Positions 1 to 36,162 of a DNA stretch of 36,162 nt are shown piece by piece. Positions within the stretch are counted from its first letter, which is position 1, and the number at the start of each line of letters is the position of its first letter. The notes beneath the pieces are model-generated. The model worked only from the letters and a program-made list of their open reading frames with translations. It was not told where the DNA came from and did not search any database. The stretch comes from Beijerinckiaceae bacterium (GTDB taxonomy: Bacteria > Pseudomonadota > Alphaproteobacteria > Rhizobiales > Beijerinckiaceae): positions 1-36,162 of the forward strand of contig CANJJI010000031.1 of NCBI GenBank assembly GCA_947474545.1, in the 5' to 3' direction. The position numbers were made by a program, and so were the translations under genes.

Positions 1-396
1 AAGAGATTCCAGAAACATCTCACGCGACTCGGCTTGCGAAACGCAAAATGTATCGAATTCGATCGGCTTCAACCCGCGCCCGATGCCCATATCCAGACGC
101 CCGTTCGTCAGCACGTCAAGCATCGCTGCCTCTTCAGCCACCAGGATGGGATTGCGATAGGGCAGAATATTCACCATCGCGCCCATCCGGATGCGGCTCG
201 TACTTTTAGCGGCAGCGGCTATCAACAGATTGGGCGACGGCATCGGACCGCTTGGCGATACGTGATGCTCATAAAGCCAGATGTGATCGAAGCCGAGTTC
301 TTCAGCCGTTTCGATTTCCTGAATCTGTTGACGATACAGCTCGACAGGAGAAACGCCAGTGCGCGGATTTGTCGGTGACCAGATCGCGAATTTCAT
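1..396 (-). CDS. LLM-class flavin-dependent oxidoreductase, N-terminal part (cut by window edge)
   Basis: The 132 visible codons have no stop and run off the left edge. They read as the N-terminal beta/alpha-barrel half of a bacterial luciferase-like monooxygenase: a first strand starting MKFAIW, the helix-strand AEELGFDHIWLYEHH, then a segment ending TNGRLDMGIGRG. Members of this family use reduced flavin and oxygen to oxygenate or desulfurise organic substrates. The ATG lies just after an AAGAAGG-type ribosome site. It is the last gene seen in the leftward box string, 36 nt after a binding-protein gene, so it is probably co-transcribed. Its substrate is unknown. Confidence 0.85.
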   Translation of the reverse strand, partial: MKFAIWSPTNPRTGVSPVELYRQQIQEIETAEELGFDHIWLYEHHVSPSGPMPSPNLLIAAAAKSTSRIRMGAMVNILPYRNPILVAEEAAMLDVLTNGRLDMGIGRGLKPIEFDTFCVSQAESREMFLESL

Positions 397-432
397 AGGC
401 CGCCTTCTTTCCCATCTTTGCCCGGCACGCTG

Positions 433-1470
433 TTAGCGAAACAATTGGTTGAATACATCTGCCCAGCCACTCATGCCTGCTTCCAGTTCTTCAGGATTGA
501 AATACTGCGCCCGCAGGCTCTTGCCATCGGGTTTCATGTCTGGGTCGGCCGCCGGTGTATCGGGATCTGCCGGAATGTAGTCGTTGGCCGCCACGATCTT
601 CTGCCCTTCTGCCGACACCATGAACTCCACAAAAAGCCTGGCGGCATTGGGATGAGGCGCACCCTTTGTGACAGATATCCCATTCAGCGAAGCAGTTACC
701 GGTTGAACAGGAAGCCACGCCACCGGCGCACCCTGCCGCGCGCTGCTGACGGGCTGATTGTTGAAGATTTGCAACGCCAGCGGGAATTCGCCAGCGATCA
801 TCTGATCTGTCACGCGGCGCGCAGCGGCATTAATGTTGATGGGCTTTTGCAGGGCAAGGCGGCGTAGATAATCCATCCCTTTGGCCTCGCCATATTCCTT
901 GATGACGGTCGCGATAAAACCGGGCGCTCCGCCCGATGATAACGACGTTGACCACGCAATCTTGCCTTGCCAGCGCGGGTCAAGAAAATCCTCCAGCGTC
1001 TTGGGCCATTGGTCTCTCGGGATCATGCTGGTGTTGACGGCAGGCGCCAGAATGTAGGAATTCACGGCGACCCAATATCCCTCGGGATCGAGCATTTCCT
1101 TCGGAAAATGGGCCACATTCGGTGGAATGAATTTCTCCACCATACCCGCCTTCTTCAGCGCCGCAGTGCCTGTCGTAGAATCAAAAACATCTGATTGCAC
1201 CTTGCCGGCTTTACCCTCATTGATGATGCGCAGAGCGATATCCGAGGCATTGGCGCGGATATGTTTCACCTTCACTCCATAGAGCTTTTCAAAAGCGTCG
1301 GACGCAGGACGCACCAGCTGATTCACGATGAAGGCCGTGTACCAGATCACCTCCCCTTCCTTTTGCGCGGCAGCAATCAGCGCGGGGTCAGCTGCCCGGG
1401 CAGGCAAAATTAGCAAGCTTGCGGTCAGCAAGGCGGAAAAAATATAACGCATAAGTACCAAAGCTTTCAT
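433..1470 (-). CDS. Periplasmic solute-binding protein, Fe(III)/family-1 type, paralogue 1
   Basis: A 345-residue extracellular solute-binding protein. The signal peptide ends about residue 26 (PARA before ADP), and the mature start ALIAAAQKEGEVIWYT is typical of the AfuA/PotD-like family often annotated as iron(III) ABC-transporter binding proteins. The ATG at 1470 is preferred over an upstream ATG at 1524 because GAGAGGA lies about 10 nt before it and the signal peptide then begins correctly. It is the most divergent of three tandem paralogues, roughly 45% identical by eye. No permease or ATPase of this class is adjacent. The context suggests organic anion or aromatic-acid binding rather than iron, but that is inference. 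Confidence 0.85.
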   Translation of the reverse strand: MKALVLMRYIFSALLTASLLILPARAADPALIAAAQKEGEVIWYTAFIVNQLVRPASDAFEKLYGVKVKHIRANASDIALRIINEGKAGKVQSDVFDSTTGTAALKKAGMVEKFIPPNVAHFPKEMLDPEGYWVAVNSYILAPAVNTSMIPRDQWPKTLEDFLDPRWQGKIAWSTSLSSGGAPGFIATVIKEYGEAKGMDYLRRLALQKPININAAARRVTDQMIAGEFPLALQIFNNQPVSSARQGAPVAWLPVQPVTASLNGISVTKGAPHPNAARLFVEFMVSAEGQKIVAANDYIPADPDTPAADPDMKPDGKSLRAQYFNPEELEAGMSGWADVFNQLFR

Positions 1471-1490
1471 TGTCCCACTGTCCTCTCGTA

Positions 1491-2516
1491 TCAACGAAAT
1501 ATTTCGTCGAAGATCCTGGACCATTCCGGCAGCTTGTCGGCCAGCTCATCCGGCGAGAAATAAATGGCACGATAGTTTTTCCCATCCGGCCGCAATTGCG
1601 GATATTTCGGTGTCACGCTGTCATCAACTGGCAATTCGCCGGAATCGGCATAAACTTTCTGCCCTTCAGCCGAAGTGATGAAATCGATCAGCAATTTTCC
1701 AGCATTTGGATGCGGCGCCTTTTCAACAAGGGCCGCAACGGAAAACACAGCAGTCGCCGGTTGCGAAGGCGACCAATCAATAGGCGCCCCCTGCTCCGCA
1801 CTGACGATGGGATGGTTGTTATAGATATTAACAGCAATCGCATATTCACCTGCAACGACGCGATCAACCACCTGCCGCGCAGCAACCTTCAGCCCGGTGA
1901 TATTCTGCTTGGCCAGTTCACGCAGATAGGTCATGCCCTCGGCCTCACCCATCTCGGCCAGAACCGTCCCGATAAAACCCTGCGCTGCGCCAGCCGAGGG
2001 TGTGCTGTTCCAGACAATCTGTCCTTTCCATTTCGGATTAAGCAAATCCTTCCAGTTTCGCGGCGCTTCATCCTTCTTCACCAGATTCGTATTGTAAGCG
2101 TAGGACAGCACATAAAGATTGGTCGCAACCCAATAACCATTGGGATCACGGAATTGTTTGGCGAGCCCGTTATCAGGCTCGTATCGCGCGATGAGTTTTT
2201 CTTTCTGCAGATTATGCGCCGAACCGGTTCCATCCACGACGTCCGCGATGATCTTGCCAGCCTTGGCTTCCGTGGATACCCTAAGTGATAATTCTATTGC
2301 GTTGCCCCTGACGTAATCGACTTTGATCCCGTATTTTTTCTCGAACGCTTCGATGGTCGGGCGCACGATCTGGTTGACGATTTGCGTCGTGTACCAGTTG
2401 ACGCGCCCTTCCTTGCGGGCTGCCTCGATCAATTCAGGTGTTGCTGCCTGAATCGGAAACGAGAGCAGGCAAATCACCGCAAGCATTATGCAAAATTTGG
2501 ACTTGCGTTGGATCAT
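1491..2516 (-). CDS. Periplasmic solute-binding protein, Fe(III)/family-1 type, paralogue 2
   Basis: A 341-residue secreted binding protein with a signal peptide ending near residue 24 (PIQA before ATPEL). The mature protein begins LIEAARKEGRVNWYTT and carries FRDPNGYWVA, LLNPKWKGQIVW and NNHPIVSAEQGAP, all nearly shared with paralogue 3. By eye the two are about 70% identical, so they arose by a relatively recent duplication. The gene lies 29 nt after paralogue 3 and 20 nt before paralogue 1, consistent with one transcript. The family delivers ligands to ABC permeases, but none is encoded here. The ligand is unknown. Confidence 0.87.
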   Translation of the reverse strand: MIQRKSKFCIMLAVICLLSFPIQAATPELIEAARKEGRVNWYTTQIVNQIVRPTIEAFEKKYGIKVDYVRGNAIELSLRVSTEAKAGKIIADVVDGTGSAHNLQKEKLIARYEPDNGLAKQFRDPNGYWVATNLYVLSYAYNTNLVKKDEAPRNWKDLLNPKWKGQIVWNSTPSAGAAQGFIGTVLAEMGEAEGMTYLRELAKQNITGLKVAARQVVDRVVAGEYAIAVNIYNNHPIVSAEQGAPIDWSPSQPATAVFSVAALVEKAPHPNAGKLLIDFITSAEGQKVYADSGELPVDDSVTPKYPQLRPDGKNYRAIYFSPDELADKLPEWSRIFDEIFR

Positions 2517-2545
2517 GTGTCGCTCCCGCAGCTGTCAGGCGTTTC

Positions 2546-3568
2546 TCACTTGAAAAGATTGTCATACACTTTCGACCAGCCCGGCAGCTTCTCTGCCAAT
2601 TCCTCTGGCGTGAAATAAGCCGCGCGATAGGTTTTTCCGTCCGGGCGAAGCTGCGGATATTTCGGCACAATATTGGGATCAACCGGCAGCTCGCCTGCAT
2701 CGGCGTAAATTTGTTGTCCTTCAGGCGACGAGATGAAATCGATCAACAGCCGCCCTGCGCTGGGATGCGGGGCGTTTTCCAATACGGCAGCAACCGAAAA
2801 CACTGTTGTTGCTGGCTCCGACGGCGACCATTCAACGGGCGCGCCCTGCTCTGCGCTCACAATCGGGTGATTGTTAAAAATATTCACTGCGATCGCATAC
2901 TCTCCAGCGATGACACGATCCACAACCTGCCGGCCCGCAGCATGAATAGGCGCCACATTCTGCTTGGCCAGCTCACGCAGATAGGCCATGCCTTTTTCTT
3001 CCCCCCACTCCGTCAGCACTGTGCCGATAAAGCCCTGAGCCGCGCTGGATGAGGGCGTGACATTCCAGACGATCTGGCCTTTCCATTTAGGATTGAGCAA
3101 ATCTTCCCATTTGCGTGGCGCTTCCTCCTTTTTCACCATGTTGGTGTTGTAGGCGAACGACAGAACAAACAGACTGATGGCTGTCCAGTAGCCGTTGGGA
3201 TCGCGGAATTGTTTGGGCAAGGCATTGTCTGGCTGATATTTCGCAATCAGGTTTTCCTGGCGCAAGCTGACTGCTGTGCTGGACCCATCCACAACATCAG
3301 CAATGACCTTGCCCGCCTTCGCTTCCTTGGAGACGCGGAGCGACAATTCCACCGCGTTGGCGCGGATATAGTCAACCTTTACCCCGTATTTCTTTTCAAA
3401 GGCCTCTGAAATCGGCCGCACAATCGTATTGATTAGATTGGTCGAATACCAGGTGACTCGACCTTCCTTCTTAGCAGCCGCAATGAGAGCGGCATCGGCG
3501 GCCAATACCGAAGACCCTGCCATAAGCGCGGCAGACACCACCGCCGCGCGCATATAGAATGTCGACAT
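2546..3568 (-). CDS. Periplasmic solute-binding protein, Fe(III)/family-1 type, paralogue 3
   Basis: A 340-residue secreted binding protein and the first of the tandem trio in transcription order. I place the start at 3568 because CGGAGATTG precedes that ATG at ribosome-site distance. An in-frame ATG at 3586 lies further upstream without such support. The signal peptide ends near residue 23 (SVLA before ADAAL). The mature domain has the family pattern KKEGRVTWYSTNLINTIVRP, an alpha/beta lobe, and FNNHPIVSAEQGAP in the second lobe. It lies 23 nt after the GST gene. Closest relative in the window is paralogue 2. The ligand and the partner permease are unknown. Confidence 0.87.
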   Translation of the reverse strand: MSTFYMRAAVVSAALMAGSSVLAADAALIAAAKKEGRVTWYSTNLINTIVRPISEAFEKKYGVKVDYIRANAVELSLRVSKEAKAGKVIADVVDGSSTAVSLRQENLIAKYQPDNALPKQFRDPNGYWTAISLFVLSFAYNTNMVKKEEAPRKWEDLLNPKWKGQIVWNVTPSSSAAQGFIGTVLTEWGEEKGMAYLRELAKQNVAPIHAAGRQVVDRVIAGEYAIAVNIFNNHPIVSAEQGAPVEWSPSEPATTVFSVAAVLENAPHPSAGRLLIDFISSPEGQQIYADAGELPVDPNIVPKYPQLRPDGKTYRAAYFTPEELAEKLPGWSKVYDNLFK

Positions 3569-3591
3569 CGCAATCTCCGGATGCATTTCGA

Positions 3592-4212
3592 TCAGGATGG
3601 AAAGGGGCCCCAGGCCTTCTGGATCGCTGGCCGTGCCTCTATAGCGTCATGCCAGCGCTTCAAATTCGGATAATCCTTGAGGCCGATATCGTTCACCCCA
3701 TGCTGATGCACATCGGGATACATGGTCATATCGGCGATGGAATAGGCCCCACCCATATATTCATTGGAAGCCAGATGCTTGTCGAGAATGCTGAGCATAT
3801 CGCGCATGTTCGCATCATAAAACTCCTGCGCCACAGGAGCTTTCACCGGCGAGCGTATGGTCCAGTGACCAAACTGCTGGGCCAGCGTCGTGAAAGTCGC
3901 CGAGCCATAAAACAGCCAGTGATCAACCTTCGCGCGCGCAGCCCCATCCGTGGGATAGAATTTTCCCGCCTTCTCCGCGCAATACTTCAGGATCGCGCCG
4001 GATTCAGCGATGGTGATTTTCGCACCACCGGGACCATTGTTATCGACGATGGCCGGAATCTTGTGACCCGGGCTGATCTTCATGAATTCCGGCGTCATCT
4101 GCGCTTTCTCGCGCAAATTGATCGGATGGATCTTGTGCTCAAGACCCGTTTCCTCAAGGATCATGCGGGCTTTGTAGCCGTTGTCGGTCATCCATGTGTA
4201 GCAATCGATCAT
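3592..4212 (-). CDS. Glutathione S-transferase family protein (nu-class/YfcG-like)
   Basis: A 206-residue cytoplasmic protein. The thioredoxin-like N-terminal half has the YTWMTDNGYKARMILEETG segment, where the T/N-G-K pattern is typical of nu-class or YfcG/YghU-like transferases, and the glutathione-contact region GHKIPAIVDN followed by IAESGAIL. The all-alpha C-terminal domain has YSIADMTMYPDV. GGGAGGAC precedes the ATG at 4212, which fixes the start against a longer frame to 4284. These enzymes conjugate glutathione or reduce disulfides. Inside a benzoyl-CoA epoxide pathway it could scavenge reactive epoxides or work on a side substrate. That role is inferred from context only. Confidence 0.88.
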   Translation of the reverse strand: MIDCYTWMTDNGYKARMILEETGLEHKIHPINLREKAQMTPEFMKISPGHKIPAIVDNNGPGGAKITIAESGAILKYCAEKAGKFYPTDGAARAKVDHWLFYGSATFTTLAQQFGHWTIRSPVKAPVAQEFYDANMRDMLSILDKHLASNEYMGGAYSIADMTMYPDVHQHGVNDIGLKDYPNLKRWHDAIEARPAIQKAWGPFPS

Positions 4213-4319
4213 ATCGTCCTCCCGGCAGCGCCTCATTGATGGACGCCCGTACCTTACCGTCGCGAATGCCGCGCCCGGCGTCAAGGGAGATCTATTTGCT
4301 GGCGCGGACGGCCGGCACT

Positions 4320-5339
4320 TCAGTGCGGCAATACGATAATCTTGCCGACGTGCGCGCTTTCCGCCATCCGCACAAATGCGTTGCGTGCCTCTGCAAGCGG
4401 GAAGCGGGAGTCAATAACCGGATCGATTCCATGCAACGCAATCGCCCGCAGCATGGCCTCCAGACTTTCCCGGGGGCCGCATGTCACACCCTGCAGCCGC
4501 ACTTGCCGCATCAGGGCCAGGGGCAGGTTGATTTCCGCCTTCGCGCCGGATAACACGCCCACCAGCGCGATTGTACCTCCCGGCCGAATGACCCTCAAGC
4601 CTGCGTCCAGCGTCTCTGCGCCGCCCACGTCAACGATGAGATCAATCCGCCCGCCCGCGAGATCACGCGCCATACTGGCCCAGTTGTGCTCCGTCCGATA
4701 ATTCACGACAGCATCCGCTCCCAACGCCTTCAATCTCTCCGCTTTTGCGGCAGAGGATGTCGTCGCCACCACATGCGCCCCGCACATCTTCGCAAATTGC
4801 AGAGCAAACAGAGACACGCCGCCAGTGCCCTGAATGAGCACGCTATCTCCTGCGCGCGTATTCCCATTCTCTACGATCGCCGACCACGCGGTCAGGGCTG
4901 CACAAGGCAAAGTCGCTGCTGCCTCAATGGAAATGCTCTGCGGCAAAGCGACAACGCTGTCCTCGCGTATGACCATCAACTGCCGCAACGTACCATCGCC
5001 GCCCGGTCCGCCCAATCCCGTCGCCAGCTTGTCACGGTCAGGCTCGCCCGCCAGCCAACCGGGAAACATGTGAATAACGACCCGGTCGCCAATAGAAAAA
5101 CGCGTGCAACCAGGCCCGAGCGCTGCGATGGTTCCCGCACCATCAGAACATGGGACGATGGGCAGCTTCTGCTTCGGATTGTAGACGCCTTGCGCCAGCA
5201 GAACGTCGCGCCGGTTGAGACTTACAGCCTCGACCCGCACAAGAACTTCGCCGTGACCCGGTTCAGGAGCCTCGCGCCCGACCAGTTCAAGATGATCGAG
5301 CCCGAAACTGCCGCTGATGATCATGTTTTGATTAATCAT
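4320..5339 (-). CDS. MDR-family NAD(P)H-dependent oxidoreductase (quinone reductase/alcohol dehydrogenase-like)
   Basis: A 339-residue medium-chain dehydrogenase/reductase. The GroES-like N-terminal domain contains AVSLNRRDVLLAQGVY and PCSDGAGTI. The Rossmann domain contains the nucleotide motif IQGTGGVSLFALQFAK near residue 170, then ALGADAVVNY. I see no catalytic zinc-ligand pattern of classical alcohol dehydrogenases, so a zinc-free quinone or enoyl reductase is more likely. It lies only 7 nt after the upstream ligase gene, so it is co-transcribed. It may reduce an enoyl or aldehyde intermediate of the ligase's pathway, but its substrate is not evident. A 107-nt gap follows before the GST gene, with nothing recognisable in it. 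Confidence 0.85.
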   Translation of the reverse strand: MINQNMIISGSFGLDHLELVGREAPEPGHGEVLVRVEAVSLNRRDVLLAQGVYNPKQKLPIVPCSDGAGTIAALGPGCTRFSIGDRVVIHMFPGWLAGEPDRDKLATGLGGPGGDGTLRQLMVIREDSVVALPQSISIEAAATLPCAALTAWSAIVENGNTRAGDSVLIQGTGGVSLFALQFAKMCGAHVVATTSSAAKAERLKALGADAVVNYRTEHNWASMARDLAGGRIDLIVDVGGAETLDAGLRVIRPGGTIALVGVLSGAKAEINLPLALMRQVRLQGVTCGPRESLEAMLRAIALHGIDPVIDSRFPLAEARNAFVRMAESAHVGKIIVLPH

Positions 5340-5346
5340 GGCCGCC

Positions 5347-7209
5347 TCAGATCACAACTACATTCTTGCCACCGGCAAAGAGCTCATCCGCAAGCTTCGC
5401 GCGCCGAGCAAGAACCGCGCGCTGGTTCATATAACCCTTGTCAGTTATCTCGCCACCATCAACCGATGGAGGCTCGGCCATCAAAAGAGCGCGCGTGGCA
5501 AAGGTAGATGATCCACCCCCCTGCCCCTTGAGCGCCAGCAGACCTGAGCGAACGCGGCTGATAACTGCCGCATTTTGCAAAACATCTTCTACGGGAGCAT
5601 GCGGACCCAAACCTGCAATTTCCCGGCAAGCGGGCATATTTGCAAAAATAAGAAAACCGATTTCCCCGCGTCCATGTCCCCCAATCACGATATCCTGCGC
5701 GACAGGCGCTAATGCAGCGATTCCCGCAACACGTACTGAGCCTACGCTTACCCAGGTTCCCGTCGTCAGTTTGAAATCCTCAGCCACACGTCCATCAAAA
5801 AAGAGCCCTTTGCCCGGATCCCCTGCATCAACGAACCGCACCGCGTCCCCGATAAGGTAATACCCTTCTTCATCAAACGCAGACTTCGTCAGATCATCCC
5901 GCCGCCAGTAACCAGGAGTAACAACAGGACCTTTCACACGAATTTCCAGCTTCTCACCATTGGCGACCAGTTTAAGGTCCACTCCGGGCGCAGGTACGCC
6001 AATATTACCCGAACGCTCTGCCTGAAAATGACAATCCGTAGCCAGCGGCGAGGTTTCTGTTGAACCCCAACCCGAAGTCAAAATGACCGGGGAGCCATTA
6101 GTAGCAGCTGACAATTCGTTGAGATCGTCCCAGGTGTTCTGCGGCAACGCTGCACCTGCGTAAAATATGATCTGTAATGGCGCGAAAAACGCCTTCGCGA
6201 GCGCTGAGTCCTTTCGCATTTCAGAAACAAGCAGATCATACCCACGCGGCACATTGAAATAAATATTGCCCGGCACATCGCGAATGTTCTGCAGTGTGCG
6301 TTGAATGAGCCCAGGAGCCGGTTTGCCGTTGTCGATATACATCGTGCCGCCATGGCAGAGGATCATATTGAAATTATGATTGGCTCCAAACGTATGGCTC
6401 CAGGGCAGCCAGTCCAGCGTGACTGGCGGCGTCGAGGCAAGAAACCGCCAACCCACAGCCTTGGACAACTGACTGGATGTGAGCATACGCTGGGTATTTT
6501 TCACTCCTTTCGGCTCACCCGTAGACCCCGATGTAAAAAGTATTTTGGCGACCGTATCGGGCGTAACAGCTTCAAACGCCTTCGCCACAGAAGCCCTGTC
6601 CCTGCGTTCCATCAATATCTCAAACGCAATCTGTCCATTGCTGGCATTGGCGCCTGCTATGATTTTTCCCTCGTGCAAATCACGGATAGCTGTAAGTGCG
6701 GGAGCAAACGTTACGGCGTCGGCGACATAAATGGCCCCCGGCGTCAATTGTCTAACAATCGATTTCAATTTTGAATGATCTTTCGACAGCAAGGAATACG
6801 CCGGCGAAATCGACGCTATTGGCACACCCGCATGCGCGCAGGCCAAAGATAGAAGTGCATGATCAATTGAATTGTCTGACAACACGGCAATCGGCGTTTC
6901 AGCCGTCAATCCCCTTTGCAATATCCATGTTGCAATTGCTTCAACCCGGTGCAAGGTATCTGCATAGGTGAGACGCCGCCATGAAGCACCAGACTCGTTG
7001 CTCTCACGTTCGCAAAGAAAGTCCCGTCCCGGCGCTTGAGCCGCCCAGCGAACAAGCCATTCACCTATACAACGTTCATATACAGGTAGAGTCTGTGTCG
7101 AGCGATATATCATTGCGCCATCAGCGCGTTTGATCACGGAAACCTGTGGCTCGGAAAACAAGATCGCAGGATCACGCTCACGCGCTTGGAATTCCTCCAT
7201 ACCGCTCAT
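5347..7209 (-). CDS. Feruloyl-CoA synthetase-like AMP-forming acyl-CoA ligase
   Basis: A 620-residue ANL-superfamily enzyme that would activate a carboxylic acid to its CoA thioester through an acyl-adenylate. The AMP/phosphate loop ILFTSGSTGEPKG lies at residues 223-235. The segments SPAYSLLSKDHSKLK and LPWSHTFGANHN resemble feruloyl-CoA synthetases (FerA/Fcs), as does the length of about 620. The protein lacks the usual PKTxxGK ending, and the C-terminal part is longer, as in that subfamily. I start at the ATG at 7209, which has GGGAGGG 5 nt upstream. A TTG at 7233 would overlap boxA. It follows boxA by 20 nt. It could serve hydroxycinnamates or substituted benzoates. Confidence 0.82.
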   Translation of the reverse strand: MSGMEEFQARERDPAILFSEPQVSVIKRADGAMIYRSTQTLPVYERCIGEWLVRWAAQAPGRDFLCERESNESGASWRRLTYADTLHRVEAIATWILQRGLTAETPIAVLSDNSIDHALLSLACAHAGVPIASISPAYSLLSKDHSKLKSIVRQLTPGAIYVADAVTFAPALTAIRDLHEGKIIAGANASNGQIAFEILMERRDRASVAKAFEAVTPDTVAKILFTSGSTGEPKGVKNTQRMLTSSQLSKAVGWRFLASTPPVTLDWLPWSHTFGANHNFNMILCHGGTMYIDNGKPAPGLIQRTLQNIRDVPGNIYFNVPRGYDLLVSEMRKDSALAKAFFAPLQIIFYAGAALPQNTWDDLNELSAATNGSPVILTSGWGSTETSPLATDCHFQAERSGNIGVPAPGVDLKLVANGEKLEIRVKGPVVTPGYWRRDDLTKSAFDEEGYYLIGDAVRFVDAGDPGKGLFFDGRVAEDFKLTTGTWVSVGSVRVAGIAALAPVAQDIVIGGHGRGEIGFLIFANMPACREIAGLGPHAPVEDVLQNAAVISRVRSGLLALKGQGGGSSTFATRALLMAEPPSVDGGEITDKGYMNQRAVLARRAKLADELFAGGKNVVVI

Positions 7210-7229
7210 CAAACCCTCCCTGCCCAAGT

Positions 7230-8432
7230 TCAATATGTCTCGACGTGGTAGCGCCCTTCAGTTCGCATGACCTCACGAAGCTCGCGCCAGGTCATCCCAT
7301 CGCCACGGCAGATGTCGTCAAGCGCCACATCGACGCCCTGTTCCATCCCTTTGAGTCCACAAACATAAATGTGGGTCGCACCCTTTCTCAACAAGCCTGC
7401 CAACAGCGCCGATTGTTCGCGCATACGATCTTGCACATAGACTTTGCGTTCACCAGAAATGCGCGAATATGCGAAATATTTGCTCAGTAAAGTTTCCGGC
7501 ACTCTCTGCAAAGGTCCAAAGTAAGGCAATTCCTCCGGACGCCGCGCCCCGAAAAATAACAACATCCGCCCTGGCGCGTCTGGCATCATGCGCCTGCGCC
7601 ATTCCGTAAATCCACGAAATGGCGCCGAACCAGTTCCCGTACAGATCATTATGATATTCGCGCTGCTGTCGTTAGGCATAAGGAACGTCGCACCGAAGGG
7701 ACCGGTGACAGAAACCTTGTCACCCTTTTGCAAATCGCACAGATAATTCGAGCACAACCCTGCGCCGTCGCGCTTCACTGTCAGCGCAATGTTATTTGTA
7801 TTCGGCCGTTCCCCGTGGCGTGGGCTGGCTATGGAATAGAGCCTAATGCGATGAGGCGCGCCATGGTCATCCAACCCAGGCGGCACGACACCAACACTTT
7901 GTCCTTCAAGCACCGGAAATCGTGTATCGCCAAAATCGAGAATGATATGACGCACATCATTATCGACACCCTCGTCTGTCAGACGAAAATTGCCAGTAAC
8001 AATGGCGACAGCAGGCTTGTCTCGATTGAACAGATTGACAGAAGGTTTAGCCGCGGACAGGGGCGCAATAGTCTTGCCGCCTACACCGCTATGTGCCTCA
8101 GCGATTAGAGCTTGCACCTCATAGTCAATGGCTTCAGCCTGACCGCCAGTCGCCGAAGGAGTTATGTCCTGCTGCGCAGGCAATTCAGACCAACCAAATT
8201 GTTCATCAACTCCCCATGCGGATTTAACGACTCTCCAATTGTCGATTGACCCTGTAGGACAGGGAGAAATGCAATCCATGCAAAAATTGCATTTGGAAGC
8301 GTCAACAACATAATTGTTGGAATCGTGCGTGATAGCGCCGACAGGACACGTCTCCTCACACGTGTTGCAACGTATGCAAACTTCCGGATCGATTAGATGC
8401 TGCTTCAACATTTCGGATGTTGCGACACTCAT
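7230..8432 (-). CDS. boxA: Benzoyl-CoA 2,3-epoxidase reductase component BoxA
   Basis: A 400-residue iron-sulfur flavoprotein that passes electrons from NADPH to the oxygenase BoxB. The N-terminus has two CX2CX2CX3C [4Fe-4S] motifs (C19/C22/C25/C29 and C48/C51/C54/C58) beginning HLIDPEVCIRCNTCEETCP. The C-terminal ferredoxin-NADP reductase module contains RLYSIASPRHGE for FAD and CTGTGSAPFRGF for NADPH. The order boxC-boxB-boxA and the family length agree. The ATG at 8432 matches family N-termini, but it has no clear ribosome site and abuts a strong hairpin. An in-frame TTG at 8453 is an alternative start. Regulation of its translation relative to boxB is likely. Confidence 0.95.
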   Translation of the reverse strand: MSVATSEMLKQHLIDPEVCIRCNTCEETCPVGAITHDSNNYVVDASKCNFCMDCISPCPTGSIDNWRVVKSAWGVDEQFGWSELPAQQDITPSATGGQAEAIDYEVQALIAEAHSGVGGKTIAPLSAAKPSVNLFNRDKPAVAIVTGNFRLTDEGVDNDVRHIILDFGDTRFPVLEGQSVGVVPPGLDDHGAPHRIRLYSIASPRHGERPNTNNIALTVKRDGAGLCSNYLCDLQKGDKVSVTGPFGATFLMPNDSSANIIMICTGTGSAPFRGFTEWRRRMMPDAPGRMLLFFGARRPEELPYFGPLQRVPETLLSKYFAYSRISGERKVYVQDRMREQSALLAGLLRKGATHIYVCGLKGMEQGVDVALDDICRGDGMTWRELREVMRTEGRYHVETY

Positions 8433-8433
8433 A

Positions 8434-8471
8434 GCTGCGGTCCAAGCCCCCAAGGAAACACGGACCGCAGC
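8434..8471 (-). promoter_or_regulatory. Intercistronic hairpin between boxB and boxA
   Basis: On the transcript, GCTGCGGTCC (8443-8434 complement partner) and GGACCGCAGC form perfect 10-bp GC-rich arms at 8434-8443 and 8462-8471 around an 18-nt loop. The stem ends one nucleotide before the boxA ATG, and the only purine-rich stretch is in the loop. No T-tract follows, so this is not a classical terminator. It may tune boxA translation, stabilise the boxCB message or mark a processing site. The structure is seen directly; the role is inferred. Confidence 0.6.
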
Positions 8472-8505
8472 GACCGGCCCGCGCCAGATTGTGTACGTAG
8501 TTCAA

Positions 8506-9954
8506 TCAGGCTGCAAATTTCACGTATTCGAATTCGCCAGGTTTATTGTCGATACCGAGCCGGGGCGGTGCGATCCAGGGCGCATATTTGCCAGCTTCCG
8601 TTACGGGCTTCATCAAAGACGCTACAAACTCTCCATCAGAGGCTGATGGCAGATACTCATCTTTTGTCCCGAGCCAATCAGACGCCGGAATGACAATCCC
8701 TGAAGGCGTTGCCTCCATGTTGCGAAACTCACCAATCTTCCGGTTAAACGCCACATGCGGCAATGCCAGACGGAAAGTAAACCCTTCCTTCTCGATGATC
8801 TTGTTCCAGCGTTCGACGCCCTTGGCGCAATCTTCAGAATAGTCATCACGGAGACGCATGTTGAGAGCCGTCAATGCAGGTTCATCCACATTCTGAATCC
8901 TTCCATCAATAAATTTCAACACCGGGTAGGTAGAGCTCGTCAACCGGTGATCATCGTTGATAGTATTTTCCCGGAAGCGCCCCTTGAGACCTGCATTATA
9001 GAAATTCGCCGCATTGGTCGAAATTTCCGAACCAAACAGGTCAAGCGTCAGGGAGTAATGCAGGTTCAACTTCTTCTGCATGGTCGGCAGATCGATCACG
9101 CCAAGCGCGCGTACCTTTGCAACTTCACACGCATCGTGAATGCCTGCCTGTTTCATCGCCTCACAAGTGCGTTGAATAATGCGGCCAATGCCGGTCTCGC
9201 CAACAAACATATGATGCGCTTCTTCAGTCAACATGAATCGCGCAGTGCGCGAGAGCGGATCGAACCCCGATTGCGCCAGACTCTCCAACTGCATCTTGCC
9301 GTCGCGATCGGTGAAGAAGGTGAACATGAAGAACGATAGCCAGTCCGGCGTCTCCTCATTGAAAGCGCCCAGCATACGAGGCTTGTCCGCATCGCCAGAG
9401 CGGCGCACCAGCAATTCATCGGCCTCCTCGCGGCCATCCCGGCCGAAATATTTGTGCAACAGGTAAACCATCGCCCAGAGGTGACGGCCTTCTTCCACAT
9501 TCACCTGAAAGAGATTTCGCAGATCGTAAAGTGAAGGCGCAGTCTTGCCCAGATGCCGCTGTTGCTCAACAGACGCAGGCTCCGTATCGCCCTGAATCAC
9601 GATGAGCCGGCGCAACATTGCACGATGTTCACCTGGCACTTCCTGCCAGGCAGGTTCGCCGATATGTTCGCCGAAGGACACCTTGCGCCCTTCTTCCTGA
9701 GGTGCAAGCAAGATGCCCCAGCGATATTCGGGCATGCGTACATAGTCGAATTTCGCCCACCCTTTGGGATCAACAGAAACAGCCGTGCGCAAATAGACCA
9801 GCTTTTCCTGAAAGCCTTCAGGCCCCATGCTTTTCCACCAGTCGATATATCCGGGATGCCATTTCTCAAGCGCGCGAAGCAATTGCCGGTCGCTGGCAAG
9901 ATCCACGTTGTTGGGGATCTGCGTGGAATAATCGACATTGATCAGATCAAGCAT
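8506..9954 (-). CDS. boxB: Benzoyl-CoA 2,3-epoxidase oxygenase component BoxB
   Basis: A 482-residue di-iron oxygenase that, with BoxA, NADPH and O2, converts benzoyl-CoA to the 2,3-epoxide. Two E-x2-H metal motifs are visible: VNVEEGRHLW at residues 151-160 and LTEEAHHMFVGETG around 242-255. Family segments such as WHPGYIDWWKSMGPEGFQ near residue 32 and the C-terminal DNKPGEFEYVKFA are present. AAAGGAGAA stands just before the ATG at 9954, which fixes the start against an upstream ATG at 9987 lying inside the boxC end. It follows boxC by 29 nt and precedes boxA by 73 nt. The reading frame is intact. Confidence 0.96.
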   Translation of the reverse strand: MLDLINVDYSTQIPNNVDLASDRQLLRALEKWHPGYIDWWKSMGPEGFQEKLVYLRTAVSVDPKGWAKFDYVRMPEYRWGILLAPQEEGRKVSFGEHIGEPAWQEVPGEHRAMLRRLIVIQGDTEPASVEQQRHLGKTAPSLYDLRNLFQVNVEEGRHLWAMVYLLHKYFGRDGREEADELLVRRSGDADKPRMLGAFNEETPDWLSFFMFTFFTDRDGKMQLESLAQSGFDPLSRTARFMLTEEAHHMFVGETGIGRIIQRTCEAMKQAGIHDACEVAKVRALGVIDLPTMQKKLNLHYSLTLDLFGSEISTNAANFYNAGLKGRFRENTINDDHRLTSSTYPVLKFIDGRIQNVDEPALTALNMRLRDDYSEDCAKGVERWNKIIEKEGFTFRLALPHVAFNRKIGEFRNMEATPSGIVIPASDWLGTKDEYLPSASDGEFVASLMKPVTEAGKYAPWIAPPRLGIDNKPGEFEYVKFAA

Positions 9955-9983
9955 GGCGTTCTCCTTTGAGTGCCTCAGATCGT

Positions 9984-11672
9984 TCAAACACGGCGCATGT
10001 CGTAAACAGGTTTTTGCCCGGTGCCATAGCGGCGCAACGCGCCTTCTTCACCCACCGCATTGCCCCGCTGGAAAATCCAGTTTTGCCACGCGGTGAGCCT
10101 AGCGAAGATTTTGGTTTCCATGGTCTCGGGACCAACAAAGCGCAAATTGGCCTCAAGACCAGTGAGACTGTCCGGCGAAAAACTGCTGCGCTCCTGAAGA
10201 AACATCCGCACTTCATCAACCCAGTCGATATCGTCAAGCGCAAACGTGATCAGGCCAAGCTCCTCGGCCTTTTCAGCCTCAAACTCTTGCCCCTTCATTA
10301 AAGCCAGCTTGTCAATTTGCCCGGGCTCACCGAAGAAGCGTGATTGCAGGCGGGTCAATCCATTGCCCATGGGATAACGGTCAAAGTTCACACCGCCCAG
10401 AATTATGTGTGCAGGCGGCTTGTTATCACCATCCATCTGGCCAATCAGCATTAAAGAACGGTCGGAAGCAAAAGCAATTTCCGCGAATGTGCCGGCAAAA
10501 CAGGAGTTCGGCTCAATCAACGAAACGATCGTACGCGAGGTGACATCCAATCGCTTCAGTACCCGCTTCCACATATGCAGGATTTCATGAGCCAGCCAAT
10601 GCGAACAGTTGGCCAGCAAAAACGCATCGTGCGCAAGAACTTTTTCGCCTGACCCTTCTGTACGAAACACAAACGTCCCGATTTCAAACTCATTGTTGCG
10701 CAAGTGCAGAATCGCATCATCGAATTCCCGAGCCAGACGCAGCGGCCAGAAATCCGCACCCTGCAACAGCATCTGTTCAACCGATTCAGGACTGCTGGCC
10801 GATGGTCCGCGCAAGGTGATGTTAGCCAGCCGCGCCGCCCGATCAATACCGACGCTGAGGGAGGAATATTCTATGGTGTCACCAGAAAACCTGCGCTGAA
10901 TCGGCGCCAGCGAAATACCGGCGTCAGGGCCGCTTCGTGGCGACGTTTTTGCTAGTACCCCCGATCTTTCTCTTACGCGTTCGTCTATTCTGCTTTGTGG
11001 AACCAACTCATCAACCAACCGCCATTGCTGCGCACGCTTACCCCGAACGCCTTCTTCGGTCGTGCAAAAGACATCGGCATGATCACGGCGCACTTTGCGC
11101 TTGTCAACGACGCGCGTCAGCCCACCGGTACCAGGAAGCACAGCCAACAAAGGCACTTCTGGCAAAGAGACAGCGGCCGTTCCATCATCGACCAGCATGA
11201 TATGATCGGCTGTGAGCGCCAGTTCATATCCACCGCCTGCCGCAGTTCCATTCACCATGCAGATTGTGCGAATACCCGAAACCTCGCTGGCATCTTCGAT
11301 ATAATTTCGGGTCTCATTAGTGAACTTGCAGAAATTGACCTTATGCGCGTGAGAAGCGCCAGCGAGCATGCGTATGTTGGCCCCTGCACAAAAAACCCGT
11401 TCCTTGCCGGAGCGCATGACAACAGTTTTCACGGCTGGATGCTCGAAACGGATCCGCTGCCACGCGTCCGCCAGCTCTATATCGACACCCAGATCGTAGG
11501 AATTGAGCTTCAGTTGATAGCCTTCGAACAACCCGCCATTTTCATCGACGTCCATCGTCAATGTGGCGGTGTCGCCTTGAACGTCGAGCTTCCAATGCCG
11601 GTAAGCACCGGGCGAAGTCTGGAAATCGATGAAAGTCCCGCCATTTGCGAGTTTGCGTTCAACTTCGGCCAT
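9984..11672 (-). CDS. boxC: 2,3-epoxybenzoyl-CoA dihydrolase BoxC
   Basis: A 562-residue crotonase-fold enzyme that hydrolytically opens the 2,3-epoxide of benzoyl-CoA to 3,4-dehydroadipyl-CoA semialdehyde and formate. The N-terminal crotonase half shows KERVFCAGANIRML and NGTAAGGGYELALTADH, then SLPEVPLLAVLPGTGGLTRVVDKRKVRRD. A second, diverged crotonase-like half follows, giving the unusual length of about 550 typical of BoxC. GAGGAGACAGGG precedes the ATG. An 85-nt gap upstream holds two TGCA-N6-TGCA boxes and a TATAAT, so boxC probably has its own regulated promoter within the longer bclA transcript. The frame is intact. Confidence 0.96.
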   Translation of the reverse strand: MAEVERKLANGGTFIDFQTSPGAYRHWKLDVQGDTATLTMDVDENGGLFEGYQLKLNSYDLGVDIELADAWQRIRFEHPAVKTVVMRSGKERVFCAGANIRMLAGASHAHKVNFCKFTNETRNYIEDASEVSGIRTICMVNGTAAGGGYELALTADHIMLVDDGTAAVSLPEVPLLAVLPGTGGLTRVVDKRKVRRDHADVFCTTEEGVRGKRAQQWRLVDELVPQSRIDERVRERSGVLAKTSPRSGPDAGISLAPIQRRFSGDTIEYSSLSVGIDRAARLANITLRGPSASSPESVEQMLLQGADFWPLRLAREFDDAILHLRNNEFEIGTFVFRTEGSGEKVLAHDAFLLANCSHWLAHEILHMWKRVLKRLDVTSRTIVSLIEPNSCFAGTFAEIAFASDRSLMLIGQMDGDNKPPAHIILGGVNFDRYPMGNGLTRLQSRFFGEPGQIDKLALMKGQEFEAEKAEELGLITFALDDIDWVDEVRMFLQERSSFSPDSLTGLEANLRFVGPETMETKIFARLTAWQNWIFQRGNAVGEEGALRRYGTGQKPVYDMRRV

Positions 11673-11692
11673 CCCTGTCTCCTCAATAGATA

Positions 11693-11706
11693 TGCATTAT
11701 AATGCA
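11693..11706. promoter_or_regulatory. BoxR-type operator overlapping a boxC promoter -10
   Basis: TGCATTATAATGCA is a perfect 14-bp palindrome of the TGCA-N6-TGCA form, which I recall as the operator of the BzdR/BoxR regulators. It includes the consensus -10 TATAAT. The boxC ATG is 20 nt downstream on the minus strand, so a transcript would start within about 15 nt of it. A weak -35 (TGGACA, 15-nt spacing) lies upstream. Binding here would occlude RNA polymerase, which fits repression in the absence of benzoyl-CoA. Confidence 0.75.
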
Positions 11707-11741
11707 TTTTTTTACTTGTCCAGTGCCGCCGGCGGAAAGTC

Positions 11742-11755
11742 TGCATTTTGATGCA
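11742..11755. promoter_or_regulatory. Second BoxR-type box upstream of boxC
   Basis: TGCATTTTGATGCA matches TGCA-N6-TGCA, with outer arms exact and AT-rich centre. It lies 49 bp centre to centre from the box at 11693, immediately after the hydrolase stop codon. Two boxes at this spacing could allow cooperative binding or looping. This one does not contain a -10. Confidence 0.65.
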
Positions 11756-11757
11756 TC

Positions 11758-12564
11758 TTATCTGGCAAGCATGTGTGGAAAACGTTCTGCAAAAAATGCG
11801 CACACTGCCTCAAGGGTCTGCACTGGGCGTTCACGGTGTGGCGAATGCCGAACGCCTGGCATCAAGATCACAGTGGCCGGCACGCCTGCATGACGTTGCA
11901 CAACCTCGATCTGCGCGCGCGTGCCGTATTGATCATCCTCCCCCTGCATCAGGAGAAGCGGAACATTTATACGTCTGACAAATTCACAAATATTCCATGC
12001 GCGAAAGGTTGGATCGAGCCAAGCGTCGTTCCAACCACGAAAAGCACAATCGACATGCGCATGCCAGCGGGCAAGTCTGCTACGCAGATCACCTTGATCA
12101 TAGGCTTCTTTGACCTCACGTATCAACGCAACGGAAATATCTTCGACGAAGAAGTGCGGCGCCATCAGGCATAACCCTTTGACTCGCGTGTCTCGGACGC
12201 CCCCACCGTAGATTGTAGCGATCGAGCCGCCGTCGGAATGGCCCAGCAGAATACCTTCGCGAAAACCGACGGCGTCGAGCACAGACCCAAGCACAACCAG
12301 AGCTTCATCATGCATATAGGTGAGCGGACGCGGTAGGTTAACCGCGCTCGATTTACCGTAGCCTGCTCGAGAATAAGCAAAGATGCCTGCGCCAGTTGCT
12401 TCACTGAGCTTATCAGGAAAATCACCCCATAGTCCTGCCGAGCCAAGGCCCTCATGCAAAAGGACAATCGTAGGCGATTCATCGGGTTGTGGACCACAAA
12501 ATCGATATTCGAGACGCATGCCCTTAATCTCGAGAAACCCCTGCGCCGCCAGCGCCATTGTCAT
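11758..12564 (-). CDS. Alpha/beta hydrolase in the box operon
   Basis: A 268-residue alpha/beta-hydrolase-fold protein. The oxyanion region is LLHEGLGSAG near residue 35. The nucleophile elbow is GHSDGG with S110, the likely acid is in GEDDQYG near residue 210, and the His is in GVRHSPH at about 240. The ATG at 12564 overlaps the bclA stop as ATGA, so the two genes are translationally coupled. Genes of this type accompany many box clusters and are often labelled enol-lactonase-like. Possible jobs are hydrolysis of a ring-opening by-product or thioester editing, neither shown. About 45 extra in-frame codons upstream overlap bclA and are not used. Confidence 0.85.
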   Translation of the reverse strand: MTMALAAQGFLEIKGMRLEYRFCGPQPDESPTIVLLHEGLGSAGLWGDFPDKLSEATGAGIFAYSRAGYGKSSAVNLPRPLTYMHDEALVVLGSVLDAVGFREGILLGHSDGGSIATIYGGGVRDTRVKGLCLMAPHFFVEDISVALIREVKEAYDQGDLRSRLARWHAHVDCAFRGWNDAWLDPTFRAWNICEFVRRINVPLLLMQGEDDQYGTRAQIEVVQRHAGVPATVILMPGVRHSPHRERPVQTLEAVCAFFAERFPHMLAR

Positions 12565-14099
12565 GAGGAATCTCTCAGCTTGAAGCGTTGTATCTTGCCG
12601 GTCGCAGTTTTCGGCAAATTGTCCATCACTTCGATCCAGCGCGGATATTTCCACGCGCCAGCGGCTTTTTTGACATGTTCCTTCAGCGCGGCGTCGAGCC
12701 CGTCGGTAGAAGCGCCCTGTTTGAGAATGATGAAGGCTTTGGGCTTCAAGAGCCCATCCTCATCGGCTTTTGCCACCACCGCAGCTTCAAGGACTGCTGG
12801 ATGCGACGCAAGCGCGGCTTCTATTTCAAAAGGCGAAACCCAGATGCCACTGACCTTGAACATGTCGTCTGCGCGGCCACAATATTTATAGCGTTGCGAG
12901 CTATCGCGTGTATACTTATCACCTGTCCGGGTCCACTCACCCTGAAAAGTAGCGCGGCTTTTTTCGCGCTGATTCCAGTAGCCATCAGCTGCCGAGGGAC
13001 CGCGCACATAAAGTTCGCCTACATCCCCATCCACAACCGGCTGCAACGCATCATCAAGAAGGCGAAGATCATAACCCGGCACCGCGCGTCCAGACGTGCC
13101 GTAGACTACGTCGCCAGGCGCGTTGGAAAGAAAGATATGCAACATTTCCGTGGAGCCAACACCATCAAGAATATCGCTGCCAAAGCGCTTTTTCCACGTC
13201 GAACCGATATGCTCCGGCAATGCCTCGCCAGCTGATGCGCAAAGCCTGAGTTTCGAAGAGCCATTCTCTTCCGCAAGCGACGCATCTCCCAGCATGGCCG
13301 CGTAAAGCGTAGGCACGCCGAAGAACAGGGATGGCTGATATTTGGCGAGCATCCGATACATCAGCGCTGGCGTTGGCCGGTCCGGGTTCAAAATTGTCGT
13401 CGCCCCGGCCGACAAGGGAAAAGACAATGAATTCCCGAGCCCATAGGCAAAAAAGAACTTTGCCGCCGACAGGCATACGTCATCTTCCCTGATCCCGAGC
13501 ACGCCTTGTCCATAAAGCTTCGCTGTCGCCATCATGCTGGATTGAACATGCTTAGTGCCTTTGGGCGCCCCCGTCGAACCGGACGAGTAGAGCCAGAAGG
13601 CGATATCATCGGGCGAACACTCAACAGGCGCGAACTCACTCGGCTGCTGGCGTGCCAATGTATCGAAATCGAGCACGTGACCTTCCTCAATTCCGCCCAC
13701 GCAAAATACATTCTCAAGATCGGGAAGTCCCTCCAGCACAAACGCAACGGATGCATACAGCGGTGATGATACAAATAGAGCCTTGGCCCGGGAATCCGCC
13801 AGCATGTAGCGATAGGTCTCCGCTGGAAGCAACGTATTCAGAGGAACAGGCACGACACCAGCGCGGATGGCGCCAAGAAAGACCGCCGGCCAATCCACCG
13901 TGTCCAACATGACAATGGCAACCCGGTCTTCACGCCGGACACCATGTGAACGCAAAAGATTCGCCACACGCGCGGAGGCTTTCATGAGCCCTTCGTATGT
14001 CACCTGATTTTGCGGATCAATAAACGCGATCTTGCTGCCACGCCCTTCGGCAACATTCCTGTCCAGCAAATCCGCACAAGCATTATAGTGCGCCGTCAT
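12561..14099 (-). CDS. bclA: Benzoate-CoA ligase
   Basis: A 512-residue AMP-forming ligase that activates benzoate to benzoyl-CoA, the entry step of the box pathway. The P-loop YSSGSTGAPKG lies at about residues 171-181. GVGSTEMLHIFLSNAPG is characteristic of benzoate/4-hydroxybenzoate-CoA ligases. TGDKYTRD and the catalytic lysine K502 in LPKTATGKIQRFKL complete the adenylation and C-terminal domains. I take the ATG at 14099, with GGGGAGGGGACC just upstream, rather than the 49-codon longer frame that would run through the operator region and boxR start. It leads the leftward box string and is divergent from boxR. Confidence 0.95.
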   Translation of the reverse strand: MTAHYNACADLLDRNVAEGRGSKIAFIDPQNQVTYEGLMKASARVANLLRSHGVRREDRVAIVMLDTVDWPAVFLGAIRAGVVPVPLNTLLPAETYRYMLADSRAKALFVSSPLYASVAFVLEGLPDLENVFCVGGIEEGHVLDFDTLARQQPSEFAPVECSPDDIAFWLYSSGSTGAPKGTKHVQSSMMATAKLYGQGVLGIREDDVCLSAAKFFFAYGLGNSLSFPLSAGATTILNPDRPTPALMYRMLAKYQPSLFFGVPTLYAAMLGDASLAEENGSSKLRLCASAGEALPEHIGSTWKKRFGSDILDGVGSTEMLHIFLSNAPGDVVYGTSGRAVPGYDLRLLDDALQPVVDGDVGELYVRGPSAADGYWNQREKSRATFQGEWTRTGDKYTRDSSQRYKYCGRADDMFKVSGIWVSPFEIEAALASHPAVLEAAVVAKADEDGLLKPKAFIILKQGASTDGLDAALKEHVKKAAGAWKYPRWIEVMDNLPKTATGKIQRFKLRDSS

Positions 14100-14157
14100 G
14101 GTCCCCTCCCCTTGTTTCAACACCGGCCACGGACTTGTAGCCAATTCTAAGAAATCA

Positions 14158-14171
14158 TGCAATATAATGCA
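14158..14171. promoter_or_regulatory. BoxR-type operator in the bclA/boxR divergent gap
   Basis: TGCAATATAATGCA has exact TGCA arms separated by six AT bases and includes TATAAT on the plus strand and TATATT on the minus strand. It lies about 58 nt upstream of the bclA ATG and 75 nt upstream of the boxR ATG, so one bound site could control both directions. It is the third box of this form in the locus. Confidence 0.75.
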
Positions 14172-14212
14172 CAATTGGCTAGGAACACTGCGGCTTGATG
14201 GTCGCGCGAGCA

Positions 14213-14226
14213 TGTAATATTTTGCA
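14213..14226. promoter_or_regulatory. Degenerate BoxR-type half-box near boxR start
   Basis: TGTAATATTTTGCA matches TGCA-N6-TGCA with one changed base in the left arm. It lies 55 bp centre to centre from the perfect box at 14158 and 20 nt before the boxR ATG, which would suit autoregulation. With one mismatch it is weaker evidence than the other three boxes. Confidence 0.4.
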
Positions 14227-14245
14227 GAATATTCTGGGAATCCCA

Positions 14246-15166
14246 ATGAAGAAAGTCAAAAAAGCCCCCGCAGACGGCCGGCAAGCGCTCGTGACGCCCC
14301 AGACCGACCTTACCAGCCAGATTGCTGGAGACGATGCTTATCTTGAGGCCCTGGGGCAACGGGTCCGGCGGATCCGTGCCTTGCGCGGCATGTCTCGCAA
14401 GGTACTGGCGCAGGTTTCCGGAATTTCCGAACGCTACATCGCCCAGCTGGAAAGCGGCCAGGGCAATGTGTCGATTATGTTGTTGCGCCGGATTGGTCAG
14501 GCCACCGGCGTGCCTGTCGAGGAAATAGTTACCGAGGAACACGAGGTTTGGCCAGAGATTCGCGACCAGCTCCGTCTTGCACCGGAGGAAATTTTGAACG
14601 AAGTTCGCAAACTCCTTCATCATATGACGGGCACTGTATCGCATAAGGAACATAAGCGTATTGCGCTTATCGGGTTGCGCGGCGCAGGAAAGTCTACGCT
14701 CGGCCAGATGGCCGCTAAGACACTTGGCTCTGATTTCGTCGAACTCAATCGCGACATCGAAAACGAACAAGGGTTTTCTGTTACTGAAATCTTCAAGCTT
14801 TACGGACAGGAGGGTTATCGCCGAATGGAGTTTTCGGCCATCAGACGCATCGCCGAAAGCAACCGGCCCATGATCGTAGCAACAGGCGGCGGTATAGTGG
14901 CGGAGGCCGCTTCTTTCGATTTCCTGCTGAAATCGTTTTACACCATATGGATCAAGGCAAAACCCGAAGAACATATGCGACGTGTGCGAAAACAGGGCGA
15001 CCTCAGACCCATGGCAAATGATCGCGCGGCGATGAAAGAGCTTGTCACCATTTTGACGAGTCGCGAGCCGCTCTATGGCCGTGCTAACGCCATCGTCGAT
15101 ACATCCGGCAAATCACCGGAAGCCAGCCTGCAGGATCTGCTTTCGGCCATTCACGCTGCGCAATGA
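14246..15166 (+). CDS. boxR: BoxR/BzdR-type transcriptional regulator (XRE HTH plus shikimate kinase-like domain)
   Basis: A 306-residue regulator of the benzoyl-CoA pathway. An XRE-type helix-turn-helix spans about residues 33-95 (LGQRVRRIRALRGMSRKVLA, then SGISERYIAQLESGQGN). A linker is followed by a shikimate-kinase-like domain with Walker A GLRGAGKST at 143-151 and a second motif TGGGIVAEA. This fusion defines the BzdR/BoxR family, in which benzoyl-CoA is the known effector and releases repression. The start at 14246 fits family N-termini; the 17 extra upstream codons would cross the operator. It is divergent from bclA and 21 nt before the fused beta-oxidation gene. Confidence 0.95.
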   Translation: MKKVKKAPADGRQALVTPQTDLTSQIAGDDAYLEALGQRVRRIRALRGMSRKVLAQVSGISERYIAQLESGQGNVSIMLLRRIGQATGVPVEEIVTEEHEVWPEIRDQLRLAPEEILNEVRKLLHHMTGTVSHKEHKRIALIGLRGAGKSTLGQMAAKTLGSDFVELNRDIENEQGFSVTEIFKLYGQEGYRRMEFSAIRRIAESNRPMIVATGGGIVAEAASFDFLLKSFYTIWIKAKPEEHMRRVRKQGDLRPMANDRAAMKELVTILTSREPLYGRANAIVDTSGKSPEASLQDLLSAIHAAQ

Positions 15167-15187
15167 TCCCGATTAAAAGGTTCCATC

Positions 15188-17269
15188 ATGAGTGAAAACG
15201 TACAACCAGTAACTATGCAGCAGCGCGGCGACATAGCAATCATCACAATCGACAACCCGCCTGTGAATGCGACATCGCAAGCCGTGCGCGCCGGCCTCCT
15301 TGCGGCCATTGAAGGCGCAGATGGCGACGCCCGCATCGCTGCAATTGTCATTTGCTGCGCCGGACGCACATTTACGGCGGGCGGTGATATCCGTGAATTC
15401 GGCAAGCCGCCACTTCTGCCCATGTTGTTTGACACATGTGCGAGGATTGAGGCGTGTAGCAAGCCTGTTGTCTGCGCATATCACGGCACCGCGTTGGGCG
15501 GCGGCTTTGAAATCGGGCTAGCCTCCCACGTCAGGCTTGCGGCGCCTGGGACCCAACTAGGCCTTCCGGAAGTCAAACTGGGCCTCGTGCCCGGCGCCGG
15601 AGGAACTCAACGCTTGCCGCGGTTGATTGGAATACCTGCCGCGCTGGAACTGGCCGCGACAGGCCGTTTCATGAAAGCAGAAGAAGCACTCAAACTCGGC
15701 GCTATCGACACCATAGTTGAAGGCGATCTGCTCGAATGCGCGGTCGACGCGGCGCACGCTGCGATCGAAAAGCCTATGCGCCGCAGCGGCGAACTCCCTG
15801 TCATCGCAATCGGCGCAGAGCAGGCGCAGGAACTACTTAACGGTGTTAAACGCAAGGCGCGTGGTCAGGAAGCGCCTGTGATTGCGGCGCAACTTGTCCT
15901 TGAATCTGCGAGCCGAACGACGCCGCAAGGTGTGGTGCGCGAGCGGCAGGAATTCAATCGCCTTATGGAAACTCAACAGGGCCGCGCTATGCGCCATATC
16001 TTCTTCGCTGAACGCGAAGCAGCACGCATTCCCGGGCTCGAAAATGCAACAGCGAAAGACGTAAAGATTGCCGGCGTCGTCGGCGCCGGTACTATGGGCG
16101 CAGGCATTTCCGTCGCGCTCCTGGATGCAGGTTATAACGTTGTCGTCGTGGAACAGAATGCAGAGGCTGCCGAACGCGGGCGTTCCCGCATCGCCAGCAT
16201 TTTCGAGCGAAATGTAGCCTCCGGCCGCCTGAGCGAACAAGCGATGACTGAGCGCATGCAAAGGTTATCAATTGGATGTGATTTGATGGCATTTACGCCC
16301 TGCGACATTGTCATCGAAGCTGTGTTTGATGATCTTGACGTCAAACGCACGCTCTTTTCCCAGCTTTCTGCCATCGTGCGCGACGATTGTATTCTTGCTA
16401 CCAACACAAGTTATCTCGACCCCAACGCCATCGCCCGCGACACAAGCAATCCCGAACGCGTTGCCGGCATGCATTTTTTTGCTCCGGCCAACATCATGCG
16501 CCTGGTCGAAACTGTGCGTGCGCAGCACACTTCAGCGCAAACACTTGCAACGGCGTTGGCGATTGCCAAAAAGCTTCGTAAGCTTCCGATTTATTCCGGT
16601 GTTTGCGAAGGTTTTATAGGCAACAGGCTCTATTCCTATTATCGCCGCCAATGCGAATTCATGTTGGAAGAGGGTGCGCTGCCACATGAAATCGACAGAG
16701 CCATGGAAGACTGGGGCCTGCCCATGGGGCCTTTTCGCGCCTTCGACCTCTCCGGCCTAGATATCGCCTGGGCGCTACGCAAACGGCAAGCTGCAACCCG
16801 CGATCCTGCCAACCGTTACAGCCATATATCTGACAGGCTTTGCGAGATGGGCCGCTTTGGTCAGAAAACACAGGCGGGATGGTATAAATATCAAAACGGT
16901 AAACCTGTAGCCGATGACATGACGACAAAAATTATCTTGGAGGCATCGCGGGAAAAGAACATCGCACGCCGGTCATTCGGTGCAGACGAAATCCGTCTTC
17001 GCCTCGTAACTGCGCTGGCAAACGAAGGCGCACGAGCGCTGGAAGAAGGCATTACATTGCGCGCCTCCGACATCGATCTTGTTTACATCAACGGATATGG
17101 CTGGCCTGCCTGGCTCGGCGGCCCCATGTTTCAGGCCAGTGAATTTGGGCTGCCGCGCATTCTGGAAGAAGTGCAAAAAATGCACGCCCGCGACGGCTCC
17201 GAATTCACCCCCGCGCCCTTGCTTGTGCAAGCTGTAAAGCATGGCAAACCGATTGACGGCAGTGCATGA
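15188..17269 (+). CDS. Fused enoyl-CoA hydratase/3-hydroxyacyl-CoA dehydrogenase
   Basis: A 693-residue bifunctional beta-oxidation enzyme. The N-terminal crotonase domain (about 1-200) keeps both catalytic glutamates, E108 in GGGFEIG and E128 in LPEVKLG. The NAD-binding domain starts at IAGVVGAGTMGAGIS (about 294-308). The 3HCDH C-terminal domains contain GFIGNRLYSYYRR and GWPAWLGGPM. It would hydrate an enoyl-CoA and oxidise the 3-hydroxyacyl-CoA. Placed directly after boxR, its natural substrate is likely the C6 dicarboxyl-CoA from benzoate ring opening, on the way to beta-ketoadipyl-CoA. That assignment is by context. Confidence 0.92.
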   Translation: MSENVQPVTMQQRGDIAIITIDNPPVNATSQAVRAGLLAAIEGADGDARIAAIVICCAGRTFTAGGDIREFGKPPLLPMLFDTCARIEACSKPVVCAYHGTALGGGFEIGLASHVRLAAPGTQLGLPEVKLGLVPGAGGTQRLPRLIGIPAALELAATGRFMKAEEALKLGAIDTIVEGDLLECAVDAAHAAIEKPMRRSGELPVIAIGAEQAQELLNGVKRKARGQEAPVIAAQLVLESASRTTPQGVVRERQEFNRLMETQQGRAMRHIFFAEREAARIPGLENATAKDVKIAGVVGAGTMGAGISVALLDAGYNVVVVEQNAEAAERGRSRIASIFERNVASGRLSEQAMTERMQRLSIGCDLMAFTPCDIVIEAVFDDLDVKRTLFSQLSAIVRDDCILATNTSYLDPNAIARDTSNPERVAGMHFFAPANIMRLVETVRAQHTSAQTLATALAIAKKLRKLPIYSGVCEGFIGNRLYSYYRRQCEFMLEEGALPHEIDRAMEDWGLPMGPFRAFDLSGLDIAWALRKRQAATRDPANRYSHISDRLCEMGRFGQKTQAGWYKYQNGKPVADDMTTKIILEASREKNIARRSFGADEIRLRLVTALANEGARALEEGITLRASDIDLVYINGYGWPAWLGGPMFQASEFGLPRILEEVQKMHARDGSEFTPAPLLVQAVKHGKPIDGSA

Positions 17270-17315
17270 TTATCAGTTAGGCCGTCGTTCGCCGCAGAAA
17301 CTGGCGCCAAATCAA

Positions 17316-17900
17316 TCACCAACCGCGTGCTGCCTTTCGCGCCTCCAGCCCCGCGGTAAGTCGAGCCAACAGACCCAGAAGAACTTGCCGGCCACCCGGT
17401 CCAAGGATTTCTTCATAGCTGGCTTCCTGCGCTTCCTGCAGCGCAACACCGGTCTCCATCAGCTTTTGTCCGGCCATTGTAAGGTGCAGCGCGTAGGAAC
17501 GCCGGTCGAAAGCGCGCCGCTCCACCAGACCCCGCTCTTCCAGCAGATTGATCATGGCGACAAAATTGGTGCCCTGGATGCCAAGAGCCGCAGCAACATC
17601 GGTTTGTTTCGATCCGGGGTTGGCGCCAATAACCACCAGCGTACTGAATTGTCCCGGCCTCAGGCCAACACGACCGGCCGCCTGCATAAAATCTTCAAAA
17701 ACCGCGATCTGCGCACGCCGCAAGGGATAGCCGAGATATTCCGGCAATGGCCCAAGCGCCAGGCGCGAGCTAATATCAGGCTCGTCATCGGGCGGCGCCT
17801 GGAAAATGGGGGTGACCTTCTGCGCTTTCCCGGGCACACTGCGGCGCGGTTTTGGCTTAAGGCCGGCTGCGGGACGTGGTGTCTTCTGGATGGCTCTCAT
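17316..17900 (-). CDS. MarR-family transcriptional regulator 1
   Basis: A 194-residue winged-helix regulator. A basic, proline-rich N-terminal extension of about 45 residues precedes the dimer and DNA-binding core. The wHTH reads LRPGQFSTLVVIGANPGSKQ, TDVAAALGIQGTNFVAMINL and LEERGLVERRAFDRRSYALH. It diverges from the livH operon, and the 104-nt gap carries a palindromic operator. I see no ribosome site, and TATAAT on its strand lies only about 12 nt before the ATG, so the message may be leaderless or the start may be further in. The likely effector is an acyl-CoA or aromatic acid handled by the neighbouring genes. Confidence 0.88.
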   Translation of the reverse strand: MRAIQKTPRPAAGLKPKPRRSVPGKAQKVTPIFQAPPDDEPDISSRLALGPLPEYLGYPLRRAQIAVFEDFMQAAGRVGLRPGQFSTLVVIGANPGSKQTDVAAALGIQGTNFVAMINLLEERGLVERRAFDRRSYALHLTMAGQKLMETGVALQEAQEASYEEILGPGGRQVLLGLLARLTAGLEARKAARGW

Positions 17901-17906
17901 TTTTTG

Positions 17907-17937
17907 ATTGTATTATACTTCATAACAATTATACAAT
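17907..17937. promoter_or_regulatory. MarR operator/divergent promoter, marR1-livH
   Basis: Outer arms ATTGTAT and ATACAAT bracket a 31-bp AT-rich element. Inside lies CATAACAATTAT (17921-17932), identical to 12 bases of the site at 24483-24494. Over 21 aligned positions the two sites agree at 16. TATACT (plus strand) and TATAAT (minus strand) -10-like hexamers overlap it, so binding would affect marR1 and livH together. Confidence 0.65.
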
Positions 17938-18004
17938 ATCACAAATAGGAAGAGGGACGCACCGGCGAATATTCAATCGCCGAGGCTAAAGGGGGCGAAC
18001 GGGA

Positions 18005-19045
18005 ATGGACTCAACAATCCTCCTGTTTCTGTTGCAGGATGGCATAACCAACGGCGCGCTTTATGGCCTGCTTGGTATCACGACCGTGCTGGTCTTCGCC
18101 GTCACACGCATCATCTTTGTCCCGCAAGGCGAGTTCGTTACCTATGGCGCGCTGACCCTGGCGCTGCTCGACACCGGCCGCGTGCCAGGAACCGTCTGGC
18201 TGCTCATTGGCTTCGGCGTTGTTGCATTTTTTGTTGAACTCTGGATGTCGCGGCATGACCTCGATGCCCGAAGGATTATTCGCGAAACCCTGACGAAAAT
18301 TATATTGCCCTGCCTCATCGCACTCGCCGTCATCTGGCTTGCGCCAATGAAACTACCACCCTGGGCGAATCTTCTCATCACGCTCGCCATCATAACGCCG
18401 ATGGGGCCGTATCTTTATACGATCGCATTCCGCCCCGTGGCAGAAGCTTCCGTTCTCACCTTGTTCATCGTCGCCATTGGCGTGCATCTGTCCATGCAGG
18501 GCCTGGGCCTCGTATTCTTCGGCGCTGAAGGCCTGCGTGCGACACCACTTTCAACGCTCAGCCTGCCGGTTGGTCCGCTGGTCGTAACGGGTCAGACGTT
18601 ATCCATCTATATCCTCACGCTCGTCACAATGGCGGCGCTGACTTACTTTTTCAACAAGCCGCTGTTCGGAAAAGCCTTGCGTGCCACCGCGATCAATCGC
18701 CTCGGAGCGCGGCTGGTCGGCATACGCACATCACTCTCCGGCGCCATCGCTTTCGTGCTTGCCGCCATAATCGGCGCATTAACCGGCGCATTGTCAGCGC
18801 CCATGACAACGATATATTATGACACAGGCTTTTTGATCGGTCTGAAGGGTTTTATAGCGGCCATCATCGGCTCTCTAGCCAGTTATCCCCTCACAGTCAT
18901 CGCGGCGCTTGCCGTCGGCGTCGCCGAGGCCCTTGCTTCGTTCTATGCAAGCCAGTTCAAGGAGGTCATCGTCTTCACCTTGATCATTCCCGTGCTTGTG
19001 TGGCTGTCATTATCGTCCCACCACGTCGAAGAGGAGGAGGAATAG
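18005..19045 (+). CDS. Branched-chain amino acid-type ABC permease, LivH-like
   Basis: A 346-residue inner-membrane permease of the LivH/HAAT class. The N-terminus ILLFLLQDGITNGALYGLLG is diagnostic. Several hydrophobic spans follow, then GKALRATAINRLGARLVGI, the cytoplasmic coupling region, and a final set of spans. It is about 50 residues longer than usual because of an extra charged loop and span near residues 75-120. With the fused LivM-LivG and LivF it forms an uptake transporter. Members of this class in related bacteria import aromatic acids and dicarboxylates as well as amino acids. The substrate here is unassigned. Confidence 0.92.
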   Translation: MDSTILLFLLQDGITNGALYGLLGITTVLVFAVTRIIFVPQGEFVTYGALTLALLDTGRVPGTVWLLIGFGVVAFFVELWMSRHDLDARRIIRETLTKIILPCLIALAVIWLAPMKLPPWANLLITLAIITPMGPYLYTIAFRPVAEASVLTLFIVAIGVHLSMQGLGLVFFGAEGLRATPLSTLSLPVGPLVVTGQTLSIYILTLVTMAALTYFFNKPLFGKALRATAINRLGARLVGIRTSLSGAIAFVLAAIIGALTGALSAPMTTIYYDTGFLIGLKGFIAAIIGSLASYPLTVIAALAVGVAEALASFYASQFKEVIVFTLIIPVLVWLSLSSHHVEEEEE

Positions 19046-19047
19046 CC

Positions 19048-20865
19048 GTGAGCAACATCTCCACAACTTCGCATCCCATAAACGCGACGCCTGCCAAATC
19101 GCGCCGGCCGCTGTTTTTTGCGACGCTCGCGATCATCATTTTCCTCATACCGCTGATCCCCGGTATTCCCGTTTATTGGATCACCCTGCTCGACAATATC
19201 GGTCTGGCCGCACTCGTTGCGATCGGCCTGATTCTGCTCACGGGTGTCGGCGGCATGACCTCATTTGGCCAGGCGACGTTCTGTGGCTTCGCTGCTTATA
19301 CAACGGCAGTGCTCTGCGCTTATCACGGCATGTCGCCCTGGCTCAGCCTGTTCATTGCAGTGGCAGTGACCATGTTGGCAGCCATAGTGCTGGGCATTAT
19401 CACGGTGCCACTATCCGGCCACTTCCTGCCGCTTGGCACATTGGCCTGGGGCATCGCAATCTTTTATCTCTTCGGCAAACTTGATTTCCTCGGACGCAAC
19501 GATGGCATCACGCCTGTGCCGCCTCTGTCCATCGGCAGTTATCAATTCTTTGACAGCCGTTCGATTTTTTACGTGATCTGGGTGTTTGTCATCATCGCTG
19601 TGTTCATGACCAGCAACCTTCTGGATTCCCGCACCGGCCGGGCCATCCGCGCCCTGCGCGGTGCTTCGAGCGCAGCAGAATCCTTCGGCGTAGACACGAC
19701 GCGCACGAAACTCATTGTCTTTGTCTATGCCGCGCTGCTCGCTGCCATTTCCGGCTGGCTTTATGCCCACATGCAGCGCGCTGTGAATCCAACACCGTTC
19801 GGCGTTGGCGCAAGCATCGAATATTTGTTCATGGCGGTGGCAGGGGGCGCGGGTCACCCGGCGGCTGCCATTTTCGGCGCAGCCTTCGTCACCTTGCTGA
19901 AAGAAATCTTGACGCGACTTCTGCCATTCTTGTTCGGCGGACAGGCGCATTTCGAAGAGGTCGTGTTCGGCATCGTGCTGGTGTTGATCCTGCAGAAATC
20001 ACGCATGGGCCTTTGGCCACTGGTTGAACGTCTGTTGCCACAACCCGCCGACCCGGTGATTGACCGAAGCGCGCCCGCACTCAGCCAGCGTCCGCAGCCG
20101 GAAGCGGGCCGCAAAATTCTCGATCTCAAGATGGTGCGCAAGCAATTCCAGGGGCTCGTCGCCGTCAATGATGTGAGTTTCAGCATCAAGGCGGGCGAAA
20201 TCGCTGGCCTCATCGGCCCCAATGGCGCGGGCAAAAGCACGACATTCAACCTCGTGACCGGAACCTTGCCGCTGACCTCTGGCGAAATACGCTATCTCGA
20301 CGAGCGTATCGATGGGTTATCGCCCCGTCAGATCGCGGCGCGCGGCATCGCCCGGACGTTCCAGCACGTAAAAGTGCTCACGGACATGAGTGTCCTCGAC
20401 AACGTCGCGCTGGGCGCACATTTGCGCGGATCGGCCGGCGTCGCATCTGCGTCGCTTCGCCTGGATCGCAAAGAAGAGGCGCAAATGCTTGCCGAAGCCG
20501 CGCGCCAGATTGAACGTGTTGGCCTTGGCGAACACATGCACAAACAGGCGGGCAGTCTGGCGCTGGGGCAATTGCGTATTCTTGAAATTGCCCGTGCGCT
20601 TTGCCTTGATCCGTCCTTGCTGCTGCTTGACGAGCCTGCAGCCGGACTGCGCCATTTCGAAAAGCAGCAACTATCCGCACTGCTGCGTCAATTGCGCAGC
20701 GAGGGCATGACGGTTCTGTTAGTGGAACACGACATGGGCTTCGTGATGGATTTAACTGACCATATCGTTGTGCTGGATTTCGGCACCAAAATCGCCGAAG
20801 GCACGCCTGCTGAGGTCAGCAAACATCCCGCTGTCATTCAGGCCTATCTCGGAGCCGACGCATGA
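19048..20865 (+). CDS. LivM-LivG fusion: ABC permease with C-terminal ATPase
   Basis: A 605-residue protein. Residues about 1-320 are a LivM permease (LDNIGLAALVAIGLILLTGV, MTSFGQATFCGFAAYTTAV), and about 350-605 a LivG ATPase with Walker A GPNGAGKST near 389 and Walker B LLLLDEPAAGL. The ABC signature is the unusual LALGQLRILEIARAL instead of LSGGQ-like LSYGQ. I take the GTG at 19048, preceded by GAGGAGGAGGAATA, over an ATG at 19000 that lies inside livH. The fusion is common in alphaproteobacterial transporters of this class. It overlaps the next gene by 4 nt. Confidence 0.92.
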   Translation: MSNISTTSHPINATPAKSRRPLFFATLAIIIFLIPLIPGIPVYWITLLDNIGLAALVAIGLILLTGVGGMTSFGQATFCGFAAYTTAVLCAYHGMSPWLSLFIAVAVTMLAAIVLGIITVPLSGHFLPLGTLAWGIAIFYLFGKLDFLGRNDGITPVPPLSIGSYQFFDSRSIFYVIWVFVIIAVFMTSNLLDSRTGRAIRALRGASSAAESFGVDTTRTKLIVFVYAALLAAISGWLYAHMQRAVNPTPFGVGASIEYLFMAVAGGAGHPAAAIFGAAFVTLLKEILTRLLPFLFGGQAHFEEVVFGIVLVLILQKSRMGLWPLVERLLPQPADPVIDRSAPALSQRPQPEAGRKILDLKMVRKQFQGLVAVNDVSFSIKAGEIAGLIGPNGAGKSTTFNLVTGTLPLTSGEIRYLDERIDGLSPRQIAARGIARTFQHVKVLTDMSVLDNVALGAHLRGSAGVASASLRLDRKEEAQMLAEAARQIERVGLGEHMHKQAGSLALGQLRILEIARALCLDPSLLLLDEPAAGLRHFEKQQLSALLRQLRSEGMTVLLVEHDMGFVMDLTDHIVVLDFGTKIAEGTPAEVSKHPAVIQAYLGADA

Positions 20866-21581
20866 GCGATCTCCTGTTGTCCATTCGTGACCTCTATGTC
20901 TCCTATGGCAAGGTTGAAGCGGTGCATGGCGTGTCCATCGAAGTGCCGCGCGGTGAAATTGTCACTGTCATTGGCGCAAACGGCGCAGGCAAGACTACTT
21001 TGCTCAACGCCGCTATGGGCATTCTGCCCGCGCGCGGTTCGATCGAATTCGAAGGGCGCAATATCCTGCGCCAGCCGGTCGAGGATCGCGTTGGCGGCGG
21101 AATGACTCTCGTGCCCGAACGGCGTGAACTTTTCGCAACCATGCCTGTGGAAGACAATCTCCTTCTGGGCGGTTTTTTGATCTCGTCTTCGGAACGTGCG
21201 CGGCAGCTCGAGGAAGTATTTGTCCGCTTTCCCAGATTGAAAGAAAGGCGGCGTCAGCTTGCCGGAACCTTGTCCGGCGGCGAGCGTCAGATGTTGGCCA
21301 TGGGCCGCGCTCTGATGGCCAAGCCACGCCTGCTGATGCTGGATGAACCCAGCCTTGGCCTCGCACCCTTGATTGTTGCGGATATTTTTTCAATCATTCG
21401 CGATTTGCGCAGCGCTGGTGTTTCCATCTTGCTGGTCGAACAGAACGCGCGTGCCGCCTTGCGCGTCGCCGACAGCGCTTATGTGATGGAACTCGGTGAA
21501 ATCACTCTGCAGGGCAAGGCCGCAGAACTTGCCGCGGACCCCAAGATCGTTGAAACCTATCTTGGCCTGGCGACACATTGA
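20862..21581 (+). CDS. Branched-chain amino acid-type ABC ATPase, LivF-like
   Basis: A 239-residue ATPase. Walker A GANGAGKTT is near residue 33, the signature LSGGERQMLAMGRALM near 136-152, and Walker B LLMLDEPSLGLAPL follows. The LivF hallmark LVPERRELFATMPVEDNLLLG is present. The start overlaps the previous stop as ATGA, so translation is coupled. It energises the transporter together with the fused LivG domain. The matching binding protein is encoded convergently just beyond the terminator. Confidence 0.94.
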   Translation: MSDLLLSIRDLYVSYGKVEAVHGVSIEVPRGEIVTVIGANGAGKTTLLNAAMGILPARGSIEFEGRNILRQPVEDRVGGGMTLVPERRELFATMPVEDNLLLGGFLISSSERARQLEEVFVRFPRLKERRRQLAGTLSGGERQMLAMGRALMAKPRLLMLDEPSLGLAPLIVADIFSIIRDLRSAGVSILLVEQNARAALRVADSAYVMELGEITLQGKAAELAADPKIVETYLGLATH

Positions 21582-21596
21582 AATTTACATAAAATT

Positions 21597-21625
21597 GGCG
21601 CTGCCCTCTCATCGAGGACAGCGCC
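21597..21625. terminator. Bidirectional hairpin between converging livF and binding-protein genes
   Basis: GGCGCTG and CAGCGCC plus inner CCTC/GAGG pair around a five-base loop, with one mismatch, in a 29-nt hairpin. It lies 15 nt after livF and 31 nt after the converging gene's stop. A T-rich run follows on the minus strand, so termination is best supported for the leftward operon; on the plus strand no T-run follows. Confidence 0.7.
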
Positions 21626-21656
21626 AGTAACTGGCTGCGGGAGGTGCAGCTTTCTC

Positions 21657-22799
21657 CTACGGCAGCAGCGCAAACTTGCCGTCTTTGACCACAAGCAAAA
21701 CGCGCCCACGTTCGTCGAGACCGTAGTGGTCCTTTTCCGTGAAATTATAAACCCCTTGCGTCGCAACAATATCCTTCTCGGATGTAATCGCCTTCAAAAG
21801 CGCCGCCTTGAATTCCGGGGTGCCGGGTTTGGCGCCTGTCTTCAATGCAGCTGGGATAATGCGTTTGAGGACTGCGAAAGCGTCATAGCCATGTCCACCG
21901 AATTGCGTACGCGAATCCGGACCGTGCTTGGCTTCGTACATCTTGATATAGGCTTCGCCTTCCGCCTTGGTCGCTGCCCCTGCGGGAAGCAGATCGGCAA
22001 CAGCTGCCGGGCCTGAAGACAGGATTGTCCCTTCTATGGACTTGCCGCCGATTTTCATCAGCACGTTGGAAACCGCACCGTGCGTTTGATAAATAGCGCC
22101 GTTATAGCCTCGTTCGCGCAACGCGATGTTCGGCAGCGCCGCAGCAGTTCCCGAAGCAGCAACCAGCACAACATCCGGTTTTGCTGCGGCGATCTTCAGT
22201 GTCTGCCCCGTCACTGACGTATCTGCACGGCCATAACGTTCTTCTGCCACCAGCTTGATACCGAGCGGTTCGCCAATCTTTTTGTATTGCGCCACCCAGA
22301 GATCACCCCATGAATCGGAAAATCCGATCATGCCAAGGGTCTTCACATTGTTCTTGACCATGTGCTTGAAAATAACGTCTGCCATGATGGCCACATCCTG
22401 CGGCAGCACGAATGTATATTTCATGCGCTCTTCAGGGATAGCCGTCGGCGCAGTGGACAGATGCAGCGTCTGCGTTTCGAAGGCGACATTGCCGACAGCG
22501 CTGGCTGGCGGTGTAGTCGATGAACCGATGATCACATCCACCTTGTCGTCGGTTATCAGGCGGCGCGCGTTGGTCGTTGCACGGCCTGCGTCGCCGCCGT
22601 CATCCAGAACTATGACGTCGAGCTTCACGCCATTGATTTCCCGCGGCAGCAATTCGATTACATTGGCAATCGGCACGCCCAATGCAGCAGCTGGTCCTGT
22701 TGTTGATAGCGTGACACCAACCTTAACTTGCGCGCTTGCGGGCATAGCGAGCGCCACAGCGAATGCTGCCAGCGATATTCCCTTCCACACTGCTTTCAT
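21657..22799 (-). CDS. ABC periplasmic binding protein, branched-chain/aromatic acid type
   Basis: A 380-residue type I periplasmic binding protein (Peripla_BP_6). The signal peptide ends near residue 23 (ASA before QVKVGVTLSTTGPAAALG). LDVIVLDDGGDAGRATTNAR and VIIGSSTTPPASAV mark the first lobe. The ATG at 22799 has a GAGAGGGAG ribosome site; a second ATG two codons upstream is less suited. It is the probable ligand-binding partner for the converging LivH/LivM-LivG/LivF set. It is last in an operon with a crotonase and a dehydrogenase, which suggests a carboxylic acid that is degraded as a CoA ester. Confidence 0.92.
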   Translation of the reverse strand: MKAVWKGISLAAFAVALAMPASAQVKVGVTLSTTGPAAALGVPIANVIELLPREINGVKLDVIVLDDGGDAGRATTNARRLITDDKVDVIIGSSTTPPASAVGNVAFETQTLHLSTAPTAIPEERMKYTFVLPQDVAIMADVIFKHMVKNNVKTLGMIGFSDSWGDLWVAQYKKIGEPLGIKLVAEERYGRADTSVTGQTLKIAAAKPDVVLVAASGTAAALPNIALRERGYNGAIYQTHGAVSNVLMKIGGKSIEGTILSSGPAAVADLLPAGAATKAEGEAYIKMYEAKHGPDSRTQFGGHGYDAFAVLKRIIPAALKTGAKPGTPEFKAALLKAITSEKDIVATQGVYNFTEKDHYGLDERGRVLLVVKDGKFALLP

Positions 22800-22828
22800 G
22801 ACCAAACTCCCTCTCCAGTACTTCAGGA

Positions 22829-23590
22829 TCAGCGCGGCGCCATGCGCAGCGCACCATCAAGACGAACAACTTCGCCATTGAGATAATTGTTCTCGACCAT
22901 ATGACAGGCGAGCGAGGCATATTCTTCTGCGTGGCCAAGACGGCGCGGATTGGGAATTGCCGAGGCAAGTGAATCCTGTGCTTCTTGCGGCAGCGAGCCC
23001 AGCAGCGGCGTTTTGAAAAGCCCCGGTGCAATCGCAAGAACGCGCACGCCAAACTGCGCCAGTTCGCGCGCCAGTGGAATTGTCAGCGCGACGATGCCGC
23101 CTTTGGAAGCTGCATAAGCGGATTGACCGATCTGTCCTTCATACGCAGCCACCGAAGCCGTTGAAATCATCACGCCGCGCTGACTGTCAGCCAGCGGCTC
23201 AAGCTTTTGCATCGCAGAAGCGGCCAGCCGCAGCATATTGAACGAGCCATTGAGATTGACGTTGATAACGCGCGTAAATTCTTCCAGCGCCATCGGCCCG
23301 TCCCGTCCGACCATACGCTTGGCGATTGCGATGCCCGCACAATTCACAAGAATACGCGGCGCGCCCAAAGCTTTCTCAAGCTCTGCGAAAAAGCCCTCGG
23401 CGCTTGCAGCGTCTGAAACATCGACTTGCCAGGCGCGTCCACCGATATCATTGGCGACACCAATAGCCCGTGCAATATCGCGGTCCGCTATGGCGACTTT
23501 CGCGCCGCGCGCTGCAAAGGCACGCGCTGTCGCCTCGCCAAGTCCCGAAGCGCCACCAGTTACAACAGCCACTTGTCCCTTCATATCCAT
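22829..23590 (-). CDS. SDR dehydrogenase, HSD10-like 3-hydroxyacyl-CoA dehydrogenase
   Basis: A 253-residue short-chain dehydrogenase. The cofactor motif is TGGASGLG at 11-18, and D36-region ADRD favours NAD. The catalytic set is S146, Y159 and K163 in TASVAAYEGQIGQSAYAASK, a stretch typical of the type II 3-hydroxyacyl-CoA dehydrogenases (HSD17B10-like). Such enzymes oxidise 3-hydroxyacyl- or 2-methyl-3-hydroxyacyl-CoA to the ketone. It lies between a crotonase gene and the binding protein gene on one leftward transcript, so hydration followed by oxidation of an enoyl-CoA is a reasonable reading. Confidence 0.88.
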   Translation of the reverse strand: MDMKGQVAVVTGGASGLGEATARAFAARGAKVAIADRDIARAIGVANDIGGRAWQVDVSDAASAEGFFAELEKALGAPRILVNCAGIAIAKRMVGRDGPMALEEFTRVINVNLNGSFNMLRLAASAMQKLEPLADSQRGVMISTASVAAYEGQIGQSAYAASKGGIVALTIPLARELAQFGVRVLAIAPGLFKTPLLGSLPQEAQDSLASAIPNPRRLGHAEEYASLACHMVENNYLNGEVVRLDGALRMAPR

Positions 23591-23646
23591 GTAAGCGCCC
23601 TTTCATGCATTCCTGGAAACCGGCAACCGCATATGCGGCGATCAAA

Positions 23647-24441
23647 CTAGCCCTGCGGCACAATCTTGCCTGCACGCTTTTCGAGAAAATCGGACAACCG
23701 CTTCTGCGCTTCCGGATTTGTTGAAGCAGCGCTCGCCATCAGCGATTCCATCACATAGCCAGTCGCCGGATCAGCTTCAGCAATGCGCGGCAGAGCGTGG
23801 ATCAGCGCAAAATTTGTCATTGCAGCATTGCCAGCAACCTTGTTCGCCAGCTCCATCGCTTTGCCGAAGGCTTCGCCAGCACCTACGAGATATTGCGAAA
23901 TACCCAACGACAGGCCTTCTGCTGCGCTATAGGTGCGGCCCGTCATCATCATGTCCATCATGCGGGAAACGCCGATAAGGCGTGGCAAACGCACAGAGCC
24001 GCCACCGCCAACAAAAATGCCGCGCTGCCCCTCCGGCAAGGCATAATAGGCCGTCGGTTCAGCCACACGCAGGTGGCACGCAGCCGCCAGTTCGAGACCG
24101 CCGCCAATCACCGCTCCCTTGAGCGCCGCGATCACCGGCACGCGCCCGAACTGAATTTTTTCGAATGTCGCATGCCAGCTGCGCGAATGCATGATGCTTT
24201 CGGGCAGATCACGGGTTGTCAGTTCAGAAAGATCAAGGCCCGCAGAAAAATGTTCGCTTTCGCTGTTGATGACAACGGCTGCAACATCCGGCTCAAGCAT
24301 CGAGAAAATGCGATCAAGCTCACGCACCAGCGGATCGTTCATCGCATTACGCTTTTCAGGACGATTTAAGGTGAGGACAAGAACGCGGCCCTCACGGCGC
24401 ACGAGCACCGGCGTTGCGGATGTGGACGAAGCGGCGGTCAT
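23647..24441 (-). CDS. Enoyl-CoA hydratase/isomerase family protein
   Basis: A 264-residue crotonase. The CoA-site motif SEHFSAGLDLSEL is near 63-74. GAVIGGGLELA and ALPEGQRG give the two expected catalytic glutamates, E117 and E137. GGGGGAGAGCC precedes the ATG at 24441, fixing it over an ATG at 24459. It is first in the operon whose promoter carries the MarR-type operator, with a TTGACA -35 (24495-24500). It would hydrate an alpha,beta-unsaturated acyl-CoA for the HSD10-like enzyme next to it. Confidence 0.9.
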   Translation of the reverse strand: MTAASSTSATPVLVRREGRVLVLTLNRPEKRNAMNDPLVRELDRIFSMLEPDVAAVVINSESEHFSAGLDLSELTTRDLPESIMHSRSWHATFEKIQFGRVPVIAALKGAVIGGGLELAAACHLRVAEPTAYYALPEGQRGIFVGGGGSVRLPRLIGVSRMMDMMMTGRTYSAAEGLSLGISQYLVGAGEAFGKAMELANKVAGNAAMTNFALIHALPRIAEADPATGYVMESLMASAASTNPEAQKRLSDFLEKRAGKIVPQG

Positions 24442-24470
24442 GGCTCTCCCCCGGGACAATTCTTGACCTA

Positions 24471-24491
24471 ATTGTTATAGTCCATAACAAT
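24471..24491. promoter_or_regulatory. MarR-type operator in the crotonase operon promoter
   Basis: Arms ATTGTTAT and ATAACAAT are separated by AGTCC in a near-perfect 21-bp dyad. On the minus strand a perfect TTGACA -35 lies at 24495-24500 and a TATAAC-like -10 lies within the dyad, so binding would block the promoter. The sequence CATAACAATTAT recurs at the marR1-livH gap (17921-17932). The 84-nt gap holds nothing else. Confidence 0.7.
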
Positions 24492-24525
24492 TATTGTCAA
24501 TAATGTTTGGAGCCACCGCGTGGCC

Positions 24526-26613
24526 TTATACCGGTGTCACGAGCGCATCCACAGCGATTACCCCCTGCCCTTTGGGCAAGACAATCAGCGGATTAATCTC
24601 GATGGACCCGAACGCGCCCCCCTGCGAGGCTGCGAAAACCGAGAGCCGGCTCAAAGCTTCCGCCAGCGCCTCGATATCCGCCTCGGGCCGGCCGCGCGCT
24701 CCGGCAAGCAGCGGGAAGCTCTTGACCTCGCGGATCATTTGCCGCGCCGTCTCTATGCCGAAAGGCGCAACGCGCAGTGCAGTGTCGTGAAATATTTCGG
24801 CGAAAATGCCACCCAGGCCAAACATGATGGCGGGCCCGAACACCGCATCCCGCTTCATCCCGACAATAGTTTCCACACCTCCTGAAATCATCGGCGACAC
24901 CAGCACGCCCTCCAGCCGGGCCTGCGGCATTGCCTGCGCTGCTTTTTCCATGATCATATCAAAGGCGCGGGCAGCAGCCTCTTCGCCTTCAATCCCGAGC
25001 ATCACCCCGCCGATATCTGATTTATGAGCGATATCCGGCGAGGCAATTTTCAGGACAACCCGACCGCCGAACTTGCGCGCTGCAGCGCCAGCCTCCGTAT
25101 GGTTTTTGGCCAGAACGTCGCCGACAGTTTTGACGCCGATCTTCTCCACCAATTGCTTGGCCGCCCGCTCTCCGCCAGTAAATATTTCATTTGCAACGGC
25201 TATCGCTGGCACTTCAGGCTTTTTCTCAAGTTCCGGAACACCAGTGCTCGCCTGAATGGAACGCACCGATGCCATGGCAGCAATAGCGCGCGTCAACTCG
25301 TCGCAAACGAAAATATCGAGGCTCTGGAATTTCAGCTGCCATTCGTCCGAAAGGCACGCGACCAGCGCCAGATAGCGCTCCGGCCGCCGCTTGCGCGCCG
25401 CGGCCAGCCAGTCATGCAACGCGCCCATATTGTGTTCGAGCAGCCCGAAATGGCCGATGATAAAGATGGCGCTATCAAAATCGCCCTCCACCGCCAGCGC
25501 ATCGACGACGCGATTATATTGCACAAGACTGCCGTTATCGACCGGGTTGCGGACGGTCGCGAGCGGATTACCTTCCCGCACATGCTTTTGCAGATGTTCC
25601 TCGAGCGTTGGCAGAACAAAGCCATGCTTGGTCGCTTCGTCAGTGGCCAGAATGCCAAGCCCGCCCGACACGGTTCCCACAGCCATACGTGGCCCGGGAA
25701 TGGCGCGCTTGGTGCTGCAGGCGACGATGACGTCAATCATTTCCTCGACGCTGTCAGCGCAATAAACTCCATCCTGCTTGAACACAGCTTCGTAGACATC
25801 ATAACCGCCCACCATCGAGGCCGTATGAGAAGCCACCGCCGCAGCGCCCTCGTCCGTTCGCCCGGCTTTCAGGGCGATGACCGTCTTTCCATTCGCGCGC
25901 GCCAGCTGGAACGCCTTGCGCAGGGCCGCAGGCCGTGTCGTGCCTTCAAGGTAGACCGCGATAACTTTGGTGATCTCATCGCGCGCCAGATGTGATATAC
26001 AATCGGATATGTCGATGTCCGCCTGATTGCCGGTCGCGATCCATTTGGCGATGCCTACCCCGCGATCCCTCAACATGCCCATAAGATGCGAACCGACAAA
26101 ACCGCTCTGGCTGGCGATACTGACCGGGCCAAGCTCTGGCCAATCCTTGCCCGTATGTTCGCAAATGCCAGTAAAAGTCGCGCTGAACCGGCTTTCGAGA
26201 CTGAGCCCGCCCATACTATTGGGACCAACGAGACGCATACCCGCAGCACTCGCTTTGGCCGCAATCCGCAATTGGGCCTCGCGGCCTTTTTCACTGGCTT
26301 CGGCGAAACCGGAGCTCAGGATCACCGCAAGCGGTATCTTCTTTGCTGCGCAGGCTTCCACCGCCTCCTCGACACCCCTGGCAGGCACGACGATGATGGC
26401 GCAGTCGGTATCATCAGGCAGCGCTGCGATCTCGCCATAGGCTTTCAGACCCTGCACTTCCGCCGAGCCCGGATTCACTGGATAAATTTTTCCCTGAAAT
26501 CCCAGCCGCAAGGTCTGGTCCACCGGCCGCCCGCCAAGTTTGTTGGGATCGCCCGACGCGCCGATAATGGCAATCGCCTTAGGATAGAAGAAGCGGTTGA
26601 GAATATCGTCCAT
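24526..26613 (-). CDS. NDP-forming acyl-CoA synthetase (acetate-CoA ligase-like, fused alpha-beta)
   Basis: A 695-residue enzyme that would make acyl-CoA from acid, CoA and ATP with release of ADP, through a phospho-His intermediate. Order: a CoA-binding Rossmann domain (about 1-130, IAIIGASGDPNKLGGRPV), a succinyl-CoA-ligase-like domain with the catalytic H263 in ASHTASMVGG, then an ATP-grasp domain (about 470-695). This energy-saving class differs from the two AMP-forming ligases elsewhere in the window. AGGA precedes the ATG at 26613. It diverges from the cupin gene and follows the crotonase operon without sharing its promoter. The substrate acid is unknown. Confidence 0.9.
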   Translation of the reverse strand: MDDILNRFFYPKAIAIIGASGDPNKLGGRPVDQTLRLGFQGKIYPVNPGSAEVQGLKAYGEIAALPDDTDCAIIVVPARGVEEAVEACAAKKIPLAVILSSGFAEASEKGREAQLRIAAKASAAGMRLVGPNSMGGLSLESRFSATFTGICEHTGKDWPELGPVSIASQSGFVGSHLMGMLRDRGVGIAKWIATGNQADIDISDCISHLARDEITKVIAVYLEGTTRPAALRKAFQLARANGKTVIALKAGRTDEGAAAVASHTASMVGGYDVYEAVFKQDGVYCADSVEEMIDVIVACSTKRAIPGPRMAVGTVSGGLGILATDEATKHGFVLPTLEEHLQKHVREGNPLATVRNPVDNGSLVQYNRVVDALAVEGDFDSAIFIIGHFGLLEHNMGALHDWLAAARKRRPERYLALVACLSDEWQLKFQSLDIFVCDELTRAIAAMASVRSIQASTGVPELEKKPEVPAIAVANEIFTGGERAAKQLVEKIGVKTVGDVLAKNHTEAGAAARKFGGRVVLKIASPDIAHKSDIGGVMLGIEGEEAAARAFDMIMEKAAQAMPQARLEGVLVSPMISGGVETIVGMKRDAVFGPAIMFGLGGIFAEIFHDTALRVAPFGIETARQMIREVKSFPLLAGARGRPEADIEALAEALSRLSVFAASQGGAFGSIEINPLIVLPKGQGVIAVDALVTPV

Positions 26614-26684
26614 GTTCGTTTCATCCTGTTTTTTTTAGATTATGCGCGAGGTCAATTGATGCTTGCAAGGAAAGAAACTCATTT

Positions 26685-26709
26685 CAAGGGCAACCTGCTT
26701 CTGCCCTTG
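26685..26709. promoter_or_regulatory. Inverted repeat in the synthetase/cupin divergent gap
   Basis: CAAGGGCA and TGCCCTTG form perfect 8-bp arms around nine bases in the 158-nt gap between the synthetase and cupin genes. It could be an operator or a leader hairpin. No other copy was seen in the window. Otherwise the gap shows only the cupin ribosome site AGGAGG. Confidence 0.4.
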
Positions 26710-26771
26710 CAGCCAACCATGATTTGGAGCATTCTCGGCAAAATAATTCGGTACATTCCTAGGAGGATTCC

Positions 26772-27650
26772 ATGAAAATTGTGCAGGGCGACCAGGTCGA
26801 ATGGAAACGCGGTCTCGAATATCGCGGCGGCACATTCCATTTCCGCAATCTCATGGAAGGCCGCGCCGGGACAATCGGCAATTTTCAATTGTCCATGGGC
26901 CGCAACGACAAGGATTTCATGTCGCCACGTCACCGGCATAATTTTGAGCAATTCCGTTGCCAGCTTGAAGGCGAACTCGAATTCGGCCGCGACGGCACGA
27001 TGAAACCAGGCATGTGCGGCTATTTTCCCGAAGGCGCCCACTACGGCCCGCAGACCTCCCAGATGGACGCGACAACTATCGTTTTGCAGTTCGGCGGCGC
27101 CAGTGGCAGCGGCTACCTGTCCCGCGCCGAAGTATTTCGCGGCATGCAGGAACTTTCAACCACCGGCACGTTCAAGGACGGGATCTACCGCCGAAATGAG
27201 GGCGAGCCGGGCAAGAAAAACCGCGATGGCTACCAGGCCATCTGGGAACATGTGAACGGCCAGGAGATGGAATATCCCAAACCCCGTTATCCCGCTCCGA
27301 TCATGATGGACGAATCCCATTTCGCCTGGACAGCGGCAAACGATGAACCAGGCGTCAGTGAAAAACTGCTCGGACAATTCACTGAACGGCGCAATGAAGC
27401 GGCCTTCGTGAAGGTCGCCAAAGGCGCGACACATATTCTCCATCCGCGTAGCGTTTACTTTTGCAAATCCGGCAAAGGCAAAATCGGCAGCGACGACATC
27501 CGTTTCTGCTCGACGATCCATCTGGAAGACGGCGAAAAAGCCACTGTAACAGCCAGCGAAGATATGGTTTTCATTCGCATGGGCCTGCCAGACCTGTCCG
27601 GACTGGAAATGAACCGTCCTCAATCGGCCACAGCAATGGCGGCGGAATAA
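26772..27650 (+). CDS. Cupin-domain protein (bicupin-like)
   Basis: A 292-residue protein. The first cupin barrel shows metal-ligand-type residues H54, H56 and E59 in SPRHRHNFEQ, with H90 in PEGAHYGP. A second barrel-like half starts near residue 200 (FTERRNEAAFVKVAKGATHILHP) and lacks an obvious full ligand set. An AGGAGG ribosome site precedes the ATG. Metal-dependent dioxygenases, isomerases and decarboxylases share this fold, but I do not recognise the subfamily. It is divergent from the NDP-forming synthetase and may act on the same pathway. No signal peptide. Confidence 0.8.
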   Translation: MKIVQGDQVEWKRGLEYRGGTFHFRNLMEGRAGTIGNFQLSMGRNDKDFMSPRHRHNFEQFRCQLEGELEFGRDGTMKPGMCGYFPEGAHYGPQTSQMDATTIVLQFGGASGSGYLSRAEVFRGMQELSTTGTFKDGIYRRNEGEPGKKNRDGYQAIWEHVNGQEMEYPKPRYPAPIMMDESHFAWTAANDEPGVSEKLLGQFTERRNEAAFVKVAKGATHILHPRSVYFCKSGKGKIGSDDIRFCSTIHLEDGEKATVTASEDMVFIRMGLPDLSGLEMNRPQSATAMAAE

Positions 27651-27663
27651 GCCGGCAGAATGT

Positions 27664-27801
27664 TTACATTCGCTTCAATATCGTGAGAGGCTTGCAGTGA
27701 TTTGCACAGCAAGCCTCAATTCTTTGCATGCATAGGCGTTCCGGCAAAGCCATCATTGCACTGCCGCCAAACTTCTTCATCGACAAGAGGTTCGATTTCA
27801 T
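27664..27801 (-). CDS. Possible small protein, 45 residues (doubtful)
   Basis: A 45-codon frame begins at an ATG 7 nt after GGGAGGG, an ideal ribosome site, in the gap between the cupin and marR2 genes. The product starts MKSNLLSMKKFGGSAMM and has three cysteines in CCANHC. It overlaps the cupin terminator hairpin. In another minus frame the same DNA reads EIEPLVDEEVWRQCNDGF, which looks protein-like and could be a gene remnant. I do not recognise either. Treat as a candidate only. Confidence 0.2.
   Translation of the reverse strand: MKSNLLSMKKFGGSAMMALPERLCMQRIEACCANHCKPLTILKRM
27687..27717 (+). terminator. Hairpin downstream of the cupin gene
   Basis: GAGGCTTGC and GCAAGCCTC form perfect 9-bp arms with a 13-nt loop, 36 nt after the cupin stop, followed by AATTCTTTG. 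A stable stem and a short T-rich tail support factor-independent termination. Confidence 0.65.
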
Positions 27802-27838
27802 GAATGATCCCTCCCGGTGAGGGAAACGTTCAAAATCA

Positions 27839-28360
27839 ATGTCGGTAAATCAGAAGACCCCAAACGGGTCCGTAAAAACATCGCGAATTCGGCCTGGGAC
27901 GGGGGTGCGGAAAAGCAATGCCGCCCTGCGTTATCTGGCGCGCGATGAAACCGTCGGCTTTCTCCTTTGGGATGCCCGCCGCGCCATATCCCGCGATTTT
28001 GAGAAGCGTATATCGCCCCATGGCGTCAGTCTCGGTACATTCTGGATCCTGCGCATCCTCTGGGATGAAGATGGTGTCACGCAATCCCAGCTGATCCAGC
28101 GCGTGCGCATGAAGGGACCAACAATCGTCGGCACTGTAGCGCAGCTGGAACGTGAAGGTCTTGTCACCCGCACAGCCGACGCCAGCGACAGCCGCAAGAA
28201 ACTGATCAGCCTGACCCCGAAGGGGCACGCTTTACGCAACATCATTCTCCCCATTACAGAAGACGTCAACAAGCGCGCACTCAAGGGCTTCGCTGCAGCA
28301 GAGCGCAATCAGCTGAAAGACATGTTGCGGCGCCTGCGCCTCAATATGAGCGAAGGCTGA
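27839..28360 (+). CDS. MarR-family transcriptional regulator 2
   Basis: A 173-residue winged-helix regulator. The dimer helix (FLLWDARRAISRDFEKRI) precedes the wHTH VSLGTFWILRILWDEDGVTQ, SQLIQRVRMKGPTIVGTV and LEREGLVTRTADASDSRKKL. The start at 27839 has only a distant GAGGGA (about 14 nt), which lies in the hairpin CCCTC-CCGGT-GAGGG, so translation may be weak or controlled. It converges on an SDR gene and may regulate the catabolic module to its right. Its effector is unknown. Confidence 0.85.
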   Translation: MSVNQKTPNGSVKTSRIRPGTGVRKSNAALRYLARDETVGFLLWDARRAISRDFEKRISPHGVSLGTFWILRILWDEDGVTQSQLIQRVRMKGPTIVGTVAQLEREGLVTRTADASDSRKKLISLTPKGHALRNIILPITEDVNKRALKGFAAAERNQLKDMLRRLRLNMSEG

Positions 28361-28369
28361 AGCGCCCCA

Positions 28370-29149
28370 TCAAGGCGCCATAACCGCACCACCATTCATC
28401 GCAACGCCCTGCCCAGTCATCCAGGCCGCATCGGCGCTGGCGAGAAACCACGCCAGCCCCGCCATATCTTCAGGATAGCCGATACGCCCGAGCGGCACAT
28501 GAACGGCCGCATCCGCAATCAGCTTTTCACGCGGAGTGGCCACCATCGGCATGGCTGTCAGTGATTGACCGGGAATGAGCGCATTGACACGAATGCCATG
28601 CGGCGCCCATTCGAGAGCCAGGGATTTCGTCAGCGAGGAAATAGCGGATTTCGTTGCCGCATAGTTTGAACCTTTTGCAGCCCCCTCAAGCGCCCGGCCC
28701 GACGAAATGTTTATGATGCAGCCCCGCTTTTTTTCAATCATCGCAGGACCCAGCGCCTTCACGATCAAAAATGGAGCAGTGACGTTGACCCGGAAAGTCA
28801 GTTCCCATTGCTCCTGCGTCAACTCCAGAACAGTTCCGCGCGGAAACACGCTGGCGTTGTTGATCAGACAAAAGGGCGCGCCATATTTTTCGAGCGTCTC
28901 TTTCGCCGCGCGCTGGATATCGGCAGCACTGGCCAGATCCACCTTGAAAAAAGTGGCGTCGCCGCCAGTGGCACGAACCTGTTTGGCGGTTTCCTCGCCG
29001 GAAGCCTGATCCACATCCCAGACCGCGATTTTGCCGCCTTTACCGCCAAATCGCTTTGCGAACGCCCGGCCGAAGCCGCCGCCGCCGCCTGTAATCACAA
29101 CAACATCTCCGGATTTGAAGCCGTCGCGCAGGATTCCATCTTCGCTCAT
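28370..29149 (-). CDS. SDR oxidoreductase
   Basis: A 259-residue short-chain dehydrogenase. The cofactor motif is TGGGGGFGR, with WDVD after the second strand suggesting NAD. INNAS, the catalytic S150, Y163 and K167 in SSGRALEGAAKGSNYAATK, and a C-terminal GVAMNGGAVM follow. The start at 29149 has GGGGAGGGAAT before it; the 68 extra codons upstream are an artefact. It is divergent from the alpha/beta hydrolase and may oxidise a hydroxyl in that pathway. Confidence 0.88.
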   Translation of the reverse strand: MSEDGILRDGFKSGDVVVITGGGGGFGRAFAKRFGGKGGKIAVWDVDQASGEETAKQVRATGGDATFFKVDLASAADIQRAAKETLEKYGAPFCLINNASVFPRGTVLELTQEQWELTFRVNVTAPFLIVKALGPAMIEKKRGCIINISSGRALEGAAKGSNYAATKSAISSLTKSLALEWAPHGIRVNALIPGQSLTAMPMVATPREKLIADAAVHVPLGRIGYPEDMAGLAWFLASADAAWMTGQGVAMNGGAVMAP

Positions 29150-29181
29150 ATTCCCTCCCCAGGGCTTGTGCCCGAACAAGA

Positions 29182-29195
29182 TAGGTTGGTACCTA
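29182..29195. promoter_or_regulatory. Short inverted repeat in the SDR/hydrolase gap
   Basis: TAGGT and ACCTA arms flank TGGT, and GGTACC inside is itself a palindrome. The element lies about 35 nt upstream of the SDR ATG. It is short and could be chance. Confidence 0.3.
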
Positions 29196-29281
29196 CTTAT
29201 TTCCGCAGCCTGAATATTTCGTTTGACAGCAATGTTAGGCCGGGTGCTAATTAACCGCAAGCAGGATCGTGAATAGACAAT

Positions 29282-29300
29282 TTTCCGGTTCAACCGGAAA
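29282..29300. promoter_or_regulatory. Perfect 19-bp palindrome upstream of the hydrolase operon
   Basis: TTTCCGGTT, one C, then AACCGGAAA make a perfect 9+1+9 palindrome, 24 nt before the hydrolase ATG and about 130 nt from the SDR ATG. Length and position suit a dimeric repressor (MarR or TetR type). No second copy was seen near the other promoters. The regulator may be the nearby MarR2, but that is a guess. Confidence 0.6.
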
Positions 29301-29324
29301 CAAATTCTGCACTGGGAGGATGGA

Positions 29325-30119
29325 ATGACTTCGGCAGCCAGCGATGGCCTCACGACAATCGATATTCATGGAACCGAAGTCCAGACATTCGTCGGCGGCG
29401 CCGGTCCCAATATAGTCTATCTGCATTCGGCTCTGTGGCTCGGTGATGACACGGCCTTTGTGCACGAACTGGCAAAACATGGCCACGTGATTGCCCCGCT
29501 ACATCCAGGCATTGGCACTGGAAAGGATAAAAACAACACCGGCTCCGTTGACGATCTTGCCTATCTCTATCTCGATTTGATCGAACAGCTGAAACTGAAA
29601 GACGTAACGCTTGTAGGCGCGTCCTTCGGCGGCTGGATCGCTGCGGAAATGGCGGTACGCAATTGCAACGCGTTGTCCCGGCTCGTGCTGATTGATGCGC
29701 TCGGCGTCAAGCTTGGTGAGCGCGAACATCGCGACATTCAGGATTTTTACGGCACGCCTGATTCAGAGCTTACGCGAATGTGTTTCGCCGATCCGGCCAG
29801 GGGCGGCGCAGAGTTGCGCTCGCTCGGCGATGATGATCTGCGCCGCCGCCTCCGCGCTCGCGAAGCGCTCGCCCGCTATGGCTGGCAGCCCTATATGCAT
29901 AATCCCCGCCTGAAACTGCGGCTGCATCGGGTGAATGTACCGACGCTAGTCATGTGGGGCGACAAGGATGGCGTCGCAAGCCCGGATTACGGGAAGGCCT
30001 ACGCAAACCTCATTCCCGGCTCACAATTCGAACTTGTCAAAAACGCTGGCCATCTCTGCCATATCGAACATCCCGCCACCGTCGCGTCGCGGATTCAATC
30101 CTTCGCACATAACCGATAG
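29325..30119 (+). CDS. Alpha/beta hydrolase
   Basis: A 264-residue alpha/beta hydrolase. The nucleophile elbow GASFGG has S100, the acid region WGDKDG lies at about 211-216, and NAGHLCHIE gives H243. GGGAGGATGGA sits before the ATG. Weakly similar enzymes cleave C-C bonds in ring-fission products, esters or lactones. It opens a rightward operon with a luciferase-like monooxygenase 12 nt away, so a lactone or ester made by that oxygenase is a reasonable substrate, unproven. Confidence 0.87.
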   Translation: MTSAASDGLTTIDIHGTEVQTFVGGAGPNIVYLHSALWLGDDTAFVHELAKHGHVIAPLHPGIGTGKDKNNTGSVDDLAYLYLDLIEQLKLKDVTLVGASFGGWIAAEMAVRNCNALSRLVLIDALGVKLGEREHRDIQDFYGTPDSELTRMCFADPARGGAELRSLGDDDLRRRLRAREALARYGWQPYMHNPRLKLRLHRVNVPTLVMWGDKDGVASPDYGKAYANLIPGSQFELVKNAGHLCHIEHPATVASRIQSFAHNR

Positions 30120-30131
30120 CGAGGCTTTCAA

Positions 30132-31328
30132 ATGCGCATCTATCATTTCTCTGAAGAGCCCTATCCCGACGTCTGGACGCCCGACCGGCCCACACTTCGT
30201 GTAACCCTGCCAAATGAATTGTGCGATCCAAAGCGCGCCAATGAACTTTATCATCGTTATGTCGACGAATGGATGCTGGCGGACCAGCTAGGTTTCGACA
30301 TCATGTTGAACGAGCATCATTCCACAGCGACTTGCCTCACCGCTTCAGCCAATTTGATGCTCGCAATTCTTGCGCGCGTAACAAAGAATGCGCGCCTGCT
30401 TGTGCTTGGTGTGCCCGTCTGCAACAGGCAGGATCCCGTGCGCATCGCCGAGGAAATGTCGATGATCGATGTGATTTCAGGCGGACGGCTCGAATTCGGC
30501 ATGATCAAGGGCGTGCCTTACGAAATCGCGCCCGCGAATTCACAGCCCACCCGCATGATGGACCGCTTCTGGGAGGCCCATGACATCATCGTCAAGGCGA
30601 TGACGACCCACAACGGCGCATTCAATTTCGAAGGCGAGTTCTTCCATCATCGCACCGTCAACATCTGGCCGCGCCCCTGGCAACAACCCCATCCACCAAT
30701 CTGGTCTTCCACATCAACACCAGCTAACGCGAAGGAAATCGGCCTGCGCGGTTATGTCGTCGGTTCATTCATGGGTGGAATCGACGAAACACGGAAGCTT
30801 CACAAAGCCTATGCCGAAGGCTATCGCGAAGGCGGCTTTGGTAATGACGTGCCCGTCGACCGTTTCGGCTATCTCGCCATGTGCGCAACGGCAAACACCG
30901 AAGCCGAAGCCCGCCGCCGCGCGGATATGATTGCCGATTATCTGCGCACCAACGCTCAAGTCGCTGACCCCTTCAACAAGCCGCCGGGGTATTTCAGCGT
31001 CGATGCCGCCTTCCGTTCCATGCGCTCGCCCAATCCGCGCGCTTTCCGTACACTCGTGACACCAAAAGGCCGGCCAGTCGAACTCTCGACGGCGACCCTA
31101 GACGATTTCATTGAATGCGGCATCGCTTTTGCCGGCACGCCTGACCAGGTGTTCGAACAAATCTGCTCCTTCGTCGACGGCATCGGCGGGCTCGGCAACC
31201 TCTTGCTGATGGGACAGGGCGGTCATCTCAATCACGAAGAAACCGTCGACAGCATCACGTTGTTCGGCAAACAGGTCCTGCCGCGCCTGAAAGCGCGTTA
31301 TGCGCCTGAAATGAAATTCGCGGCCTGA
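30132..31328 (+). CDS. LLM-class flavin-dependent monooxygenase
   Basis: A 398-residue luciferase-like protein. The barrel starts MRIYHFSEEPYPDVW, followed by ADQLGFDIMLNEHHSTATC, ARLLVLGVPVCNRQDPVRIAEE and the diagnostic DVISGGRLEFGMIKG. The C-terminal part has CGIAFAGTPDQVFEQI. It would use reduced flavin from a separate reductase to oxygenate a substrate, possibly Baeyer-Villiger type. No flavin reductase gene is seen in the window. GAGG precedes the ATG. It is distinct from the partial family member at the left edge. Confidence 0.92.
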   Translation: MRIYHFSEEPYPDVWTPDRPTLRVTLPNELCDPKRANELYHRYVDEWMLADQLGFDIMLNEHHSTATCLTASANLMLAILARVTKNARLLVLGVPVCNRQDPVRIAEEMSMIDVISGGRLEFGMIKGVPYEIAPANSQPTRMMDRFWEAHDIIVKAMTTHNGAFNFEGEFFHHRTVNIWPRPWQQPHPPIWSSTSTPANAKEIGLRGYVVGSFMGGIDETRKLHKAYAEGYREGGFGNDVPVDRFGYLAMCATANTEAEARRRADMIADYLRTNAQVADPFNKPPGYFSVDAAFRSMRSPNPRAFRTLVTPKGRPVELSTATLDDFIECGIAFAGTPDQVFEQICSFVDGIGGLGNLLLMGQGGHLNHEETVDSITLFGKQVLPRLKARYAPEMKFAA

Positions 31329-31340
31329 GGGAGACAAACA

Positions 31341-32177
31341 GTGGCTGACAATTGGATCGTCATCAAGGAATGGCCAGAACTCATCTTGCAGAAACTTGAG
31401 GACTCGGGCGTTGCGCGCATCATTCTCAATCGTCCGGACAAGCGCAATTGCTGGAACCGCGAGATGTGCGAAGCTTTTTTACAAAGCCTCGAAATCATAC
31501 GCGCCGACAAGTCGCTTAAATGCTGCATCACAAAGGGTGCAGGACCGGTCTTTTCCTCCGGCCTTGATCTCAAATTTTTGCGCGAAGTCTCCAATGGCCC
31601 GCTGCTCGATTGGGATCGCCCGACCCCGACAATTCAGATCGCCAATGCCTTGCGTGGTTTCCCGCGCATTATGATTGCGCAAATCCATGGCTATTGCCTT
31701 GGCGGCGCGCTGGGCATCATGAATTGTCATGATCTTGTCTATGCGGCAGAAGACGTGCAAATCGGTATGCCCGAAATTCTGCGCGGCTCATTCGGGCAGC
31801 TGGTGACCTCAACCTTGCTGCATGGCGGCGTACCCCAGAAGAAACTGTCGCACATCGCTCTTGTCGGCAAAAATTTTTCGGGCAAGGAAGCAGACGAACT
31901 CGGAGTTGTCTCTAAAGCCGTTCCCGCCGCCGAACTTGAAACATTCACTGTCGGCATTGCGCGCGAGATTGCCTCACGCCATCTCGCCCCGCTGGAACAT
32001 CACAAGATCACCGTGCAACTCGGCCGCGATCTCGGCATCAATCAGGCGGTTCAGGTCGACCAGTTGGTAGGCTCGCGCCTGCGCCACGCGATGGACCCGC
32101 TCGGCGATGTCGAGAATTATCTCGGCTCGCAAAAGGGGGGCCCGAACCTCGGTTACAAGCGCCCGGACGTAGGGTGA
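31341..32177 (+). CDS. Crotonase-family protein, HCHL-like features
   Basis: A 278-residue crotonase starting at GTG with GGGAGACA upstream. The motif SSGLDLKFLREVSNGP resembles the hydroxycinnamoyl-CoA hydratase-lyase segment. HGYCLGGALGIMNCHD has Gly where hydratases carry the first catalytic Glu, while the second, E145 in GMPEILRG, is kept, a pattern also found in HCHL. The HCHL active-site tyrosine in that segment is absent here. Its true reaction (hydration, retro-aldol or C-C hydrolysis) is open. It lies 12 nt after the monooxygenase gene. Confidence 0.85.
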   Translation: MADNWIVIKEWPELILQKLEDSGVARIILNRPDKRNCWNREMCEAFLQSLEIIRADKSLKCCITKGAGPVFSSGLDLKFLREVSNGPLLDWDRPTPTIQIANALRGFPRIMIAQIHGYCLGGALGIMNCHDLVYAAEDVQIGMPEILRGSFGQLVTSTLLHGGVPQKKLSHIALVGKNFSGKEADELGVVSKAVPAAELETFTVGIAREIASRHLAPLEHHKITVQLGRDLGINQAVQVDQLVGSRLRHAMDPLGDVENYLGSQKGGPNLGYKRPDVG

Positions 32178-32179
32178 AA

Positions 32180-32210
32180 GCGGTCAGTGTCTAGTGGATG
32201 GTCTGACCGC
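32180..32210. terminator. Inverted repeat at converging gene ends
   Basis: GCGGTCAG and CTGACCGC are perfect 8-bp arms with a 15-nt loop, spanning the end of the crotonase gene and the stop and last codons of the converging SDR. A likely bidirectional transcription stop, though no T-tract is present. Confidence 0.45.
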
Positions 32211-32955
32211 CATCCACGACAACAGTAGCACCGGTCATGAACGAAGCCGCGTCGGACACCAGAAATGCCGCGACATCGCCGATCTCGTCACATTCCGCAG
32301 GACGCCGCAACATGATGCGTTCCTTCACCGCATCGAGATTGACCAGGCCCTTGTCCATATAACCCTTGTAACGCGGCGATAACGTGGAGCCCGGACAGAC
32401 AGAATTCACGCGCAATCCCTGCGAGCCGTAATCAATCGCAAGCTGCCGCGTGAGGTTGACCACTGCACCCTTGGTCGCGCAATAAACCGGCATCTTGGGA
32501 TTCCCGATCACTCCGAATGTCGAAGCTATATTGACGATGGATGGCCCCTTGGCTTTCAGCAACAGTGGGATGAACTCGCGGCACATATAATAAACGCTGT
32601 TCAGATTTGTTCCGATCAACTCGTTCCACTTGTCCGTCGGCAATTCATGTAGCAATGCGCTGTGATTATTGCCGGCATTATTGACGATCGCTTTTGCGAC
32701 TCCCCATCTCTCAGTAACGAACGAAGCAAGGGCCTGCACGTCAGCTTCCCTCGAAACGTCGGCGACAAAATATTCACATTTGAAGCCACGTCCGCAGATA
32801 TCGTCTGCTGCCTCTTTCAACGTTGCTTCAGTCCGCCCGCATATAACCGCGACGGCTCCCATTTCGGCCACAGCCATAGCCGTCGACTTGCCAATGCCCG
32901 CCCCGCCGCCGGTGACGACAACTACGTCGCCGTTCATCTTGAGTTTTCCGAGCAT
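32191..32955 (-). CDS. SDR oxidoreductase downstream of TRAP genes
   Basis: A 254-residue short-chain dehydrogenase. The cofactor motif is VTGGGAGIG, with CGRT after the second strand favouring NADP. VNNAGNN, the catalytic S145, Y158 and K162 in ASTFGVIGNPKMPVYCATK and PGSTLSPR follow. GAGGAGAATGAGGC precedes the ATG. It lies 60 nt after the TRAP permease gene on the same strand, which suggests that the imported compound or its product is its substrate. Confidence 0.88.
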   Translation of the reverse strand: MLGKLKMNGDVVVVTGGGAGIGKSTAMAVAEMGAVAVICGRTEATLKEAADDICGRGFKCEYFVADVSREADVQALASFVTERWGVAKAIVNNAGNNHSALLHELPTDKWNELIGTNLNSVYYMCREFIPLLLKAKGPSIVNIASTFGVIGNPKMPVYCATKGAVVNLTRQLAIDYGSQGLRVNSVCPGSTLSPRYKGYMDKGLVNLDAVKERIMLRRPAECDEIGDVAAFLVSDAASFMTGATVVVDGGQTIH

Positions 32956-33015
32956 GCCTCATTCTCCTCGCCCTGCGGGTCTTGCCATAAGCTGGTCAAA
33001 AGAAATTAGAAGGCT

Positions 33016-34941
33016 TCAGGTTGGCGGCGTTCTCGCCGCACGCGCACCATACCAAGCCTTGAGTTCAGGCAAATATTGCGATGCCAGAAACGAGCCCGCC
33101 AACACAAGCCCGATCATCTCATACTGACGTATCGGCACAATCAGGCATGCCCCTGCAGCAAACCCCCAAATACGATCGAGCAGATTAAGTGGACGCCTGC
33201 CATAGCCTTCAAGAGCTGCCGCTACAACAATAACTCCAATTGTCGCCAGCGCCGTATCATAAATGATGTGGTTCCAGGGTCCCAACATCAAGATTGACGG
33301 GCGATATATAAACATGAACGGCACGACAAACGCCACGAAAGCCACACGCGAGGCATGCCAGGCCGTCTTCATGACAGGGCTACCTGCAATGCCCGCCGCC
33401 GCTACGGCGGCCAGTGCATCGGGCGGCGTAATCACCGCAAGTGTTGAATAATACATCACGAAGAAATGCGTCGAGACTTTCGCCGTATAGGGATCGACAC
33501 CTTGCGATGTAAGAAAGGCAATCAGCATCGGGATCGTCACCGCAATCTGCGCAAGATAGCTCACAGTCGGTGGCACGCCGAGGCCGATCACCAATGAGAT
33601 CACCATGGTGATGACCAGTCCCATGAACAAAGTGCCCGCGATAGCATTGCCCTGTTGCGCGAGCTTCACGCCAACCGTCGTCTGATCGAACACGCCAACG
33701 ATGATGCCCGCGCAAGCGGTGGCCACAGCAACAAGAACAGCGCCTTTTGCGCCGTTTTCCAGCGCTTCCATAATGCCGCGCCAATCAAGCCTCGTACTCT
33801 TGCGAAACCACGAGACCACGATCACCGCGAGAATCGAATAGCCGACGGAAAACTGCGGCGAGTAATCCATACCCAGCAGCACGACCAGGAGAACGATGGG
33901 CAACAACAGATGCCACATTTCCTTGAATTTCCCGCGCCAATCCGGCAGGTCCGCCTTGTCGAGCGGTTTGGCGTCATAGCGCAATGCCGCAAAATGCACT
34001 GTGCAATAGATGCCAAGATAATAAAGGATCGCCGGTATAGCCGCATAAAGCGCGATCAACCCGTAGGGCACGCCCGAATATTCCGACATGATAAAGGCAA
34101 CAGTACCCATAACTGGCGGCATCAACGCGCCACCCGTCGAGGCCGCTGCTTCGATTGCTCCCGACATGAATGGCGGATAACCCGCCCGTTTCATCAAAGG
34201 AATAGTAAGCGACCCTGTAGAAAGCACGTTCGCTGTGGCGCTCCCCGAAATCGTACCCGTCAACGCGCTCGCAACGACGGCAACTTTCGCCGATCCGCCA
34301 CGCCGGTGGCCCAGGATACCCGTCGTGAAATCCATCATGAAACTGCCGAGGCCACAACGTTCAAGGAATGCGCCGAAAATAATGAAAAGGATGATGAAGT
34401 TGGCGGAGGCCGCCAGCGGCGCACCGAAGACGCCGGAGAAGGTCAGATATTGGAACTCCAGAGTTTCGGCCACCGTGTAACCAGCGTGCGAAAAAACCCC
34501 TGGCAGATTGGGTATGAAAGGGAATATCAAAAAGACAACACAAACAGCGGGAAGCGCGATGCCTGTAACCCGGCAACTTAGTTCCAGCAGCCCGACAACG
34601 AAAGCAATGCCAAGAACGATCTCAATTTGCGTCATATCGCCGACATATTGAATCCGCCCGTCTGTGAGATATTGATAATTTGCAATCAGATAAATCATCG
34701 GCACGATTGCACAGATAGCGATCGCAAGACGGTAAAGTCTCTGCCCCCACAGACCAAACCGATCCGCAAAATAAAACGGCCGGGAATTGATCAGCAACAG
34801 AAGCACGAAAGACAGCAGGAGATGGATGGTTCTCTGCAGAATGGCGTCCATCAACCCGAATATGGCTGTGTGCATATGGAACAGCGCCATGCCCACTGCG
34901 ATGACGCGCACGAGAAGCGTTAAATTTCCCGAAGAGATCAT
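33016..34941 (-). CDS. TRAP transporter fused permease (DctQM), TAXI type
   Basis: A 641-residue inner-membrane protein. Small-subunit-like spans near the N-terminus (about 1-120) precede the large DctM-type domain. SGAIEAAASTGGALMPPVMG and GLGVPPTVSYLAQIAVTIPM are typical of TRAP large subunits fused to the small subunit. It transports a carboxylate or related solute driven by an ion gradient, together with the binding protein encoded 54 nt upstream. The ribosome site is weak. The substrate is unknown. Confidence 0.93.
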   Translation of the reverse strand: MISSGNLTLLVRVIAVGMALFHMHTAIFGLMDAILQRTIHLLLSFVLLLLINSRPFYFADRFGLWGQRLYRLAIAICAIVPMIYLIANYQYLTDGRIQYVGDMTQIEIVLGIAFVVGLLELSCRVTGIALPAVCVVFLIFPFIPNLPGVFSHAGYTVAETLEFQYLTFSGVFGAPLAASANFIILFIIFGAFLERCGLGSFMMDFTTGILGHRRGGSAKVAVVASALTGTISGSATANVLSTGSLTIPLMKRAGYPPFMSGAIEAAASTGGALMPPVMGTVAFIMSEYSGVPYGLIALYAAIPAILYYLGIYCTVHFAALRYDAKPLDKADLPDWRGKFKEMWHLLLPIVLLVVLLGMDYSPQFSVGYSILAVIVVSWFRKSTRLDWRGIMEALENGAKGAVLVAVATACAGIIVGVFDQTTVGVKLAQQGNAIAGTLFMGLVITMVISLVIGLGVPPTVSYLAQIAVTIPMLIAFLTSQGVDPYTAKVSTHFFVMYYSTLAVITPPDALAAVAAAGIAGSPVMKTAWHASRVAFVAFVVPFMFIYRPSILMLGPWNHIIYDTALATIGVIVVAAALEGYGRRPLNLLDRIWGFAAGACLIVPIRQYEMIGLVLAGSFLASQYLPELKAWYGARAARTPPT

Positions 34942-34995
34942 GATGTCTGTTCACGCCAGAGTAAGGGGAACCTGATTGGCCTCAGTGCTTCCAAT

Positions 34996-35943
34996 TCACT
35001 TGATCCAGCCACGTTCGCGATAATATCTGGCCGCGCCCGGATGGAACGGCGAGCCTGCATCAATAGCCATTTCCTTGACATCGAAGGGTTCGAGCGACGG
35101 CTCCGAAGGCCGGATCTGGTCGAAATTCTCCGCGATAAATTTCACCATCTGATAGGCCAGCGGCTCGCTGAGCTTTGCCGATGCAGCGATGACATTGGGA
35201 TAGGCGAGAGAATCTACTGAGTTTGACAAGTTTTTGTAAGCAGAACGGTCTTTCGGCCATTTGGTAATGTAGAAACTCGGATCTTCCTTGACAAAGGCAT
35301 CCATCACCTTGCGATCAAGCTCGATCAGCCTCACGTTTCGCGTTTGCGCCAGGTTCATGAAGGCGCCAAAACGTTCGCTTGGTGCGTACATAAGGCCCTG
35401 GTGATGTCCGTCCTTGAAGGATTCCACGGCTTCAGTAATACGCAAAGTACCCAGCTCAACTTTCCCGGATATACCCTCCATCTTGGCGATCGTCTCGCTG
35501 ATTTCACGGATGGAAAAGCCTTTGGGCGCAACATTGAGCTTCTTCCCGGCGAAATCCTTAAACGTCTTGATGGAGGACTCCTCGGGGACGAAAATGACAA
35601 CGTGGAACGCGTGTAATGTGATGAGATTCACAGCATTATTCGTCGGCTTTTTGAATGGCTCCTTGCCAAGTCTGCCTTCCCGGAGGCTCTGCGACATAGT
35701 GATGCCGATATCCGACTTGCCATCATCGACCCGGATGACATTGCCGATGCTGCCGCCTGGCTGCAGAGTTACACGGCCAATCTCCGGCATCTTTTCGAGC
35801 AATGTCCCAAGCGCCACGGTGATGGGATATTGTGATCCACCCTGCGTGCCCGCGCCAACGTTGATATCCGCCTTGCCCTGAGCAAAAGCGGCGCTGCCCG
35901 CAAACAGCGATGCTACGAATACTAGCGATCCCAAATGTTTCAT
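34996..35943 (-). CDS. TAXI-family TRAP solute-binding protein
   Basis: A 315-residue secreted protein. The signal peptide ends near residue 21 (AAFA before QGKADINVGAG), and the diagnostic TAXI segment GTQGGSQYPITVALGTLLEK follows. GAGGGTCTG precedes the ATG. It is the receptor for the TRAP permease next to it. An insertion-sequence end begins about 75 bp upstream of this start, so its promoter may be altered. Confidence 0.92.
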   Translation of the reverse strand: MKHLGSLVFVASLFAGSAAFAQGKADINVGAGTQGGSQYPITVALGTLLEKMPEIGRVTLQPGGSIGNVIRVDDGKSDIGITMSQSLREGRLGKEPFKKPTNNAVNLITLHAFHVVIFVPEESSIKTFKDFAGKKLNVAPKGFSIREISETIAKMEGISGKVELGTLRITEAVESFKDGHHQGLMYAPSERFGAFMNLAQTRNVRLIELDRKVMDAFVKEDPSFYITKWPKDRSAYKNLSNSVDSLAYPNVIAASAKLSEPLAYQMVKFIAENFDQIRPSEPSLEPFDVKEMAIDAGSPFHPGAARYYRERGWIK

Positions 35944-36018
35944 CAGACCCTCCCAGGCGCAAATGCATTGCCAGATTTTTTCGCGGAGCTTTGCCCGTTC
36001 CAGCTTGCCAGCACTCTA

Positions 36019-36162
36019 GCAGCCTGTCGGACTTAACTTGTCCTGGCGGCGGGGCAAGGGCAAGCGTAGAATCATACTGTTGATTCTTTCCCTCTGACGA
36101 GCGGCCCTTTGATGAGCAATTTTCGCACGATTGATCGCGGGACGGGTTTTCTTCTGCCGCCG
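36019..36162 (+). mobile_element. Left end of an IS1182-type insertion sequence (continues past window)
   Basis: From about 36019 the sequence AGCAGCCTGTCGGACTTAA resembles ends of IS1182-type elements as I recall them, and a transposase begins at 36112. The boundary is approximate since the other end is outside the window. The 72 nt between this point and the TAXI gene start hold the TAXI ribosome site and nothing else recognisable. Confidence 0.55.
36112..36162 (+). CDS. IS1182-family transposase, first 17 residues (cut by window edge)
   Basis: The 17 visible residues MSNFRTIDRGTGFLLPP match the start I know for IS1182-family transposases (typically continuing with a SVDEWLP segment). Only the N-terminus is present and no clear ribosome site is seen. 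Identification rests on this short match. Confidence 0.6.
   Translation, partial: MSNFRTIDRGTGFLLPP

Follow-up and report, generated by a model that had tools for sequence, protein, structure and literature searches.

A conserved gene block around a coupled luciferase-like monooxygenase and alpha/beta hydrolase in a Beijerinckiaceae bacterium: a candidate catabolic module, probably under MarR control

Seven genes lie at positions 28370-35943 of a 36,162-nucleotide stretch of Beijerinckiaceae DNA, the whole of which was analysed and is called the window here, and they raise the question of whether they belong to one pathway and what chemistry it would perform. A sequence-only reading had assigned these genes to catabolic and transport families, and profile matches confirmed all seven assignments. 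To these we add the MarR gene at 27839-28360, which that reading had missed, as part of the block; membership of the cupin-like gene beyond it is uncertain. The group to which the host bacterium belongs comes mostly from lake samples. The features of the locus are as follows.

26772-27650, (+): cupin-like protein, below Pfam cut-offs; adjoins the block only in L034 (77% identity)
27839-28360, (+): MarR-family regulator, 173 aa (Pfam MarR, E 6.6e-11)
28370-29149, (-): SDR1, classical short-chain dehydrogenase (Pfam adh_short_C2, E 5.9e-52)
29182-29199: predicted MarR operator TAGGTTGGTACCTACTTA, a GGTACC palindrome before ABH
29223-29251, (+): candidate promoter for the operon ABH-LLM-ECH (TTGACA, 17 nt, GCTAAT), found by eye, weak
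29282-29300: inverted repeat of 19 nt without mismatch, TTTCCGGTTcAACCGGAAA; altered in each of L032, L033 and L034
29325-30119, (+): ABH, alpha/beta hydrolase (Pfam Abhydrolase_6, E 1.5e-18)
30132-31328, (+): LLM, luciferase-like monooxygenase (PF00296, E 4.2e-36)
31341-32177, (+): ECH, one-glutamate crotonase (residue alignment)
32191-32955, (-): SDR2, classical SDR (Pfam adh_short_C2, E 1.4e-55)
33016-34941, (-): fused TRAP permease (TIGR02123, 563.8 bits, cut-off 320.65)
34996-35943, (-): TAXI solute receptor (TIGR02122, 163.9 bits, cut-off 84.35)

The longest reading frame of SDR1 (to 29353) runs into the start of ABH; the orthologues of SDR1 (n=7) are 259-267 aa long and gene calling puts its start at 29149, which leaves a divergent region of 175 bp at 29150-29324. 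For the MarR gene, the gene caller favours an alternative start at 27905.

The claim that these genes form a coherent set is supported by synteny and by co-occurrence. Gene order is shared with three other MAGs: L034 keeps order and strand from the cupin-like gene to TAXI (70-96% identity), L032 keeps MarR to TAXI (86-98%), and L033 keeps MarR to SDR2, up to its contig end. In congeners the block is partly reshuffled, being retained in rearranged form in L039-L041. Orthologues of SDR1 (61-95%) occur in L032-L034, L039-L041 and L043, those of SDR2 (69-93%) in L032-L035 and L039-L041, and the MarR gene is linked in L032, L033, L034, L039/L057 and L049. Of these, L049, from Roseiarcaceae bacterium H3SJ34-1, carries MarR-ABH-LLM-ECH. 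Within the genus, 17 of the 18 genomes that have a clade-A LLM also carry an ECH orthologue, versus 7 of the 33 that lack such an LLM (Fisher 5e-7, uncorrected for kinship); ECH is not always linked to the LLM-ABH pair, and it lies far from LLM in G119 and G212, among others. The box (benzoyl-CoA) cluster of the window was rejected as part of the module, the relatives' flanks (up to 10 kb per side) containing no BoxA, BoxB or BoxC homologue.

The intergenic region in front of ABH suggests local regulation of the operon through a common element. GGTACC occurs within 300 bp upstream of ABH at all six MarR-linked loci, at none of ten unlinked clade-A loci, and in 2 of 61 other ABH upstream regions. 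With up to two mismatches, the operator pattern matches a single place in the genome from which the window comes (its reversed control gives three matches), and we predict that it is the MarR operator. The curated models nearest to this MarR, HpaR (56.8 bits versus 121.2) and Saro_0803, both score below cut-off. The 19-nt palindrome at 29282-29300 was set aside as an operator because it is not intact in L032, L033 or L034. No shared operator was seen ahead of the TAXI or MarR genes, by eye or by pattern search of the same genome. We call the promoter at 29223-29251 weak since it is absent from the output of the consensus scan, and sigma-70 and terminator scans of the block gave counts not above those of shuffles.

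These observations bear on the suggestion that there is no single pathway here, and that generic catabolic genes serving different compounds merely lie side by side. SDRs and transporters are indeed interchangeable, and the separation of ECH from LLM in G119 and G212 would fit such a view; against it stand the synteny in L032-L034, the retention despite reshuffling in L039-L041, the co-occurrence of ECH in those 17 genomes even where it is unlinked, and the fact that the element before ABH goes with the MarR gene. We consider this suggestion very unlikely, and a functional module very probable.

The transporter is a less constant part of the module. A TAXI receptor (best PDB match to TAXI-type receptors, E 1.1e-19) and a fused TRAP permease are adjacent and both exceed their cut-offs, so that the locus carries a TAXI-TRAP system; homologues of it turned up alongside the module only in the window, L032 and L034. 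Several clade-A loci that are more distant have a TctC-type receptor gene after LLM, and at some a PF16868 (TAXI-type) receptor match lies 3-4 genes away. The notion that the module has its own transporter is right only in part, and the gene neighbourhoods suggest that the transporter is exchangeable. TAXI-TRAP transporters are called 'poorly understood' in the excerpted text of PMC11574862, and for that reason no substrate name is drawn from the transporter.

The core of the block is the ABH-LLM pair, which is also found in distant bacteria and exists in many copies in the window's own genome. Of 87 LLM relatives found, 81 unique ones have 900 bp or more of upstream sequence; ABH lies directly upstream of LLM in 65 of these and only downstream in 7, and 9 have no such neighbour; in 11 pairs the two genes overlap by 4 bp. 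Pairing was likewise found at 24 of 30 loci in further genomes (6 without), at least 8 of these 30 repeating places already in the first LLM set, at 18 of 24 loci in a Chloroflexi order (6 without), and, when tables were compared, in 18 of the 24 plasmid records whose LLM coverage was 80% or more, among the matches listed. Within its 4.8 Mb the window's genome encodes 74 PF00296 domains that pass the cut-off (one cut by a contig end), an expansion of the SAR202 type with tens of paralogues per genome. Nineteen of its 20 ABH homologues lie on the same strand as, and within 400 bp of, one of these 74 LLMs (about 1 expected by chance, counting either strand), and 57 of the 74 have no ABH-family gene within 400 bp. 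The ABH and LLM distance matrices correlate over 67 pairs (r 0.86; 0 of 2000 permutations as high), as they do for 13 paralogous pairs within the genome (r 0.75; 0 of 2000). On these grounds we think it likely that LLM and ABH catalyse successive steps on a single substrate. Near-obligate pairing, co-divergence and published precedents support, as a gene unit, the earlier proposal of flavin oxygenation followed by hydrolysis.

What might the oxygenase do? LLM is a clear member of its family (125.3 bits against PF00296, cut-off 27.9), with an NEHH motif that does not vary across 23 aligned relatives, and falls into no named NCBIfam subfamily among the 19 models matched (best 75.2 versus 462.25, Atu2307/SP_0267). 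In that genome (96% complete) no match to PF01996, the F420 ligase, was found, as compared with 3 positives among 14 control genomes; F420 dependence of LLM was rejected on this evidence, which concerns the genome rather than the enzyme itself, and FMN is the likely cofactor. The block contains no flavin reductase, and the genome has three PF01613 genes, none on this contig. The predicted structure (AlphaFold pLDDT 83.1) gave 50 listed fold matches, with VIA Z from 36.0 down to 24.4, the best two being RslO1 (Z 36.0) and an uncharacterised monooxygenase. It shares the LLM fold of 3,6-diketocamphane monooxygenase (4uwm/5aec; Z 32.3, rmsd 2.8 over 334 residues) but differs from it at 20% identity, the sequence match (E 4.4e-6) covering a C-terminal stretch only; luciferase also scores 32.3, so the fold matches do not tell Baeyer-Villiger enzymes from luciferase. 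A RutA-type monooxygenase opens its substrate and the hydrolase RutD handles the product, and by analogy LLM could cleave a C-N (or C-S) bond oxidatively, opening an amide or N-heterocycle, with ABH cleaning up the product. RutA shares the fold (Z 24.6) and likewise has a hydrolase partner. However, RutA stands towards the distant end of the 50 fold neighbours listed (24.6 versus 32.3 for the diketocamphane enzyme), and the seven block genes and MarR include no amidase or sulfur-handling family, which makes this chemistry quite unlikely.

For ABH (AlphaFold pLDDT 90.6), alignment places a triad at S100-D215-H243, as in a serine alpha/beta hydrolase. Its nearest curated model is the PcaD 3-oxoadipate enol-lactonase, and that identity was rejected on an equivalog score far short of cut-off (86.3 versus 255.85). 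The meta-cleavage C-C hydrolases DxnB2, CumD, BphD and HsaD are near the top of its fold matches (Z 25-27), and some family members have Gly, Ala, Cys or Glu instead of the serine but are still paired with LLM. Gly takes the place of the nucleophile in all 8 aligned upstream partners of the Chloroflexi order, in 5 of 18 from other further genomes and in 5 of 67 of the main set, so classical esterase chemistry cannot hold family-wide; L279 exemplifies a partner with this glycine. ABH could accordingly be a C-C or enol hydrolase, or use a His-Asp dyad as general base, on a beta-diketone or ring-opened LLM product. Lipases and esterases match the fold equally well, however, and the window's ABH retains Ser-Asp-His, as do 59 of 67 main-set upstream partners; we judge a non-esterase ABH unlikely here. 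Baeyer-Villiger oxygenation followed by ester or lactone hydrolysis is the reading towards which we lean.

This reading has precedents. In Sphingobium sp. AntQ-1, the LLM gene sphantq_4473 and the contiguous Abhydrolase_6 gene sphantq_4474 are both induced on 9,10-anthraquinone, and a lactone and its hydrolysis product were detected (PMC9836352, in excerpt). Compared by description only, the contiguous LLM and alpha/beta hydrolase genes are alike, whereas an SDR/crotonase/TAXI block is not mentioned in the excerpts of that paper. It supplied the only published LLM-hydrolase gene pair found in a literature search that drew on partial texts, and no Sphingobium is among the 30 plasmid-search records listed; a companion search listed 60 of 125 records, 5 of which bore no genus name. 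That no described pathway has this gene set is a fair statement for the whole set, but the LLM-hydrolase couple has been described (PMC9836352, in excerpt). In Caenibius tardaugens, an LLM of the pdc-cluster was shown by assay to perform Baeyer-Villiger oxidation in catabolism; there, as far as the excerpts of PMC12239570 extend, no product hydrolase is assigned. SAR202 Chloroflexi have an FMNO expansion with many LLM paralogues per genome, much like the multiplication seen here, and a sequence of SDR, type II BVMO and lactone opening has been proposed for them (PMC5395668, PMC6946804, in excerpt). Our case differs in that the host is an alphaproteobacterium and LLM has a dedicated hydrolase encoded next to it; neither 'hydrolase' nor 'operon' occurs in the main texts of PMC5395668 and PMC6946804.

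C-C cleavage by the crotonase, as first suggested, is not established. The best PDB match of ECH is HCHL (2vsu/2vss, E 8e-26), and Glu143 of that enzyme is retained (E145); the differences are G125 in place of Ser123, Leu in place of Met70, and Phe beside a gap aligned to Tyr75. We rejected ECH as an HCHL on its score (124.6 bits, cut-off 276) and this glycine. We take the catalytic glutamates to be residues 144 and 164 of the rat enzyme, the first presumably corresponding to HCHL Ser123, and ECH, having only the second (G125, E145), was also rejected as a two-glutamate enoyl-CoA hydratase. Since ECH has a single hydratase glutamate and falls well short of the HCHL cut-off, and the block holds no gene for a CoA ligase, cleavage of a C-C bond is doubtful. 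The residue after beta2 suggests an NAD-type SDR1 (Asp, which we assume to select NAD) and an NADP-type SDR2 (Arg, presumably selecting NADP).

The explanation that we favour, with caution, is a catabolic module, probably MarR-controlled, around the coupled LLM-ABH pair. It builds on what is observed, namely the gene families and their synteny, the pairing and co-divergence, the co-occurrence, and the common element upstream of ABH. From these we infer MarR binding, each reaction, the reaction order and the substrate class. TAXI-TRAP would import the substrate, probably a carboxylated ketone, and MarR would probably regulate the module. SDR1 would oxidize an alcohol to the ketone, and LLM, with FMNH2 from a reductase encoded elsewhere, would insert oxygen beside the carbonyl in a type II Baeyer-Villiger reaction. 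ABH would convert the resulting ester or lactone to a hydroxy acid, SDR2 would act on a carbonyl earlier or later in the pathway, and the crotonase would later isomerise or cleave a CoA ester, after activation by a ligase outside the block.

Since at least 2017 it has been hypothesised that the many LLM/FMNO genes of uncultured bacteria act on recalcitrant dissolved organic matter (PMC5395668, in excerpt). As a tentative extension, this broad, as yet unnamed LLM class and its dedicated alpha/beta-fold partner could be a working unit underlying the LLM expansions of uncultured Alphaproteobacteria, Rokubacteria and Chloroflexi; where entire lineages have a partner that lacks the serine (Gly, with Asp and His kept) but is still paired, it might perform non-nucleophilic His/Asp chemistry on the oxygenase product rather than ordinary ester hydrolysis. 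A partner gene in the same operon offers a testable two-step reaction for such an LLM, and the local MarR with its predicted operator offers a route to the inducer and hence to the substrate. The locus also links its alphaproteobacterial host, which has 74 LLM genes, to a pattern described from the deep ocean.

The seven genes at 28370-35943 that the sequence-only reading had grouped as a catabolic module with its own transporter are all real, and profile matches uphold the family named for each. The window is one entire contig (C31) of a genome of 286 contigs and 4.8 Mb, and contains the following features.

14246-15166: BoxR-like HTH/shikimate-kinase regulator, part of the box cluster
26772-27650, plus strand: cupin-like gene
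27839-28360, plus strand: MarR-type regulator
28370-29149, minus strand: short-chain dehydrogenase, SDR1
29182-29199: GGTACC palindrome element, predicted MarR operator
29325-30119, plus strand: alpha/beta hydrolase, ABH
30132-31328, plus strand: luciferase-like monooxygenase (PF00296), LLM
31341-32177, plus strand: crotonase, ECH
32191-32955, minus strand: short-chain dehydrogenase, SDR2
33016-34941, minus strand: fused TRAP permease
34996-35943, minus strand: TAXI receptor

Gene calling placed the start of SDR1 at 29149 and not 29353 (orthologues, 259-267 residues), leaving a 175-bp divergent region ahead of ABH. The short gaps within ABH-LLM-ECH (12 bp each), between SDR2 and the permease (60 bp) and between permease and receptor (54 bp) suggest two operons, ABH-LLM-ECH and TAXI-TRAP-SDR2, plus SDR1.

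A block search among named genomes returned 23 loci, and the neighbourhood proved to be conserved: locus L034, from an 'ErkenSummer' bin, has the same order of cupin, MarR, SDR1, ABH, LLM, ECH, SDR2, TRAP and TAXI, L032 agrees from MarR through TAXI, and L033 matches the window from MarR as far as SDR2, at which point its contig stops. More distant clade-A loci (LLM identity 73% or more) carry subsets of the block in other orders, namely ECH, SDR2, SDR1, ABH, LLM in L040 and L041; MarR, SDR1, ABH, LLM, then SDR2 in L039; MarR, ABH, LLM, ECH in L049; and ABH and LLM alone in others such as L052. In this last locus (L055/L052, genome G139; LLM 80% identical) the pair lies amid a TauD-type dioxygenase, a GMC oxidoreductase, an FAD monooxygenase and TctC-like receptors, which stand in place of SDR1, SDR2 and ECH.

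Across 51 genus genomes, a clade-A LLM (here at least 72% identity) occurs in 18 and an ECH orthologue (at least 69%, two matches being partial) in 24. ECH is present in 17 of the 18 genomes with the LLM versus 7 of the 33 others (Fisher p 5e-7, ignoring kinship and incompleteness), the sole exception being G139. The two genes share a contig in eight genomes. In G227, ABH lies at the start of the ECH contig and its LLM partner is probably at the edge of another; in G119 and G212, LLM and ECH are on separate contigs, both remote from contig ends.

The couple of adjoining ABH and LLM genes extends beyond this genus. Profile searches of six-frame ORFs in the collected loci gave 87 unique LLM relatives, 81 of them with 900 bp or more of upstream sequence. 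An ABH of this family precedes the LLM on the same strand in 65 of these 81, lies only downstream in 7 and is not a neighbour in 9. The window's own genome encodes 74 PF00296 domains and 20 homologues of the window ABH, 19 of which lie within 400 bp of an LLM on the same strand (about one expected), the twentieth being a 75-residue match. Such a neighbour is present for 17 of the 74 LLMs and absent for 57, so the pair represents one class of LLM among others in this genome. Distance matrices of ABH and LLM are correlated (r 0.86, 67 pairs), as are those of 13 pairs within the window's genome, a test independent of the species tree (r 0.75); in each case 0 of 2000 permutations was as high. Seven further genomes (Rokubacteria, Chloroflexi and other Alphaproteobacteria, none in the genus set) contributed 30 loci, of which 24 have the pair; at least 8 of the 30 duplicate places in the first set. 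In one Chloroflexi order, the pair occurs in 18 of 24 new loci, with ABH upstream in nine and downstream in nine, and a match was obtained in just 18 of 44 genomes. Plasmids gave 125 records with an LLM match; among the matches listed, 24 cover at least 80% of the LLM, and ABH directly adjoins it in 18 of these (tables compared by eye), including Rhodococcus opacus PD630 and Sinorhizobium fredii NGR234. At first look, the window's genome had 81 LLM candidates, the most of any row listed in a comparison of 199 genomes of the family (others scored up to 10 only), and a protein search gave 59-73 in six congeners. A second LLM at 1-396 on the minus strand (PF00296, 115.9 bits) is truncated at the contig end and adjoins three tandem solute-binding-type proteins (433-3586).

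The catalytic triad of the window ABH is intact (S100-D215-H243), as it is in 59 of 67 upstream partners in the main set. The serine position of the others holds Gly (5), Ala (2) or Cys (1, also with Asn for Asp), and that of 18 upstream partners from the further genomes holds Gly in five and Ala in one. In the Chloroflexi order it is Gly in all eight upstream partners, and Ser (5), Cys (2) or Gly (2) in nine downstream ones. Two downstream Chloroflexi partners, those of L243 and L244 (the same as in L053 and L054), have E-D-N instead of the triad. Partners with a glycine elbow (GLGFGG, GLGLGG, GCGLGG) keep Asp and His and are still LLM-paired, both upstream (L277-L283, L288, L249, L251, L253, L259, L263) and downstream (L287, L290). 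As judged from these alignments, the replacements go against a uniform esterase role for the family.

The LLM exceeds the cut-off of no NCBIfam subfamily (best 75.2 bits versus 462.25), and its PDB matches reach E 3e-14 at best. Its structure model (pLDDT 83.1, pTM 0.86) has the LLM fold, nearest to RslO1 (Z 36.0) and an Agrobacterium monooxygenase (35.0), with 3,6-diketocamphane monooxygenase and luciferase tied (both 32.3); the modelled fold by itself does not identify Baeyer-Villiger activity. RslO1 'most probably' acts on an anthracene moiety in rishirilide biosynthesis (PMC7221717). A genome search found no F420 ligase, and none of the three PF01613 flavin reductases is on the window contig, so FMNH2 is presumably supplied in trans. 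The best PDB match of ECH is p-hydroxycinnamoyl-CoA hydratase/lyase. Of four residues with assigned roles in that enzyme, Glu143 is kept as E145, Ser123 and Met70 become G125 and L75, and Tyr75 lies opposite F79 beside a gap. With G125 at the Ser123 position, ECH lacks the first glutamate of the hydratase pair and keeps the second; E145 and G125 occur in all ten aligned sequences, window included.

The 300 bp upstream of ABH contain GGTACC in 6 of 6 MarR-linked loci (orthologue at least 45% identical, within four genes), in 2 of the 61 upstream regions of other ABH genes, and in none of the 10 unlinked loci next to a clade-A LLM, which include L036_2 (the ABH of a second LLM), L042 (186 bp only) and L043 (MarR 40% identical and more distant). 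The element was picked after inspecting the window, L032, L033, L034 and L057; L049 (AGTAGGTACCTACTTA) is an independent confirmation. Grouping three near-identical loci gives 4/4 versus 2/71 (Fisher 1.2e-5, kinship uncorrected). With up to two mismatches allowed, the pattern matches nowhere else in the window's genome; the reversed control has three matches. These data are consistent with the MarR protein binding the predicted operator.

Homologues of the window TAXI-TRAP accompany the block in the window, L032 and L034 only. A TctC-type receptor (PF03401) lies downstream of LLM in L035, L037, L039, L041 and L222 (67-100% identical to the L041 copy), with weaker homologues near LLM in L043/L227 and L052, and three in tandem (30-32% identical to that copy) just past the TAXI end of the block at L034:17068-20033; none was found in L036, L040, L042, L049, L205, L224 or L225, a group with several short loci. 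L038, L040 and L056/L041 have, 3-4 genes beyond LLM, a receptor from a single cluster; the cluster representative matches PF16868 (TAXI-type). Since TctC and TRAP systems serve mostly in organic acid uptake, the block's substrate would by analogy be carboxylated.

In the literature covered in part, we found no published account of a near-obligate ABH-LLM couple across phyla, of the couple in an alphaproteobacterium with 74 LLMs, of the window gene set with its predicted operator, or of the Ser-less ABH partners. Adjoining genes for an LLM and a hydrolase in Sphingobium AntQ-1 are induced on anthraquinone, with the lactone detected (PMC9836352), a Caenibius LLM was shown to convert progesterone to testosterone acetate (PMC12239570), and an order of SDR, BVMO and lactone opening was proposed for the expanded FMNOs of SAR202 (PMC5395668); 'hydrolase' and 'operon' are absent from the main texts of PMC5395668 and PMC6946804. 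The chemistry and the LLM expansion are thus of kinds already known.

Two other gene groups lie in the window. That at 7230-15166 is an aerobic benzoyl-CoA (box) cluster, in which BoxA, BoxB, BoxC and a protein of the benzoate-CoA ligase family score above their cut-offs; it is a known pathway not tied to the ABH-LLM block. The region 17316-26613 (some genes profile-scanned) holds a second MarR-type regulator, a branched-chain-type ABC importer, an SDR, a crotonase and an NDP-forming-type acyl-CoA synthetase; it is possibly another catabolic block, and a candidate source of CoA esters.

For the block itself, we retain the reaction order of the sequence-only reading and give less weight to C-C cleavage by the crotonase. 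In the most likely scheme, TAXI-TRAP would import an acidic alcohol or ketone, which SDR1 would oxidize; LLM would insert oxygen beside the carbonyl, ABH would hydrolyze the resulting ester or lactone, and SDR2 and ECH may carry out later steps, the ECH substrate being a CoA ester formed by a ligase encoded outside the block.
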